Source: Tubiluchus corallicola
Taxonomy: Eukaryota; Priapulida; Priapulimorpha; Priapulimorphida; Tubiluchidae
Length of the DNA stretch: 64,000 bases
Reading direction: 5' to 3'
Assembly: GCA_030141605.1 (NCBI GenBank)
Contig: JAQGDQ010002391.1
Location: forward strand, 55,685 to 119,684
Shown: positions 1 to 64,000 of the stretch, piece by piece
How the letters are laid out: every line of letters begins with the position of its first letter
Numbering within the stretch: position 1 is the stretch's first letter
The notes under the pieces: model-generated
Told to the model about the DNA's origin: nothing
Databases searched by the model: none
Seen by the model: the letters and a program-made list of their open reading frames with translations, nothing else
Program-made: the position numbers and the translations under genes

Positions 1-57
1 ATCTTCAAGAGCAACATATACATTGTCTTTCAAGTCTATTTGTAAGTATGGTTTCAT
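1..57 (-). CDS. uxaA: Probable altronate dehydratase, N-terminal end only (gene leaves the window)
   Basis: Only 19 codons are visible, reading MKPYLQIDLKDNVYVALED from an ATG at 57. The pattern of a short start, a hydrophobic-I-x-x-x-DNV-x-VAL core and an acidic residue matches the N-terminal SAF domain of UxaA-type altronate dehydratases, which dehydrate D-altronate to 2-keto-3-deoxy-gluconate in galacturonate breakdown. A strong promoter and two LacI-type operators lie just upstream, and a LacI regulator and a SusCD pair are close by, which fits sugar-acid use. The identification rests on 19 residues plus context, so another SAF-domain hydrolyase is possible. Confidence 0.5.
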   Translation of the reverse strand, partial: MKPYLQIDLKDNVYVALED

Positions 58-73
58 AATTTACTATTACATT

Positions 74-87
74 TGTGTTCGCACACA
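74..87. promoter_or_regulatory. LacI-type operator O2 (TGTGTTCGCACACA)
   Basis: A 14-bp near-palindrome with a central CG, as in LacI/GalR-family operators. It is letter-for-letter identical to the site at 107-120 and lies 33 bp from it, about three helical turns. It sits in the 5' leader of the uxaA-like gene, 17 bp before its ATG, where a bound repressor would block elongation or loop with the other site. Confidence 0.75.
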
Positions 88-106
88 CTTTTGTTTTTCA
101 ATAAAA

Positions 107-120
107 TGTGTTCGCACACA
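107..120. promoter_or_regulatory. LacI-type operator O1 (TGTGTTCGCACACA)
   Basis: This is the second identical 14-bp copy, placed directly downstream of the -7 element of the leftward promoter, so it should overlap the transcription start. The sequence differs from a perfect palindrome only at the symmetric pair 6/9. The LacI-family gene that begins near 460 is the natural candidate to bind it (inference). Confidence 0.75.
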
Positions 121-129
121 AATATATTT

Positions 130-161
130 CAAAGATAATATGAAGATGTACAAGATGCAAA
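130..161 (-). promoter_or_regulatory. Bacteroidota-type promoter for the uxaA-like gene
   Basis: On the minus strand there is TTTG at 161-158, a 20-nt spacer and TATCTTTG at 137-130. This matches the phylum's sigma-factor consensus (TTTG, about 19 nt, TAnnTTTG) in both boxes. A second, weaker -7 match (TATATTTG) lies at 126-119. Transcription would start near 123 and run straight through both LacI-type operators. Confidence 0.7.
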
Positions 162-459
162 TAAAAAGTTGTTTTTTTGCATCCTTAAAATAATAAGGTG
201 CTATTTATCAGCGTGTTAAAAAATTGCATTTTTTTTACTTATAAATCAATATTTAGTTTTTCAAATTTCACTATCAGTAAGTTGATAATAATAATTTCTA
301 TATTTGTTTTTTTGAAATTTTTAACCACAAATAAATACATAGTTGTTGGAAGAAGGTAATGCAGTGTTTTTGATAAAAAATTAGTTCTAACAAGACATTT
401 ACCTTTGTTGGTATAACATACTTTTTCATCAACTTTTATGCTATTTTCTTTAAATATAA
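162..459. other. Intergenic region between the divergent uxaA-like and lacI-like genes
   Basis: A+T-rich with no coding potential seen. Two plus-strand -7 matches, TATATTTG at 299-306 and TACCTTTG at 400-407, are candidate promoters for the regulator gene. The second is the better placed, about 50 nt before the open frame. Neither has a clear -33 partner. No third copy of the operator was found here. Confidence 0.4.
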
Positions 460-1536
460 ATTGTTATTAATACTAAAAAGAATAACATACGAATAAAGGA
501 CATTGCTAAACTGGCAGGAACTTCTGCTGGTACAGTGGATAGGGTGCTGCACAATAGAGGTAAAGTAGATAAAAACATTCAAGAAAGAATTAAAAAAGTT
601 CTGGATGAACTAAATTTTAAACCCAATGCTTTGGCACAAGCGCTAGCTTCTTCTAAGAAAACCTATCATATTATATGTATTATTCCCAGACCTATTATTA
701 CAAATGGCTATTGGAAATCAATAAAAAAGGGAGTTGTAGAGGGGGTAGATAGTATGAAGGATTTCAATTTAAATGTTGAGATATTGCTTTATAACACAGA
801 TAATGCCAATGATTTTGAACGGGCAGGTCAGAAGGCTATTGAAAAAAACCCTAGGGGTATTTTATTAACTCCTCTTTTTAAAAAAGAGTCGCTTGCTTTT
901 TTAAAAGAATGCGAAAAATCATCTATTCCGTATAGCTTCATTGATACAAATATTAATGGTGTTAGCAATATTAGTTTTGTTGGACAAAACCCTATTCAAA
1001 GTGGAAAAACAGCTGCCAAACTTATCAACTATGGGCTTCCTGAAAATGGGAAAATTCTTGTTCTTAGTATTGCTACAAATAAAGCTATAAAACACCTCTC
1101 AGATAGAGAAATAGGATTTAAGTTGTTTTTTAATGAAAACAAACTTACTTACAACTTTATTTCTAAAAATATTAAAACCATAGAGGAAGATAAACTTCAC
1201 AAAGAATTGAATGTGGTTTTTAATAGGCATAAAGATATTTGTGCAATGTTTGTTCTTAATTCTCAAGTGTGGAGAGTTGCTAAATATTTAGAAGATAATA
1301 AGATTAATAATATTAGAGTTATAGGATACGACACAACTAAACCAAATTTAAAATACCTTAAAAAAGGTTTTATTGATTTTCTCATTTCTCAGTCCTCTAA
1401 CTATCAAGGAAAAAAAGCCTTACGTACAATGGTAGATTATATAATTTTGAAAAAAGAAGTAAAAAAGATTTATTATACTCCTATTGATGTTATTTTAAAA
1501 GAAAATGTAGACCTGTATTTAAAAAGAGAGCTATAA
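460..1536 (+). CDS. LacI-family sugar-responsive transcriptional regulator, with no canonical start codon
   Basis: The N-terminal helix-turn-helix reads IRIKDIAKLAGTSAGTVDRV, typical of LacI/PurR regulators. It is followed by the hinge region (about KPNALAQALAS) and a periplasmic-binding-protein-like sensor domain to the C-terminus. The open frame begins after a stop at 457-459, and no ATG, GTG or TTG occurs before the helix-turn-helix. The first GTG (535) lies inside it and would remove the DNA-recognition segment. Translation may start at ATT 460 or 466, or the 5' end may carry a mutation or sequencing error. Full length would be about 358 residues, normal for the family. Likely target: the twin operators at 74-120. 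Convergent with susD. Confidence 0.8.
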   Translation: MVINTKKNNIRIKDIAKLAGTSAGTVDRVLHNRGKVDKNIQERIKKVLDELNFKPNALAQALASSKKTYHIICIIPRPIITNGYWKSIKKGVVEGVDSMKDFNLNVEILLYNTDNANDFERAGQKAIEKNPRGILLTPLFKKESLAFLKECEKSSIPYSFIDTNINGVSNISFVGQNPIQSGKTAAKLINYGLPENGKILVLSIATNKAIKHLSDREIGFKLFFNENKLTYNFISKNIKTIEEDKLHKELNVVFNRHKDICAMFVLNSQVWRVAKYLEDNKINNIRVIGYDTTKPNLKYLKKGFIDFLISQSSNYQGKKALRTMVDYIILKKEVKKIYYTPIDVILKENVDLYLKREL

Positions 1537-1684
1537 ACCTTGACAATAAAATAATACTTTATTAAAAAAACACATTAATCTCTTGTTATAGTTTTATTGA
1601 AAGGTATAATTGCAGATAAGTATTTTTTATTGTGTCTCCAACTTACTTTCCTTTATTATAAAAATTCCTATTAGTTATGGGATA

Positions 1685-1714
1685 AAGTCAAATAAATTTT
1701 CATTTATTTGACTT
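1685..1714. terminator. Bidirectional terminator hairpin between convergent lacI-like and susD
   Basis: A perfect 12-bp inverted repeat (AAGTCAAATAAA / TTTATTTGACTT) with a 6-nt loop lies between two convergent genes, 149 bp after the regulator stop and 34 bp before the susD stop. It is A+T-rich and lacks a long T tract, so the hairpin is certain and the terminator role is inferred from its position. Confidence 0.6.
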
Positions 1715-1747
1715 ACTGAAAAGAACATAGACAATATTCTTTCCCAT

Positions 1748-3421
1748 TTATTTATAACCAGAATGTTGCTCTAAATAACCTTGGCTTAAATCAATTTCAT
1801 TTTGAGGGATAGGTATATACTCGTGTTTCCCTTTTGTAAAGGAAGCACCATTAAGGTAACTTCTAACATCTTTTTCTTGGTCGAAATAAGCATTCATAAC
1901 CTCTTCAGCTATCTTCCAACGCACAAGGTCGAAAAAGCGATGTCCTTCCATTGCAAATTCTAAACGACGTTCCCTTCGAAGTGCTTTTATAGCAGCCTCC
2001 TTATCTGCAAAAACTCCATAGGGTTCAATAGCGTAGTTAGCAGCATCTTTTCCATCTTTTGCCTTTACAGTAGTGGAATTTTGAGTTCTCTCGCGTATTT
2101 CATTGATAAGCAATCTTCCGCCTTCCAAATCATTAGTCTCTATCAAAGCCTCTGCCTTCCAAAGCAATACATCGGCATAGCGAATAATATAGTAATTCAA
2201 CGCACTTACGTGGGGCCATATAGGTAAATTGTGAGCCGATTTCCTAGACACTATCCTTTTTTTAGGACCATAAGGGCCATATGTAGTTGCCTCACGTGCC
2301 CAACTTTCTTGATAAAGAGTATCCATATCCTTATACATTATACCGGGACGTCCCAAAGTATGGTCTATGCGAGGGTCTAAATTACCTCCATAATCACTAT
2401 CCATAACCTCCGTTTGGTATTCATCTATTGGAAACCCATCCCCATCTGTCTTAAAAGCACATAGTAAATTTTGAGAAGGACGGTGAAAGCCAATCTTAGG
2501 GTAAGGACCTCCTGGACCTGAGAGTCTGTCACCTACAGAACCATTGTTATTGCTTGGAGCACCATCTTGTATAGAATGTTGCACTGCAAAAACAGATTCT
2601 TTACTATTATTATGCTCAGGCATATATATATGTTCAAATTCTTCTAAAAGCCCATACTCTCCACTATTTATAACCAAATCAGCATATTCACTAGCCTTAT
2701 CCCACTCTTCTCTATAAATAGCAAGTTTGCAAATATAGGCATTAGCAGCACCCTTAGTAGCCCTACCTGCATCGCTTAAATCGGAAATAGACTCTAAGCT
2801 ATCTGCTGCATGTTGAAAATCTTCCTCTATTTTATCCCAAACTTTATCAGGCGTAAACTCTGTATTTGACACTTTCGTAAGTTCCTCCAAGGTTGCTCTC
2901 TTTTCATCTACATAAGGTACTTGATAATAAATCTTCCTCAATTCAAAATGATAATGCCCGCGTAAGAAACGTAACTCTCCTATACGTTGTTTTTTTTCAT
3001 CCTTTGAAAAATCAGTAGAGGCTTCTAAATAGCGTAACGCTTCATTGGTGCGATAAATTCCATTCATTAAGGCTTTCCATTTTCTATTAACATCCAAAAG
3101 AACTGAGGTAATAGCAAATATTTCTAAATTATGTACATCTGCCTGATCGCCAACTCCGCCCCCACCCTTATAACAGTCGTCTGACATTACATCTCCAAAT
3201 GACCAATTAGAAGCAGGAGAATTAAAAGCATCTGCACCTTCATCTATCTGACCATTCAAAGCACTGTAAGCACCAATAATAAGCCCTTCTATTTGGTTTT
3301 TTCCCAACATATTATCAGGAAGTAATTCACCTTGTGGTGCAAGGTCTAAAAAACTTTTACGACATCCTATTAACACCCCTATAAATATTAATAATAAAAT
3401 TAGGTATTTAAATTTTTTCAT
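1748..3421 (-). CDS. susD: RagB/SusD-family outer-membrane nutrient-binding lipoprotein
   Basis: 557 residues with a lipoprotein signal: a basic start, a hydrophobic stretch and lipobox LIGC with the acylated Cys at residue 20. The body has the SusD helical (TPR-like) layout. The C-terminal RREWR-like block near residue 480 (RRERRLEFAMEGHRFFDLVR) is the family hallmark. SusD proteins cap the SusC TonB-dependent channel at the cell surface and bind glycans. It follows susC with a 31-bp gap, so one transcript is likely. The substrate is not shown by the sequence; the neighbouring uxaA-like gene suggests a galacturonate-containing glycan (inference). No glycosidase or polysaccharide lyase gene is visible in this window. 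Confidence 0.93.
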   Translation of the reverse strand: MKKFKYLILLLIFIGVLIGCRKSFLDLAPQGELLPDNMLGKNQIEGLIIGAYSALNGQIDEGADAFNSPASNWSFGDVMSDDCYKGGGGVGDQADVHNLEIFAITSVLLDVNRKWKALMNGIYRTNEALRYLEASTDFSKDEKKQRIGELRFLRGHYHFELRKIYYQVPYVDEKRATLEELTKVSNTEFTPDKVWDKIEEDFQHAADSLESISDLSDAGRATKGAANAYICKLAIYREEWDKASEYADLVINSGEYGLLEEFEHIYMPEHNNSKESVFAVQHSIQDGAPSNNNGSVGDRLSGPGGPYPKIGFHRPSQNLLCAFKTDGDGFPIDEYQTEVMDSDYGGNLDPRIDHTLGRPGIMYKDMDTLYQESWAREATTYGPYGPKKRIVSRKSAHNLPIWPHVSALNYYIIRYADVLLWKAEALIETNDLEGGRLLINEIRERTQNSTTVKAKDGKDAANYAIEPYGVFADKEAAIKALRRERRLEFAMEGHRFFDLVRWKIAEEVMNAYFDQEKDVRSYLNGASFTKGKHEYIPIPQNEIDLSQGYLEQHSGYK

Positions 3422-3452
3422 TTTAGTTCATATTTTTTTAATTGTATTTTTT

Positions 3453-6400
3453 CTATAAATTTACGTTTATCCCTAATAAATAGGTAGTAGCTGCTGGATA
3501 ATTACTCCTATCTACCCCAATATCTAAATTATCGTTATATCCTCCTATTTCTGGATCCATACCCTCATACTTTGTAATAGTAAATAAGTTATGTATTTGA
3601 GCGTAAACTCTCGCACCTTTTAGCCCTATATTTCGTGAAAAATTTTTAGGAATCTTATATCCTATTTCTATTGTTTTTAACCTCAAATAAGAACCATCTT
3701 CAATAAAATAGGAAGATGGTGCTAATTCATTATTTGTATTTTTTGTAGAAACAGCTGGCACATAAGCACCTGTGTTTTCAGGTGTCCAAGCATCTAAAAC
3801 CCTACTATGTTTATTAAACGGATTAGCAAAAAAATCTGTTTCATAACGTGTAAAATTATAAATATCATTTCCTTGCACACCATAAAAAAACATTTGAAAA
3901 TCCCAATTTTTATATCCTGCACTTACTGTAATTCCATAAGTAAAATCTGGAATAGGACTACCTATAAACGTGCGATCATCTGCATTTATTTCACCATCGC
4001 CATTGACATCTTTATACTTTAACCGTCCCACTTCCGCACCTTCTTGCGTTGCGTGTTCGTCTATTTCTTCTTGGCTCGAAAAAATACCTTCTACCACATA
4101 TCCATAAAAAGAGGAAATTGGCTGCCCTACTGCTGTTCTCGTTAGTTCAAAGCCACGAGTCAAATAATTACTAACAGGGCCAGGTATATAATCTATACCT
4201 TCTTCTAAACGCACCAATTCATTACTTAAAAAAGTCATATTATAATCTACCGACAAACGAAAATCATCCGTAATTTGCTTATTATAGCTTAAAACAAACT
4301 CAAAACCTTTGTTAGACATATCACCAGCATTAATGTAAGGAGCCATTACTGCTCCTGCAGACGCAGGAATGCCTTGTTGAACTAATAAATCCTTTGTCTT
4401 TTTATCATACCAATCCAAAGTCAAAATATAAGTTCCCTTAAAGAGACTCATATCCAACCCCACATTTATCTGCTCTGTTGTTTCCCATTTCAAATTAGTA
4501 TTTCCATAACTTTGTAATGCATAGCCAGTTTCTACACTAGAATTTGAACCATAAATATCATAATTCGTATTATACAAATTAAAACCATATGTAGAGTAAT
4601 AGGCATAATTATCTATTTCTTGATTACCGGTTTGCCCCCAACCTGCACGTAGCTTTAAATTACTTAAAAAGCTAAAATTATCCATAAAATTTTCTTCTGA
4701 CACTCTCCAAGCTCCAGAAAATGCAGGAAAAATACCTGAGTTATTTTCAGGGCCTAATTTTGAAGAAGCATCATTACGAACTGTAACACCCAAAAGATAC
4801 TTGTCCTTTAAAATATAATCAAGGCGAGAAAACTGCGAATACAAACGAGATTTGTAAGCAAACCCTGTATTCTGCTGCTCTCCTTCACCTGCATCCAAGT
4901 ATTGATAATTAGGATCATCTATAGCAAATCCATAACGAAAACCCGTAAGTTCCTCATAGTAGTTTTCTATCGCTTCTATACCTAATAAAACTTTAAAATT
5001 ATGGTCGCCTATATGAAGATTGTAATTCAAGGTATTAGACCACGTCCAACTATAAGATAAGGAATTTACCACCGTCAGCGAACTTTCTTCCCTCTGTGTA
5101 ATACCCTCTTGAAAAGAAGGTAGGAACTCACTATAACGATAATCCTCTCTATATCCACCTAAATTAGTCTTAAAATGCAAATTATCCAATATCTTTAAAT
5201 CTAAATACATATTGCCTAATATCTGCAATTTTTTCTTCACATTATCCTTTCCCCTATACAGAGTTCCAATAGGATTCTGCATATCTCCCAGACCATCTTC
5301 GGGACCTGCAAAATTTCCATTAACATCATAAACAGGAATAATAGAAGGCATCTTGTATAAATCTCCTATAATCCCACCTATTGCTTCATTTCTCACATCT
5401 CCTACTCTATTTGAAGAAGACAATGTTAAATTTTCCCCTACTGTTATTCTATCATTAAAGAAATCGTAAGAATTATTTAAACGAACGTTAAAACGATCGT
5501 ATGAAGTATATTTTAAAATTCCTTCTTCATTATAATAAGATAGCCCTAAAAGACTGCGGCTATTTTTACTACCCTTACTAATTGTTAAATCATAGTTCTG
5601 CAAAAAAGCAGGGTTGAAAGCCTCATCGAACCAATCCGTATTAGCAGAAGGCGTTGTCTCCTGCGCATTTAAAAACGGTGGTATTGATGGAGTAGGCCCA
5701 CTACCATAAATCGGATGACTTTGCTCCATTCCATCATTACTATAAGCCTGCCATAGTACTTGACCATATTCTTCTGCCGAAAGCATATTTGGTAAATTAA
5801 CAGGAGTCTTGACAGCTGAATAAACATTTAATGTCATACTTACTTTATCTTCCTCACCTTTTGCTTGTTTTGTAGTAATTATAACTACTCCATTGGCTGC
5901 ACGAGAGCCATAAATAGATGCAGAAGAAGCATCCTTTAACACTTGAATACTTTCAATTTCGGAAGGCACAACTACATCGTTGATAGAAGCAACAGGAATA
6001 CCATCTACAATATACAAGGGGTCATTGTTACCTATTGTGCTAAAACCTCGTATTCTAATATTTGTATTACCACCTGGATCTCCTGAGCTAGATATTGTTA
6101 TACCAGCCATTTTTCCTTGTATCGCTTGTTCCACAGAAGGAGTAGCTTGTCCTCTAACCTCATCAACATTCACAGTAGATACTGCTCCTGTTAAATCTTG
6201 TTTTCGTTGCGTAGTATAACCCGTAACAACCACATCTTCTAAACCTACTGCGTCATTTTGCATTACAATATTTATAATAGCTCTTCCTCCCACCACAAAT
6301 TCTTGCTGCTTATACCCAATAAAAGAAACTTGCACCACATCTCCCTCATCCACCTGTAAAGAATAGTTGCCATCTATATCTGTAACTGTTCCTTTAGCTG

Positions 6401-6575
6401 TTCCTTTCACCACAATATTTACTCCAATGAGGGTTTCTTCTTCAGAATCTGTAACTGTTCCCTGCAACAATTTAGCCTGTGCAAATGTAATCGTAATGCA
6501 ACTCATTAGCACCACCAGCAATGCAAATAAAAAATATTTACATCTTAAAACATTTATAAAAACTGTTTTATTCAT
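3453..6575 (-). CDS. susC: SusC/RagA-family TonB-linked outer-membrane transporter
   Basis: 1040 residues: a signal peptide ending near residue 34 (..TFAQA), then a CarboxypepD_reg-like domain (about 36-105), a TonB-box-like segment near LEDVVVTGY, and a plug domain with the diagnostic PLYIVDGIP motif near residue 190. The remainder is a long beta-barrel rich in aromatic residues. Length and order are standard for SusC. It imports oligosaccharides through the outer membrane with TonB energy and pairs with the downstream SusD. It is first in its transcript. No -7 box of the phylum type was found in the upstream gap, so its promoter may be activator-dependent. Confidence 0.95.
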   Translation of the reverse strand: MNKTVFINVLRCKYFLFALLVVLMSCITITFAQAKLLQGTVTDSEEETLIGVNIVVKGTAKGTVTDIDGNYSLQVDEGDVVQVSFIGYKQQEFVVGGRAIINIVMQNDAVGLEDVVVTGYTTQRKQDLTGAVSTVNVDEVRGQATPSVEQAIQGKMAGITISSSGDPGGNTNIRIRGFSTIGNNDPLYIVDGIPVASINDVVVPSEIESIQVLKDASSASIYGSRAANGVVIITTKQAKGEEDKVSMTLNVYSAVKTPVNLPNMLSAEEYGQVLWQAYSNDGMEQSHPIYGSGPTPSIPPFLNAQETTPSANTDWFDEAFNPAFLQNYDLTISKGSKNSRSLLGLSYYNEEGILKYTSYDRFNVRLNNSYDFFNDRITVGENLTLSSSNRVGDVRNEAIGGIIGDLYKMPSIIPVYDVNGNFAGPEDGLGDMQNPIGTLYRGKDNVKKKLQILGNMYLDLKILDNLHFKTNLGGYREDYRYSEFLPSFQEGITQREESSLTVVNSLSYSWTWSNTLNYNLHIGDHNFKVLLGIEAIENYYEELTGFRYGFAIDDPNYQYLDAGEGEQQNTGFAYKSRLYSQFSRLDYILKDKYLLGVTVRNDASSKLGPENNSGIFPAFSGAWRVSEENFMDNFSFLSNLKLRAGWGQTGNQEIDNYAYYSTYGFNLYNTNYDIYGSNSSVETGYALQSYGNTNLKWETTEQINVGLDMSLFKGTYILTLDWYDKKTKDLLVQQGIPASAGAVMAPYINAGDMSNKGFEFVLSYNKQITDDFRLSVDYNMTFLSNELVRLEEGIDYIPGPVSNYLTRGFELTRTAVGQPISSFYGYVVEGIFSSQEEIDEHATQEGAEVGRLKYKDVNGDGEINADDRTFIGSPIPDFTYGITVSAGYKNWDFQMFFYGVQGNDIYNFTRYETDFFANPFNKHSRVLDAWTPENTGAYVPAVSTKNTNNELAPSSYFIEDGSYLRLKTIEIGYKIPKNFSRNIGLKGARVYAQIHNLFTITKYEGMDPEIGGYNDNLDIGVDRSNYPAATTYLLGINVNL

Positions 6576-7253
6576 CTTTTAAAGTTTTAGATTTACTAAT
6601 TATAACACGTATTTTGAACAATCACACCACCAGCTTCATTTTATTTCTGAGAAATAGATAAAAGTTCATACTTTCCTCATAGTAAAACCTTTATATCCCT
6701 GAACATTGGAAGCATCTCTCCACCTTATTAAGTCAAAAAAGTGAATACTCCCAAGTTCTATTCTACTTTTCTTTCTCTTTTAATATTTTCAAATGTTTCT
6801 TCATCTATTTTTTTTAATGCTTTCTATCCAAAAACTTTTTACCACAAAATACCGTACTTAGAAACAAAAAACCTTCACATATTTTTTATGTTGTTTTTCA
6901 TCTTTCAACTATATTTACTGGCTTACAATTGGCAAAATCCCGTATATCTACTTACAAAAAAAGCATATCAAATATTTACTTTTTTTTTTATAAATATAAC
7001 TTTTTTTGTATAAATATAACTTTTTTTGTAAATAATAAAAATTAGAAAACACTAAAAAGTTGGAAACTTTACGTTTGTTGAGAAAATAGATTAAGCATAA
7101 GATGCATCGTTATACAATTATGTAGACATTGAAAATAGATGCTCTCAAAGATTTAGAAAATGCGAATAAATTACTCAAAGAAAATAAGCTTTAAGTAGTT
7201 TAAATATTTCTTGCTACAACACATTATATAGTTTGCAAATCAGCAGATCTCAT
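6576..7253. other. 678-bp intergenic region upstream of susC
   Basis: Very A+T-rich. It holds a 20-bp tandem duplication (6991-7030). It also has a short coding-like tail on the plus strand at 7126-7194 ending in stop, reading ..DALKDLENANKLLKENKL, which resembles the coiled-coil end of a small transposase subunit but is too short to identify. An open frame at 6741-7013 is hydrophobic low-complexity translation of A+T-rich DNA and is not credited. No clear promoter for susC or pdxJ was found. Confidence 0.4.
6991..7030. repeat. Two tandem copies of a 20-bp A+T-rich unit
   Basis: TAAATATAACTTTTTTTGTA occurs twice with no spacer (6991-7010 and 7011-7030). A degenerate third unit may precede it at 6971-6990. 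It is non-coding and probably a slippage product. Confidence 0.85.
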
Positions 7254-7967
7254 TTATTGTAAACATTTCAAATATTTTTTTATAGTAGTTTCAAGACCAT
7301 AGTAAAGAGCATCAGAAATAAGTGCGTGCCCAATAGAAACCTCTACTATTTCAGGTATATTTTGGCTAAAATAAGCGAGGTTTTCTAAACTAAGGTCGTG
7401 TCCTGCATTTACTTGCAAATCTAGTGATATAGCATGATGTGTCGCATTTTGGAAGGGAATTATAGCTTGCTCTTTATCTTTGGTATAATTGATAGCATAA
7501 GGTTCAGTGTAAAGTTCTACTCTGTCCGTTCCTGTTTCTTTTGCTCCATCTATGTTTTTAAGGTTAGTATCTACAAATAAAGAAGTTCTTATGCCTGCAT
7601 CTTGGAATTCTTTTACAATATCTATAAGATAATTCTTATGTTTCTGTGTATCCCATCCTGCATTAGAGGTAAGGGCATCTGGGGGGTCCGGAACAAGGGT
7701 TACTTGTGTGGGATGTATTTTTTTGACAAGTTGTATAAATTTCTTTGAAGGATAACCTTCTACATTAAATTCTGTGGTAACAATAGGTCTAATATCTATA
7801 GCATCTTGATAGCGTATGTGCCTTTCATCAGGTCTTGGATGTATAGTAATGCCCTCTGCTCCAAACTTTTGACAGTCTTTGGCTGTCTGTAATAAATTAG
7901 GCACATTGCCTCCTCGCGCATTGCGTATGGTGGCTATTTTATTAATATTTACACTTAGTTGTGTCAT
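7254..7967 (-). CDS. pdxJ: Pyridoxine 5'-phosphate synthase
   Basis: 237 residues, a normal length. It has the PdxJ N-terminus ([17 protein letters not shown]), the phosphate-binding and catalytic block [13 protein letters not shown] near residue 37, the [14 protein letters not shown]-like segment, and the C-terminal [13 protein letters not shown] block. It condenses 1-deoxy-xylulose 5-phosphate with 3-amino-2-oxopropyl phosphate in the last ring-forming step of DXP-dependent vitamin B6 synthesis, in the cytoplasm. It is divergent from the CBS-domain gene, a pairing common in Bacteroidota. The start at 7967 gives the expected N-terminus. Confidence 0.95.
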
Positions 7968-8023
7968 TTTTTTTTTATCTAAAAGGATTTATCTTTACAA
8001 AAAAAATAAAAAAACTAATAACT

Positions 8024-8686
8024 ATGTTAGTAAAAGAGATTGTTTCTAATAACATTCCTACTATTTCTAAATCTAAGATAAATGGAAGTATTTTATCTAT
8101 AATGAAGGAATTTAATGTACTGCACTTGCCAATTGTAAATGATAAAAATTATATTGGCTTGATTTCAAAAGATGATGTTAATGATCTTATAAACGAAAAG
8201 CAACCTCGCCAACTTTCTTTAATGTCACCTTTCATCTTTGAGGAACAACATATTTATGAAGCTTTCTTACTTATCTCTAAATTAAAATTATCTGTTTTAC
8301 CTGTATTAAATAAAAAGAAGAAATATGTAGGAGCTATTACTATTCCAAAACTGATGAATACTTTTTCACAATCTTTAGCAATAAAAGATCCTGGTGCTGT
8401 TATTATTTTGGAAGTAAATGAAATTGATTATTCTCTTGCCCAAATTGCTCAAATAGTAGAAAGTAACAAGGCTAAGATACTAAGTCTTAACACCTTACAG
8501 TTAAGAGATAGTAAAATGATGGAAATAGTTATAAAAGTAAGCGTAATAGACCCCTCCTCTATTATTCTTACTTTCCAACGTTATGATTATTTTGTAAAAT
8601 CTTTGCATACAGAGGAAAAGAATAATATATTAAAAGATCTGTATGCTGATAGATTTGAGAGTTTTATGAGATATATTAATATTTAA
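8024..8686 (+). CDS. CBS-domain protein with a C-terminal ACT-like region
   Basis: About 220 residues from ATG 8024 (MLVKEIVSNNIPT). A frame extension back to 7961 overlaps pdxJ and adds only unrelated low-complexity residues, so the later start is preferred. Two CBS motifs occupy about residues 1-120 (VLHLPIVND..YIGLISKDDV, LSVLPVLNKK..YVGAITI). Residues 125-190 (DPGAVIILEVNEIDYSLAQIAQIVES) look like an ACT-type ligand-binding fold. CBS pairs usually sense adenosine nucleotides; the partner here is unknown. In many Bacteroidota the same gene stands between pdxJ and nadK, but nadK is not present here. Confidence 0.8.
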   Translation: MLVKEIVSNNIPTISKSKINGSILSIMKEFNVLHLPIVNDKNYIGLISKDDVNDLINEKQPRQLSLMSPFIFEEQHIYEAFLLISKLKLSVLPVLNKKKKYVGAITIPKLMNTFSQSLAIKDPGAVIILEVNEIDYSLAQIAQIVESNKAKILSLNTLQLRDSKMMEIVIKVSVIDPSSIILTFQRYDYFVKSLHTEEKNNILKDLYADRFESFMRYINI

Positions 8687-8693
8687 TTCTTTC

Positions 8694-10283
8694 TTAACAG
8701 TTAAATAATACGCGGTCAGCCTTTTCTATATGTGATTTATAGTTTTCTGGCACTGTTTTTTCATTCAATAAGCACCCTCCTTCTATATAAGGATATATTT
8801 CGTTGTATCGTCTAGTTTGCGTCATAGATACTCTTCTGTTAATAAAAGATCGGTTAAGTTGACTTATGTTTTCTAAACCTGCAGCTCTAAGTAGGTTAGC
8901 CAAACTGTCAAGTGTTTTATTGTGGTAATTGGCTACCCTTACTTTTTTATCCTCAACGCTTAACCCATTGTACAAATATTTTTTTTGTGTAGCAATACCC
9001 GTAGGGCATCTATTTCTGTTACATTCCAAGGCTTGTATACAACCAAGAGCCATCATCATCCCTCTAGCAGAATTACACATATCTGCTCCAAGGGCAAAAG
9101 CTCTTGCAATATGAAAACTAGTAGTTATCTTTCCAGAAGCAATAAGTTTAATGTCTTTTTTTAAATTGTAACCTACAAGGGTATTGTAAGCAAATGCCAA
9201 TCCATCTCTTAGCGGCATTCCAAGAGAATTAGAGAATTCTACAGGTGCTGCTCCTGTTCCTCCCTCTCCTCCATCTATGGTTATGAAGTCAGGAATTATT
9301 TCAGTTTGCAACATAGCCTTGCATAAGGCGATAAACTCGCTTCGTCTTCCTATACATACTTTAAAACCTATAGGTTTACCACCAGAGAGATTTCGTAGTT
9401 TTTTGATAAAGTACATTAATTCTATGGGATTTTTGAAGGCTGTGTGAAAAGGGGGAGATGCTATTGTAGTATGGGGCTTTACCCCTCTTATTTGTGCAAT
9501 TTCCACAGTGTTTTTTCGAGAAGGAAGCAAGCCTCCGTGCCCGGGTTTTGCTCCCTGCGAGAGTTTAATCTCCACCATTTTCACATTGGCTATGTTAGCT
9601 TTTTCTTTGAATAGTTCTTCTGAAAATTTTCCATCTTTGGTTCTACATCCAAAATAAGCTGTTCCTATCTGCCAAATTAAGTCGCCCCCGTGTTTCAGAT
9701 GGTAAGGACTTATTCCTCCTTCTCCTGTGTTGTGTGCAAAGTTGCCAAGTTTTGCACCTGCATTGAGGGCTAGTATCGCATTTTTACTAAGTGAGCCAAA
9801 ACTCATTGCAGATATATTGAAAATACTAGCACTATAAGGTTGCCTACAATACCTGCTACCTACTGTTACAGCGAGCTCTTTGGTGTAGTGATTACAGTCT
9901 GCAAATATAGAATGATTCATCCATTCGTAACCTGAACGATATACCTCTACTTGTGTTCCAAATGGACGTGTGTCATTGGCTCCTTTAGCTCTTTGGTAAA
10001 CTAAAGTACGAAATATTCTATTAAAGGGTCTGCCTTCTGTATCAGTCTCTACAAAATACTGCATTATTTCAGGTCTCAATTTTTCTAACATATAACGGAA
10101 ATTTCCTATAATAGGATAGTTGCGTCTAATGGTTTGTTTTTTTTGCAGAATATCAAGGTAGCCTAAGAAAATAAGCGAGCCAAGCAATATGTTTAACCAC
10201 AATATAGGCCCCCAAAAGATGAAACAAAGAAAGAGAAAAATAATTGCGAATATAGATGATATAATGAAATATTTTTTTGTCAT
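8694..10283 (-). CDS. FMN-binding glutamate-synthase-like (GltB-domain) membrane-anchored protein
   Basis: 529 residues. Two hydrophobic segments at the N-terminus (about 5-27 and 30-45) precede a glutamate synthase central/FMN domain. Visible landmarks are the block NISAMSFGSLSKNAI, the GEGGISPYHL segment, KPGHGGLLP, the FMN-site IDGGEGGTGAAP and a Cys cluster in CIQALECNRNRCPTG, which in GltB holds an Fe-S cluster. Stand-alone proteins of this type are common; the reaction they catalyse is not well settled, and no amidotransferase domain is fused here. It is convergent with the CBS gene, 7 bp apart. A -7 box (TAAATTTG, minus strand) lies at 10326-10319. Confidence 0.88.
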   Translation of the reverse strand: MTKKYFIISSIFAIIFLFLCFIFWGPILWLNILLGSLIFLGYLDILQKKQTIRRNYPIIGNFRYMLEKLRPEIMQYFVETDTEGRPFNRIFRTLVYQRAKGANDTRPFGTQVEVYRSGYEWMNHSIFADCNHYTKELAVTVGSRYCRQPYSASIFNISAMSFGSLSKNAILALNAGAKLGNFAHNTGEGGISPYHLKHGGDLIWQIGTAYFGCRTKDGKFSEELFKEKANIANVKMVEIKLSQGAKPGHGGLLPSRKNTVEIAQIRGVKPHTTIASPPFHTAFKNPIELMYFIKKLRNLSGGKPIGFKVCIGRRSEFIALCKAMLQTEIIPDFITIDGGEGGTGAAPVEFSNSLGMPLRDGLAFAYNTLVGYNLKKDIKLIASGKITTSFHIARAFALGADMCNSARGMMMALGCIQALECNRNRCPTGIATQKKYLYNGLSVEDKKVRVANYHNKTLDSLANLLRAAGLENISQLNRSFINRRVSMTQTRRYNEIYPYIEGGCLLNEKTVPENYKSHIEKADRVLFNC

Positions 10284-10318
10284 TTACGAAATGATTTTAT
10301 TTTTAACAGGATAGTAAA

Positions 10319-10326
10319 CAAATTTA
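10319..10326 (-). promoter_or_regulatory. Candidate -7 box of the GltB-like gene
   Basis: TAAATTTG on the minus strand, 36 nt upstream of the ATG at 10283. It matches TAnnTTTG. No convincing -33 box was found. Confidence 0.4.
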
Positions 10327-10397
10327 TACAAAATAACTATTAAATTTAACAAAAAAATTTCTATTTATATTTAATTTTTTAAACTTTTTTAGCTTTG

Positions 10398-11438
10398 TTA
10401 ATTATCTTTATCTCTATTTTTTACATAGTTACGCCATTTATCTATGAGTTCTTGCATATCATCAGGTAATTTAGAATCAAAAGATATCTCTTCGCCCGTA
10501 TGTGGGTGTAAGAAACCAAGCGTTTTAGCGTGTAGAGCTTGACGAGGACATATTTTAAAACAATTTTGTACAAACTGTCGGTATTTTGCAAACGTTGTTC
10601 CTCTTAATATTTCATCACCTCCATAAGTGGCATCATTGAACAATGGATGCCCAATATGCTGAAAATGCACCCTTATTTGATGTGTTCGTCCTGTTTCTAA
10701 TTTACATTGTACCACATTAACATAGCCCAAACGTTCCAATACTTTGTAATGTGTTACAGCGTGTTTGCCCTGCTCTCCATTAGGAAAAGTAGTTATTATT
10801 TTTCTATCCCTAGGGCTTCTTCCCAAATAGCATTCTATGGTACCTGTATCTTGCTTCAAATCTCCCCATACTACTGCAATATAGGTGCGTTGTGAAGTTT
10901 TTTTCTCAAACTGAGCAGATATAATATTTTTTGCTCTTTCATTTTTAGCTATTACAAGTATTCCTGAGGTATCCTTGTCTATACGATGTACTAAGCCTAA
11001 TCGAGGATCGTCAGTATCTATATTAGGATCATCCCTGAAATAATAGGCTAAAGCATTGACAAGTGTTCCTTTGTAATGCCCATAACTAGGATGTACCACC
11101 ATTCCCGGTCTTTTATTAACTATAATAAAATGATCATCTTCATACACTATGTTAAGTGGTATATCTTGTGCCACTATTTCAAGCTCGTTGAGAGGATAAG
11201 GCATTACCACAGAAATTTCGTCCAAAGGCTTTACTTTATAATTAGCTTTTACAGGCTCTTTATTGACCAATATATGATCGCTATTTGCTGCTGCTCCTAT
11301 CTTAGTTCTAGAAATATTTTGTATCAGATTAACCAAATACTTATCTATTCGTAAAAGTTCTTGTCCTTCGGCTACAGTAAAATGATAGTGTTCATAGAAT
11401 TCCTTACTATCTTCGTTTATGTTATTTTTTTCTACCAA
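10398..11438 (-). CDS. rluD: RluA-family 23S rRNA pseudouridine synthase (RluD-like)
   Basis: 346 residues. An N-terminal S4 RNA-binding domain (about 26-90, beginning LLRIDKYLVNLI) is followed by the pseudouridine synthase domain with the catalytic motif HRIDKDTSGILVIAKN, whose Asp is the nucleophile. The late motif GRTHQIRVHFQHIGHPLFND is also standard. The domain order matches RluD, which modifies helix 69 of 23S rRNA, although RluC cannot be fully excluded. It lies downstream of the PASTA gene on the same strand. Confidence 0.9.
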   Translation of the reverse strand: MVEKNNINEDSKEFYEHYHFTVAEGQELLRIDKYLVNLIQNISRTKIGAAANSDHILVNKEPVKANYKVKPLDEISVVMPYPLNELEIVAQDIPLNIVYEDDHFIIVNKRPGMVVHPSYGHYKGTLVNALAYYFRDDPNIDTDDPRLGLVHRIDKDTSGILVIAKNERAKNIISAQFEKKTSQRTYIAVVWGDLKQDTGTIECYLGRSPRDRKIITTFPNGEQGKHAVTHYKVLERLGYVNVVQCKLETGRTHQIRVHFQHIGHPLFNDATYGGDEILRGTTFAKYRQFVQNCFKICPRQALHAKTLGFLHPHTGEEISFDSKLPDDMQELIDKWRNYVKNRDKDN

Positions 11439-11555
11439 TTGTCTTTATAATTTTGAAATAATGTACCGTCAAAAGATAATAGAAAACATCAATGCAATAT
11501 GTAAGATAAAGCAAAACATTATATTTAAATGTAAATACAATTATCTAATATAATA

Positions 11556-12338
11556 TTAAAAATCAGGATTCGTAAGCCAAATGTGGATAGTTTCTTCTTC
11601 ATAAATATATTTATCGGGCTCGTAGGTTGGTATCTGTTTCCACACAATAGCCTTTTGTCTGTCCTCAGTAGTTCTTACTGTATGGTCTGTTTCTATTTTG
11701 CCTATTTTTATAGATGATAGGCCAACGGAAATATCCTTGATTTCTGACAATGTTCTCCCTATTAAATTAGGTATTTTAGCAAAACCTTTGGAAGTGTCCC
11801 TACCTATTACTAAATCTATGTAGCTTCCTTTTGGCACTTGCATATTCTCTACCACTTTTTCTCCTTTATATTTTTGCTCTAATATAAGGTCTTTGTAAGG
11901 CGAATACACATATTCTATCTCTCCTACTCGTAAGTTATTGAGGGCAAGCGTTACTTTTGCTTGGCGAAGTGATATATCTATAACATTAGGAATTTCTACT
12001 TTGTCAGGGTTAGACTGATTAATGGTGAGAAAAACAAGCCTATTTTTTTTCACCTTAGATTCTGCAGGAGGATACTGGTCTATAACTGTTTCTGGCAAAT
12101 GATTTGCTACATATAACGAATCATACAACTTTAGTCTCAGTCCTTTTACCTTGGCAACTTCTTTTGCTTCTTCTATACTCATACCCTCAAAACTAGGAAT
12201 TTCAAGCGAGTATCCTTTTGAGGTATAAATGGACAAGGCAAATAGTACAATATTAAGTACTATCACAAATACCACCAAAGAAAATAGTACTTGCTTTATA
12301 TAGAAAATAGCTGACGATGATATTAGAAACTTCCTCAT
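11556..12338 (-). CDS. Membrane-anchored PASTA-domain protein
   Basis: 260 residues with one transmembrane helix at about 17-38, then three PASTA-like domains (about 43-110, 113-180 and 188-258), each opening with an IPx-phi-x-G/D-phi-S/T-like stretch such as LEIPSFEGMSIEEAKEVA and KIPNLIGRTLSEI. PASTA domains bind peptidoglycan fragments or act as spacers in cell-wall proteins. There is no kinase or penicillin-binding domain. In Bacteroidota this gene commonly stands beside rluD, as here. Confidence 0.88.
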   Translation of the reverse strand: MRKFLISSSAIFYIKQVLFSLVVFVIVLNIVLFALSIYTSKGYSLEIPSFEGMSIEEAKEVAKVKGLRLKLYDSLYVANHLPETVIDQYPPAESKVKKNRLVFLTINQSNPDKVEIPNVIDISLRQAKVTLALNNLRVGEIEYVYSPYKDLILEQKYKGEKVVENMQVPKGSYIDLVIGRDTSKGFAKIPNLIGRTLSEIKDISVGLSSIKIGKIETDHTVRTTEDRQKAIVWKQIPTYEPDKYIYEEETIHIWLTNPDF

Positions 12339-12371
12339 ATTGCCTTACCCCATAAAAAGAACAAAGCAGAG

Positions 12372-12530
12372 TTATGCCTTATGCTTAGCTTCATCTGACA
12401 CTGTAAGTTTTTTCCTTCCCTTAGCTCTTCTTGCATTCAACACTTTGATGCCTCCAGCAGAAGACATACGTTCTTTAAAACCATGTTTGTTTTTTCTTTT
12501 TCTATTGGAGGGTTGATATGTTCTTTTCAT
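12372..12530 (-). CDS. rpmH: 50S ribosomal protein L34
   Basis: 52 residues, starting [20 protein letters not shown] and ending ..SDEAKHKA. It has the highly conserved L34 pattern, including the [22 protein letters not shown]-type core, rich in Arg and Lys. It is too short for usual gene-length cut-offs. It sits alone between the PASTA gene and rsmG, without rnpA or yidC beside it. A -7 box (TATTTTTG, minus strand) lies at 12567-12560. Confidence 0.96.
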
Positions 12531-12559
12531 CTTTAATTATAGTTAATTCAAACTGAACA

Positions 12560-12567
12560 CAAAAATA
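12560..12567 (-). promoter_or_regulatory. Candidate -7 box of rpmH
   Basis: TATTTTTG on the minus strand, 29 nt before the rpmH ATG. It matches the TAnnTTTG consensus. The -33 box is unclear. Confidence 0.45.
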
Positions 12568-12635
12568 TATATATTTTTCCTAAAAAAGAAATTTTAAATT
12601 ATTGATTGAGGAAAGTACAATCTCTACTTTTCTAT

Positions 12636-13274
12636 TCATTTAACAATATGTACCATTTTTTTTGTCTCAAAAAATTCCTCTTCAAAGAACTCTTTTATAT
12701 TATATACATTTACTTTATAACCTTTAAGTTCTCTTATTTCTTCTACAAACTCACCTCCTTTTAAATACAAAATACCATTTGGCAATGAATTGAATTGTTT
12801 GTTTATATTCAACAAATGTTTGGTTGCTTTTACAAATTTAGGCAAAGAAGTTACTGCTCTACTTACTATAAAGTCAAACTTAGCTGTTAGGTCCTCTGCT
12901 CTTATGTGTTGAGCAGTTACATTCTCTAACTGTAATGACTGTGACACAGCTTTTACTATTTTTATTTTTTTACCAATAGAATCTATTGCATAAAACTTGC
13001 ATTGCGGGAATAAGATAGCCAATGGAACAGACGGGAAACCTCCACCCGTGCCTACATCTATAATTTTTGTATTTGATTGAAATTGTATAACCTTGGCAAT
13101 GGATAAAGAATGCAGCACGTGATGCTCGTACAAATAAGGAAAATCTTTACGAGATATAACATTTACCTTCGCATTCCAATCATTGTATAATTCCCATAAA
13201 CCTTCAAATTGACTTTTTTGCATACTCGTCAAATTGGGAAAATATTTAAATATAATAGAAATCTTATTGTTCAT
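12636..13274 (-). CDS. rsmG: 16S rRNA (guanine527-N7)-methyltransferase
   Basis: 212 residues. The Rossmann-fold SAM-binding motif IDVGTGGGFPSVPLAILFP is near residue 66, and the conserved segments NVISRKD (about 38) and FDFIVSRAVTSLPKF (about 130) are characteristic of RsmG/GidB. It methylates G527 in the 530 loop of 16S rRNA, using S-adenosylmethionine. Upstream of it, transcription diverges towards the M3 peptidase gene. Confidence 0.95.
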   Translation of the reverse strand: MNNKISIIFKYFPNLTSMQKSQFEGLWELYNDWNAKVNVISRKDFPYLYEHHVLHSLSIAKVIQFQSNTKIIDVGTGGGFPSVPLAILFPQCKFYAIDSIGKKIKIVKAVSQSLQLENVTAQHIRAEDLTAKFDFIVSRAVTSLPKFVKATKHLLNINKQFNSLPNGILYLKGGEFVEEIRELKGYKVNVYNIKEFFEEEFFETKKMVHIVK

Positions 13275-13426
13275 CTTAATAATATTATGTTCAATAATAA
13301 TATATTTATTTTAATTAATACTTTACATTTTCATATTACAAATTAAAAATACATCTTAAAAACAAGTTGTAAAGAGCTTCAAGAAAAAGAATGTAGCTTA
13401 AGTCTTCTTTTAATAGAAACTATTCT

Positions 13427-13434
13427 TAAATTTG
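13427..13434 (+). promoter_or_regulatory. Candidate -7 box of the M3 peptidase gene
   Basis: TAAATTTG followed by C, in the divergent gap between rsmG and the peptidase. The expected start point is about 13441, consistent with either ATG at 13454 or 13484. Confidence 0.45.
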
Positions 13435-13483
13435 CAAGTCTATCAATAGACCTATGTTAAATATTATAATCCACAAATTTACT

Positions 13484-15607
13484 ATGAAAAAAAACTTAAA
13501 GTTTCTCCTACTGGCAATAATTATTACTTTTGTTTATATAATAATGAAAGAGAATATGGAAAATAACCCTTTGTTATCTAAATTTGATACCCCTTTTGAG
13601 ACTGTGCCATTCGATGAGATAAAGACAGAACATTATTTACCTGCTATGGAGAAGGTAATAGATGATGCTCAAAAGGAAATAGATGCTATTGTAGATAATG
13701 ATGAAGCTCCTTCTTTTGAAAATACGATAGAGGCTTTGGAGAACAATGCTAAGTTGTTAGAGCGAATATCTTCTATCTTTTTCAATCTCAACTCGGCAGA
13801 AACGAACGAAGAGATGCAGGCTGCTGCTCACAAAATTTCTCCGTTGCTCACAAAGTTTTCTAACAGTATAAGTCTCAATAAAAAGCTGTTTGAAAAAGTA
13901 AAGCAAGTGTATAGTCAAAAGGATAGGCTCAATTTAAGTGCAGAAGAGGCTACTTTGTTGGACAATATGTATAAATCGTTTGTGAGAAGCGGGGCAAATT
14001 TGGATGAGGAAGGGAAAAAACAGTATAGAGAATTAACTGAGAAGTTGTCTAAACTCTCGCTTAAATTTGGTGATAACGTGTTGGCGGAGACTAACTCGTA
14101 TCAATTGGTAATAGAAAATGAAGAGGATTTGGCAGGCTTGCCACAGGGTATTGTAGCAAGTGCTAGTGAAATGGCAAAGCAAAAGGGCGAAGAAGGAAAA
14201 TGGATTTTTACGCTTGAAACTCCTAGTTACATAGGATTTATGACTTATGCCGACAATCGGACTTTGAGAGAAAAATTATATAAAGCTTATACGCAAAGGG
14301 CAATAGGAGGTAATGAGTATGATAATAGGGAAACGGTGAGGGAGATTGTACTGCTGCGTTTAAAGTTTGCAAAACTAATGGGGTATGAGAATTATGCAGC
14401 CTATGTGTTAGAAAAGAGGATGAGTGAAACGCCTGAGCGAGTAAGTAAGTTTTTGAACGATGTATTGCAGGTGGCTTTGCCTGTAGCTCAAAGGGAGGTG
14501 AGGGATATTAAGGCATTTATAGAGAAACAGGGCAATAGTATTGAGCTTCAACGCTGGGATTGGATGTACTATGCTGAAAAGTTGAAAAAAGAGCGGTTTA
14601 ATGTTTCAGATGAGCTGTTAAGACCTTATTTCAAGCTGGAAAATGTGATTGATGGGGTTTTTGCTACTGCAAGTAGGTTGTATGGTATTACTTTTGAGGA
14701 GAGGGATGATATTGCTGTGTATCACAAGGATGTAAAGGTCTATGAGGTGAAGGACGAAAAGGGTGAGTATCTGGCTATTTTCTATGCTGATTTTTTTCCT
14801 CGTTCGGGTAAGCGCGGAGGTGCTTGGATGACGAATTATGGAGACCAATATATAAAGAATGGAGTGGATATGCGTCCACACGTATCTATTGTCTGTAACT
14901 TTACGAAACCTACAAATGATAAGCCGTCTTTGCTAACCTTTTATGAGGTTACTACCTTATTTCACGAATTTGGTCATTCATTGCACAGTATTCTCACACG
15001 TTGCAAGTATGAGAGCTTGTCGGGAACAAGTGTGTACCGCGATTTTGTAGAGCTACCTTCCCAGTTGTTAGAAAATTGGGCATATGAAAAAGAGTGTTTA
15101 GATTTGTTTGCCAAACATTATAAAACGGGCGAAGACATTCCTCAAGAGTTGATTGACAAGCTAAAAGCTGCACAGCAATACAATGAGGGGTATGCTTGTG
15201 TGCGGCAATTGAGTTTTGGGCTTTTGGATATGGCTTGGCATACTTTGACTGATAGTAGTAAGCTGGGTGGAGTTGAAGAGTTTGAAAGAAAAGCAATGGA
15301 AATTACAGAACTATTTCCCACAGTAGAAGGTAGTAATATGAGTGTAGCCTTCTCCCATATTTTTCAAGGGGGTTATGCTATGGGGTATTATGGCTATAAA
15401 TGGGCGGAGGTGTTGGATGCTGATGTTTTCGCTCGATTTAAAGAACAAGGTATTTTCGATACAGAGGTAGCTCAATCTTTTAGGGAAAATATATTGGAAC
15501 GTGGAGGGTCAGAGCATCCTATGGTGTTGTATAAAAGATTTAGTGGAGGAAAAGAGCCTTCGTTGGAGCCATTTTTTGAAAGGAGTGGATTTTCATCTAA
15601 TAATTAA
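13484..15607 (+). CDS. dcp: M3-family zinc oligopeptidase (peptidyl-dipeptidase Dcp-like)
   Basis: 707 residues from ATG 13484, chosen because it opens with a Lys-rich, then hydrophobic segment (MKKNLKFLLLAIIITFVY) typical of a signal or anchor. ATG 13454 would add ten residues. The mature part begins NPLLSKFDTPFETVPF, as in M3 peptidases. The catalytic zinc site HEFGHSLH is near residue 500, with the third-ligand region FVELPSQLLENW about 25 residues later. The enzyme removes dipeptides or degrades short peptides, here probably on the periplasmic side. There is no lipobox. Convergent with the META-domain gene. Confidence 0.92.
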   Translation: MKKNLKFLLLAIIITFVYIIMKENMENNPLLSKFDTPFETVPFDEIKTEHYLPAMEKVIDDAQKEIDAIVDNDEAPSFENTIEALENNAKLLERISSIFFNLNSAETNEEMQAAAHKISPLLTKFSNSISLNKKLFEKVKQVYSQKDRLNLSAEEATLLDNMYKSFVRSGANLDEEGKKQYRELTEKLSKLSLKFGDNVLAETNSYQLVIENEEDLAGLPQGIVASASEMAKQKGEEGKWIFTLETPSYIGFMTYADNRTLREKLYKAYTQRAIGGNEYDNRETVREIVLLRLKFAKLMGYENYAAYVLEKRMSETPERVSKFLNDVLQVALPVAQREVRDIKAFIEKQGNSIELQRWDWMYYAEKLKKERFNVSDELLRPYFKLENVIDGVFATASRLYGITFEERDDIAVYHKDVKVYEVKDEKGEYLAIFYADFFPRSGKRGGAWMTNYGDQYIKNGVDMRPHVSIVCNFTKPTNDKPSLLTFYEVTTLFHEFGHSLHSILTRCKYESLSGTSVYRDFVELPSQLLENWAYEKECLDLFAKHYKTGEDIPQELIDKLKAAQQYNEGYACVRQLSFGLLDMAWHTLTDSSKLGGVEEFERKAMEITELFPTVEGSNMSVAFSHIFQGGYAMGYYGYKWAEVLDADVFARFKEQGIFDTEVAQSFRENILERGGSEHPMVLYKRFSGGKEPSLEPFFERSGFSSNN

Positions 15608-15759
15608 ATGTATCAGGTCAAAAGAATTAGTTTTAATTTATTTTGCTCTTTTGCACCTTATTATTACTCCACCTACTTTGTTAAGTTATTTCCCGTTTCA
15701 TTTGTAGTAATAACTATTGCCCTTTTCAGCATTTTTTGTATTATAAAATGTTGAGCTAT

Positions 15760-15798
15760 AAATAGTAAAAATATTATTATAAAATATTTTTACTATTT
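15760..15798. terminator. Terminator hairpin between convergent M3 peptidase and META-domain genes
   Basis: A perfect 16-bp inverted repeat (AAATAGTAAAAATATT and its complement) with a 7-nt loop. It overlaps the stop codon of the META gene by two bases. Its A+T-rich arms supply T tracts in both directions, so it could serve both genes. Confidence 0.7.
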
Positions 15799-16558
15799 AT
15801 TTAGTAAATTTTAAAGTAGCGTTGTTACAAGTAATAATAAGTGTATTGTTTTCTACTTCATAGTGTGTAGCTTGTGTCAAATTTCGGAGAAGTAGCGTTT
15901 CTATTTTCATCACTTTTTGTTCACACATCATTTTAGTTGAGGCGGGAGGAGTAAAGTTTATTTTATCTTGCCCTTCCTGCACTTCTAATGTTACTTGCCC
16001 AAAATAACGATTACAACCTGCTTTTCCTTTGTATTTGCCATTTTCTTCTACAATGAGAGTAGCAGTTATATTATTCTCGATGGTTATAGTAGTGTTGTCT
16101 TCTATGACTTCTTTTAGCCTCCACTCTTTATCATATATAGAGTTGGTAATGTCTTTAAAACTAAGAATAGTTTTAGCACCTTGTAGCGTAAGCGTATTAT
16201 CTTGTATTTTGAAATGCGTAATTTCTGTTAAGCTTTTTAAAAATAGTGTTTCCATATTTGTAGCTTCATCGTCACATATCATCATAGTAGCTCCTGGGTT
16301 GTTAAATGCTATTTTATTCTTTTTAATAGTAGATTGTCCGAAGTAGCTATTGCATCCTGCATTACCATTATAACTTCCATTTTCTTGAATTGTAAGTGTG
16401 GGTTTTATGTTTTTTATTTCCGTTGTGGTGCTTTTTTGCTGTATTAAAGAGAGCTCCCATATTTTATCAAATAATACAGTATTTTTTTCCTTTTTGCTAA
16501 ATGCATTGATATTTAAAAATACAAATAAGACGAGTACAATAATAAATTTTAGTTTCAT
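15797..16558 (-). CDS. Secreted protein with two META (HslJ-like) domains
   Basis: 253 residues with a signal peptide (MKLKFIIVLVLFVFLNINAFS). Two tandem META domains follow, about 30-132 and 145-252. Each has the pattern W-x-L/E.., G-x-Y-x-G-x-A-G-C-N-x-Y-F-G-Q, then a P-x-A-x-T-x-M-x-C segment and a late MxxE-x-LFL-x-L block. META domains occur in HslJ (novobiocin resistance in E. coli); their molecular role is unclear. The doubled form probably arose by internal duplication. Not obviously in an operon. Confidence 0.85.
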   Translation of the reverse strand: MKLKFIIVLVLFVFLNINAFSKKEKNTVLFDKIWELSLIQQKSTTTEIKNIKPTLTIQENGSYNGNAGCNSYFGQSTIKKNKIAFNNPGATMMICDDEATNMETLFLKSLTEITHFKIQDNTLTLQGAKTILSFKDITNSIYDKEWRLKEVIEDNTTITIENNITATLIVEENGKYKGKAGCNRYFGQVTLEVQEGQDKINFTPPASTKMMCEQKVMKIETLLLRNLTQATHYEVENNTLIITCNNATLKFTK

Positions 16559-16710
16559 AATAAAATTATTTTGTGCTGTTATATTAAACAGCAGATTTTC
16601 AGTATTTACTACTTTTATAACTAAATAGTTTTCTCATTATAAAAAATAAGTAGTTATTCACAATAATAACAAGCAAAAGTAATAAATTATATTTATATAG
16701 AAAGACATCT

Positions 16711-17331
16711 TTAGAAAAAAATATCTCTTACAAATAAGTTGTTTTTGAGAGGAGCGTAGAAATTATTTTTTTTGAATAGGTTGGCTATCTTGAAAAATGC
16801 AAGTTCTGGGTCTCTTTCTAATTCATTGGTTTTTAAATTACTATACCATTCGGTATTTTTATTCTTAATGTACGGAGAATGTTGTAAAGGTATGGCAAGG
16901 CTCACTAGGAGCTGAAAACCGTTTCCAAATCGGCCTATGATATCTTCTATAATACTTTGTGTAAACAACTTTTTCCTGTATTCAGGTAATATCTCTATGC
17001 TGTCTAACATAACAATGGATAACGAATGAAGTGTGTTGCCAAAAAAGTTATTGACTTCTTTGGTATAACCTAAGGTATCTATATCAAATAAATTTTGGAA
17101 AGTATATTTTAATTTGGAATCATTTTCATAAAGCTTATTCATATTAAACTGATAGGTTACGGTTTGTTCTATGTCTATAAGTCTGAAATATGTTTTGGCT
17201 ACAAGCTGCTTATTGTTACCTTGTTTATCAGTAGTATGTACATACCCTCTTACTTCTGTTATAAAAATATTCTTATCTGCTGCTGGTAGATAATTGTCAG
17301 ATGTATATGTTATTTTGTATATGTCTAGCAT
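16711..17331 (-). CDS. Uncharacterised protein with a GNAT-like region
   Basis: 206 residues, no signal peptide. The central part (about 105-150) reads LDSIEILPEYRKKLFTQSII followed by EDIIGRFGNG and ending near PLQ. This is the layout of acetyl-CoA binding motif A in GNAT acetyltransferases (V-x-P-x-Y-R-x-x-G-x-G/A). Here the usual R-G-x-G is RKKLFT, so the pyrophosphate-binding glycines are missing. Acetyltransferase activity is therefore doubtful. It is divergent from the Nudix gene. Confidence 0.5.
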   Translation of the reverse strand: MLDIYKITYTSDNYLPAADKNIFITEVRGYVHTTDKQGNNKQLVAKTYFRLIDIEQTVTYQFNMNKLYENDSKLKYTFQNLFDIDTLGYTKEVNNFFGNTLHSLSIVMLDSIEILPEYRKKLFTQSIIEDIIGRFGNGFQLLVSLAIPLQHSPYIKNKNTEWYSNLKTNELERDPELAFFKIANLFKKNNFYAPLKNNLFVRDIFF

Positions 17332-17491
17332 AATTCATAGTTCCTTCTAACTTATTGATACGTTATTATGGCCTGTATTATTTGAAAAGAAATGACGTAT
17401 GGTAGGATATATGGGATGAATAACTGAAATTTGGAAGTTAAAAGTTAAGAGCAGAGAGTAAAATTTGTTCTAATTTGCTAGAAAAAATCTA

Positions 17492-17527
17492 ATTTACTGT
17501 AAAACAATAGTTTGTTTTACAGTAAAT
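17492..17527. repeat. 36-bp perfect palindrome: 16-bp arms, 4-nt loop
   Basis: Arms ATTTACTGTAAAACAA and TTGTTTTACAGTAAAT around TAGT. It lies between two divergently transcribed genes, 160 bp from one start and 119 bp from the other, so it ends neither. Possible roles are a large operator, a cruciform, or a small-RNA terminator. Confidence 0.9.
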
Positions 17528-17583
17528 GAAAATAAAATAGAATACTTAAAGAATGTAAGAAAAATAAAGTTTTTTCCGTATAG

Positions 17584-17610
17584 TTGCATTGAACTTTATA
17601 CTTATATTTG
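17584..17610 (+). promoter_or_regulatory. Candidate promoter of the Nudix gene
   Basis: TTG at 17584-17586, a 16-nt spacer, then TATATTTG at 17603-17610. This is a full -7 match with a partial -33 match, 36 nt before the ATG. Confidence 0.45.
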
Positions 17611-17646
17611 TAGTAAAATAACATTGAATTGTATAATTAACTGGGT

Positions 17647-18174
17647 ATGAAAACTATTTTACAACCAAGTGAGATATATAAATATTGTCCGCATTGTGGT
17701 TGTAAGAGTTTTACCTACCAAAAAGATAATTCTTTTTTGTGTGATAAATGTCTTTTTCACTGGTATATAAATAGTGCGGCAGCTGTTGCAGCTTTGATTG
17801 AGGACGATGGAGGACGTTTGTTACTTACAGAAAGAATGAATGAACCATATAAGGGTATGCTAGATTTACCAGGTGGTTTTGTTGATGTGGGTGAAACAGT
17901 GGAAGAGGCTTTGAAACGTGAAGTAAAAGAAGAACTGAATTTGGCAGTGATAAAAATGGAATTCTTGAAGAGTATACCTAATGAGTATCTCTTTGGAGGT
18001 GTGGTTGTATATACTATTGATTTGTTTTTTAAGTGTAAAGTAGAAGGTTTTGAAAGGTTGAAAACTAATGATGATGTCGCGGGGTATAGTTTTATAAATG
18101 CGAATGAGTTGGATGTTTCAAAAATAGGCTTAAAATCTATCAAAAAAATGTTGAAGGAAATATGTAACAAATAG
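17647..18174 (+). CDS. Nudix hydrolase with an N-terminal zinc ribbon
   Basis: 175 residues. A zinc ribbon with two CxxC pairs (CPHCG at about 14-18 and CDKC at about 32-35) precedes a Nudix domain. The Nudix box reads GGFVDVGETVEEALKREVKE and ends in EL, fitting GX5EX7REUXEEXGU except that the last Gly is replaced. The architecture resembles the NudC/NADH pyrophosphatase group, but the protein is shorter and lacks their C-terminal specificity motif, so the substrate is open (NAD(H), ADP-ribose or an oxidised nucleotide). Metal-dependent, cytoplasmic. Confidence 0.88.
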   Translation: MKTILQPSEIYKYCPHCGCKSFTYQKDNSFLCDKCLFHWYINSAAAVAALIEDDGGRLLLTERMNEPYKGMLDLPGGFVDVGETVEEALKREVKEELNLAVIKMEFLKSIPNEYLFGGVVVYTIDLFFKCKVEGFERLKTNDDVAGYSFINANELDVSKIGLKSIKKMLKEICNK

Positions 18175-18325
18175 AAAACAACTTTTTTATCGTAAAAATT
18201 AGTAAAAAAACAGTAAATCTTAATAATTTGGAAATAAATCTTTTACCTCAATATCTAAAAACAATAAGAAATTATAGTTAATTACCACAGAAAATATATA
18301 TGTATGTATTAAGATATAAATTATT

Positions 18326-19012
18326 ATGGATGCAATTATAGAGTTAAAAAATATTGATATAAAACAAGGCAATAAATTTGTTTTAGAGAATGTAAATATG
18401 AAAATCAACAAAGGGGATTTTGCTTATTTAATAGGAGAAGTAGGCAGCGGAAAGTCGTCTCTATTAGCTACTTTGTATGCAGAGCTTCCTTTAATCAAAG
18501 GAGAAGGAAGAGTTGTTTATTTCAATTTGGACAATATTAAAAAAAGCGAAATTCCATTTTTGAGACGCAAATTAGGTATTATTTTTCAAGATTACAGATT
18601 ACTGTATGATAGAAACGTGTATGAAAATTTGAAATTTGTTTTAAAAGCTACAGGCTGGACGAACATAAATAATATAAAAGAGCGTATTTTCTCAGTCTTA
18701 CAGAAAGTTAATCTGATTGACAAATTGGAGAGTATGTCATTTCAACTATCAGGTGGAGAACAACAACGCGTTGCTATTGCAAGAGCTTTGTTGAACAAAC
18801 CTGAAGTTATTTTGGCTGATGAGCCAGCAGGAAATTTAGACCCTAAAGCTTCCGAAGAATTAATGGAACTATTACAAAACATCAATAGAGAGAACGGCAC
18901 TACGGTACTAATGGCTACACACGACTATGGTTTGATAAAAAAATTCGAAGGCGAAATATTCGAATGTAGGGAGGGTACCATTGTAAAGCAAACAGGAGTA
19001 GATATAAATTAA
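18326..19012 (+). CDS. ftsE: FtsE-like cell-division ABC-transporter ATPase
   Basis: 228 residues with a complete ABC ATPase set: Walker A GEVGSGKSS (about 36), Q-loop IFQDYRLL, signature [15 protein letters not shown], Walker B VILADEPAGNLDP and switch His in ATHD. The FQDYRLL.. block and overall length are typical of FtsE, which with FtsX signals peptidoglycan hydrolases at the septum. No ftsX lies next to it; the following gene is the zincin/TolB-like outer-membrane protein. Confidence 0.85.
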   Translation: MDAIIELKNIDIKQGNKFVLENVNMKINKGDFAYLIGEVGSGKSSLLATLYAELPLIKGEGRVVYFNLDNIKKSEIPFLRRKLGIIFQDYRLLYDRNVYENLKFVLKATGWTNINNIKERIFSVLQKVNLIDKLESMSFQLSGGEQQRVAIARALLNKPEVILADEPAGNLDPKASEELMELLQNINRENGTTVLMATHDYGLIKKFEGEIFECREGTIVKQTGVDIN

Positions 19013-19023
19013 ATCTAAAAATA

Positions 19024-21820
19024 ATGTGCATAAGGCTACTAAAAGTTCTTGCATTTCTCTCCATATGTTTTTTCTTCTTAGGTAAGGTTTCATTGGCTCA
19101 ATATTATATTGTAGGACAAGATGCAGCTGCTATTAAGTGGCAACAAATCAATTCTGAACATTTTCAAGTCATTTACCCAAAAGAATATGAAGACAAAGCA
19201 CAATATGTGGCTAACTTATTGGAATGGGCTTACCAACTGGATATAAATACTTACAATCATAGCCCCAAGAAGATTTCAATTATCCTTCACACACAAACTA
19301 CCGAAGCAAATGGCTTTGTGGTTTGGGCTCCGAAAAGAATGGAACTTTACACCGTACCTCCGCAAAATATTGATGGACAAGAATGGCTAAGCCAATTAGC
19401 ACTGCACGAAATGCGGCACCTTGTTCAAATAGATTATTTGAACAAGGGAATAGTGAAGGCTCTTAGTATATTGTTTGGTGAACAAGGAGTGGGTTTGATG
19501 TTAGGATATATATATCTCTAATTGGTACCTCGAAGGCGATGCTGTATGGGCAGAGACAGTATTTAGTGCTTCGGGAAGAGGGCGTTTGCCATCGTTCGAA
19601 ATGGGACTTCGCAGCCAGTTTTTGCAACGAGATATCTTCACTTATGATAAAGCTAAAATGGGATCTTTCAAAGATTTCGTTCCTAATCATTATGAATTTG
19701 GGTATCATTTTGTAGCAATGGGCAGAAAGAAGTATGGTAATAGCTTGTGGAATTACTCACCTGATTTCAATTCTTTGGGACGACTTATTTCCCCACAAGA
19801 TCACAACTTGTATAATACAACAGGGTTAGGCTTTGGAAAAGTGAAATTGTATAATGAGTTAATGAAAGAGCTAGATTCTATGTGGCGAGCACAGGATGCA
19901 AAAGTGCAAGCTAACGTGGCAAACACATTGAATTCCTTGCAACGAAAGGGATATGCAAATTATACTTACCCTAAGTTGATGGAAAGTGGCAATGTAATTG
20001 CAAGGAAATATAGTTTTGAAAACGTTGAGCAATTTGTCTTGATAGATGGAGATAAGGAAGAGAAAAAAATAAGAGAGTTGGGGCATATTAATAAAGAACC
20101 TTTTTCATATCGCAAAGGCTTGATTGCTTGGGCAGAACCTTTCCATAACGTAAGGTGGGAGCACAAAAAGTCTTCACGTATTAGGGTGCTGGATGTTAAG
20201 AGCGGAAAAACAAATCGCTTTAGATACAAAGAACGACTGTTTGCTCCATCTTTATCCAACGATTTACAAAGGATTGCCACAGTGGAAGTGGGAAGAGACG
20301 AAAGCTTTTTTCTGACTGTGTTGGATGCTAAGACGGGTAAAGTATTATATAACTTGCCCAATGATAGTAACTTTTTCTTGATTACACCTCAATGGTCATT
20401 TGACGATAAACATATCTACGCCATAGGCTTAGATAATAAAGGAAAAAGACTGTTGAAGATAGATGCAGAAAATGGTGTAATAAAGGCTTTGACACCACCT
20501 ACTTTTACTCAAATTGAGCATATTTTCCCAACACAAAATTATTTGTTCTTTACAGGTGCATATTCAGGAATTAATAATATTTATGCTTATAACTTTGAAA
20601 AGAGTGAAACCTTTAAGGTAACAAGTTCAAAGTTTGGTGCTGATAATGCTTTTGTGTCTTCTGATGAACAAACAATAGTTTATAATGACTATTCTTATGA
20701 AGGAAATAATGTAAAAAAGATGAATCTAAACTCTGATGAATGGTTGCCACTGAGTAAGGTGAAAAACGAAAGCGTGAAATTATATGAAAGTAGTCTTTCT
20801 GACGAACCTGATTTTAGAGCTGTTCCTGTGGACACTATTCTATATGAAACAAAAAAATACTCAAAACTATGGAATGTGTTCAATCTACACTCTTGGATGC
20901 CTTTTTCGCTTGACATAGATGTTGATAATGTTCAGATATCAGAACCTAATATAGGAATAAAACTAATTTCTCAAAATAAACTAAGCACTGTTGTTACTAC
21001 CCTGGATTTCATATATTTAAATGCTTATGATGCTTATAAGTTTAAGGCAGAAGTATCATACAGGGGCTGGTTTCCTGTGTTTGACTTTGGGATAACAACA
21101 TATTCAAAAAATAATTCAAGAGATGATGCAGAGTTACCAACATTATTTGATGCAAGTGTTATGTTACCTATTCGTCAAAGATTCGGGAGTTATTATTTTC
21201 AATTAGAACCTAAGTTAAGTTTTGACTTGGAAAAACGTAGCGGGGAGGATCTAGGAGTAATAGAATCATCACTTTATTTTGCTTTGTTTAGACGGCGTAG
21301 TTATAGAGATTTACTTCCAAGATTAGGAATAGTTAGCAATGTAGAATATTTAAGAAATATAGACTGGAAATTTGATATTCTTAGTCTTGAAAATGTTTTA
21401 TACTTACCAAGCTTATTTCCTAATCATTCTTTTAGGCTCTATAATGGGATACAATTTAAAGAGAACAATAGCAGAGCTAACAAAATTGATATTGCACGAG
21501 GTGTATTAGCTTTTCATAACACTTATCTAAATACTGTAAAGTTGGATTATAGGTTTCCTATTGCATATCCTGATTTTAGTATATGGCTTATTTCATATTT
21601 TAAGAGGTTGAAAGGAGGTGTGTTTTTCGATTATACATATGGAGAGTTTAATTTTTCAGGTATAAACTCCACATCTACAGAAAAATCTGCGGGCATTGAG
21701 TTGAACTTGGATGTGCACGTTTTTAGAATAGGAAGCCCAATTAATATTGGTATAAGGTATGGGTATGATATAAATAGGCAAAGTTATTTTACAAATTTCT
21801 TATTCGGTGTAAGTTTCTAA
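19024..21820 (+). pseudogene. Zincin/TolB-like outer-membrane protein, split by a frameshift
   Basis: The first segment (19024-19521, 165 residues) has a signal peptide and the zincin motif HEMRH in LALHEMRHLVQIDYLNKG. The second open segment, in the +1 frame, resumes with NWYLEGDAVWAETVFSASGRG and runs to 21820. It covers a TolB-like beta-propeller (about 300-500) and a C-terminal beta-barrel ending in aromatic residues (..FLFGVSF). The frame changes within 19506-19519, at an (AT)5 run followed by CTCT. Together they make one protein of about 930 residues, a family widespread in Bacteroidota and of unknown function. The shift could be a mutation, a sequencing error or phase variation. Confidence 0.82.
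19506..19515 (+). repeat. (AT)5 run at the frameshift point
   Basis: Ten bases of alternating A and T lie inside the coding region, directly before the premature TAA at 19519-19521. The downstream frame is one base on from the upstream one. Dinucleotide tracts are prone to slippage. Confidence 0.8.
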
Positions 21821-21929
21821 CTCATATTTAAATTCTTAACTTTATACTGAAGTATTCTTGTAAGCAAAATACTAAAGCTACCCCTACCCTACTTCAACAA
21901 CTATAATTCAAAAAAGTGATATGTTTTCA

Positions 21930-21937
21930 TATCTTTG
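21930..21937 (+). promoter_or_regulatory. Candidate -7 box of the polysaccharide cluster
   Basis: TATCTTTG, 24 nt before the TTG start of the flippase gene. It is a full TAnnTTTG match. The -33 box is not clear. Confidence 0.45.
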
Positions 21938-21961
21938 TAAAAATTATATTATTTTACTGAA

Positions 21962-23266
21962 TTGAAACAGCACATCCGAAATATAAGAAGTAAAACAAAA
22001 CAACAAATAAAAACAACAAAAGGTAGTATAAAACGACATAAAACTTTAGTTGCAAATTTTGGTTATTTATCAGCACTACAAGTGTTTAATATAATTTTGC
22101 CGCTTATCACTTACCCTTATCTTATACGAGTATTAGGTGCAGAAATTTATGGAACAATAGTTTTTGCTCAAGTCATTATGATATACTTTTCTACATTTAT
22201 CAATTTTGGATTTCATACTTTAGGGGTGAGAGAAGTTTCTATCCATAGAAATGATAAGCAAAAATTGATTGAAATTGTTTCTAGTATTTTTGCCTCTAAA
22301 TTTTTTTTTCTCCTTGTAAGTATGAGCATATTGACAGGACTACTATTCATTATTCCTAAATTTAATGAGCACTGGAAATTATATGCTCTTTCTTTTGGGC
22401 TATGTGTTAGCGAATTTTTGTTACCTGTATGGTTTTTCCAAGGAGTAGAAAAAATGAAATACGTTACCCTAATCAATATGATATCTAGAGTTATTTTTGC
22501 TCTACTTATTTTTACAATAATAAAGCAACCCGAAGATTACTTATACGTTCCCTTATTGAATAGTATAGGTGCTATAACAGGGAGTATAATTGGTTTAAGC
22601 ATAGTATATACTACCTACAAATTAAAGTTTTCTTCCCAGCCAGCTTCTGTCATTTATAGTTATGTGAAGTCTAGCTCTCCTCTATTTGTTTCCAATATAA
22701 CAGCCAGCGGTAAGGATTACGGAAGCGTTGTTTTTTTAGGATTTATGCTAGGTGATTTACAGGTAGCTTATTATGATCTTGCAAATAAAATTTCGATGAT
22801 GATGAAAACTTTATTTCAAAGCATAACAAATGTTGCTTTCCCCAACATCGCAAAAAGTATGAATAGCAGTGGCTCAAAAAAAATCATTAAATTAACCCTA
22901 TCACTTACTTTGCCTACATATCTTACACTTTGCTTAGTTTCCAAACCAATTATACTTCTTATAGGAGGAGAAGCAATGCTACCTACTCAGAATGTGGTAT
23001 ATATACTTGGCTTAATAATAGTTTTAATGCCTTTAAGTACTCAAATTGGGAATTTGGTTTTACTTACCAATGGGTACTATAAATCATTTTCTTTTAGCTT
23101 AGTACTTGCAACCACTATTTATTTTTCACTTGTTTTCATACTATATTTGCTCAAGTATGTAAATCTTTATACCATTACTGCTTGCTTAATAGTATCTTTG
23201 TTTTTTGAAATTTTTTATAGAATTTATTATTGTCAAAAATATAAGTTAACTTCGTGGTTGTTTTAA
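21962..23266 (+). CDS. wzx: Wzx-type polysaccharide flippase (MATE/MOP superfamily)
   Basis: 434 residues from a TTG start; no ATG or GTG occurs before the first membrane helix. About twelve hydrophobic segments start at NFGYLSALQVFNIILPLITYPYLIRVLG, the standard Wzx opening. It moves undecaprenyl-linked repeat units across the inner membrane for capsule or O-antigen assembly. It is the first gene of a plus-strand cluster with a polymerase and glycosyltransferases. The rather basic first 30 residues are unusual for Wzx but are in frame and open. Confidence 0.9.
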   Translation: MKQHIRNIRSKTKQQIKTTKGSIKRHKTLVANFGYLSALQVFNIILPLITYPYLIRVLGAEIYGTIVFAQVIMIYFSTFINFGFHTLGVREVSIHRNDKQKLIEIVSSIFASKFFFLLVSMSILTGLLFIIPKFNEHWKLYALSFGLCVSEFLLPVWFFQGVEKMKYVTLINMISRVIFALLIFTIIKQPEDYLYVPLLNSIGAITGSIIGLSIVYTTYKLKFSSQPASVIYSYVKSSSPLFVSNITASGKDYGSVVFLGFMLGDLQVAYYDLANKISMMMKTLFQSITNVAFPNIAKSMNSSGSKKIIKLTLSLTLPTYLTLCLVSKPIILLIGGEAMLPTQNVVYILGLIIVLMPLSTQIGNLVLLTNGYYKSFSFSLVLATTIYFSLVFILYLLKYVNLYTITACLIVSLFFEIFYRIYYCQKYKLTSWLF

Positions 23267-23279
23267 TTTTTTTGTAAAA

Positions 23280-24067
23280 ATGAAGAGTCAAAGAGAAATA
23301 GACTTCGTTGTTCTATGGATAGATGACAATGACCTTAAGTGACAAGAAGAATTTAACAAATATGCAGCTAAATAATAAAGGTGATAAATACTCTGTTAGA
23401 TTTAGAGATTGGGGTAATTTACAATGTTTATTCAGATCATTTGAGCAATTCACTCCTTGGATAAGAAAAATGCATTTTGTTACTCAGGGACATATTCCTA
23501 AATGGATGAATATTAATCATCCTAAATTAAATATTGTTAAGCACAAAGATTATATTCCTAGAAAAGGCTGTTCTAAATGCTATATCTGGAAGTTCATTAT
23601 CTCATAACTATATAAATGACATACATACAATAAACACATGCTTTAATAAAAGAAATGCAATGCTGGGAAATTTAAAAAAATGGGGCAACATAAAATATGG
23701 TTTTAAACTATTAAGAACTTTTTTGTTGTTTCCTTGGCCTAATTTCACAGGTTCTTATGATCCAGATCAGCCACAACCTTTTTTAAAGCGTACTTTTGAA
23801 GAAGTATGGCAAAAGAATAGAAAAAACTATACCATATCAACAAAATTTAGAAGCACTAGTGTTGTCAATCAGTATTTATCCCGCTATTGGCAATTAGTAA
23901 AAGGAGATTTTATACCTATTGGTTTTAAAGATACTTATCTATCAAAATTAATATCTTTAAACGAGGAAAAAAACGCACAAAAACTTATAGAAAAAAGAAA
24001 ATATACATTTACTGCTTTAAATGATAGTGAGAAAATAAGTCCAAACTTAAGCAAACTAAAAAAATGA
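23280..24067 (+). pseudogene. Decayed Stealth-family sugar-phosphate transferase
   Basis: Three pieces of one Stealth protein lie in three frames. Frame 1 (ATG 23280) reads MKSQREIDFVVLWIDDNDLK and stops at TGA 23340-23342, where the family usually has Trp. The next frame carries conserved region 1 (RFRDWGNLQCLFRSFEQFTP, ..HFVTQGHIPKW, ..KHKDYIP). The last frame, from about 23575, carries the later regions (HTINTCFNKR.., FTGSYDPDQPQPFLKRTFEEVW, NQYLSRYWQLVKGDFIP). The middle conserved region with the NDD motif is missing, so there is an internal deletion as well as a stop and two frame changes. Stealth enzymes join hexose phosphates in capsules. It is surely inactive. Confidence 0.85.
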
Positions 24068-24071
24068 TAAG

Positions 24072-25280
24072 ATGAAATCATCCTTAAAAATTAGAAATGC
24101 TTTTATAACAGTCTTTTTATTCTTTTTTTCTCCCTTTTCTTCCTTGCCCTTTGTACTTATAGAAATTTTTCATCAAAAAAAATATGCCATTTTTTTAATA
24201 TCTTTTTTTATGGCAACATTAGCTTATATTTGGATACCCCCAGTAGACTGGGATATAGTAAGGCATTACATAAATTATAATCACTTTTTAAAATGGAATT
24301 TTTCAGAGTTTATTGATTTCTTAAAAGATAAAAAAGATTACCTCTTATATATAGTTAGTTTCTCTTTGGGAAAAATAGGAGTATCAAGGCAATTTATTCC
24401 TTTTTTCTCTGTTCTTGTAGGTTGTTCTATTTTCTTATCAATATTTCACAATATATATAAAGGTGCTAATAGAAATATATATTTTATGTTTTTTATATTG
24501 TGTTTTTTAAGCCTTCCAATAAGAAAACTTGCTATGGGAGTGAGAAATTCTTTAGCAATCATTATGTTTGCTTATGGTGTATTTTTGCTTTTTTACCAGA
24601 AAAATAAAATGGGGAGAATATATATACTACTTGCTGCACTTACTCATGTTATGATTTGGATCGTTGTTCCATTTTTATTTTTGATAAAAAAAAATAAAAC
24701 ATATTATCGTTTTTATAAATACATATTTTTGTTCTCTTTCATTTTGGTGATATTTCCTAATGTAAAGTCTTCCATTTTTATAACCATAGGAAACGCCATG
24801 GGACTTGAAAATTATGTTAACCATTATGTAGGCTTATGGACAAAAGATGTTCTTGCACAATTTAGTTTCTCAAGAAAAGTCTATTATTATATAAGTTTAT
24901 CAAGTAGTTATTTTTCGTTATTTTATTTAATTACCACAAACAACTTGAATTCACATAGAATAAGGCAAATAACTTATCTCATCGCTGCTTTTTCTAATTT
25001 ATTCTTTTATGAATATATTTTATATGCTAGATACATAGATATTGTTACTACCTTATGTATTATTGATTTGATAATTTATTATCGCGTAACTATGAAAAAA
25101 TACTTGCTATCATATTCTATCATTTTTATTTTAATTTTTTCTATAACTAAGGTAGCTAATATTTATGCAGGACGCAGCACTTTTAATGAAAGTTTTATAA
25201 GAGTAATCTCACAAAATTGTATTTCTGTTTTTTTTATTAAAATAGATGATTCTAAACTTATAAGTAAATCTAAAAAATAA
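24072..25280 (+). CDS. wzy: EpsG-like polysaccharide polymerase (Wzy)
   Basis: 402 residues with about ten to twelve hydrophobic helices and few conserved polar residues. The early WIPPVDWDIVRHY segment and the layout agree with EpsG/Wzy-type polymerases, which link repeat units on the periplasmic side of the inner membrane. It starts 4 bp after the Stealth remnant. The assignment rests on topology and its place between the flippase and the glycosyltransferases. Confidence 0.72.
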   Translation: MKSSLKIRNAFITVFLFFFSPFSSLPFVLIEIFHQKKYAIFLISFFMATLAYIWIPPVDWDIVRHYINYNHFLKWNFSEFIDFLKDKKDYLLYIVSFSLGKIGVSRQFIPFFSVLVGCSIFLSIFHNIYKGANRNIYFMFFILCFLSLPIRKLAMGVRNSLAIIMFAYGVFLLFYQKNKMGRIYILLAALTHVMIWIVVPFLFLIKKNKTYYRFYKYIFLFSFILVIFPNVKSSIFITIGNAMGLENYVNHYVGLWTKDVLAQFSFSRKVYYYISLSSSYFSLFYLITTNNLNSHRIRQITYLIAAFSNLFFYEYILYARYIDIVTTLCIIDLIIYYRVTMKKYLLSYSIIFILIFSITKVANIYAGRSTFNESFIRVISQNCISVFFIKIDDSKLISKSKK

Positions 25281-25323
25281 AAATACGCTTGTTTTATAAA
25301 TTTGTATTTAAAAATTCTTTCAA

Positions 25324-26262
25324 ATGAAATTAGCTCCCATTGTACTATTTACATATAATCGTCCTTATCTCACACAAAGAACAGTAAAAGCATTACAACT
25401 TAACAGTTTAGCGAAACAAAGTGATTTGTTTATTTTTTCAGATGGACCGAAGTCAGATAAAGATAAACAAGCAGTAGAAAATGTTAGGGAGTATATAAAT
25501 AATATTGATGGCTTTAAATCTATAACAGTTAAAACCGCAAAAAAAAATAAGGGATTGGCAAATTCTATTATCGAAGGGGTTACAGAAGTGATTAATCAAT
25601 TTGACTCAGCAATCATATTAGAGGATGATTTAATAACAGATGCCTATTTTTTAACTTATATGAATGAGTCATTAAATTTTTATCAACAAGATAGCAGAAT
25701 TTGGTCCATCTCAGGATGTTCTTATTTACTAAAATTACCCAAAGACTATAAAGAAGATGTTTACCTATCCCTTAGAGCCAGCTCCCATGGTTGGGCTACC
25801 TGGAAAAGTAGATGGGATTGTATAGACTGGAGTGTAAGCGATTTTGAGCAGTTTAAGAAAGACAAAAAACTACAAAAAACCTTCAATAAAGGAGGAGCAG
25901 ATATGACAGAAACGTTATTTTTGCAAATGAGAAGCTATATAGATTCATGGGCTATTCGCTGGTGTTATGCTCAGTTTAAAAAAAGAATGTATAGTGTTGT
26001 ACCTCGTGTTTCTTTAGTTCATAATATAGGCTTTGATAATAATGCAACACATACTTTCAGAAAAACGAAAAAATTTAAAGCAAACAAACATTTAAATCAA
26101 CAAGATAAGCCTATTAGGTTAGCTCACATTGAACCTAACAAAGAAATATTATCAAAACTAAAAATGCTCTATAGAAAGCCATTGCTGTTATTTATAAAAA
26201 AACAATGCAGAAAGTTAGGACTTTACAAAGTAGGAAGAAAATTATTTAGAAAATTATATTAA
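25324..26262 (+). CDS. GT-A-fold glycosyltransferase
   Basis: 312 residues. The N-terminal nucleotide-sugar fold starts APIVLFTYNRPYLTQRTVKAL, continues with a FSDGPKSD segment, and has an acidic metal-binding motif in AIILEDDL at about 97-104. The SSHGWATWKSRWD block and the basic C-terminus suggest a cytoplasmic, membrane-associated enzyme. It resembles GT2/GT13-like sugar transferases of surface polysaccharide clusters. Donor and acceptor are unknown. Confidence 0.82.
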   Translation: MKLAPIVLFTYNRPYLTQRTVKALQLNSLAKQSDLFIFSDGPKSDKDKQAVENVREYINNIDGFKSITVKTAKKNKGLANSIIEGVTEVINQFDSAIILEDDLITDAYFLTYMNESLNFYQQDSRIWSISGCSYLLKLPKDYKEDVYLSLRASSHGWATWKSRWDCIDWSVSDFEQFKKDKKLQKTFNKGGADMTETLFLQMRSYIDSWAIRWCYAQFKKRMYSVVPRVSLVHNIGFDNNATHTFRKTKKFKANKHLNQQDKPIRLAHIEPNKEILSKLKMLYRKPLLLFIKKQCRKLGLYKVGRKLFRKLY

Positions 26263-26700
26263 AAATGATTAGGTAACGATATATAAATTTACACTAAATA
26301 TATTTTTTTGTATAAATAACTTGTCTTTGTTTTATATAATACCAAAACTTGTATTTAACAAAGATATGAAATGATACCTCCCAATAGGATAAGTTACAGT
26401 TCTATTATTTGTTTTACAACTTCTCTTTTTAGGAACTAGGAGAGAGCCAAACACCTAAAAAATGGATATAGGAGAAGTAGCACAACACGTTAATTTAATA
26501 GTAGATATAGTAAAGTTGAAAAAGTGTATTGAAAAAAAACAGAAGATAAGGATATACAAAGATATAGAACTATTAGAAATATAAATTAGACAAATCTTAG
26601 GATAATTCAAAAAATGACAAATCTAATCTTAATAAAAGAAATTTAGTTTAAAATTATATATAATTGCCAAAGTTTTTAATCTCTGTATCTAAATAACAAT
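26263..26700. other. 438-bp gap inside the polysaccharide cluster
   Basis: A+T-rich. The only notable open frame is a 40-codon one at 26462-26584, described separately. No promoter box, hairpin or repeat of note was seen. The gap is unusual in an otherwise tightly packed cluster and may mark a lost gene. Confidence 0.5.
26462..26584 (+). CDS. Possible 40-residue peptide, unidentified
   Basis: ATG 26462 opens MDIGEVAQHVNLIVDIVKLK and ends with IYKDIELLEI and a stop. The residue mix is protein-like, amphipathic and charged, unlike random A+T-rich frames. It may be the remnant of a longer gene. No family was recognised. Confidence 0.2.
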   Translation: MDIGEVAQHVNLIVDIVKLKKCIEKKQKIRIYKDIELLEI

Positions 26701-27795
26701 ATGATTTCAAAGAAAAAGGTTCTTTTCTTCTGCCCCCTTCCCCCACCTATTACAGGACAAGCAATCGCATCTAATATTATACACAAAGCAATAAAACCTA
26801 CATATACAATTAATACAAATTTAAAAAATAAACTAATAGAAACATTATTTGTAATAAAAAAAACTCTTTGGGTTGTATTATTTCATAAAATAGATGTAGT
26901 ATACTTTACCTGCACACGAAGTAAAACAGGGGCAATTAAAGACATTATCTTACTTACTCTTTGTAAATTGAAACAGATTAAAGTTATCAATCACTTACAC
27001 GGCAATGATCTACCAAACCTCTTTGAAAATAAGAAAAGTTTATTTACTAAAATATTAATTTGGAGTTATAAACAAATCGATACAACAATCCTGCTTTTTG
27101 GTGGACATAAAGAACAGTTGTCTCTGTTTCCAGAAATGAAGAAGATTGTTATTCCAAATTGTTACGACCCTATACTTGATAATCTAGTTATTCATACTTC
27201 TAAAAAAAATAATGATAAAATACATCTCCTCTATCTATCAAACATAATGAAAAGTAAAGGTATCCTTACTGCTTTAGATGCTTTTGAAAGGATAGCAAAA
27301 GAATATAAAAATGTTATTTTTCATATTGCAGGGCAAGCTATGACTGACCATTTGATGTCTGCTAAAGAAATTAATATTCTTTTTTCCCAGAAATTAAACT
27401 CCCTTAAAGCTAAATTTCCTCGCAAACTTAATTACTATGGTACTGTTTTAGGAAAAACTAAACAAAATATTTTAGCTAAAAATGATATCTTTCTACTAAC
27501 AACCTATTATAAAACAGAAGCTTTTCCAATATCTATATTAGAAGCAATGGTATCAGGATGTGCAATTATTACTACTAAGCACAACTTTTTACCCGAATTG
27601 GTAAGTGATAAAGAAGGCATATTAATAGAGCCTAACAATGTAGAAAGTCTATACAATGGAATAAAATACCTTATAGAAAATAAAGAAAAACTTAGAGAGA
27701 TTCAAAAACATAATATAGAGTTAGCAAAAGAAAAATATTCCCCTCAACAATATATAAAAAGTGTATCAAGTATAATTTTCTGTGATAAAAAATGA
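26701..27795 (+). CDS. GT4-family glycosyltransferase
   Basis: 364 residues, a GT-B fold. The N-terminal KVLFFCPLPPPITGQAIAS is the acceptor-domain opening. The C-terminal donor site is EAFPISILEAMVSGCAIITT with the E-x7-E pattern at about 273-281, as in GT4 enzymes. The stop overlaps the next gene's start (ATGA), so the two are translationally coupled. Retaining transferase of an unknown sugar in the surface polysaccharide pathway. Confidence 0.9.
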   Translation: MISKKKVLFFCPLPPPITGQAIASNIIHKAIKPTYTINTNLKNKLIETLFVIKKTLWVVLFHKIDVVYFTCTRSKTGAIKDIILLTLCKLKQIKVINHLHGNDLPNLFENKKSLFTKILIWSYKQIDTTILLFGGHKEQLSLFPEMKKIVIPNCYDPILDNLVIHTSKKNNDKIHLLYLSNIMKSKGILTALDAFERIAKEYKNVIFHIAGQAMTDHLMSAKEINILFSQKLNSLKAKFPRKLNYYGTVLGKTKQNILAKNDIFLLTTYYKTEAFPISILEAMVSGCAIITTKHNFLPELVSDKEGILIEPNNVESLYNGIKYLIENKEKLREIQKHNIELAKEKYSPQQYIKSVSSIIFCDKK

Positions 27796-28547
27796 AAATT
27801 TCCATTATTACCATTACTTACAATAACAAAGATACAATATTGGACACCATACACTCAGTCCTTACCCAAACCTACCTCAACATAGAATATATTATTGTAG
27901 ATGGAAAATCAACAGACGGAACAGTTGAGATAATCAAATCATATCAAAACAAATTTAATGGGAGACTCAAATGGGTAAGCGAACCTGACAAAGGCATATA
28001 CGATGCAATGAATAAAGGCATAAAAATGACTACGGGAGATATAATTGGTTTTCTAAACTCAGATGACTTCTATACTGACAACAATGTTATTGAGCAAATA
28101 GTAAATGTATTTAAAAAGAAAAATGTAGATAGTTTATATGCCAACCTATATTATGTAGATAGCCAGAACACCAACAAAATAAAAAGAAAATGGAAGTCTT
28201 GCCATTTTAATTCTAATCTTTTTAAAAAAGGTTGGCACCCAGCACATCCCACATTTTTTGTAAAAAAAGAGATATATAACAAATATGGGATGTTTAATTT
28301 AGATTTTAAAATAGCTGCTGATTACGAATTGATGCTACGATTTTTACAAAAACATAAAATATCCTCAACCTACTTAGATAAATATATTATAAAGATGAGG
28401 CTTGGAGGTGAAAGTAATAGAAGCATAAGAAACATACTCAAAGCTAATGTAGAATGCTATAAAGCTTGGAAAGCAAATAAGTTAAACATAAGTCCTCTAT
28501 TTATAGCCTTAAAATGGTTGAAGAAAATTAAGCAGCTATTAAAATAG
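27792..28547 (+). CDS. GT2-family glycosyltransferase
   Basis: 251 residues. Classic GT2 landmarks: KISIITITYNNKDTILDTIHS at the start, IEYIIVDGKSTDGTVEII, EPDKGIYDAMNKGI, and the metal-binding FLNSDDFY at about residue 93. The ATG overlaps the preceding stop by four bases. It is the last gene of the cluster. Confidence 0.92.
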   Translation: MKISIITITYNNKDTILDTIHSVLTQTYLNIEYIIVDGKSTDGTVEIIKSYQNKFNGRLKWVSEPDKGIYDAMNKGIKMTTGDIIGFLNSDDFYTDNNVIEQIVNVFKKKNVDSLYANLYYVDSQNTNKIKRKWKSCHFNSNLFKKGWHPAHPTFFVKKEIYNKYGMFNLDFKIAADYELMLRFLQKHKISSTYLDKYIIKMRLGGESNRSIRNILKANVECYKAWKANKLNISPLFIALKWLKKIKQLLK

Positions 28548-28682
28548 CCTTTTGAATACAGACAGAAACAAAACTATATTAGAATAAGGAGCTGCTATAA
28601 GACTTCAATTTATTTTCTTTTTAAAAGACAGGCTCTTATTTTTTCATTGGAAACAGCTTCATTGTATAGTAGGTTCTGTTAA

Positions 28683-28850
28683 GGAATAAAAGAAAAAAAT
28701 ATCAGTGCAAACGATATTATCAAAAAAGCGGCTCAATACATACAAGGCGGTGGTGGCGGGCAGCCTTTTTATGCTACTGCAGGAGGTAAAAACCCTAATG
28801 GACTACAAAAAGCCTTAGAAAAAGCTATAAAAATAGGAGTAAAAAACTAA
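28683..28850 (+). pseudogene. alaS: 3' fragment of an alanyl-tRNA synthetase gene
   Basis: After a stop at 28680-28682 the frame reads ANDIIKKAAQYIQGGGGGQP, then FYATAGGKNPNGLQKALEKA and ..IKIGVKN with its own stop. This is the C-terminal DHHA1/C-Ala end of AlaRS, including the Gly-rich G-G-G-G-Q-P-F-A-T-A-G-G-K motif. Only about 55 of roughly 870 residues are present and no start codon is available. It must be a relic of a duplication or rearrangement; a complete alaS should exist elsewhere. It sits just before recR. Confidence 0.88.
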
Positions 28851-28859
28851 ACATAACAT

Positions 28860-29480
28860 ATGAACGAGACCAATATACCATCTGCCCTGCTTGAAAATGC
28901 TATCAACGAATTTGCCAAACTACCCAGCATAGGCAAAAAAACGGCTTTACGTCTTATACTTCATTTATTAAAACAAGATGACAATCAAGTAGAAGACTTC
29001 GGCAATAGTATAATTAAACTAAAAAAAGAGGTGTGCTATTGTAAAGTTTGCCATAATATTTCTGACACAGAAATTTGTAACATCTGCTCTAATAATTCGC
29101 GAAACAAGAATATCATCTGTGTTGTAGAAAACATTAAAGACGTAATGTCTATAGAAAATACACAGCAATACAACGGGCTGTATCACGTGTTGGGGGGAAT
29201 TATATCGCCAATGGATGGTATAGGACCCAAAGACATAAATATAGTTTCTCTCGTAGAAAAAGTATCACAGGGAAAGATAGACGAAATTATCCTTGCTCTT
29301 AGTACAACAATGGAAGGAGATACTACCAACTTTTACTTATACAAAAAACTAAATAAGTTTGATGTAAGCATATCTACAATAGCCAGAGGCATATCTATAG
29401 GCAATGAACTCGAATATGCAGATGAAATTACACTTGGACGTTCTATAACAAATAGAACGCCATTTGAACTCTCTATCTAA
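28860..29480 (+). CDS. recR: Recombination mediator protein RecR
   Basis: 206 residues. A helix-hairpin-helix ([17 protein letters not shown]), a four-Cys zinc finger (CKVC..CNIC at about 58-76), a TOPRIM domain opening [15 protein letters not shown], and the C-terminal Walker-B-like tail [15 protein letters not shown]. It acts with RecF/RecO in loading RecA at gaps. It starts nine bases after the alaS fragment. Confidence 0.96.
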
Positions 29481-29645
29481 CAAACTATTTTTGGCAATGT
29501 ATTAGAAATTAGCAGTAAAACAAATCAAGATAGTTTTCTTATTTTAATTGTGATTTATTTCTCTTTTTTTAGACACACTTAGAAAAGACATTTAGCAAAG
29601 AAATGACAACTTTTCTTTTTTCTTGCTAAATTTAAAAAAAACAGT

Positions 29646-29653
29646 TACTTTTG
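29646..29653 (+). promoter_or_regulatory. -7 box upstream of lipoprotein paralogue 1
   Basis: TACTTTTG followed by C, in a leader whose downstream part is shared with paralogues 3 and 4 (..TTTTAGGATTATAAAT..). The expression signal is thus kept although the gene is broken. Confidence 0.5.
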
Positions 29654-29694
29654 CATAAAAATATTGTTTTTTTAGGATTATAAATTAAATAGGA

Positions 29695-31464
29695 TTATTG
29701 TTAAAGGAAGTTTTTCTATTTAAATTAGGAAGAATATTTTTATCTTTTTTATTTTTGTTTCTTTTAGTTTTCACCTCCTGAAAAAAGAAAGATGAGCATG
29801 TTTCACATACAGGCAAAGATTTTCAGAGCTATTCATTTGATATAGAAAATGAACAAGTGGAAATAGGAGAAAACACTATTTCAGTAGAATTACCCAGTGG
29901 CACTGATGTATTAAGCTTGACAACCATCTTTGAAGTATCCGAAGGAGCAAAAGCAAATATAGATGGTGAACCTCAAATAAGTGGCGAAACGAAAAATGAT
30001 TTTAGTGGAGATGTACTCTATACAGTTGTAGCAGAAAATGGAAGTGATTATAAGGACTATACAGTAGCAGTAACTGTAGGACAACCTACTTTCCAAGCCC
30101 TAAGCTATTACAATAAAGAGAACCGTATAGGAGCAGGTGATTTTGAAAAAGAAGATTTGTTTGAAATAAGCAATTTGCCAGATGGAACATATACTTATTC
30201 GCTGAAAATAGGAGAGAAAGATGCTGGAACAGCACAAACAGTAACAGTAACAGACAATATAGGCAAAATAAAAAGTCTTTTACCTACAGATGATTGGAAA
30301 ACTATAAATGATGAAGGGGTTAGCATTACTTTAACTATGGTCAATGATGGTACAGATAATGATGTGTTTATTTATAGCATCACTAAGGAGCAATACGCTA
30401 TTAAAAGCTGGCAAGACTTACAGGGTATGCAATATGATTTAACTGGTACTTATACTTTGGAGAATGACATATCCCTACCTACTCCTTCCACAGGAGGTGG
30501 AGCTTTCCCGAACGAGCTTCCTGCAGAAGGTTTTGATCCTGTGGGTGATGGGGATAATATATTTACAGGCTCATTTGAAGGACAGGATAATGTAATAAGA
30601 AATTTCTTTATAGATCGCAGCGAGACAGTGAATGTAGGCTTGTTTGGACATGTAAATGATAGTGATAGTGAAATAGAAGATGTAAACATAGAAGTAAACG
30701 AAATAACAGGAAAACATAGTGTTGGTGGTCTTGCAGGGAGTATTATAGCAGGAACAATAAATAATTGTCATATTACAGGAGGTAGTGTGGAAGCAAAAAA
30801 AGCTAGCACTGGCTTTTCTTATCTTGGCGGACTGGTAGGAAATCTTAGTGGTGGTGGTAATATTTCTAACTGCTATGCCACAGGAGATGTAGAAGGAGGA
30901 TCTACCATTGGTGGACTAGTAGGGTATATTGAGAACGGAAATATATCTGACAGCCATGCCACAGGAGGTGTAAAAGGAAATTCTGTAGGAGGATCTGCTA
31001 CCGTTGGTGGACTAGCAGGGTATATTAAGAACGGAAATATATTTGACAGCTATGCCACAGGAAGGGTAACAGGAACAACTCATGTTGGTGGACTAGTAGG
31101 GCATATTTATGAAAACGTAAATATATCTAACAGCTATCCTGCCACAGGAAGTGTAGAAGGTGTAGAAGGAACATCTGGTGTTGGTGTTGGTGGGCTAATA
31201 GGTAAGATATATCAAAGTCCGACAGTTGAAAATAGTTATTGGGATGAAGCATCCTCTGAGTTAAATACCTCTGCTGGTGGCACAGGTGTTTCCTCAGGGA
31301 ATAATTTGGTGAAGGAAGGAGAGGAGGATTATATAGATAAAGAAGACGATGGCACTGGCACTACAAAGGTTTTTGTAGGTTGGCAATTTGGCACAGATGA
31401 AAATAAGCCTTGGAAGTGGCTGAGTAATGGTAATTGGCCTGTACTGCATTGGGCGGATAATTAA
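29695..31464 (+). pseudogene. DUF5018/GLUG surface lipoprotein, paralogue 1 (start lost, lipobox Cys is a stop)
   Basis: Compared with paralogue 3, a 12-bp stretch holding the ATG is gone (29693/29694 junction). The Cys codon of the lipobox is TGA at 29779-29781 (..LVFTS stop KKKDEH). Downstream the frame is open to 31464, about 560 codons: one DUF5018-like domain, a middle ALSYYNKENRIGAGDF domain shared with copies 2 and 3, then about seven GLUG repeats (VGGL.G.I..NISNSYATG) forming a predicted beta-helix, and a Trp-rich tail. An internal GTG at 29857 could start translation but would give a protein without an export signal. Confidence 0.88.
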
Positions 31465-31508
31465 AGATACAAGGAGCAAAAGAAATAAGAGTATTGCAAA
31501 GAATATCT

Positions 31509-31542
31509 AAAACCGTACTGCAAAAAGGTAGTACGGTTTTTT
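31509..31542 (+). terminator. Rho-independent terminator after paralogue 1
   Basis: An 11-bp stem (AAAACCGTACT / AGTACGGTTTT) with a 10-nt loop, ending in a run of T. It differs from the terminator cassette that follows the other three paralogues. Confidence 0.85.
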
Positions 31543-31550
31543 ACACAAAG

Positions 31551-31595
31551 TTGCTTATTTGATTTTTATTTATATTTGATTTTTATTTATATTTG
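31551..31595 (+). promoter_or_regulatory. Duplicated promoter region of paralogue 2
   Basis: TTTGATTTTTATTTATA is present twice in tandem (31558-31574, 31575-31591). Each copy plus its right neighbour makes a -7 box TATATTTG, at 31571-31578 and 31588-31595. The first has TTG at 31551-31553 with a 17-nt spacer. Confidence 0.55.
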
Positions 31596-31648
31596 CAAAA
31601 ATTGATATATTTAATGAACCTAAGTTAAATTATAAACATAACTAATTT

Positions 31649-34160
31649 ATGAAAACAGTTTTGAATAAGACAACAGTTTTGAAGCCTATCACAGTACTAT
31701 CATCTTTTATAGTACTATTATCCTTTATTTTTGTGTTGGGATGTAAAAAGGACGATGAGGAAGCTCCTCCTCTCTCTAGTGGAAAAGACATTACGAAGTT
31801 TGATTTTGAGGCAGACAATAATGATGAATTGACAGAAGATGTGGAAGGAGATATTTCAGAAGAAGACGGAACGATTACATTAATAGTACCCTTTGACACA
31901 GATCTAAGTAAAAATTTGAAAGCCAGCTTTGAGGTATCAGGAGGAGCAAAAGTAATGATAAATGATGAACCTCAAACAAGTGGCGAAACGGAAAATCTCT
32001 TTGAGAGAGATCAATCCGTAACCTACACGGTAAAAGCTCAAGATGGTAGCGAAAAGGTATATGATGTAACTGTAACTCTAGCACCACCAATTATAAAAAA
32101 GTTTGATTTTGAGGCAGAACATAACGGAGTATTGGACGTAGATGTGAAAGGAGTTATTTTAGAAGGTGAAGATAAAGATACGATTACATTAATAGTCCCC
32201 CAAGGCACAGATCTAAAGTAAAAACTTGACAGCCAGCTTTGAGGTATCGGGAGAAGCAACAGTAACGGTAGAGGGGGTGCTCCAAGAAAGTGGCGAAACG
32301 GCAAATAAATTTAGTAGTAATGTAACCTATAATGTTGCAGAAAAAGATAACCCAAACAACAGTAGGGATTATATTGTAATTGTAACTGAATCAAACCCAA
32401 GTCAAGAATGTGACATTACGGAATTTAAATTTGAGGCAGACAAAAATCAAGCATTGACAGACGATGTGGTCGCAGATGACTTTACAGGATCAATTGAGAT
32501 TTCGTTAACAGTCCCCTATGGCACAGGTCTAAAATTGACCCCTACCATAGTAGTATCAGATAAAGCCAAAGTAGATCCCGCCAGTGAAGAGGAGAAAGAT
32601 TTCACAAACCCAGTAACCTACACGGTAACAGCAGAAGATGAAACTACTACGAAGAGTTATACTGTAACAGTAAATGTAGCAGGAGAACCTACTTTCGAAG
32701 CCCTAAGCTATTACAATGGAGAGAACCGTATAGGGGCAGGAGACTTTGAGAATAAAGATAGTTTGTTTGTGTTGAGCAATTTGGCAAATGGAATATATAC
32801 TTATTCGCTGAAAATAGGAGAGAAAGATGCTGGAACAGCACAAACAGTAACAGTAACAGACAATATAGGCAAAATAGAAAATACTTTATCTGTAGGTGAT
32901 TGGAAATCTATAAATGATGAAGAGGTTAGCATTACTTTAACTATAGGTACAGATAATGATGTGTTTGCTTATACCATTACTAAGGAGCAATACGCTATTA
33001 AAAGCTGGCAAGACTTACAGGGTATGAAGTATGATTTAGAAGGAGATTATAGCTTAAAGAACAATGTAGAACTTCCAACACCAACGGATGGAGGAACATT
33101 CCCCGAATCACTTCCTGCAGCAGGTTTTGAGCCTATAGGTGATAGTGATAATCCATTTGAGGGGTCTTTTAATGGTAATAATAATAAAATAAGTAATTTC
33201 TTTATAGATCACAGCGGTGCAGATAATGTAGGCTTGTTTGGTTATGTAGAAGATGGTCAAATAGAAGATGTAAACATAGAAGTAAACGAAATAACAGGAA
33301 AACATAATGTTGGTGGTCTTGCAGGGTATATTAGTGCAACAGAAGAAAAAACTATAAAAAATTGTCATATTACAGGAGGTAGTGTGAATGCAGGGAACAG
33401 CTCTGGTGTTTCTAATCTTGGCGGGCTAGTAGGCGGTGTGTCTACTCAGGGGCTGGCAACAATTACTATTTCTGATTGCTCTGCTGCTAATGCTGTAGAA
33501 GGAAATGGGCGACATGTTGGTGGACTAGTAGGAATTTTTGGTAGTGGTAATATTTCTAACTGCTATGCCACAGGAAGTGTAACAGGCACAGGAAGTGTAG
33601 TAACAGAAGAATCATATGGCGTTGGTGGACTAGTAGGGTTTATATTTGGAAATATTTCTAACAGCTATGCCACAGGAAGTGTAACAGGAGAACATGACGT
33701 TGGTGGACTAGTAGGGGATCTTCTTGTAGGAAATATATCTAACAGCTATGCCACATCAGGAAGTGTAACAGCAACAAGAACTACAGGAGAATCTAACGTT
33801 GGTGGACTAGTAGGGTATCTAGCCGGCAGCATATCTAACAGCTATGCTGCCACAGGAAGTGTAACAGGAGCATCTAACGTTGGTGTTGGTGGGCTAATAG
33901 GTAAGATAGAACAAAACCCGACAGTTGAAAATAGTTATTGGGATAAAAAATCCTCTGGTTTACTTACCTCTGCTGGTGGCGGTACAGGTGTTTCATCAGG
34001 AGAATATTTGGAGCAGGAAGAAAATAAATATATAGATAAAGAAGATGATGGCAGTGGCACTACAGAGGTTTTTGTAGGTTGGAATTTTGGCACAGATAAT
34101 AGTAATCCTTGGAAGTGGCTGAGTAATGGTAATTGGCCTGTACTGAATTGGCAACAGTAG
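31649..34160 (+). pseudogene. DUF5018/GLUG surface lipoprotein, paralogue 2 (frameshifted)
   Basis: A lipoprotein signal with lipobox VLGC (Cys 31) opens the first open segment, which stops at 32219-32221. The second segment, in the next frame, runs from about 32222 to 34160. The equivalent place in its own first domain (31901-31930) reads GATCTAAGTAAAAA, whereas the second has GATCTAAAGTAAAAA: a single extra A in the run 32215-32217 causes the break. The whole encodes three DUF5018-like domains, the ALSYYNGENRIGAGDF domain, about nine GLUG repeats and a Trp-rich tail (..WKWLSNGNWPVLNW). Its signal peptide differs from that of the other three paralogues. Confidence 0.88.
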
Positions 34161-34161
34161 T

Positions 34162-34263
34162 TATAAACCATTTTCAAATCTTTTTTATATAAAATATTCA
34201 CTAAAATTTTAAAGCAAGTACATTATAAAAAATGTACTTGCTTTGTATTGTACTTGCTTCTGC
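34162..34263 (+). repeat. Terminator cassette, copy A (hairpin 34211-34244)
   Basis: 102 bp shared almost exactly with 36215-36316 and, in part, 39046-39115. It contains a 13-bp perfect stem AAAGCAAGTACAT / ATGTACTTGCTTT around an 8-nt loop, followed by a T-containing tail. It ends paralogue 2. Confidence 0.9.
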
Positions 34264-34280
34264 TAAATTTTAAAAAAACT

Positions 34281-34288
34281 TACCTTTG
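34281..34288 (+). promoter_or_regulatory. -7 box of lipoprotein paralogue 3
   Basis: TACCTTTG, 38 nt before the ATG at 34327 and at the same place as the boxes of paralogues 1 and 4. Confidence 0.5.
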
Positions 34289-34326
34289 ATAAGTATGTTA
34301 CTTTTAGGATTATAAATAAAATAGGT

Positions 34327-36210
34327 ATGAAAAATTTATTATTGTTAAAGGAAGTTTTTCTATTTAAATTAGGAAGAATATTTTTATCTTTTTTATTTTT
34401 GTTTCTTTTAGTTTTCACCTCCTGCAAAAAGAGTGAATCAGAACAACCTGAACCTCCTAAATCAGACGACAAGGAAATTGTAAGATTTGTATTTGAGAAA
34501 GATAATAATGAAATATTAAATGCGGATATAGAAGGAGAGATTATAGATCAAGAAGGTAAAATTAATATAGTACTTCCTTATGGTATAACCACTAACTCTC
34601 TTATGCTGTCTCCTACAATAGAGATATCAGAAAAAGCTACAATAGATCCTCCCAGTGGTGAGAAACAAGATTTTGCGAATGATATAACTTATACAGTAAC
34701 AGCCGAAGATGGAAGTGAAAAGAACTATGAAGTAACAGTAGGTGTAAGACCTACTTTCCAAGCCCTAAGCTATTACAATGGAGAGAACCGTATAGGGGCG
34801 GGTGATTTTGAAAAAGAAGATTTGTTTGAAATAAGCAATTTGCAAGATGGAGAATATACTTATTCGCTGAAAATAGGAGAGAAAGATGATGGAACAGCAC
34901 AAACAGTAACAGTAATAGACAATATAGGCAAAATAGATAATCCTTTACCTGTAGACGATTGGAAAACTATAAATGATGAAGGGGTTAGCATTACTTTAAC
35001 TATAGTCAATGATGGTACAGATAATGATGTGTTTATTTATAGCATTACTAAGGAGCAATACGCTATTAAAAGCTGGCAAGACTTACAGGGTATGAAGTAT
35101 GATTTAGAAGGTACTTATAGCTTAGAGAACGATGTAGAACTTCCAACACCAACGGATGGAGGGAATTTCCCCGAATCACTTCCTGAAAAAGGTTTTGAGC
35201 CTATAGGTGATAGTGACAATCCATTTAAGGGGGATTTTAATGGAGGGGGTAATGTGATAAGTAATTTCTTTATAAATCGCAGCGAAGCAGATAATGTAGG
35301 CTTGTTTGGATATGTAGAAGATGGTGGTGAAATAATAAATGTAAACATAAAAGTAAACAAAATAACAGGAAATACTAATGTTGGTAGTCTTGCAGGGCAT
35401 ATTACAACAAAAACAGAAGAAACAATTATAAAAAATTGTCATATTACAGGAGATTCTGTGGAAGCAAAAGAGAACAATCTTGGCGGGCTCGCAGGCAAGA
35501 TGTCTGCTGATAATGATCAGGGAAAAATTAAAGTTTATAATTGCTCTGCTACTAATCCTGTAAAAGGAAATGGGCGACATGTTGGCGGACTGGTAGGGTA
35601 TCAATCTGGTAATGGTACAAATATTTCTAACAGCTATGCCACAGGAGATGTAACAGGAACAACTCATGTTGGCGGACTAGTAGGGGATAATTCTTTGGGA
35701 AATATATCTAACAGCTATGCCACAGGAAGTGTAGAAGGAGAATATGACGTTGGTGGACTAGTAGGGTATCTAACCGGCAGCATATTTAACAGCTATGCTG
35801 CCACAGGAAGTGTAACAGGAACAACAGGTACAGGAGAATATAACGTTGGTGGACTAGTAGGGTATCTAACCGGCAGCATATTTAACAGCTATGCTGCCAC
35901 AGGAAGTGTAACAGGTGTAGAAGGAACATCTGGTGTTGGTGGGCTAATAGGTAAGATAGATCAAAGTCCGACAGTTGAAAATAGTTATTGGGATAAAAAA
36001 TCCTCTGAGTTAGATACCTCTGCTGGTGGCGACCAAGTAGTAGGTGTTTCCTCAGGAGAAAATTTGGAGATGGAAGGAGGGGGTTATGTAGATAAAGGCG
36101 ATGATGGCAGTGGCAATAATCCCGTTTTCGAAGACTGGGGGTTTGACAAAAATGATTATAATCCTTGGTATTGGCGGAACAATAATTGGCCTATACTGTA
36201 TTGGCAATAG
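34327..36210 (+). CDS. DUF5018/GLUG surface lipoprotein, paralogue 3 (intact)
   Basis: 627 residues. Signal peptide with lipobox FTSC (Cys 33), a Ser/Glu/Pro linker, one DUF5018-like domain (about 48-138, ending YTVTAEDGSEKNYEVTV), the ALSYYNGENRIGAGDF domain (about 143-255), then about eight GLUG repeats of roughly 30-35 residues and a Trp-rich C-terminus. GLUG repeats are thought to form a beta-helix, and many such proteins are on the cell surface. A perfect 73-bp repeat with a 96-bp period (35747-35819, 35843-35915) shows recent gain of one GLUG unit. Function unknown; adhesion or glycan contact is a guess. Confidence 0.85.
   Translation: MKNLLLLKEVFLFKLGRIFLSFLFLFLLVFTSCKKSESEQPEPPKSDDKEIVRFVFEKDNNEILNADIEGEIIDQEGKINIVLPYGITTNSLMLSPTIEISEKATIDPPSGEKQDFANDITYTVTAEDGSEKNYEVTVGVRPTFQALSYYNGENRIGAGDFEKEDLFEISNLQDGEYTYSLKIGEKDDGTAQTVTVIDNIGKIDNPLPVDDWKTINDEGVSITLTIVNDGTDNDVFIYSITKEQYAIKSWQDLQGMKYDLEGTYSLENDVELPTPTDGGNFPESLPEKGFEPIGDSDNPFKGDFNGGGNVISNFFINRSEADNVGLFGYVEDGGEIINVNIKVNKITGNTNVGSLAGHITTKTEETIIKNCHITGDSVEAKENNLGGLAGKMSADNDQGKIKVYNCSATNPVKGNGRHVGGLVGYQSGNGTNISNSYATGDVTGTTHVGGLVGDNSLGNISNSYATGSVEGEYDVGGLVGYLTGSIFNSYAATGSVTGTTGTGEYNVGGLVGYLTGSIFNSYAATGSVTGVEGTSGVGGLIGKIDQSPTVENSYWDKKSSELDTSAGGDQVVGVSSGENLEMEGGGYVDKGDDGSGNNPVFEDWGFDKNDYNPWYWRNNNWPILYWQ
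35747..35915 (+). repeat. Internal 96-bp-period duplication (73 bp identical) in paralogue 3
   Basis: 35747-35819 and 35843-35915 are identical. The period is 32 codons, one GLUG repeat, so the duplication keeps the frame. Confidence 0.85.
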
Positions 36211-36214
36211 TAGC

Positions 36215-36316
36215 TATAAACCATTTTCAAATCTTTTTTATATAAAATATTCACTAAAATTTTAAAGCAAGTACATTTCTTATAATGTACTTGCTTTGTA
36301 TTGTGCTTGCTTCTGC
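36215..36316 (+). repeat. Terminator cassette, copy B (hairpin 36264-36297)
   Basis: Near-identical to copy A, with the same 13-bp arms and loop TTCTTATA. It ends paralogue 3. Confidence 0.9.
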
Positions 36317-36334
36317 AAAATTTATAAAAAAAGT

Positions 36335-36342
36335 TATCTTTG
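36335..36342 (+). promoter_or_regulatory. -7 box of lipoprotein paralogue 4
   Basis: TATCTTTG followed by C, 45 nt before the ATG at 36388, in a leader similar to that of paralogue 1. Confidence 0.55.
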
Positions 36343-36387
36343 CATAAAAATATTGTTTTTTTAGGATATAAATAAAATTAAATTAGT

Positions 36388-39009
36388 ATGAAAAAATTAT
36401 TATTGTTAAAGGAAGTTTTTCTTTTTAAATTAGGAAGAATATTTTTATCTTTTTTATTTTTGTTTCTTTTAGTTTTCACCTCCTGCAAAAAGGAAGAAGA
36501 GCATGTTTCACAATCTACAGATAAAGATTTTCTGAGCTATTCATTAAGGGTACAAGATGAAAATGTGGAAATAGGAAACGACACTATTTCAATAGACTTA
36601 CCCAATGACACTAATGTAACACAATTGAGAGCCATCTTTACACTATCCCAAGGAGCAACAGCAAAGATAGGTGACAGTGTTCAAATAAGTGGCGTAACGC
36701 CAAATGATTTTAGTAGTGATGTAACCTATACTGTTGTAGCCGAAGATGGAAGTGAAAAGAACTATGTAGTAACAGTAAATATTTTACAATCTACAGATAA
36801 AGATTTTCTGAGCTATTCATTTGGGGTACAAGATGAAAATGTGGAAATAGGAAACGACACTATTTCAATAGACTTACCCAATGACACTAATGTAACACAA
36901 TTGAGAGCCATCTTTACACTATCCCAAGGAGCAACAGCAAAGATAGGTGACAGTGTTCAAATAAGTGGCGTAACGCCAAATGATTTTAGTAGTGAGGTAA
37001 CCTATACAGTTGTAGCCGAAGATGAAAGTGAAAAGAACTATGTAGTAATAGTAACAGTAAATGTTTCACAATCTACAGATAAAGATTTTCTGAGCTATTC
37101 ATTTGGGGTACAAGATGAAAATGTGGAAATAGGAAACGACACTATTTCAATAGACTTACCCAATGACACTAATGTAACACAATTGAGAGCCATCTTTACA
37201 CTATCCCAAGGAGCAACAGCAAAGATAGGTGACGATCCTCAAATAAGTGGCGTAACGCCAAATGATTTTAGTAGTGATGTAACCTATACTGTTGTAGCCG
37301 AAGATGGAAGTGAAAAGAACTATGTAGTAACAGTAAATATTTTACAATCTACAGATAAAGATTTTCTGAGCTATTCATTTGGGGTACAAGATGAAAATGT
37401 GGAAATAGGAAACGACACTATTTCAGTAGACTTACCCAATGACACTAATGTAACACAATTGAGAGCCATCTTTACACTATCCCAAGGAGCAACAGCAAAG
37501 ATAGGTGACAGTGTTCAAATAAGTGGCGTAACGCCAAATGATTTTAGTAGTGAGGTAACCTATACAGTTGTAGCCGAAGATGAAAGTGAAAAGAACTATG
37601 TAGTAATAGTAACAGTAAATGTTTCACAATCTACAGATAAAGATTTTCTGAGCTATTCATTTGGGGTACAAGATGAAAATGTGGAAATAGGAAACGACAC
37701 TATTTCAATAGACTTACCCAATGACACTAATGTAACACAATTGAGAGCCATCTTTACACTATCCCAAGGAGCAACAGCAAAGATAGGTGACGATCCTCAA
37801 ATAAGTGGCGTTACGCCAAATGATTTTAGTAGTGATGTAACCTATACTGTTGTAGCCGAAGATGGAAGTGAAAAAAACTATGTAGTAACAGTAAATATTT
37901 TACAATCTACAGATAAAGATTTTCTGAGCTATTCATTTGGGTTCGGAGATGATGAAGATGTGGAAATAGGAAACGACACTATTTTAGTAGACTTACCCAG
38001 TGGTACTGATGTAACACAATTGATAGCCACCTTTACACTATCCCAAGGAGCAACAGCAAAGATAGGTGACGATCCTCAAATAAGTGGCGTTACGCCAAAT
38101 GATTTTAGTAGTGATGTAACCTATACTGTTGTAGCCGAAGATGGAAGTAAAAAAAACTATGTAGTAATAGTTGCTTTACAATCTACAGACAAATATTTTC
38201 TGAATTATTCATTAGGGGTACAAGGTGAAAATGTGGAAATAGGAAACGACACTATTTCAGTAGACTTACCCAGTGGCACTGATGTAACACAATTGAGAGC
38301 CATCTTTACACTATCCCAAGGAGCAACAGCAAAGATAGGTGACAGTGTTCAAATAAGTGGCGTAACGCCAAATGATTTTAGTAGTGATGTAACCTATACT
38401 GTTGTAGCCGAAGATGGAAGTGAAAAGAACTATGTAGTAACAGTAAATATTTTACAATCTACAGATAAAGATTTTCTGAGCTATTCATTAAGGGTAGAAG
38501 GTGAAAATGTGCGAATAGGAAACGACACTATTTCAATAGACTTACCCAATGACACTAATGTAACACAATTGAGAGCCACCTTTATACTATCTCAAGGAGC
38601 AACAGCAAAGATAGGTGACGATACTCAAATAAGTGGCGTAACGCCAAATGATTTTAGTAGTGATGTAACCTATACTGTTGTAGCCGAAGATGGAAGTGAA
38701 AAGAACTATGTAGTAACAGTAAATATTTTACAATCTACAGATAAAGATTTTCTGAGCTATTCATTTGGGGTACAAGATGAAAATGTGGAAATAGGAAACG
38801 ACACTATTTTAGTAGACTTACCCAGTGGTACTGATGTAACACAATTGATAGCCACCTTTACACTATCCCAAGGAGCAACAGCAAAGATAGGTGACGATCC
38901 TCAACAAAGTGGCACAACGACAAATGATTTTAGTAATGATGTAACCTATACAGTTGTAGCCGAAGATGAAAGTGAAAAGAACTATGTAGTAACAGTAACA
39001 GTACAGTAG
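36388..39009 (+). CDS. Lipoprotein paralogue 4: nine tandem DUF5018-like repeats, GLUG part lost
   Basis: 873 residues. The signal peptide is almost the same as in paralogue 3, with Cys 33 in FTSC. Nine repeats of about 92 residues follow, beginning at 36511, 36787, 37069, 37345, 37627, 37903, 38179, 38455 and 38731. Most open with QSTDKDFLSYS and end with VTYTVVAEDGSEKNYVVTV. Repeats 2 and 4 are 282 bp, the others about 276 bp. Repeats 2+3 and 4+5 form two near-identical 558-bp doublets. Each unit has the DUF5018 pattern of an Ig-like beta fold. Homology to paralogue 1 continues past the stop (39010-39045), showing that a GLUG half once followed. Probably now a rod-like stalk. Confidence 0.85.
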   Translation: MKKLLLLKEVFLFKLGRIFLSFLFLFLLVFTSCKKEEEHVSQSTDKDFLSYSLRVQDENVEIGNDTISIDLPNDTNVTQLRAIFTLSQGATAKIGDSVQISGVTPNDFSSDVTYTVVAEDGSEKNYVVTVNILQSTDKDFLSYSFGVQDENVEIGNDTISIDLPNDTNVTQLRAIFTLSQGATAKIGDSVQISGVTPNDFSSEVTYTVVAEDESEKNYVVIVTVNVSQSTDKDFLSYSFGVQDENVEIGNDTISIDLPNDTNVTQLRAIFTLSQGATAKIGDDPQISGVTPNDFSSDVTYTVVAEDGSEKNYVVTVNILQSTDKDFLSYSFGVQDENVEIGNDTISVDLPNDTNVTQLRAIFTLSQGATAKIGDSVQISGVTPNDFSSEVTYTVVAEDESEKNYVVIVTVNVSQSTDKDFLSYSFGVQDENVEIGNDTISIDLPNDTNVTQLRAIFTLSQGATAKIGDDPQISGVTPNDFSSDVTYTVVAEDGSEKNYVVTVNILQSTDKDFLSYSFGFGDDEDVEIGNDTILVDLPSGTDVTQLIATFTLSQGATAKIGDDPQISGVTPNDFSSDVTYTVVAEDGSKKNYVVIVALQSTDKYFLNYSLGVQGENVEIGNDTISVDLPSGTDVTQLRAIFTLSQGATAKIGDSVQISGVTPNDFSSDVTYTVVAEDGSEKNYVVTVNILQSTDKDFLSYSLRVEGENVRIGNDTISIDLPNDTNVTQLRATFILSQGATAKIGDDTQISGVTPNDFSSDVTYTVVAEDGSEKNYVVTVNILQSTDKDFLSYSFGVQDENVEIGNDTILVDLPSGTDVTQLIATFTLSQGATAKIGDDPQQSGTTTNDFSNDVTYTVVAEDESEKNYVVTVTVQ
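36511..39009 (+). repeat. Array of nine 276/282-bp coding repeats
   Basis: DNA-level identity between units is very high. The array keeps frame and repeat variants alternate (GDSVQ and GDDPQ types), which indicates amplification by unequal crossing-over of both single and paired units. Confidence 0.95.
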
Positions 39010-39045
39010 GACAACCTACTTTCCAAGTCGTAAGCTATTACAAAG
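39010..39045 (+). pseudogene. Scar of the lost GLUG half of paralogue 4
   Basis: The 36 bases after the stop match the start of the ALSYY domain in paralogue 1 (30081 onward: GACAACCTACTTTCCAAG.., then ..TAAGCTATTACAA). The match ends abruptly and joins the 3' terminator cassette. The coding frame upstream is shifted relative to paralogue 1 by five extra bases near 39003-39007. Confidence 0.8.
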
Positions 39046-39115
39046 ATATTCACTAAAATTTTAAAGCAAGTACATTTCTTATAATGTACTTGCTTTGTAT
39101 TGTGCTTGCTTCTGC
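39046..39115 (+). repeat. Terminator cassette, copy C (hairpin 39063-39096)
   Basis: The same 13-bp arms and loop as copy B. The first 32 bases of the cassette are missing because the deletion joined it to the ALSYY-domain remnant. Confidence 0.9.
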
Positions 39116-39320
39116 ATTCTGTTCTAAAAAAATGAGTTAATTTATTTTTAGGAACCTCTTTCATTGAAAGAAGCTATAATCAGAAAGGAAAAAACTATCA
39201 AATGAAAACTTAATATCAGAAACTTTTAGAAAAAACAACTCATATTTATTCTGTCCAATCTTTTTTTAGACAATGTCAGCAGGTACTTTGATACAATAAA
39301 ACACACAACCCAAACTCACT
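39116..39320. other. Intergenic region after the lipoprotein array
   Basis: A+T-rich and convergent between paralogue 4 and waaA. No coding region, hairpin or repeat beyond the cassette was recognised. Confidence 0.5.
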
Positions 39321-40541
39321 TTACAATACCTCTGAAAGTATCTGCTCAGAAGCACCTATGTTTTTTTCTACATATGTCCTGCATATATCTGAAACCTCCT
39401 GCAATCTGATACCATCATCCAACAAACTATCCAATATATTTTTCAACTCTTCATAATCCTTTATAGAAAAAGCTCCCCCCAAACCTACAAGTTCTACAGC
39501 CTCGTTATATTTTTTATATTCAGTACCAAACACTGTGGGTAATCCATATACTGCTGCTTCCACAATATTGTGAATACCATCCCTAAAACCACCTCCAATA
39601 TAAGCCACATTGCCATACCTGTAAACCTCAGATAATATCCCTATCACATCCACAATTAACACTTGTGCTTCTTTCAATTCTACCTTATCACATTTTGAAT
39701 ACAAACAATACTTTACCTTCAACGTTTTGCAAATAGCCTCTATACAAGTCTTATTTACTATGTGAGGAGCAATAATTGCTTTTACTTTATTATTATTGAT
39801 GTACTGCAAAAGCAACTTCTCATCTTCTTTCCACGTACTACCACACACCAAACATTTTTCTTTTCCTTTAAACATTTCTACTATTGGCAAGCCCTCTCTC
39901 TGTTGTGCAATTTCCCACACACGGTCAAACCGTGTATCACCCGCTACGGAGACACAGTTAATCCCTATTGATTGTAATAAATCTGCTGATGCCTCAGTCT
40001 GAACAAAAAGACGAGTAAAAGCATTCAAAGCCTTTCTATACCAACTCCCATACCATTGAAAGAAAACCTGCTCCTTGCGAAAAATAGCTGAAAAAATATA
40101 GCAGGGTATGTTGTTTTGTTTTATCACAGAGAGATAGTTCAGCCAAAACTCATATTTAATAAAAAAGACTTTTTCCGGTCGCACTATCTTTATAAATCGT
40201 TTTGCATTCCCCCAAGTATCATTTGGCAGGTAAGATACGTAGTTCACCCCTTCGTAATCTTTAACCTCCTCATAGCCCGAAGGTGAAAAGAAAGTCAATA
40301 ATATTTTATATTCAGGACATCTTGCTTTTAGTTTTTCCATTACAGGACGCCCCTGTTCAAACTCACCCAATGAAGAAGCGTGAAACCACACTATTCTATC
40401 ATTTTTCTTTATTTTACTAGCCAGCCAGCACAGTCTCCCCCTCCTACCCTCTACCCAAAGTTTTGCCTTCTTATTGAAGATAGCTGCCAACCTCATCCCC
40501 CAACCCATTATATACATAGATATATTATACAAAAACCACAT
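39321..40541 (-). CDS. waaA: 3-deoxy-D-manno-octulosonate (Kdo) transferase
   Basis: About 406 residues from ATG 40541 (MWFLYNISMYIMGWG). An ATG at 40559 is also in frame, but it lies only 7 bp from the -7 box at 40573-40566, at the expected transcription start, so the inner start is preferred. An N-terminal membrane anchor is followed by the KdtA pattern: HASSLGEFEQGRP, LLTFFSPSGYE, FFIKYEFWLNYL, GDTRFDRV, and a late AAVYGLPTVFG. It adds Kdo from CMP-Kdo to lipid A precursor at the inner membrane. Divergent from tatA. Confidence 0.93.
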   Translation of the reverse strand: MWFLYNISMYIMGWGMRLAAIFNKKAKLWVEGRRGRLCWLASKIKKNDRIVWFHASSLGEFEQGRPVMEKLKARCPEYKILLTFFSPSGYEEVKDYEGVNYVSYLPNDTWGNAKRFIKIVRPEKVFFIKYEFWLNYLSVIKQNNIPCYIFSAIFRKEQVFFQWYGSWYRKALNAFTRLFVQTEASADLLQSIGINCVSVAGDTRFDRVWEIAQQREGLPIVEMFKGKEKCLVCGSTWKEDEKLLLQYINNNKVKAIIAPHIVNKTCIEAICKTLKVKYCLYSKCDKVELKEAQVLIVDVIGILSEVYRYGNVAYIGGGFRDGIHNIVEAAVYGLPTVFGTEYKKYNEAVELVGLGGAFSIKDYEELKNILDSLLDDGIRLQEVSDICRTYVEKNIGASEQILSEVL

Positions 40542-40565
40542 CACACAACACTTAAACAAACATTA

Positions 40566-40573
40566 CAAAGTTA
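40566..40573 (-). promoter_or_regulatory. Candidate -7 box of waaA
   Basis: TAACTTTG on the minus strand, 24 nt before the preferred ATG at 40541. Confidence 0.45.
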
Positions 40574-40731
40574 AAACAATATTTCAACCCCCATAGGGAA
40601 TGTATTCTTCTATCCAAAAATCCTTGAACTTGCGGTGTAAGATACAACCTACCGTAAGCTATAATTATTGTCTTTTTTGTAATAGTTTTCAATGTTAAAG
40701 CATTCTCAACTTTCAATTCCTCAAATTTATT

Positions 40732-40739
40732 TATCTTTG
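40732..40739 (+). promoter_or_regulatory. Candidate -7 box of tatA
   Basis: TATCTTTG followed by C, 29 nt before the tatA ATG at 40769. Confidence 0.5.
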
Positions 40740-40768
40740 CTCTTAATATTTTATTTCATTAAATAATA

Positions 40769-41068
40769 ATGACCTTGTTTATACTACTATTTATTGGTGG
40801 TCCCGAAATTGTAATCATAGCTCTTGTAGTGCTATTACTTTTTGGGTCAAAAAGCTTGCCTGATATAGCTAGAAGTTTTGGCAAAGGAATGAGGGAGTTC
40901 AAGCGGGCAACTAACGAACTAAAACAAGAATTCAATAAAGAAATGAACCTAACAGATGATGTAAAGGAAATTACCCAAAATGTAGAAAATATTAAAAAAG
41001 ATTTAAAAGAAAATTTAGATGTTACCAAACTTGAGACAAAAAAAAATAAAAAAAATAATCCCAATTAA
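40769..41068 (+). CDS. tatA: Twin-arginine translocase subunit TatA/TatE
   Basis: 99 residues: a short hydrophobic helix ([19 protein letters not shown]), then the hinge and amphipathic helix [20 protein letters not shown], which is the TatA signature. A charged, Lys-rich cytoplasmic tail follows. It forms the pore for folded Tat substrates in the inner membrane. tatC is not in the window. Confidence 0.95.
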
Positions 41069-41094
41069 TTACTAACTTAAAAATTAAACTAATT

Positions 41095-42114
41095 ATGAAA
41101 AAAGTATTACTTATCATTGCATCACTCATTGTAATAATCTTAGTTGGCGCAGTCATATGGCTTTCAACCTTGGATGGGAAATATGATGTTTCTCGTAAGA
41201 TAGTTATCAATGCTAATGAAGAGAAAGTCTTTAATGAGCCTCTCAACTTTAGAAACTGGGGAGAATGGTCGCCCTGGATGGTAGCAGAACCTGATGCAAA
41301 AATAACTTTCTCTGGAAAAAACAAGGAACTAGGAGCTATTTATAAATGGGAAGGAGACATAGTAGGTAAAGGTGAAATAGAACATACCCTTATTAAACCT
41401 TATAAAACCATAGAGCAAGAAATACGCTTTGAAAAACCTTTTAAATCTGTTGCAAAAACGTATTGGAATTTTGAAAAACAAAATGACTCTAGTATAGAAG
41501 TAACTTTAGGTATGCGAGGAGAAATGCCTTTTTTCTTTCGCTTTATGACTAAACAAATGTCTATTTATATAGGTATGGATTACGAAAGGGGCTTATCTAT
41601 GTTAAAAGATTATATAGAAACTGGCGAAGTAGCGTCCAACGTGGAAATAGTAGGAGAAGTAGAAGTAAAGCCAATGAAATATGTAGCTTCAAAAACTTCT
41701 TGTTCCTTTGATGAATTAGAAGAAACAATGGAAAGAGATATAAATAATCTTTTCACTTATATTACCAATAATAATGTTTCAACAGTAGGAGCTCCAATGA
41801 CTGTTTACCACGAATATGATTTCGAAAATAGACGCTGTGAATACTCTACTGCTATAGCTATTACAGACACACACACACCTACAGGTAACTACTACGTAGC
41901 AAGTATGCCCAAAACCAAAGCCTTTAAGGTAATCTTCAAAGGACATTACAAGCATATTGGTAATGCTTGGGCTGCTGGTATGCAAATCATAATGCACACC
42001 AAAGGAATGAAAGAAAGCAAAGATATTCCTCCTTATGAAATGTATCTTACTAACCCACATGCAGTACCTAATCCCAAAGACTGGGTTACCGAAATATATT
42101 TACCGTTGAAATAA
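41095..42114 (+). CDS. SRPBCC-domain plus GyrI-like-domain protein, membrane anchored
   Basis: 339 residues. One N-terminal transmembrane helix (about 4-25), an SRPBCC/polyketide-cyclase-like domain (about 30-180, with FRNWGEWSPWMVAEPDAKITFSG-type opening), then a GyrI/AraC effector-binding-like domain (about 188-338, ending VTEIYLPLK). Such fusions are common in Bacteroidota and probably bind a small hydrophobic ligand; the ligand is unknown. It starts 26 bp after tatA and may be cotranscribed. Confidence 0.78.
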   Translation: MKKVLLIIASLIVIILVGAVIWLSTLDGKYDVSRKIVINANEEKVFNEPLNFRNWGEWSPWMVAEPDAKITFSGKNKELGAIYKWEGDIVGKGEIEHTLIKPYKTIEQEIRFEKPFKSVAKTYWNFEKQNDSSIEVTLGMRGEMPFFFRFMTKQMSIYIGMDYERGLSMLKDYIETGEVASNVEIVGEVEVKPMKYVASKTSCSFDELEETMERDINNLFTYITNNNVSTVGAPMTVYHEYDFENRRCEYSTAIAITDTHTPTGNYYVASMPKTKAFKVIFKGHYKHIGNAWAAGMQIIMHTKGMKESKDIPPYEMYLTNPHAVPNPKDWVTEIYLPLK

Positions 42115-42123
42115 TATTGTTTC

Positions 42124-42151
42124 GCAGGGACAAGCTGTAGCTTGTTCCTGC
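42124..42151 (+). terminator. Hairpin after the SRPBCC gene
   Basis: Arms GCAGGGACAAGCT and AGCTTGTTCCTGC pair over 13 positions, with one G-U, around a 2-nt loop. The trailing sequence has only a weak T run, so termination is probable but not certain. Confidence 0.5.
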
Positions 42152-42188
42152 TCTTACATATATCTGTATAAACCATCAATAATTTTAA

Positions 42189-42839
42189 ATGATAATAGCC
42201 AAAAATATTACCAAATCATTTAAAAATTTACAAGTGTTAAAAGGTGCTAACCTGCACATCAAAAAAGGTGAGATAGTATCCATAGTAGGTACAAGTGGTG
42301 CAGGAAAAACCACTCTATTACAAATAATAGGTACACTTGTAAAACCCAACTCTGGTACTATCATTATCAATAACAATAAAGTGAGCCATTTGAAAGGCAA
42401 CCAACTATCCAAGTTTAGAAATTCTAGAATAGGATTTATTTTCCAATTTCACAACTTACTACCTGAATTTACAGCCCTTGAAAATGTATCCATCCCTGCC
42501 CTTATAGCCAAAACACCAAAAAAAGAAGTAGAAGAGCATGCCAAAGAAATATTTAGCTTCTTAAACTTATCAGACAGAGTAAATCATAAACCTGCACAAC
42601 TATCAGGTGGAGAACAACAAAGAGTGGCAATAGCACGTGCATTAATCAATAATCCTGATGTTATTTTAGCCGATGAACCCTCAGGGAACTTAGATTATGA
42701 AAGCCAGCAAGAACTTTACAAATTATTCTTTAAACTAAGAGAAAAATACAACCAAACTTTCACTATCGTTACTCACGACAAACACCTTGCCTCTATCTCT
42801 GACAGAAAACTTACAATGAAAAATGGTGTTATAGTATAA
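42189..42839 (+). CDS. lolD: LolD-like ABC-transporter ATPase
   Basis: 216 residues. Walker [11 protein letters not shown]-loop [17 protein letters not shown], signature [15 protein letters not shown], Walker [13 protein letters not shown] and switch His in VTHD are all present. The [16 protein letters not shown] segment is the usual mark of LolD/MacB-type ATPases; LolCDE releases lipoproteins from the inner membrane. No permease gene is adjacent. Three bases separate it from apbE. Confidence 0.85.
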
Positions 42840-42842
42840 CAT

Positions 42843-43838
42843 ATGAATAAAAAATATTTTTTATTTTTTCTCTTCTTCACTTTTTTAACAACTTCTTGCG
42901 AAGAAAAATACATTTACAACCAAGGCTTCATCTATGGCACTACTTACAACATTATTTACTCTTCTACTATAGACCACCATACACAAATAGACAGCGTGTT
43001 ACAAGTCTTAGACCATTCGCTTTCCACTTTCAATCCCTATTCCACTATCTCCAAAATCAACCGTAATACTCCCACTACATTAGACTCTATATTTATTAAC
43101 TGCTTTAAAACAGCCAAAAAAATATATGACAAAACTAATGGAGCTTTTGACATCACAGTAGCCCCCCTTGTCAACCTATGGGGCTTTGGTTTCGAAAACA
43201 AAGAGAGTTTAGACACTAACTGCATAGACAGTCTACTTACTCTTGTAGGAATGAACAAAATAATGATAAAAAACAAGCAAATTATAAAAATATGTTCTAA
43301 CATTACCCTTGATGCAAGTGCTATAGCTAAGGGCTATGCTGTAGATTTGGTAGCAGACTATCTCAATAGCCAAGACATAAAAAACTATCTAATAGAAATA
43401 GGAGGAGAAATAAGAACACAAGGCTTTAATCCTGATAAAAAGAGATGGAAAATAGGCATAGACAAACCCATACCAGATACTAAGGCAAGAGCCAGAGAAT
43501 TACAAACAATTGTTCAATCCAACAATCAAGCTATAGCCACATCAGGAAATTATCGCAACTTTTATATAAAAGAGAATAAAATGTACTCTCACACCATTGA
43601 CCCTAAAACAGGTTACCCTGTGCAACACAACCTACTATCAGCCACTGTATTTGCTCCAAACTGTATGATAGCCGATGCTTATGCTACAGCTTGTATGGTT
43701 TTGGGGGTAGAGAAAAGCATCGAATTAGCAGAAACAATCCCCAAAATAGATATACACCTCATTTACCAAGACAGCACAACCTTGCAAACTTACACATCAG
43801 AAAATATAAAAAAGAACTTTATTGGTGAAAAGAAATAG
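42843..43838 (+). CDS. apbE: FAD:protein FMN transferase (ApbE)
   Basis: 331 residues with a lipoprotein signal (TTSC, Cys 19). ApbE motifs: TYNIIYSS near the start, DASAIAKGYAVDLVADYL, EIGGEIRTQG, HTIDPKTGYPV and the metal-binding DAYATACMVLG. It attaches FMN to Thr residues of Rnf/Nqr-type redox proteins on the periplasmic side. It is cotranscribed with the lolD-like gene. Confidence 0.94.
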   Translation: MNKKYFLFFLFFTFLTTSCEEKYIYNQGFIYGTTYNIIYSSTIDHHTQIDSVLQVLDHSLSTFNPYSTISKINRNTPTTLDSIFINCFKTAKKIYDKTNGAFDITVAPLVNLWGFGFENKESLDTNCIDSLLTLVGMNKIMIKNKQIIKICSNITLDASAIAKGYAVDLVADYLNSQDIKNYLIEIGGEIRTQGFNPDKKRWKIGIDKPIPDTKARARELQTIVQSNNQAIATSGNYRNFYIKENKMYSHTIDPKTGYPVQHNLLSATVFAPNCMIADAYATACMVLGVEKSIELAETIPKIDIHLIYQDSTTLQTYTSENIKKNFIGEKK

Positions 43839-43919
43839 TAGTCCATTTAAAAACCTTTGAAGATAAAATATCTCACAAAAAATAGTATAATAAAAATTAA
43901 AGCATATACTTAATTAATA

Positions 43920-44603
43920 TTAGGCTATCATTACCTTGCTGGCTATTAGTATAATAAATATAGAAAGTATTAAACTTGCTGATATATTCCTTATATCATT
44001 TACTGTAAATTCCTCTACGCCCTTCAACCGAAGTTTCTGTATATACTTAGTTGTTAATACGTAAACATACATTTTGTAGACAGCATAGCCTATAAATATA
44101 CCAAGCATTGCTCCTACTATTATATCAGCAGGATAATGCAAGCCAAGATATATCCTTGTGTAAGAATTAAGAATAGCCCAAAATAATATTAAAAATGTAT
44201 AAGCCTTATTTTTGAATAAAAAGATAGAAAAACCCGCAAAGGCAAATGAATTTGCCGCATGCGATGAGATAAAGCCATATAAACCTCCTCGCTTATTATT
44301 TACCAACATTACCAAACCCTCCAAAGCAGGTTCTTGCGAAGGTCTTAAACGTTGAAACAAAGGCTTGCACATACCTGACGCTATTTGGTCAGCCAGTACA
44401 ATAGTTAGAGCAATAAACACCATTGTAATAGTGGCCTGCCATTTGTAACGTTTTATTATATGAATTAGGATGATAGTATAAAAAGGTATCCAAATATTTC
44501 TACTGGTAAACAACCACATAAAATTATCCCAAAATTGGGTGTGGCAGTTATTCAGATATAATAACAACTGAGTGTCAAATCCGTTTAAGGCTTCTAACAT
44601 CAA
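43920..44603 (-). CDS. PAP2-family membrane phosphatase
   Basis: 227 residues with five to six membrane helices. The three phosphatase motifs are visible: KPLFQRLRP (KX6RP), SSHAANSF (a PSGH variant with Ser in place of Pro-Ser-Gly) and RIYLGLHYPADIIVG (SRX5HX3D type). It probably hydrolyses a lipid phosphate such as undecaprenyl diphosphate or phosphatidyl-glycerophosphate. Last of four minus-strand genes. Confidence 0.88.
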   Translation of the reverse strand: MMLEALNGFDTQLLLYLNNCHTQFWDNFMWLFTSRNIWIPFYTIILIHIIKRYKWQATITMVFIALTIVLADQIASGMCKPLFQRLRPSQEPALEGLVMLVNNKRGGLYGFISSHAANSFAFAGFSIFLFKNKAYTFLILFWAILNSYTRIYLGLHYPADIIVGAMLGIFIGYAVYKMYVYVLTTKYIQKLRLKGVEEFTVNDIRNISASLILSIFIILIASKVMIA

Positions 44604-44633
44604 CTCCTAATATTTGAAAATGACTATAATAAT

Positions 44634-45395
44634 TTATTCTCCTTCTACAATTGCTTCATCTACAAGTATTCTTCCACAATACTCGCAAACTATCACTTTT
44701 CTATGAGTCTTTATATCCAACTGTCTCTGTGGAGGTACTTTGTTGAAACATCCACCACAGGCATCACGCTCTACTGTGACTATTGCCAATCCATTTCGTG
44801 CATTACTTCTTATTCTTTTAAAAGCAGCAAGCAACCTTTCTTCTACTTTCTTTTCTACCTTCTCCGATTGAACAATTAAATCTTGTTCTTCTTTTTTTGT
44901 GTCTTCTGTAATTTTATTTAATTCCTCTTGTTTTATAACTTTTTCTTTCTTTTTCTCTTCTAAATCTTGTTTTGTCTTTTCTATTAGTTCCTTTATATTT
45001 TCTACTTCAGCTGTTATTTCCTTAACTTGTTTCTTTGCTAATTCTATTTCTAAGTTTTGAAATTCTATTTCTTTCGAGAGAGATTCATACTCTCTATTAT
45101 TTCTCACACTGTTTTGCTGCTCTTCATATTTAGCGATTGAGGCTTTTGCTTCTTTGCTTTTATTCTTTTTTTCTGTTACTTCTTTTCTTTTTTCTTTTAG
45201 TTCTTCATTGTAGTTTTTCACTCGCGTAGTCAAGCCTTCTATCTCATCTTCCAGATCTTTTACTTCTAACGGCAGTTCTCCTTTTAATATTTGAATTTGA
45301 TCTATTTTAGAATTTACCTGTTGTAACAAAAAAAGATCTTTCAATTTATCTTGTATCAAAGCATCTTTTATTGTTTTTTCTTTTTTATTCTCCAT
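44634..45395 (-). CDS. Coiled-coil protein with a C4 zinc ribbon
   Basis: 253 residues. Residues about 25-180 form a long, very Lys/Glu-rich coiled coil. The C-terminus holds CGGC and CEYC pairs (about 212-240), a C4-type zinc ribbon. It belongs to the widespread family that stands next to nif3, as here (26 bp downstream). Possible role as a nucleic-acid or flagellar/gliding chaperone-like factor; not proven. Confidence 0.85.
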   Translation of the reverse strand: MENKKEKTIKDALIQDKLKDLFLLQQVNSKIDQIQILKGELPLEVKDLEDEIEGLTTRVKNYNEELKEKRKEVTEKKNKSKEAKASIAKYEEQQNSVRNNREYESLSKEIEFQNLEIELAKKQVKEITAEVENIKELIEKTKQDLEEKKKEKVIKQEELNKITEDTKKEEQDLIVQSEKVEKKVEERLLAAFKRIRSNARNGLAIVTVERDACGGCFNKVPPQRQLDIKTHRKVIVCEYCGRILVDEAIVEGE

Positions 45396-45420
45396 TATAT
45401 TATAACTATTAAAAACTTTG

Positions 45421-46521
45421 TTAGATAAAATAATGTATCGGATTTGTATTCAATTCTGACACTAAGATTACAAATTTAGGGAATTTTTTTATAAGTATTT
45501 CAAATAAAAGTTCCTTTGTAAACTGTTCGCTCTCATAATGTCCTATATCTGCTACAACTATTCTATTTTCTGCATCAAAAAAACTGTGGTATTTAAAGTC
45601 GCTAGAAATAAATATATTTGCTTTTTGCAATATTGCTTGTTGCAGCAAAAAACCTCCGCTTCCACCACAAATAGCAACTTTTTTTATTTTTTCATTAAGC
45701 AATTGAGTGTGCCTTATAACTGGAGAGTTAAAAGATTTTTTTACTTGCTGCAAAAATTCTTTTTCATCCTGTGGTGTATTTAAATCTCCTATCATTCCTG
45801 CTCCTACTTTGTTAAAAGTATTCTTTAAAGGATAAATATCGTAGGCAACTTCTTCATAAGGATGTGCTGCAATAAGTGCTGCAATAATACTATTCTCTTT
45901 ATAGGCAGGATATATAGTTTCTATCCTTATTTCTTTCTCAAAGTTGAGTTCTCCCTTCTTTCCAGAAAAAGGGTTTGTTTCATTAGAAGGTCTAAAAGTT
46001 CCCTCACCTACTGTATTAAAACTACATTGGTCATATGCTCCAATACGTCCTGCTCCTGCCTCAAATATAGCACTACGAACTTTCTCTATATGTTGTTTTG
46101 GAACAAAAGTCACAAGCTTGTTCAAAAATCCTTCCTTTGGAGCTAATACCTGAATGTTTTTGAGGTTAAGTTTTTGGGCTATTTTCATATTAACCCCATT
46201 TTCTATATTATCTAAATTTGTGTGAATAGAATAAATAGCAATATCATTTTTTATAGCCTTTAAAATGCTCCGCTCTATATAATTACTACCATTGATTCTC
46301 TTTAAGCCTTTAAATATAATAGGATGATGAGATATGATAAGATTAGCCTGCTTGCTGATGGCCTCTTCTATAACTTGTTCAGTTATATCTATGGTAAGTA
46401 ATATTGACTTTACCTCCGTATCTGGACTTCCTATTATTAAGCCTGCATTATCATATTCTTCTTGCAAACTTGAAGGGGCTATGCTTTCTAAGGCAGCAAT
46501 TATTTTCTTTATTGTTATCAC
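45421..46521 (-). CDS. Nif3-like dinuclear metal-centre protein
   Basis: About 366 residues. The GTG start at 46521 is preferred: its product begins (M)ITIKKIIAALESIAPSSLQE, the usual Nif3 opening, one base after the MerR stop. An upstream ATG at 46545 would overlap that gene by 23 bp. Metal ligands are seen in NLIISHHPIIF and YSIHTNLDN near the N-terminus and in VADIGHYESEQF near the C-terminus. A PII-like insert occupies about 125-235, usual for the long form. Proposed GTP cyclohydrolase-like or hydrolase activity is unsettled. Confidence 0.9.
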   Translation of the reverse strand: MITIKKIIAALESIAPSSLQEEYDNAGLIIGSPDTEVKSILLTIDITEQVIEEAISKQANLIISHHPIIFKGLKRINGSNYIERSILKAIKNDIAIYSIHTNLDNIENGVNMKIAQKLNLKNIQVLAPKEGFLNKLVTFVPKQHIEKVRSAIFEAGAGRIGAYDQCSFNTVGEGTFRPSNETNPFSGKKGELNFEKEIRIETIYPAYKENSIIAALIAAHPYEEVAYDIYPLKNTFNKVGAGMIGDLNTPQDEKEFLQQVKKSFNSPVIRHTQLLNEKIKKVAICGGSGGFLLQQAILQKANIFISSDFKYHSFFDAENRIVVADIGHYESEQFTKELLFEILIKKFPKFVILVSELNTNPIHYFI

Positions 46522-46522
46522 T

Positions 46523-46885
46523 TTATTGTGGAGGATAGGTATCAATAATTGACTGTTTTATTTCTAATATTTTTTCTTTTGTATTTTGCAATTTTTCTAT
46601 TATTTGCACCATATTAACAGTTTGTTGTTTTTTCTCTTTCAGTTTTTTCTTTGCACCTTCTATGGTCAGTCCTTGCTTTTTAAGAAGATAATGTATCAAT
46701 TTCAGCTGTTTAAGGCTGTCTTCTGTAAAAAATCGTACGCCTTTACTATTTTTGTCAGGCTGAAGCGAGGGAAATTGCTTATCCCAATATCTAATAGCAG
46801 ATTCTGAAACTTTCATCATCGTAGCTACTTCCTTGATAGAATAATAATGTTTGTTTGGGTGAGATTTAGAAGAGATTTGTTGCAT
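46523..46885 (-). CDS. MerR-family transcriptional regulator
   Basis: 120 residues. A winged helix-turn-helix (YSIKEVATMMKVSESAIRYW, then DKQFPSLQPDKNSKGVRFF) is followed by a coiled-coil dimer helix. There is no C-terminal effector domain or metal-binding Cys. It heads the nif3/zinc-ribbon/PAP2 transcript; the target is unknown. Short MerR proteins of this kind are common in Bacteroidota next to an M23 peptidase gene, as found here. Confidence 0.9.
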   Translation of the reverse strand: MQQISSKSHPNKHYYSIKEVATMMKVSESAIRYWDKQFPSLQPDKNSKGVRFFTEDSLKQLKLIHYLLKKQGLTIEGAKKKLKEKKQQTVNMVQIIEKLQNTKEKILEIKQSIIDTYPPQ

Positions 46886-47005
46886 CCTAATTTAGGTAGA
46901 AATAAATTACCAATTTAAACTAAACTCTTTCTTAATTAAATAGATGCAAGGTAATACCTTGCATCTATTTGTTCCTAAAAATGTAAATAAAAAGAATAAA
47001 GTACT

Positions 47006-47986
47006 CTAATCAAAAGCCTTATTTACATTATGAGTTATAAATAACATTTTCTCTAGCTCTTTGGCAGATATATCATTAAAGAAGTAGTTTTGTGGGTTAA
47101 CTCTTGCCCCGTTTCTAATCACTTCATAGTGGCAATGGTCTCCTGTGGATGTTCCAGTACTTCCAACAAAACCTATTACATCTCCTCTTTCTACTCTTTG
47201 TCCTTTTTTGACATTAAACTTTGTCATATGACCATAGAGTGTTTTGTATCCAAACCCATGATCTATAACTACTTTTTTCCCATAACCTTTGCTAGAACTA
47301 TTTACTTCTATCACCACACCATCTCCAGTAGCAAGAATCTCTGTTCCTTTGGGAGCAGCAAGGTCTATTCCATAATGAAATCTCTTTTGCCTATGTATTG
47401 GGTGAAACCTATAACCCCATCCTGACGTTCTTTGAGTTAAATTTTCCTTAGATACAGGTAATATAGATGGAACGCTTAATAGCTTTTGATTTAGTTCTTT
47501 TGCTTGTTCTACTATATCATCCAATGATGTCGATTGTACATACAAATTTTTTAAAGTAGTTTCTAACTTTTTCTTAGTGCCAATAACCAAATCAGAATTA
47601 TCATATCCTCCTAAGTTTTTATATAGGTCAACCCCTCCAGAACCTGCTTCTCTTATTGTACTTGCCAAAGGAGACATACCAAATATGGCACGATAGATGT
47701 TATCATCTTTATATTCAACATTAGAAAGAATACCTTGTACTTGGTCTAATTCTTTATTTATTATTTGATATTGTAATTTTAGTTGCTCGTTTTCTCTTAA
47801 CAATATCTTATTTTCTAATGTTTTATCATTATTAGAAATACTACTTACTATTAGTAGTGCAGTGACAAACAACGTTCCTGTTGCAAAAAAATACTTCAAA
47901 ACCCCTAATATTCTACGAGTCACGGTACTCTGAACCCGCTCCACTTGTAATGTTCTATGGTTGTAGTAATATTTTACCTTATTCAT
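47006..47986 (-). CDS. M23-family peptidoglycan endopeptidase (LytM-like)
   Basis: 326 residues. One N-terminal membrane helix (about 33-52) and a coiled coil (about 58-85) precede a C-terminal LytM domain. The zinc ligands are visible as HYGIDLAAP (H..D) and GDHCHYEV (HxH, with Cys between the two His where Leu is commoner). It cuts peptide cross-links of peptidoglycan in the periplasm. A -7 box lies at 48025-48018. Confidence 0.93.
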   Translation of the reverse strand: MNKVKYYYNHRTLQVERVQSTVTRRILGVLKYFFATGTLFVTALLIVSSISNNDKTLENKILLRENEQLKLQYQIINKELDQVQGILSNVEYKDDNIYRAIFGMSPLASTIREAGSGGVDLYKNLGGYDNSDLVIGTKKKLETTLKNLYVQSTSLDDIVEQAKELNQKLLSVPSILPVSKENLTQRTSGWGYRFHPIHRQKRFHYGIDLAAPKGTEILATGDGVVIEVNSSSKGYGKKVVIDHGFGYKTLYGHMTKFNVKKGQRVERGDVIGFVGSTGTSTGDHCHYEVIRNGARVNPQNYFFNDISAKELEKMLFITHNVNKAFD

Positions 47987-48017
47987 AGTTATATATCTTT
48001 GGGTTAAATTACTTCTG

Positions 48018-48025
48018 CAAAGGTA
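48018..48025 (-). promoter_or_regulatory. Candidate -7 box of the M23 peptidase gene
   Basis: TACCTTTG on the minus strand, 31 nt before the ATG at 47986. Confidence 0.45.
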
Positions 48026-48100
48026 AGAAAAATTTGAGTTTTTTTCCCTAAAAAAGGTTAATTTTTACAAATTTTTCAAAATTTATTGTCACAAAAAAAC

Positions 48101-48108
48101 TATCTTTG
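48101..48108 (+). promoter_or_regulatory. Candidate -7 box of the DUF4836-like gene
   Basis: TATCTTTG followed by C, 42 nt before the ATG at 48151. Confidence 0.5.
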
Positions 48109-48150
48109 CTCTAAGATTTCAATTATTTAATCGTGTAATAAACTCAATAA

Positions 48151-49674
48151 ATGAAAAATTTAAAGACTCAAATAAGCATTTATTCTACTGTACTAATAAT
48201 TTTGAGCTCTTGTTCTAAAAGATATTCTGCACACGTCAATATAATTCCAGCAAGTGCAAATGCTTTGCTCTCCATAGATGCAAAAAATATTTATCAAAAG
48301 GGAAAATTATATGATTTAAATCAATTTAGTTTTTACAACAACTTAAAAAACAATTTAAACGATGAAAAATACTATAGCCTCTTTTCTCTTTTGGAACATC
48401 CTCAAAAACTAGGAATAGATATTTCTGAAAAGATTTATGTTTTTAATGTAAATAAAAATTTAGATGAAAATTTTATAGGTCTAACTTTTAAATTGATGAA
48501 CAATTCTATATTTGAGATTTCTTTGAAAGAAATATACGAACTTATTGATGAAAAACCAGATATAACAAAACATCCATCTTTTCAATACATAAAAATAGAT
48601 AATTCTTTGCTTGGATGGGACAGACATAAAATAATATGTCTATTCTTCAAAGAAGAAAATGAAAACGCAGAAAAAATATTATCAGGCATTTTTGAAAACA
48701 CCTACTCCAAAAAATCAATCACTGAGATACCAAATTTCAATTCTTTCACTAAGAATGAAAAGGACATAAATTTATGGGTAAATGGACACTCTTTAATAGA
48801 CGTATTAGAAGCAGAATCTCTTGACCAGATAAGTTACAACTTATTTGACTCTACTTACCATTTTGGAGCTTATGCTCACCTTTATATAGGCTTGCAAAAA
48901 GGGAATGTAAATACTACTATAAGAAACTTTCCTAACGAAAAAGGGAAAGAACTAATGAAAGAATATAATTTTATAAAAAAAGAACCTGTACAAACACTTC
49001 CTACAATATTTCCCAAGGACTGTATAGGTTTTTTTAGCTTAGCATTAAACTTTAATAATATTTATCGCTTTTTGCAAAAGCATAAAATTTACAATCAATA
49101 CATCAAAGATATGAACATAGTTGCCAGCGGGTTCGATGTTACTTTGGAACAAATAATGGCATCATTTAGTGGTGAAATATTGATAGATTTTTATGGTTTA
49201 GACGAAACAACTTTTATGCCCAAGGCAGGAATAGCCATACAAATGAAAGATGACCTTATATATGAAAAAATAACAAGTAATCTAGGTTACTTTTTTGAGA
49301 AAGAAGGGGATTATTACAAGTTTACTACTCTTTTCACTCCTATTTATTTCTCCTTTAATAACAATGTAATGCTTATTAATACTACACAAGATGTTATTTC
49401 AAATTTCACTAGTGGGGAAAAAATAAGTCCCAACCTAACTAAAAACAAAAAGGTAGGTGCTATATTAAAAAAATCACCTAATAGTTTCTTTTTAAGCTTC
49501 GACAGTAAAAATTACCCTCAACAAGCTTATCAAACCATAGAAAATGAAATTCCTTTCATAAAAATATTAGATAACATAAATAGCATAACAATAGACAATC
49601 ATACATTAGAAACAAATATAGAATTAACAGACAAAGGAGAAAATAGCCTATATAAAATACTATCAAATATCTAA
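48151..49674 (+). CDS. DUF4836-like lipoprotein
   Basis: 507 residues with lipobox LSSC (Cys 21). The mature start YSAHVNIIPASANALLSIDA matches the opening of DUF4836 proteins (..IPADANVVxSID..). The rest shows the alternating beta/alpha pattern with no catalytic motif. It is followed after 19 bp by an ABC ATPase and then a permease, so it may be the envelope partner of that transporter. Function unknown. Confidence 0.7.
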   Translation: MKNLKTQISIYSTVLIILSSCSKRYSAHVNIIPASANALLSIDAKNIYQKGKLYDLNQFSFYNNLKNNLNDEKYYSLFSLLEHPQKLGIDISEKIYVFNVNKNLDENFIGLTFKLMNNSIFEISLKEIYELIDEKPDITKHPSFQYIKIDNSLLGWDRHKIICLFFKEENENAEKILSGIFENTYSKKSITEIPNFNSFTKNEKDINLWVNGHSLIDVLEAESLDQISYNLFDSTYHFGAYAHLYIGLQKGNVNTTIRNFPNEKGKELMKEYNFIKKEPVQTLPTIFPKDCIGFFSLALNFNNIYRFLQKHKIYNQYIKDMNIVASGFDVTLEQIMASFSGEILIDFYGLDETTFMPKAGIAIQMKDDLIYEKITSNLGYFFEKEGDYYKFTTLFTPIYFSFNNNVMLINTTQDVISNFTSGEKISPNLTKNKKVGAILKKSPNSFFLSFDSKNYPQQAYQTIENEIPFIKILDNINSITIDNHTLETNIELTDKGENSLYKILSNI

Positions 49675-49693
49675 TGACACTTTATAAATTAAG

Positions 49694-50335
49694 ATGAAGA
49701 TCTCTTTAAGTAATGTTTCTATTAAAAATAATGATAGTATAGACAATTTCACATCAGAAATTTGGCAAAAAGCCATTACATTTTCATCCAATAATAACAT
49801 ATTAATAAAAGCTACATCAGGTAAAGGAAAATCTTCTCTAATAAGTTTTATCTATGGAATAAGAAGAGACTACAAAGGAGAAATAAAATACGACAATCAA
49901 AACATTAAAAATACCTCCTCTAATACTTGGACTAAATATAGAAATACTACTATCAGCATTGTATTTCAAGGGTTAAAATTATTTTCTACTCTTACCGCCT
50001 TAGAGAACGTACTCATCAAAAACAACCTTACACACTATAAAACAGAAAATGAAATATTACACCTATTTTCTGAATTAGACCTTTTGGAACACAAAAATAT
50101 TCCTGCCAGATTACTATCCTTTGGTCAACAGCAAAGAGTAGCTATTATTAGAGCTTTGTGTCAGCCTTTTTCTTTTTTATTGTTAGACGAACCTTTTAGC
50201 CATCTGGATGTAGAAATAACTAAGAGAATTTGTAAAATCATTGAACAAGAAATAGCCGAACAAAATGCTGGACTTATTTTAACCTCACTGGACGAAAAAT
50301 ACTATTTTAATTACAACAATATTTATACTCTATAG
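49694..50335 (+). CDS. ABC-transporter ATPase with degenerate motifs
   Basis: 213 residues, LolD/MacB-like in length. Walker A reads ATSGKGKSS, with Ala for the first Gly. The signature is LSFGQQQRVAI, with Phe for the second Gly of LSGGQ. Walker B FLLLDEP is intact with SHLD after it. The switch region is LTSLDE, with no His where THD is expected. The key Lys-Ser and Glu remain, so ATP binding is likely but turnover may be weak. It lies 6 bp before the permease gene. Confidence 0.8.
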   Translation: MKISLSNVSIKNNDSIDNFTSEIWQKAITFSSNNNILIKATSGKGKSSLISFIYGIRRDYKGEIKYDNQNIKNTSSNTWTKYRNTTISIVFQGLKLFSTLTALENVLIKNNLTHYKTENEILHLFSELDLLEHKNIPARLLSFGQQQRVAIIRALCQPFSFLLLDEPFSHLDVEITKRICKIIEQEIAEQNAGLILTSLDEKYYFNYNNIYTL

Positions 50336-50341
50336 GTACAT

Positions 50342-51538
50342 ATGTTGCTCAAAATATTAAAGCAAAATATAAGCATCAGCCAAGCAATAACAACCACAAT
50401 AAGCCTCTTAATAGGTTTTTGCATTATTCTGCTTAGTATTCAAATATTCTTTGATGTAAAGCCTCTCTTTGCTGATAAGGAAGACAGCCTCTGGGGAGAA
50501 GACTACCTTATAATAAGTAAAAAAGTATCGTTCCTCAATACTATTAGCAACAACACCGCTTCCTTTACTAATAATGAGCTGGAAACCATAAAACAACAAG
50601 ATTTTGTAGAAGGAATTGCAAAATTTATTCCCAGTCAGTTTTCGGTAAGACTATATAGCAATATCTCTGACAAATTTCCTGAATTTTATACTGACCTTTT
50701 TTTTGAAGCTATACCTGACAATTATATTGATATAAAATTAAACCAATGGAAATGGAGAGAGAACGATAGTTTTGTACCTATTGTCATTCCTAAATACTAC
50801 CTCTCATTATATAACTTTGGTTTTGCCATTAGCCAAGGCTTACCGCAGGTATCAGAAGCTACCATCAAAACTATTCCTTTACGTGTAGTAATAGAGGGGA
50901 ATAAGCAAAAAACCTCTTTGAAAAGTAGAGTTGTAGGGTTTTCTGACAGGATAAATACAATATTAGTGCCGCAGTCATTTTTGAAATGGGCAAATAATAA
51001 ATATGGTAATAAAACAACAGAAAAGTTTTCAAGGATTATTATTAAAGTAAAAAGTTCTTATCAACCAGAAATAATTGAATTTTTTGAGAAAAATAACTAT
51101 GACCTCAATAAAGAAAAATTAAAAACTGCCAAAGCCTCTTACTTCTTTAAAGTAATAAGCACAATTATTATTGCTATTGGCCTGTTGGTAACTGCTTTGG
51201 GGTTAGGAATAATGCTTCTCAGTTTCAACATTATTTTGCAAAAAAATAAAGAAAAAATTACCACACTTTTTCTCATTGGGTATAGCTTGAACAAAATAGC
51301 AATACCCTATCAACTCCTAAGTACTATTGTCAGCACCTTTGTATTTTTGCTATCCGTCCTATCCATACACTTCTTACGCGACTTCTACACATCTAAACTT
51401 GAAATGCTTCATAATACAGATTATAGTACTGGAACGGGAAACACTCTCTTATTTGGGTTCGTATTATTATTATGTATACTCACCATCAACTTTCTTTGGA
51501 CAAGAAGCAAAATAAAATCTATTATAAAGAAGGGGTAA
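50342..51538 (+). CDS. FtsX/LolE-like ABC-transporter permease
   Basis: 398 residues. One helix near the N-terminus (about 14-38), a large periplasmic domain (about 40-270), then three helices in the C-terminal third (about 275-305, 325-350 and 365-390). This is the FtsX/MacB/LolCE four-helix layout. With the preceding ATPase and DUF4836 lipoprotein it forms a probable envelope transport or signalling unit. Confidence 0.8.
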   Translation: MLLKILKQNISISQAITTTISLLIGFCIILLSIQIFFDVKPLFADKEDSLWGEDYLIISKKVSFLNTISNNTASFTNNELETIKQQDFVEGIAKFIPSQFSVRLYSNISDKFPEFYTDLFFEAIPDNYIDIKLNQWKWRENDSFVPIVIPKYYLSLYNFGFAISQGLPQVSEATIKTIPLRVVIEGNKQKTSLKSRVVGFSDRINTILVPQSFLKWANNKYGNKTTEKFSRIIIKVKSSYQPEIIEFFEKNNYDLNKEKLKTAKASYFFKVISTIIIAIGLLVTALGLGIMLLSFNIILQKNKEKITTLFLIGYSLNKIAIPYQLLSTIVSTFVFLLSVLSIHFLRDFYTSKLEMLHNTDYSTGTGNTLLFGFVLLLCILTINFLWTRSKIKSIIKKG

Positions 51539-51704
51539 AAACATTCAACTGCCAGCCAAAAAGAAGCAAACCAAACGCAATGAGCTCACCCAAAGCAATA
51601 AAAATATTTTCCTTGCTATAAAAGGGTTGTTGTCAAAATTTAAATTAGCCTGTAATCTCATCTTGTAGAAACGTACTTGTACAACCCTGCAGGTGTACTA
51701 AAAA

Positions 51705-51736
51705 GTCCTGCAAGATTTAAAAAAACCTTGCAGGAC
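51705..51736. terminator. Hairpin between the convergent permease and sugar-transferase genes
   Basis: A perfect 10-bp stem (GTCCTGCAAG / CTTGCAGGAC) with a 12-nt loop, in the gap between two convergent genes. A second CCTGCAGG palindrome lies 22 bp to the left. Confidence 0.7.
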
Positions 51737-51775
51737 AAACCTAAAAAAACCTAAAAAAAATCAACATTTAAGAGT

Positions 51776-52936
51776 TTAAGCACTAACTATTTTTCCAGTA
51801 AATATATTAACTATTGCTTTATAAAAATACCTTACATCAGTAGTAAATGGGTGTTTAATTTTGTCTTTCATATAAATTTTTTCTGCCTCTATATTTTGTC
51901 TACTATCTGGCATAATAAGTGAAACATAAGGAGGTATGCAACCCGGTTTAAATTGTATTCTTTTTTCTTGCACATCTTCTGGAAATTGGCCATATCTTAC
52001 TTGACTTACAGGCCTTACACCTACAAGATTCATTTCTCCTTTCAATACATTGATTATTTGCAATATTTCATCTAACCAATATTTCCTTAACAATTTACCC
52101 CATCTAGTAAGTCTAAAATCGTTGGCTGGTTTACCCAAATTTGTATAACCATTTCTTCTAGTAATATACTCTTGCAAGTACTCAGAATAAGCGTGCATTG
52201 TGCGTATTTTATATACATTTATCATTTTTCCATACTTGCCTATCCTTTTCATTTTAAACAATGGGCTATAAGAAGGAATAGATTTAGTTTGTGGCTCGCT
52301 CTTTTTTGAAACAACGAAAAACAAAAGATTATTAATGCTTTTAAAATCTTTAATCTCAAAACCACAATAGGCTAATCTCCCCAATAATTCTGCTTTTGAT
52401 AAGGCTATTGTTCTATTGTTAAATGCAAGGCGATACAACTTACCCAATGGCTCTACCTTTGGGCATACCCTATGTAATATAAAGTCGGCCACTCTAAATA
52501 TTTTTGCCCACAAACCTTTTTTATTTTTAACTAATCTATTTTTTCTTTCGCCTGATGTTTCTGCACAACCAACAAATGTTCCACCAAGTGCAAGTTTTTC
52601 ATTTACACTTTTGAAATATTTATTCACATTCGAAATATTATTGATTTTCTCTATACCAATAAAATTTTTCGCATCAGTATGACTAAAAATATTTATCTTC
52701 CTATAATCCGTAGTTACAAAAAGTGCTGAATGCCCTTCATTTGTATTGATAAATGGTTCTATATAATTGTAAACGGTTTCACCAAACTTCTTGGCAACAG
52801 CATCTTTGATAAGATCTGTATTGCTAATATACACATAGCCATAATTATCTGGCGAAAGATGAGATATAGATAACCTGTCTTGCTCCATTAGAGCCTCTTG
52901 GTTAATAATGTCGTATTGAATTTTGAACTCTCCCAT
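51776..52936 (-). CDS. Sugar-phosphate transferase domain with an atypical soluble N-terminal part
   Basis: 386 residues. The C-terminal half has the polyprenyl-phosphate sugar transferase pattern: KIRTMHAYSEYLQEY, DFRLTRWGKLLRKYWLDEI, NVLKGEMNLVGVRPV and FKPGCIPPYVSL, the catalytic Asp-Glu being in LDEI. The usual membrane helices before this domain are missing. Instead residues about 60-225 look like a worn methyltransferase-like fold (LALGGTFVGCAETSGER.., LGRLAYCGFEIKDFKSINNL). It may attach the first sugar of a surface polymer to undecaprenyl phosphate, held to the membrane only by re-entrant or amphipathic segments. Confidence 0.75.
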   Translation of the reverse strand: MGEFKIQYDIINQEALMEQDRLSISHLSPDNYGYVYISNTDLIKDAVAKKFGETVYNYIEPFINTNEGHSALFVTTDYRKINIFSHTDAKNFIGIEKINNISNVNKYFKSVNEKLALGGTFVGCAETSGERKNRLVKNKKGLWAKIFRVADFILHRVCPKVEPLGKLYRLAFNNRTIALSKAELLGRLAYCGFEIKDFKSINNLLFFVVSKKSEPQTKSIPSYSPLFKMKRIGKYGKMINVYKIRTMHAYSEYLQEYITRRNGYTNLGKPANDFRLTRWGKLLRKYWLDEILQIINVLKGEMNLVGVRPVSQVRYGQFPEDVQEKRIQFKPGCIPPYVSLIMPDSRQNIEAEKIYMKDKIKHPFTTDVRYFYKAIVNIFTGKIVSA

Positions 52937-53392
52937 AACAACTGTTTTTTTAGGTTACTCACAGTTTTAAAAACGAGAGATGAGAGCAAAAAATAAGTGG
53001 GTTTTTAGAAAAGAAATACCACTAAAAGTCTTTAATCATAAGGTTTGCAATGTTCGTCTATACTAATAAGTCATTCATAACTAAAATGAGTACGTTCGTC
53101 CTTTCGAAGGTAAGATTGACGAACTACCCGTTTTTGTAGATGAAAGAAATTAAGTAGTATTTTATACCTATGAAAAAATAGATATTTATTCGAAAAATTA
53201 TTTTGATTCTACTAATTTTCAGGAAATACCAACTTGTATCTTCTGCAAAAAAGACAACTATTATTTTATAGCAAGTAAAACACACATTTACTTTATGTCC
53301 TTTTGTTTATAATACATATGTGTGTAATACGTTGAGAGAGATTTCCCTAAATAACTTGCTATATCCCCAAAAATCAAGATAATATTGTAAAC
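52937..53392. other. 456-bp intergenic region
   Basis: Mostly non-coding. A short plus-strand frame at 53085-53153 reads NEYVRPFEGKIDELPVFVDE and then a stop, protein-like in composition but bounded by a stop at 53082-53084, so perhaps the tail of a lost gene. No hairpin or repeat of note. Confidence 0.35.
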
Positions 53393-53950
53393 TCAATTAA
53401 GAATATTCATTGTTCTATCTATACCCAAAGTTCCAAAATTTAATATCCCCTCTATAGCTTTGTTGATAAGTATTGGTAGTTGTTCTTGCTCCTTATCTGT
53501 CCATTTGCCAAGCACATAATCCACTTGCCGCCCTTTGGAATATTCGCTTCCTATTCCAAACCTAAGTCTTGCATAATTTGTAGTACCAAGTATTTCATTT
53601 ATGTTTTTAAGTCCATTATGTCCAGCATCACTTCCTTTTTTTCTCATTCGTATCTTTCCAAATGGCAAAGCAATATCATCCACTACAACTAAGAGGTTTT
53701 GTAACGATATTTTTTCTTTTTGCAACCAATAGTTAACAGCCTTCCCACTCAGATTAACATAAGTATTTGGCTTTAATAAGACAAATTTCCTTCCCTTATA
53801 TTTATACTCTGCATTCCAGCCATATCTTTTCTCCACAAACAAGATTTCTTTATTTTTTGCCAGATTATCTAAAATCTCAAAACCTACATTATGCCTTGTA
53901 TGCTGATATTCTTCTCCTTTATTACCTAATCCTACTATTAAATACTTCAT
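53393..53950 (-). CDS. pth: Peptidyl-tRNA hydrolase
   Basis: 185 residues. Pth motifs: LIVGLGNKGEEYQHTRHNVG with the catalytic His, LLKPNTYVNLSGKAV, VVVDDIALPFGKIR and GSDAGHNGLKNI. It recycles peptidyl-tRNAs in the cytoplasm. Last of the prs-rplY-pth set, 77 bp after rplY. Confidence 0.96.
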   Translation of the reverse strand: MKYLIVGLGNKGEEYQHTRHNVGFEILDNLAKNKEILFVEKRYGWNAEYKYKGRKFVLLKPNTYVNLSGKAVNYWLQKEKISLQNLLVVVDDIALPFGKIRMRKKGSDAGHNGLKNINEILGTTNYARLRFGIGSEYSKGRQVDYVLGKWTDKEQEQLPILINKAIEGILNFGTLGIDRTMNILN

Positions 53951-54027
53951 AAAAGCAAGTTTAAAAACAAAAAGGAGAGTAAAATTTTCTCTCTTACTCT
54001 CCTTTATTATTATTAAATAATATAATA

Positions 54028-54669
54028 CTATTCGCTTTTTTCTTCCGTTGTTCCTTTTTCTTCTGTTGTTGTTTCAGTTCCTTCTGTTGTTTCTTCTTCA
54101 CCTTCTTCTGATACCCCACCTATTGCAGCTCTTGTCAATTTCACCGCCACTACTACTGCCGTAGGCGAGTTGAGTAGTTCTAAATTATCAAACGATAATT
54201 CCTCTACCTTAATAGCCTCACCAAGTTTAACATTGGTTACATCTATATCTAATGTATCAGGCAAATCTTTGATGAAAGCCTTTACTTTTAATCTTCTTAA
54301 AACAGTTTGTTGCTTTCCACCTGCTTTCACTCCTTCTGCCAATCCATTAAGTTTAATAGGTATTTCTATTATTACTTTTTTATCATCTACTACTTGAAAA
54401 AAGTCAGTGTGGATAATCCTATCTGTTACAGGATGAAACTGTAAATCTTGTAATATAGTTTGATATTTTTCTTTTCCTATTGTCAAGTTTATAACATATA
54501 CATTAGGAGTAAAAACTATCTTTTTTAATTGGTTCTCTTTTACTGCAAAATGCACATTTTTTTCACCTCCATATAATACGCAAGGCACTTTATCTTCTCT
54601 TCTTAGTTGTTTAGTCTCTTTTTTACCCAGTTGTTTTCTCTCTTCACCAGAGATTTCTATCGTTTTCAT
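54028..54669 (-). CDS. rplY: 50S ribosomal protein L25/Ctc
   Basis: 213 residues, the long (TL5/Ctc) form. An N-terminal 5S-rRNA-binding beta-barrel (MKTIEISGEERKQLGKKETK..VPCVLYGG) is followed by a TL5 C-terminal domain and a tail of almost only Glu, Thr and Gly. It binds 5S rRNA in the large subunit. Placement between prs and pth is the usual one. Confidence 0.96.
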   Translation of the reverse strand: MKTIEISGEERKQLGKKETKQLRREDKVPCVLYGGEKNVHFAVKENQLKKIVFTPNVYVINLTIGKEKYQTILQDLQFHPVTDRIIHTDFFQVVDDKKVIIEIPIKLNGLAEGVKAGGKQQTVLRRLKVKAFIKDLPDTLDIDVTNVKLGEAIKVEELSFDNLELLNSPTAVVVAVKLTRAAIGGVSEEGEEETTEGTETTTEEKGTTEEKSE

Positions 54670-54804
54670 TTATTATTATTTAAAAATTTGACAATACTCA
54701 AGAGTTCACTTATAAACTCCCCCATCTTATCTTAATTTAATTTATTCTCTTTTCTTGAAAGAAGAGTGCAAATATAGCCTTTTAAAATAACTTGTTGAAG
54801 TTTT

Positions 54805-55749
54805 TCAGAATAAAAATTTTGAACTAATAGACTCTAACTTGTTTATTTTATTTATTACATCTGCTAAAAGTTCTGCAGTCGATAACACTTTTATTTTACT
54901 TGGCTTTTTCTTTACCTGTATAGTATTTGTAAATATTACCTCTTCTAAAACCGAATTTTCTATACGCTCTATAGCAGGTCCTGACAGCACAGCATGAGAA
55001 GCCATTGCCCTTACTGACCTTGCACCTTTGCTCTTCATTAAGTCCGCAGCTTTTGTAATTGTGCCAGCTGTATCTATCATATCATCTACAATAATAATGT
55101 CTTTATCTTCTAAATCTCCTATTACAGACATAGAAGCCACTTCATTTGCCTTTTTTCTCGTTTTATGACAAATAACAAGTCCTGTTTTAAAATACTTAGC
55201 ATAAGAGTTGGCTCGCTTTGAGCCTCCCATATCAGGTGCTGCAAATGCAAGGTTCTGAAGTTGCATTTGTTTGATGTAAGGAACAAAAATAGACGAAGCA
55301 TAAAGGTGATCCACAGAAATATCAAAAAAACCTTGTACCTGGTCGGCATGCAGATCCATCGTAATTATTCTATCTACTCCCGCTACTGTAAGCATATTGG
55401 CTATGAGCTTTGCTCCTATAGGACAACGAGACTTATCTTTTCTATCCTGCCTTGCAAAACCAAAATAAGGTATCACTGCTACTACCTTATAGGCAGAAGA
55501 CCTTCGGGCTGCGTCTATCATCAACAATAGCTCTAAAAGATTATCCGCAGGGGGATTTGTAGACTGAACAATATATACATATGCTCCTCTTACAGTTTCT
55601 TCAAAATAAGGCTCAAACTCCCCATCAGAAAAACGTATTAAAGTAGATTCTCCCAAAGGGATATCTGTATACTTAGTTATTTCTTCTGCTAATTTTGCAG
55701 AGCCTGAACCTGCAAAAAGCTTTACAGGAATTTTATTTCTTGATGACAT
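54805..55749 (-). CDS. prs: Ribose-phosphate pyrophosphokinase (PRPP synthetase)
   Basis: 314 residues, the standard length. Motifs: FSDGEFEPYFEETVRGAYVY, YFGFARQDRKDKSRCPIGAK, the metal-binding ITMDLHADQVQGFFD and the PRPP loop IIVDDMIDTAGTI. It makes PRPP from ribose 5-phosphate and ATP for nucleotide, His and Trp synthesis. First gene of prs-rplY-pth; a -7 box lies at 55795-55788. Confidence 0.97.
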   Translation of the reverse strand: MSSRNKIPVKLFAGSGSAKLAEEITKYTDIPLGESTLIRFSDGEFEPYFEETVRGAYVYIVQSTNPPADNLLELLLMIDAARRSSAYKVVAVIPYFGFARQDRKDKSRCPIGAKLIANMLTVAGVDRIITMDLHADQVQGFFDISVDHLYASSIFVPYIKQMQLQNLAFAAPDMGGSKRANSYAKYFKTGLVICHKTRKKANEVASMSVIGDLEDKDIIIVDDMIDTAGTITKAADLMKSKGARSVRAMASHAVLSGPAIERIENSVLEEVIFTNTIQVKKKPSKIKVLSTAELLADVINKINKLESISSKFLF

Positions 55750-55787
55750 ATATGAGATAAATATTTAACGTAGAACATTTTTCTTTG

Positions 55788-55795
55788 CAAAAATA
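55788..55795 (-). promoter_or_regulatory. Candidate -7 box of prs
   Basis: TATTTTTG on the minus strand, 38 nt before the prs ATG at 55749. Confidence 0.4.
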
Positions 55796-55891
55796 ATAAA
55801 TATGAGCTTACATATCAATAGAATTTAAGTATTCCTTATTTAGCAATAGTTAAAAAATATTAACTTAGCTTTTGCAATAAAAAAATCAATA

Positions 55892-57046
55892 ATGAAAAAA
55901 AATAAATCAAAGAGTAAAAAAATTTGTTTTATCATACCGGGCTATGTAACAAAAAACACAGGAGGAGCAGAACTACAAGTTTATTTTCTTACAGAAGAAC
56001 TGCTAAAAAGAGGTTGGAAAGTAGAACTTATTACCTTCTATGGCAATGAAAAACAAATAAAACAAAGCCCTTACTACAACTCTAAAATAAACTACCATTA
56101 CTATAAAGAACACACTATAAGATCATTAGAATTTTGGGGTGTTCTCAAACAGCTATTTAAAACGAACTGCACTTATTATTACCAGCGCACTGATTATGCT
56201 CATACAGGAGCTGTAGCCTTATACTGCAAGTTATTTAACAAAAAAATGATATATGCACTTGCACAAGATGGAGAAACTACTAAAAACAGGTATACAAATA
56301 GCTTCAACCCTAAAAAGTATAAAAATAGAGTTAAAGCCATACTTAGAAAGACTGATTTATATTTTGTAGATAAATCTATCAACTACGGAAAACAGAAAGC
56401 ACACCTTCGTCTTAGCCAAACACAAACACAAAAAGAATTATTGCTCAAAAACTTACAATTAGATTCTACATACCTCCCCAACTCCTTCATACATAAAAGC
56501 AAGAAAAAATATTTCAAAGAAAATATTATAGTATGGGTAGCTAATTTTCGACCCGAAAAACAAGCTCATCTTTTTCTTAAACTTGCCGAAGAAACCTCGT
56601 TAAAAGATTGGAAATTCATAATGATTGGACACATAGACCAACAGCGGGATAAAATAACAATAGAAGCCATACGAAACATAAAGAAACCTAATTTTCAACA
56701 CCTTGGAGCATTGCCTTATAAAGAAGCTGAAGAATGGATACAAAAAGCCAAAATACTTCTTAACACAAGCAGTGAGGAAGGATTCTCAAATGCCTTTATA
56801 CAAGCATTCTTGTACAATACGCTTCTTATTAGTTTAACAGTAGACCCTGACAATATAATCGAGCGAGAAAATATTGGTTTCTGCTTCAATAGTCAATTTC
56901 ACGACCTAAAAAAACAGCTACCCCAAATATGTAACAACTATCAACAACATTTACCTATGATAGATAAAGCACACCAATATGCTATCCATAATTTTTCTAT
57001 AAAAAGGAATGTAAGCAAGTTAGAACAATACTTGCAAAACATATAA
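55892..57046 (+). CDS. GT4-family glycosyltransferase
   Basis: 384 residues, a GT-B fold. It opens KICFIIPGYVTKNTGGAELQ, the GG-A-E acceptor-domain signature. The donor site lies in SSEEGFSNAFIQAFLYNTLL, giving the E-x7-Q/E pattern. It is rich in Lys, without membrane helices. It stands apart from the 22-28 kb cluster, so its pathway is unknown; lipopolysaccharide core assembly is possible. Confidence 0.88.
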   Translation: MKKNKSKSKKICFIIPGYVTKNTGGAELQVYFLTEELLKRGWKVELITFYGNEKQIKQSPYYNSKINYHYYKEHTIRSLEFWGVLKQLFKTNCTYYYQRTDYAHTGAVALYCKLFNKKMIYALAQDGETTKNRYTNSFNPKKYKNRVKAILRKTDLYFVDKSINYGKQKAHLRLSQTQTQKELLLKNLQLDSTYLPNSFIHKSKKKYFKENIIVWVANFRPEKQAHLFLKLAEETSLKDWKFIMIGHIDQQRDKITIEAIRNIKKPNFQHLGALPYKEAEEWIQKAKILLNTSSEEGFSNAFIQAFLYNTLLISLTVDPDNIIERENIGFCFNSQFHDLKKQLPQICNNYQQHLPMIDKAHQYAIHNFSIKRNVSKLEQYLQNI

Positions 57047-57066
57047 AATATGTCTTAGAAAAGTAT

Positions 57067-57074
57067 TAATTTTG
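57067..57074 (+). promoter_or_regulatory. Candidate -7 box of the thioredoxin-like/yggS/nth operon
   Basis: TAATTTTG followed by C, 42 nt before the ATG at 57116. Confidence 0.5.
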
Positions 57075-57115
57075 CACATTATTATTTTTACATTTTACAA
57101 AAGTATTAATGTACT

Positions 57116-58546
57116 ATGAAAGATACTGTAATAAAAAAATGCTTTATAGTTTTAACTCTCTTTTTTGTAGGTACGCAAATTGTCCACTCCAAAGGACTTG
57201 ACCTAAAAGTAAAAGTAAGAGACTTACAAGATACCAGTATTATATTGGGATATTACTTAGGGAAACAATTCCTTGTTAAAGACACTATATACCTCAACAA
57301 AAAAGGGGAAGGCGTACTACAAAAAGATGAACCATTAAAAGGAGGGCTTTATTTTCTTTACTATGCTCCCAACTTTAAGTTAGATTTTCTACTAAGCGAT
57401 AATCAAAATTTTGAACTAATAACAGATACCCTAAAACCTTATGAGAACTTAACTATAAAAGGCAGTAAAGAAAATGAGCTTTTTAGAGACTACTCACTTT
57501 TTATGCAAGAACAATCAAAAAAGAGAAATGAAATCAATGAAAAAGCAGAAAATAACAAAGAGGACACCACCTATATAGAACAACTACGAGAAGAGTATCT
57601 AGCCGTTAATGAAGAAGTAACGGACTATTGGAACAATATTATACAAAACTATCCCAATACCTTTTTATCTACATTTATGCAAGCCTTAAAACCCATAGAT
57701 ATTCCTGAATTTGAGATTGAGGAAAACATCGTCAATAAAGATTCTGCACTATATATGAGAAAATATCTATATAAAAAACAGCATTTTTGGGACAACTTTG
57801 ATTTCTCTGAAGAAAAAATGATTAATACCCCCATACTGCAAGAGAAATTAGAAGCTTTTTTTAAAGATATGGTTGTTCAAATACCTGACAGTATAAACAA
57901 AGAAGCAGATATTCTTATAGCCAAGGCTCAAATAAATGAAGATATATTCCAATACATTATTCAATATGTATTAAATAGTGCTATTAAAAGTAAAACTATG
58001 GGAATGGATGCATCATTTGTACATATTGCTGAGAATTACTATCTGGCAGGTAAAACGCCTTGGGCAACACCTGAGCTACTTAAAAACATTAGCGAAGAAG
58101 TAGAAAAAGTAAAAGTAAACCTTATAGGTAAAACGGCTCCAGAACTCAGACTAGAAACACTAGAAGGAAGAGACATTAGACTCTCCGAAACAGATGCTGA
58201 TTTTATAGTGCTATTCTTTTGGGACCCAGAATGTGGGCATTGCAAAACATCAGCACCAGAATTACACGACAAAATATACCCCAAACTACAGAAACATAAC
58301 ATTCAAATATTCTCTATATACACACAATTGAAAAAAGAGAATTGGGAAAAGTTTCTTAAAGAAAAAGAACTTTACGATTGGATAAATGTATGGGATCCTT
58401 ACAGAGAAAGTGAATTTAGAACTAAATACAACATATATTCCACTCCTACAATATATCTACTAGACAAAGACAAAAAAATAATAGCAAAAAAAATAGACGT
58501 TGAACAGTTGGAAGAAATAGTAAAAGCATTTAGCGAAAAGGAATAA
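57116..58546 (+). CDS. Exported TlpA-like thiol-disulfide protein with a DUF4369/DUF5106-type N-terminal part
   Basis: 476 residues with a signal peptide (..VLTLFFVGTQIVHS). The N-terminal beta-rich domain (about 27-115) resembles DUF4369. The middle is helical (about 120-330, DUF5106-like). The C-terminal thioredoxin fold (about 340-475) has the active site CGHC in FFWDPECGHCKTSAPEL and the cis-Pro in STPTIYLLD. It probably reduces or isomerises disulfides in the periplasm. It heads an operon with yggS and nth (2 and 7 bp gaps). Confidence 0.87.
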   Translation: MKDTVIKKCFIVLTLFFVGTQIVHSKGLDLKVKVRDLQDTSIILGYYLGKQFLVKDTIYLNKKGEGVLQKDEPLKGGLYFLYYAPNFKLDFLLSDNQNFELITDTLKPYENLTIKGSKENELFRDYSLFMQEQSKKRNEINEKAENNKEDTTYIEQLREEYLAVNEEVTDYWNNIIQNYPNTFLSTFMQALKPIDIPEFEIEENIVNKDSALYMRKYLYKKQHFWDNFDFSEEKMINTPILQEKLEAFFKDMVVQIPDSINKEADILIAKAQINEDIFQYIIQYVLNSAIKSKTMGMDASFVHIAENYYLAGKTPWATPELLKNISEEVEKVKVNLIGKTAPELRLETLEGRDIRLSETDADFIVLFFWDPECGHCKTSAPELHDKIYPKLQKHNIQIFSIYTQLKKENWEKFLKEKELYDWINVWDPYRESEFRTKYNIYSTPTIYLLDKDKKIIAKKIDVEQLEEIVKAFSEKE

Positions 58547-58548
58547 TA

Positions 58549-59193
58549 ATGAAGACAGATGATATAAAAAGAAGACTACCTGTCAATGTAAAACTTATTG
58601 CTGTAACAAAAAAAAGAAATAGCGAAGAAATACTGAAAGTATATAATGCTGGAGTAAAAATATTTGGAGAAAGCCAAGTGCAAGAACTACTCCCAAAATA
58701 TCAACAATTTCCCAAAGACATACAATGGCACTTTATTGGACATCTGCAAACCAACAAAGTAAAATACATTGCTCCATTCATTACTCTGATTCACTCCGTA
58801 GATTCTATCAAATTGCTAAAAACTATCAACAAAGAAGCTGAAAAATGCAATAGAACTATAGATGTTTTATTACAATTACACATAGCAGAAGAGCAAACAA
58901 AATACGGCTTTAAGATACAGGAGATAAATAACATTATTACAAACAATAACTTAGAGAAATTGCAAAATATAAGAATAGTTGGAGTAATGGGTATGGCAAC
59001 CAATACCAACAATTCAGAGCAAGTAAAAAATGAATTTAAAACTCTAAAAGAAACATTCTTACAACTTAAAAAAAACTTGTTCCAAAACAATGCACATTTT
59101 ACTGAAATTTCAATGGGAATGTCTCGCGACTACAAAATAGCTTTACAAGAAGGTTCTACAATGGTCAGAATAGGAACTGTCTTATTCAACTAA
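58549..59193 (+). CDS. yggS: YggS-family pyridoxal-phosphate homeostasis protein
   Basis: 214 residues, a single alanine-racemase-like barrel. The PLP Lys lies in VKLIAVTKKRNSEEI, and HFIGHLQTNKVKY and SMGMSRDYKIALQEGSTMVR are the family's other marks. It buffers PLP and affects amino-acid balance, with no enzyme activity known. It starts two bases after the preceding stop. Confidence 0.95.
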   Translation: MKTDDIKRRLPVNVKLIAVTKKRNSEEILKVYNAGVKIFGESQVQELLPKYQQFPKDIQWHFIGHLQTNKVKYIAPFITLIHSVDSIKLLKTINKEAEKCNRTIDVLLQLHIAEEQTKYGFKIQEINNIITNNNLEKLQNIRIVGVMGMATNTNNSEQVKNEFKTLKETFLQLKKNLFQNNAHFTEISMGMSRDYKIALQEGSTMVRIGTVLFN

Positions 59194-59200
59194 GATTGAA

Positions 59201-59836
59201 ATGCAAATAAAAGAACGATACAAAGGAATAATAGATTACTTTAAGAAACATCAACCTGTTGCAGAAACTGAACTGAACTACGATACCCCTTTTCAGCTGC
59301 TTGTAGCAGTCATACTATCAGCTCAATGCACAGACAAAAGAGTAAATATGATAACCCCTGCTCTTTTTAAACCTTATCCCACTCCTGATACTATGGCATT
59401 AGCACAAGTAGAGGACATTTTTGAGTATATAAAATCCATTTCCTACCCCAACAACAAAGCCAAGCACCTTTCCGCAATGTCTAAAATGCTGGTAAAAGAC
59501 TTCAACAGCCAAATTCCTAGCGATGTAAAAGAACTCCAGAAACTACAAGGTGTAGGACGAAAATCTGCTAATGTTATTGCTTCTGTTATCTACAATCAAC
59601 CTGTAATGGCAGTAGATACACATGTTTTTCGTGTATCTGCACGCATAGGTTTGACCCGAAATGCAAAAACCCCCTTAGACACAGAAAAACAGCTGGTAAA
59701 ACACATACCCAAAAAATATATAGCCACAGCACACCACTGGCTTATACTACATGGAAGGTATATTTGTCTGTCGAGAAAACCCAAATGTATGGAATGTGGT
59801 ATTACCTTATATTGTAGGTATTTTGAAAAATTATAA
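59201..59836 (+). CDS. nth: Endonuclease III
   Basis: 211 residues. Helix-hairpin-helix LQGVGRKSANVIAS with the catalytic Lys, the catalytic Asp in MAVDTHVFRVSARIGL, and a [4Fe-4S] cluster of C-x6-C-x2-C-x5-C at the C-terminus (CLSRKPKCMECGITLYC). It removes oxidised pyrimidines and nicks the abasic site. Its end overlaps the convergent glycosyltransferase gene by six bases. Confidence 0.97.
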   Translation: MQIKERYKGIIDYFKKHQPVAETELNYDTPFQLLVAVILSAQCTDKRVNMITPALFKPYPTPDTMALAQVEDIFEYIKSISYPNNKAKHLSAMSKMLVKDFNSQIPSDVKELQKLQGVGRKSANVIASVIYNQPVMAVDTHVFRVSARIGLTRNAKTPLDTEKQLVKHIPKKYIATAHHWLILHGRYICLSRKPKCMECGITLYCRYFEKL

Positions 59837-60922
59837 ACTTTTCAACTTCAATATTTCCTCTTTTAAATAACTCACATTTTGCAACCCTTCTATTTTATTG
59901 CAACTCTCTAATTGCTTTATACAGCTTTTAAGGTTAAAATTATATTGATTGGCAAATACAAAATATCCTTTTTCGCCTAAGTACTTTGCCAAATATTCTT
60001 GTTCTGTTTGTCCAGTAGTAGGCACTAATATTGCATTCTTTTGTAAGGCTATTAAATCCATCACAGTGGTATAACCAGCACGCGACACAACATACTTAGC
60101 ACTATTAAGAAGATATTTTAAACTCTGGGAACTAATATGAGAAACAAACTTTATATTAGCTTTTTTACTTATTTCCTTTTGGCTGGGTTGTCCTTTTATT
60201 ACTATTGACTTCAAGCCAAGTTTATGCAATTGTTTTACTACTATTTTTTCAAATATAGTTTTTTGCGGTTCAGGTCCTGATAAAATAACAACCGCATCAA
60301 AACCTATTAAGTGCTTATCCTCTGATTGTTTTATATCCATCAACTTAGAAATTGCACCTATATATACAGCATTAGAAGGAACATAACTATGACTCAAATC
60401 GCCAGTTAAGCTATTACTCCTACTTGTATTATCAGGAATCCAACATCTATCGTACCAAGCAAAGGCTAAGTATTTATGAAAAAAATAAGTTAAACCCTCC
60501 AAATAACGAAAAATAACTGGAAGTTTTACTACCAGTTGATGAGTAATGTAGATAGAATAAGCCTTTCTACTCCATAACCCAAACCTATTATCAGAAATAA
60601 CAATATCAATATTGTGTTTCTTTACAAGCTTTTGCAACCACAAATGCTCCCTTAACGTTCCGAATAATATAGCAGGAAGTAATAAAAGAAATTTCCATAC
60701 TTGACTTTTCCCCTTAGAATACTGGACTTTATAAGCAGCTGGCAGCTTAACTGTCTCTACCTCTGGCAATTCCTCCTTTATCAATTCATAGGGCAGTCCT
60801 GCAGTAGCCACAAAAACTTTAAATCCCTGTTTCAACAGTTTTCTAACGATATATATGTCCCTACTTGCGTGCCCCAACCCCCAATCCAGTGGACAAACAA
60901 GAACTTTTTTTAGGCTTTTCAT
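59831..60922 (-). CDS. MurG-like (GT28-type) glycosyltransferase family protein
   Basis: 363 residues, a GT-B fold. The N-terminal VLVCPLDWGLGHASRDIYIV is the usual G-x-GH-x-x-R opening, and the C-terminal YVVSRAGYTTVMDLIALQKN plus VPTTGQTEQEYLAKYL match the UDP-sugar-binding half of MurG-like enzymes. One hydrophobic stretch (about 74-90) may touch the membrane. Family members are common in Bacteroidota; acceptor unknown. Confidence 0.85.
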   Translation of the reverse strand: MKSLKKVLVCPLDWGLGHASRDIYIVRKLLKQGFKVFVATAGLPYELIKEELPEVETVKLPAAYKVQYSKGKSQVWKFLLLLPAILFGTLREHLWLQKLVKKHNIDIVISDNRFGLWSRKAYSIYITHQLVVKLPVIFRYLEGLTYFFHKYLAFAWYDRCWIPDNTSRSNSLTGDLSHSYVPSNAVYIGAISKLMDIKQSEDKHLIGFDAVVILSGPEPQKTIFEKIVVKQLHKLGLKSIVIKGQPSQKEISKKANIKFVSHISSQSLKYLLNSAKYVVSRAGYTTVMDLIALQKNAILVPTTGQTEQEYLAKYLGEKGYFVFANQYNFNLKSCIKQLESCNKIEGLQNVSYLKEEILKLKSL

Positions 60923-60927
60923 CTTTT

Positions 60928-61704
60928 TTAGTCTGACACCTGAATAGGTACTCCAAGCATTTCCACTTTTTGGGCAATGGTTTGCAAATCTTTTATATCT
61001 ACCTTTTCTAAAGTATCTATTGGAGTATCTCTATCTATGGAATAGATCATTACCTGCTTAGGCTGTATTCTTTGTATATAGCCTAACCATTTTTCTAAAT
61101 TCTGCGTATTGTCTATTTGAACTCCTTTATAGCTCCCTCTAACAAAAAGAGTTTGTACTATTATATTACCATCAAACCTTTCATAATTCTTTATCACCTC
61201 TTCCAAATTATACTTGCCCACAGGTTGATTAATAAGTTGAATTTCATCATAATTACCAGAATCTAATTTCAGAATATTATTCTCCACCTCATTTAAGGCT
61301 TCAAATACACTTTGCTTTTTCACCATCGTTCCGTTAGATAATACTGATATTTCGGCCTTAGGAAAATATTTGTTTCGCAAAGCAATTGTATCCTTTATTA
61401 TTTCCTGAAAATGAGAATGCAATGTAGGCTCTCCATTACCTGCAAACGTAATGTTATCTATCCTTTCTTGCTTTTCCTTCATTTGAAAAAGTACCAGCTC
61501 TAAATTTTGCTTTATTTCTTCTCTGGAAGGTAATTTAGACTTCTGTTGTCCTGTAGAGTTGAAACCACATTCGCAATAAATACAATTGAACGAGCAAATC
61601 TTAGCACCAGATGGCAATAGATTGATTCCCAAAGAATTGCCCAACCTTCTGCTTTTAACAGGTCCAAATATTATTTTATCAAACAAAAATGTTGCCATAT
61701 ACAT
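60928..61704 (-). CDS. Radical SAM protein
   Basis: About 258 residues from ATG 61704 (MYMATFLFDKIIFGPVKSRR). An open frame extends to 61782, but a -7 box at 61728-61721 places the transcript start inside it, and the extra residues are a hydrophobic stretch foreign to the family. The cluster motif is CSFNCIYCECGFN (Cx3Cx2C). FAGNGEPTLH and ISVLSNGTMV are standard radical SAM blocks. It resembles the YfkA/Wyosine-like small radical SAM proteins that carry GPVKSRRLG near the start; substrate unknown. Confidence 0.88.
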   Translation of the reverse strand: MYMATFLFDKIIFGPVKSRRLGNSLGINLLPSGAKICSFNCIYCECGFNSTGQQKSKLPSREEIKQNLELVLFQMKEKQERIDNITFAGNGEPTLHSHFQEIIKDTIALRNKYFPKAEISVLSNGTMVKKQSVFEALNEVENNILKLDSGNYDEIQLINQPVGKYNLEEVIKNYERFDGNIIVQTLFVRGSYKGVQIDNTQNLEKWLGYIQRIQPKQVMIYSIDRDTPIDTLEKVDIKDLQTIAQKVEMLGVPIQVSD

Positions 61705-61720
61705 ATTAGCGAATACAATG

Positions 61721-61728
61721 CAAAAGTA
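61721..61728 (-). promoter_or_regulatory. -7 box of the radical SAM gene
   Basis: TACTTTTG followed by C on the minus strand, 17 nt before ATG 61704. It decides the start chosen for that gene. Confidence 0.55.
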
Positions 61729-61789
61729 GAAAAACAGAATGAATAAAAAATTTATAATTGTATAAATACAAGTATAAGTCAATGAACTT

Positions 61790-61831
61790 ATAGTTTTGAA
61801 GTTAGTATAAAAAAACTAACTCCAAAACTAT
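61790..61831 (-). terminator. Hairpin after glyA
   Basis: Arms of 17 bases pair with one mismatch (ATAGTTTTG-x-AGTTAGT type) around an 8-nt A/T loop, 53 bp after the glyA stop and before the next promoter. No T tract follows, so the terminator role is likely but not certain. Confidence 0.6.
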
Positions 61832-61884
61832 CAATCTCTACAAACTTGTTTTGCAGGATTATAATATCAATTCCTTGTTTATAC

Positions 61885-63165
61885 CTATTCAGCAAACAAA
61901 GGCAATGGAGACATCAGAACATTAACATCTTGCTTTATAGATACAACAAGTTTTTCATTTTCTATATTTTGAAGCACCTTATCTATCATATCCACTATTA
62001 CAAGTGCCTGCTCCTTACCTACCCCCCGTGTAGTAATAGCAGATGCTCCTATGCGGATACCCGAAGTTTGAAAAGGAGAACGATTATCAAAAGGCACCAT
62101 ATTTTTATTAATAGTAATATCTGCCAAGCCTAAAACCCTTTCTGCCACTTTACCTGTAAGATTCGGAAATTTAGCACGTAAATCTATAAGAAACGAATGA
62201 TTATCCGTACCACCTGTAATTACAGAGTATCCCTTTTCAATAAAAGCCTTTGCCATAGTGCGTGCATTTTCTCTATTCTGAGTTTGATACTTCTTAAACT
62301 CAGGAGTCAAAGCCTCTAAGAAAGACACTGCCTTAGAAGCTATTACGTGTTCTAGAGGACCACCTTGTATTCCAGGAAATACTGCGGAGTTTATAATAGA
62401 AGACATCATTCGTGTAACTCCTTTAGGTGTTTTCTTGCCCCAAGGGTTTTCAAAATCTTTGCCAATAAGTATTATTCCACCTCTCGGACCACGTAAAGTC
62501 TTGTGCGTAGTAGAAGTTACAATATGAGCATACTTTAAAGGGTTGTTCAACAAGCCTGCTGCAATAAGTCCCGCAGGATGTGCCATATCTACCATAAATA
62601 TAGCATCAACACTATCAGCTATTTCTCGCATACGTTTATAATCCCACTCGCGCGAATAGGCAGAAGCACCTCCTACAATTAATTTAGGCTTATGTTTTTG
62701 GGCTTGTGCTTCTATCATTTCGTAATCTACTAAACCTGTATCTTCTTTTACGTTATAACTAACTGCCTTGTAAAGAATTCCTGATAAATTGACAAACGAA
62801 CCGTGAGAAAGATGTCCTCCGTGTGCAAGGTCTAAGCCTAAAAATGTATCTCCTGCATTAAGACAAGCAAGAAACACAGCTGCATTGGCTTGTGCTCCTG
62901 AATGTGGCTGCACGTTAGCATACTCGGCATTAAATAACTCTTTTAGTCGGTCTATAGCAAGCTGCTCCGTTTTATCCACTACCTCACATCCCCCGTAATA
63001 GCGAGCGTTAGGATAACCCTCAGCATATTTATTAGTAAGACAGCTGCCCATTGCTTCCATTACTTGATTACTAACAAAATTTTCAGAAGCAATAAGTTCT
63101 ATACCTCTTTTTTGTCGTTCTTCTTCTTCTTTAATGAGACTAAATATAGTTGTATCTCTTTTCAT
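61885..63165 (-). CDS. glyA: Serine hydroxymethyltransferase
   Basis: 426 residues. PLP enzyme with [32 protein letters not shown], the lysine site [13 protein letters not shown] and [12 protein letters not shown]. It converts serine and tetrahydrofolate to glycine and methylene-tetrahydrofolate. Standard length and motifs throughout. Confidence 0.98.
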
Positions 63166-63205
63166 AATACCTGTATATATATTGTATTGTACGTTTTTAA
63201 GAGGC

Positions 63206-63213
63206 CAAAGTTA
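63206..63213 (-). promoter_or_regulatory. Candidate -7 box of glyA
   Basis: TAACTTTG on the minus strand, 40 nt before the ATG at 63165. Confidence 0.45.
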
Positions 63214-63459
63214 AGATATTTTTTTGAGAAGAAGGCATATAGCTCAACCAAGAAACAATATCGCTTACAAAACTCCTTCCCAAATAATAGTTATTAACAA
63301 GTTATCAACTATTTATTTGCAACAATACACTACAAAGTTTTAACTTATTAAAATAAATTATGTTAAGAACAACACTTGGAATAAAATTTGAAATTCTATG
63401 AGAGGTAAAACAAACAAAAGTAAATTATAATGTTTTAAACTATGAAAAAACACAAAGAA

Positions 63460-63486
63460 AGCCTTGCTGTGCAACACAACACGGCT
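63460..63486 (-). terminator. Terminator of the LRR gene
   Basis: On the minus strand AGCCGTGTTGTG pairs with CACAGCAAGGCT across a TTG loop, with one G-U and one mismatch. A T-rich tract follows. It begins 16 bp after the stop codon. Confidence 0.65.
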
Positions 63487-63502
63487 ACTTTTTATCTTTT
63501 TT

Positions 63503-64000
63503 TTAAGGACAGTCTGTAAGTGGGTTATAAGAAACAAACTTTTTTTCAACCTTATCCCAATATTGACAGTATGTTTCATTTGGATCTATATTATCTACAA
63601 TAAATCCTTCACATTTTATATTTTCATCTATATCTAAAGATTTTAGAGCTTCAATATTATCTATATTCAAAGTTTCAAGTTGTTCATTGAGGTGGCAACG
63701 CAACCATCCTAAACCACTATTGTTGTTTAAATCCAAACTCGTGAACTGGTTTTCACTGCAATTCAAAATCACTAATGACTCATTTACATTCAAGCTCGTG
63801 AGATTATTGTCATAGCAAACCAACCGAATTAAAGACGTACTGCCACTTACATCCAAACTATCTAGCTCGTTCCCATGGCAATTCAAGTCCGTTAAAGCTT
63901 TATTACTGCTTACATCCAAACTCGTGAGTTTATTACCACCGCAGTACAAAGTGTCTAAAACCGTATTGCTGCTTACATCCAAACTCGCGAGTCTACTATT
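63503..64000 (-). CDS. Leucine-rich-repeat protein, C-terminal part (gene enters from the right edge)
   Basis: 165 codons are visible and the frame is open to base 64000, so the start lies outside. About six repeats of 21 residues follow the pattern L-x-x-L-x-C-x-x-N-x-L-T-S-L-D-V-S-x-N, the LRR type of many Bacteroidota and internalin-like surface proteins. A short non-repeat end (..YCQYWDKVEKKFVSYNPLTDCP) closes it. There is no recognisable type IX secretion tail. Probably exported; partner unknown. Confidence 0.88.
   Translation of the reverse strand, partial: NSRLASLDVSSNTVLDTLYCGGNKLTSLDVSSNKALTDLNCHGNELDSLDVSGSTSLIRLVCYDNNLTSLNVNESLVILNCSENQFTSLDLNNNSGLGWLRCHLNEQLETLNIDNIEALKSLDIDENIKCEGFIVDNIDPNETYCQYWDKVEKKFVSYNPLTDCP

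Follow-up and report, generated by a model that had tools for sequence, protein, structure and literature searches.

The copying of cassettes into surface-protein genes is known mainly from pathogens under adaptive immunity. Among such systems the closest known pattern to the locus described here is that of vlhA in Mycoplasma synoviae, in which, as set out in the available text of its description, the first 670 nt are identical in expressed variants, clustered copies form the reservoir and replacement is described as gene conversion (PMC2825196). Pilin variation, according to the available part of a preprint, needs recA, recO and recR (PMC12871193).

Here we analyzed a 64,000-nt stretch of DNA, referred to as the window, which corresponds to positions 55685-119684 of C2294, a contig of 140,272 bp in an assembly of 343.5 Mb and 2344 contigs. 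Sequence comparisons indicate that the genes of a tandem array in this window, which form a family and encode predicted surface lipoproteins, have exchanged segments with each other and with a further copy 84 kb away, and the array likely varies the cell surface through the copying of gene bodies between constant ends by homologous recombination.

Results

The window has a G+C content of 32.5% and its sequence is bacterial. Among the best 80 of 275 loci encoding RecR relatives, a set from which the window's own or very near records may have been left out, the nearest relative of the RecR encoded in the window was 73% identical, and therefore no close relative was found. The titles of these 80 best loci carry Bacteroidota group names, and the window is a stretch of a Bacteroidota chromosome. 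The COX1 family had no match in the whole assembly, while a control matched in 8 of 14 genomes; this absence would fit an anaerobic sample. The assembly appears to comprise bacteria together with a probably eukaryotic, apparently anaerobic sample.

The initial annotation had placed four tandem paralogues at 29.7-39.1 kb, one of them intact and two broken by small mutations, and both statements were borne out by our analysis. The array lies between recR and kdtA (39321-40559, reverse strand), its right neighbor. The four genes, G1 to G4, all lie on the forward strand, with open reading frames that are intact in two of the four (G3, 627 aa, and G4, 873 aa) and broken in G1 and G2. The module between the DUF5018 and GLUG parts, which has no Pfam match, is termed SYYN here after its first residues. 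G1 (29695..31464), the only copy in which the leader is missing, has lost its start codon in a small deletion and carries a stop codon at the lipobox; its remaining open frame (29857-31464, 535 aa) comprises one DUF5018-like unit, the SYYN module and GLUG repeats, and hairpin analysis placed behind it a terminator-like hairpin (31500..31545) unlike those of the other copies. G2 (31649..34160) has a different leader, followed by DUF5018-like units, SYYN and GLUG, and is split by a single frameshift near 32216 into two frames (31649-32221 and 32226-34160). The intact G3 (34327..36210) combines a leader and lipobox cysteine with one DUF5018-like unit, a SYYN hinge region (34744..35268) whose first 300 nt show 86-94% DNA identity between copies, and GLUG repeats that are predicted to form a solenoid. 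In the open gene G4 (36388..39009) the leader is followed by nine tandem DUF5018-like repeats (36503..39000) of 273-282 nt each that are 91-100% alike. The earlier interpretation that G4 had swapped its GLUG half for an expanded DUF5018 stalk is ruled out by a 41-nt remnant of the SYYN start (39003..39043; 93% to G1) directly before the terminator cassette: since this piece of the post-DUF5018 module survives, the GLUG half was deleted.

The presence of two decaying copies among the four in the window, together with the tandem repeats and the deletion of G4, would also agree with an ordinary birth-and-death process in a repeat-rich family, driven by duplication, slippage and decay, in which recombination is a by-product of the repeats and variation brings no benefit. 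Long direct repeats are expected to recombine in every bacterium. The frameshift in G2, which could be a sequencing error, affects one base in a short A run, and one-base frameshifts in homopolymer runs are typical long-read errors. It might thus point to an assembly artefact, in which mis-joined strain versions or repeats would have given rise to false duplicates and false body swaps; however, the two lesions in G1 are not homopolymer errors.

When the whole assembly was searched with the recR flank of the window, three matches were obtained, all on C2294, namely the window itself, C2294:319-1312 (99%) and a 54-nt piece before G4. The second match lies in a region 84 kb upstream on the contig, locus A, where the end of alaS is followed by a second recR and by a fifth copy, G0, both of which had been missed previously. 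G0 is intact (808 aa) and contains two DUF5018-like units below the Pfam cut-off, SYYN and GLUG; behind it come a copy of the shared terminator cassette and a leader remnant of 74 nt. A tract of 1.36 kb (28687..30046, forward strand, equivalent to C2294:319-1690) is common to locus A and to the array in the window, locus B, with 98% identity over 1360 aligned nt; it starts inside alaS, covers the alaS tail, recR and the leader, and stops within the first DUF5018 unit. The left edge of this block is formed in the window by an alaS 3' end fragment (28687..28859, forward strand) that is 96% identical over 54 aa to ORF L104 12-482 of locus A, an ORF with matches to DHHA1 and to the alaS model TIGR00344, the latter at its C-terminal end (positions 715-847 of 847). 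Because the left break falls inside alaS and leaves a 54-codon fragment in the window, the copy at locus B is the derived one. Both recR genes are intact, score 234.2 bits (copy A) and 234.1 bits (copy B; 28860..29480, forward strand, 206 aa) against NCBIfam recR TIGR00615 with a cut-off of 162.6, and differ at 6 of 621 nt, 4 of these differences being nonsynonymous. The positions of recR, next to both loci on C2294 and duplicated along with the cassette, and of recF, beside a related array on C188, were noticed after the fact.

Beyond the 1.36-kb tract G0 and G1 are 80-91% alike, and a near-identical island in the GLUG part (30880..31059, forward strand), with 1 difference in 180 nt, lies between neighbors that are mostly 80-95% alike and flanking modules at 80-91%. 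The genes on the far side are yfcE and miaA at locus A and kdtA at locus B, and since these differ, the two loci are not two versions of one locus. A second version of the locus in the window was not found in the assembly, all three matches of the recR flank being on C2294; exchange in the window array is therefore historical and not directly observed. Mis-joins may be present in the assembly, above all at locus A. An artefact would be compatible with the position of this locus, where the homology begins 318 nt from the contig end, but neither with the differing far-side genes nor with the truncation of alaS at locus B.

The proposal that three genes share the same 3' terminator cassette holds for G2 (34191..34279), G3 (36244..36332) and G4 (39043..39131), all on the forward strand and each supported by a cassette match and a hairpin. 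Three matches in the window compare with none expected from 100 shuffles, the hairpins have shuffle z values of -5.3 to -5.6, and the cassettes, including the one after G0, are 83-99% identical among G0, G2, G3 and G4. The retention of promoter boxes in the copies, on the other hand, was not confirmed. The promoter consensus TTTG-N17-23-TAnnTTTG occurs 8 times in the window versus 6.2 expected and nowhere within 150 nt of the four gene starts; about 200 nt upstream of the G1 start there is one match at chance level, located where recR ends (29463-29493). Conservation is seen instead in 80 nt upstream of the genes (29615..29694 at G1, forward strand), a segment that is 96% identical between G1 and G0 and 84-87% among G1, G3 and G4, and which is presumed from its conservation to be the promoter region.

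These features bear on the suggestion of the initial annotation that the array is a recombination reservoir in which silent copies may feed an expressed one. Programmed antigenic variation of the vlhA, vlsE or pilE kind, with the broken G1 and G2 as silent donors to one expressed locus, would account for the occurrence of broken copies beside intact ones and for a constant 5' end joined to a diverging body, a combination also found, in the available text, in expressed vlhA variants (PMC2825196). However, G0, G3 and G4 retain intact leaders and conserved upstream segments, and their anatomy therefore indicates no single expression site. Moreover, no recombinase was found among the 30 window proteins that were scanned with Pfam, out of 52 ORFs of at least 150 aa. 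A site-specific inversion system or shufflon was likewise rejected, there being no inverted repeats of at least 40 nt at 29-40 kb and no recombinase in the same scan.

The domains described as shared were recovered, with GLUG (PF07581; gathering cut-off 20.5 bits) above the Pfam cut-off in G1 (75 bits), G2 (82.2), G3 (89.8) and also G0 (121.5), and DUF5018 (PF16410; cut-off 38.2) above it in G4 (152.5). The same scan found no GLUG in G4, listed no DUF5018 for the G1 frame and gave scores for this domain below the cut-off in G3 (32.7) and in the second and first frames of G2 (35.5 and 19.9, respectively); G0 had only DUF5018-rel, at 21.8 with a cut-off of 28.1. A leader common to all four genes could be upheld for G1, G3 and G4 (98-99% DNA identity), but not for G2 (only 74-78%).

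In Bacteroidota surface lipoproteins of the LES type, the lipobox cysteine is followed at +2 to +6 by K-(D/E)2 or a similar sequence (export signal C-x-K-(D/E)2), according to the available text of PMC5080379. Residues resembling this signal suggest that the array lipoproteins are exposed at the surface. The strict motif CxK(D/E)2 was found in 6 and a looser form in 22 of 30 N-termini, which were chosen by hand, include some near-copies and count two without a proper lipobox in the frame used. The strict motif follows the lipobox cysteine in G4 and in G2, the frame of which is broken further on, and only the looser form is present in G3 and G0. A structure model of G3 (mean pLDDT 78.8, 15 sequences) shows a leader helix and beta-rich domains, with a confident stretch at residues 250-490 (pLDDT mostly >90). 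The model is similar to IgA1 proteases and to 3n6z, a protein of Bacteroides ovatus, for which the TM score was 0.54 normalized to the target and 0.31 normalized to the query. Pfam detected no peptidase domain in G3, and the likeness to IgA1 protease-like GLUG proteins is one of fold only.

The distribution of sequence similarity along the genes points to a mosaic origin of the copies. While leader DNA is 97-99% identical among G0, G1, G3 and G4, the first DUF5018 unit is 72-81% identical between copies, with the exception of G0 and G1 (96%), and G3 joins a G1/G4-type leader (98-99%) to a DUF5018 unit that is only 72-79% like the first units of the other copies. In the half from SYYN to the end, 278 two-state sites of G1, G2 and G3 formed 135 runs compared to 182.8 expected. 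The set extended by the leader had 454 sites, which formed 213 runs compared to 298.1. For G0 to G3, 90 quartet sites split 54/19/17 and formed 28 runs compared to 51.4. In all three tests none of 20,000 shuffles gave a value as low.

The dN/dS values of the six pairs among G0 to G3 ranged from 0.85 to 1.43, and the pN/pS bootstrap intervals included 1 in all six, so that selection for diversity may, but need not, act on the family in the window. Among eight pairs from other arrays, dN/dS was 0.29-0.98 in seven and 2.48 in one (17 nonsynonymous and 2 synonymous differences), with pN/pS intervals below 1 in five of the eight, and what is seen in these codon comparisons is purifying selection and not diversification. 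The single control gene pair had zero differences and was uninformative. Values of about 1 in the window family, which fit relaxed constraint too, and values below 1 in five of eight pairs elsewhere would also be expected under birth-and-death; by contrast, the frames of G0 and G3 have stayed open at 808 and 627 aa, with 82% DNA identity in the parts from SYYN to the end. A diversity-generating retroelement was considered because dN was similar to dS; no reverse transcriptase occurred among the 30 scanned window proteins.

Related arrays were found elsewhere in the assembly, where the G3 protein has at least 135 matches on many contigs. In 20 stretches examined, arrays ordered as leader, DUF5018-like, SYYN and GLUG parts, some of them split, occur on C1720, C164, C1700, C1721, C188 and C1299. 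The stretches outside C2294 have a G+C content of 31-42% and presumably belong to other Bacteroidota, the array on C1700 and C1721 probably to another species. In a tree of 31 SYYN modules, 24 of them different, the four modules of C2294 formed one group with 91% support from 200 bootstrap replicates; a module in a long gene on C1658 has exactly the sequence of that in the third array gene on C1700.

From their alignment, C1700 and C1721 appear to represent a single region in two co-assembled versions. They differ at 6 positions in about 7.2 kb beyond the array, a count that omits an 84-column alignment end effect and the first 500 nt beside the array (81 more differences), and at none in 3989 nt located 40 kb on. 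In the third array gene the two agree completely over 565 coding nt (188 aa) and the 286 nt upstream of them. A divergent part of about 3.4 kb follows, in which identity is 41-78% in windows of 150 columns and, for the protein, about 31-71% in blocks of 60 columns, after which the flank is again near-identical. Both frames are open (1335 and 1341 aa) and neither version contains an N. The 3' half of gene 2 also differs, with one frame in C1700 and two in C1721. Within the replaced body, C1700:264,730-266,414 differs from the long array gene on C1658 by 1 substitution and 15 gap positions in 1685 aligned nt, next to sequence with 14-37% difference; another 176 nt, at 267,012, show 3 differences. 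Of this tract, 1500 nt recur at 99% at C1700 362,103-363,617 and C1721 105,113-106,627, which places the donor 97 kb off, while the third gene of C1721 itself is 68% alike to the tract over about 600 nt. Since the donor is kept in both versions and the recipient differs, the exchange was a duplicative copying. Copying of this kind from a retained paralogue is thus seen in the C1700/C1721 array, and the window has only historical tracts. In line with this, a static array without exchange between copies, the outcome named in the initial annotation as speaking against its proposal, is itself spoken against by the body replacement between near-identical flanks in C1700/C1721, though not by the window's own array.

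The same pair of contigs allows the alternatives raised above to be weighed. Retention of the donor would suit programmed variation, but this donor is part of an open frame of 1764 aa and not a silent fragment, and together with the intact leaders of several window copies this leads us to regard such a program as unlikely. The near-identical far ends of C1700 and C1721 resemble alternative assembly paths; as both swapped versions are open frames without any N, however, we judge an artefact to be very improbable. Birth-and-death without benefit appears rather unlikely to us, in view of the long open frames and constant ends that the swapped bodies have kept and of the recurrence of arrays with the same make-up on several contigs. 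On C1700/C1721 the array is flanked by a tail-spike-like gene on one side and by Mu-like transposition genes on the other, and the variable arrays could accordingly be cargo or host-attachment genes of Mu-like prophages, their variation being phage variation. Yet the 30 window proteins scanned with Pfam, out of the 52 ORFs, included no phage family, G3 had no PHROG family match and, to our knowledge, lipoprotein leaders are not expected on virion proteins; a prophage origin seems exceedingly improbable. Exchange among paralogous lipoprotein genes of the bacterium is the reading that we prefer.

A second contig pair, C188 and C727, has 0 differences in 3600 nt covering recF (335.6 bits, cut-off 172), which adjoins the C188 array, and the 5' part of the array gene, whereas the three gene windows after this (C188:28,998-29,418) contain 34 differences and 198 gap positions. 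This pair provides weaker evidence, as divergence resumes outside the array too (24 differences in 600 nt).

Searches for the family outside the assembly yielded a distant protein, P0077 (712 aa), in which a leader, DUF5018 repeats, SYYN (34% identity) and GLUG are arranged as they are here; hits to DUF5018/GLUG proteins come without genomic context, so that arrays are not visible there. SYYN alone matched nothing at E 0.001 among 239 candidates in a large protein set, a search that misses distant members, since P0077 has a distant SYYN, and the module was found in 0 of 393 genomes of the order Bacteroidales at 1e-8, a search run without a positive control and therefore uninformative about absence. 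With tblastn the array genes had no match at 1e-5 in the best 80 of 275 recR-bearing loci, the flanks of which vary in length and are often shorter than 10 kb, so that arrays farther away would escape this search, and the G3 protein had 3 weak matches in 40 of these 80.

Discussion

Recombination between copies is supported by the sequence data, directly in the related C1700/C1721 array and by mosaicism in the window. Consequently, the notion of a recombination reservoir is retained in the sense that copies have exchanged sequence, as indicated by the mosaicism, the 1.36-kb block and C1700/C1721, but not in the sense of silent copies feeding one expressed copy. In the mechanism that we propose, paralogues would recombine with near-constant ends as anchors, formed by the upstream segment and leader on one side (constant in G0, G1, G3 and G4) and by the terminator cassette on the other (constant in G0, G2, G3 and G4). 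These ends and the conserved SYYN hinge would enclose more variable stretches, and new bodies could thus arise behind a retained leader. The process may depend on general homologous recombination by the RecA/RecFOR pathway, and surface variation might be selected by phage, the host cell or neighbors.

In a wider and more tentative interpretation, which we consider possible but doubtful, these arrays would constitute a new surface-variation system of Bacteroidota living with an anaerobic eukaryote. Such a system would consist of dispersed lipoprotein arrays in which leader and terminator stay constant while the DUF5018-SYYN-GLUG bodies are exchangeable, in whole or in part, by copying from one locus to another over distances of up to 97 kb. 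A RecFOR gene would adjoin the cassettes, namely recR here and recF at another array, and at C2294 this gene was duplicated together with them. If surface switching does occur in these bacteria, the question arises as to what selects it where antibody may be absent, for which phage, grazing and attachment to host cells come into consideration. The C1700/C1721 pair supplies a donor, a recipient and tract boundaries, and rates and tract lengths would be readable from the underlying long reads, if these exist. In addition, the duplicated recR beside the array offers a concrete lead on how the loci recombine.

A description of exactly this make-up was not found in searches of an open-access library, and the array combines elements of several known systems. 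Like the surface proteins of Porphyromonas gingivalis, also a member of the Bacteroidota, it is mosaic; in that species variants do not follow strain phylogeny, and the available text describes variants of Kgp, FimA, RagAB and others between strains and contains no description of copying within a tandem array on the same chromosome (PMC5266723). With vlsE of Borrelia and pilE/pilS of Neisseria it has in common that segments are copied from paralogous cassettes into a gene for a surface protein. In those systems, however, the available text presents the cassettes as silent, pilS being without promoters, and the tracts as up to 423 bp (vlsE) and 10-500 bp (pilE) long (PMC4534519), while the arrays here are dispersed and consist of mostly complete genes, with tracts of 1.4-1.7 kb. 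The dependence of pilin variation on recR stated in the available part of the preprint (PMC12871193) has a counterpart here in a recR that adjoins both C2294 loci. With vlhA, finally, the array shares surface paralogues with a constant 5' end and a replaceable, diverging body, but it belongs to a different phylum and is built of DUF5018-like, SYYN and GLUG domains. Since vlhA, in the available text, has one promoter and one expressed copy (PMC2825196), whereas several copies here carry intact leaders and upstream segments, the array appears to work like the known gene-conversion systems without being a member of them.

Remnants and dispersed pieces of the window family

At locus A, a site 84 kb from the window array on the same contig that carries a recR copy and the intact lipoprotein paralogue G0, a leader remnant lies 3' of the G0 terminator (positions 3867-3940 of stretch L104), suggesting that one more paralogue was probably once present there. 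A 33- to 36-nt piece of the terminator hairpin cassette that follows the array genes, corresponding to window positions 36231-36266 immediately 5' of the hairpin, is found again at C1472:423547, C1472:427162 and C533:30194 with 94-97% identity, and the two contigs bearing it are perhaps further parts of the same chromosome. Within the window, two long ORFs near a polysaccharide-synthesis gene, of 744 aa (19586-21820) and 402 aa (24072-25280), had no matches in Pfam or PHROG. Since a COX1 search across the whole 343.5-Mb assembly returned no match, the sample, and the host with it, look anaerobic.

Surroundings of the related arrays

RecFOR genes were also seen, post hoc, to adjoin arrays of this family, with recR at both loci of the window contig and recF beside the related array of C188 (L117 1035-2198) and its paired version C727. 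In the related array of C1700, a 21-nt repeat including a start codon is present in four copies where gene 1 begins and in two copies at gene 2 (L112 2362-2446 and 5367-5409, respectively). This array, like its version on C1721, is bordered by a YadA-head/S74 tail-spike-like gene and the Mu-like transposition genes phrog_310, phrog_296 and DUF3164 (C1700 stretches L112 44-1873 and L113 2827-8060), and the further array on C1720 has two Mutator-family genes (Transposase_mut; L107 273-1469 and 8486-9682), positioned within and beside it, which share 98.7% protein identity.
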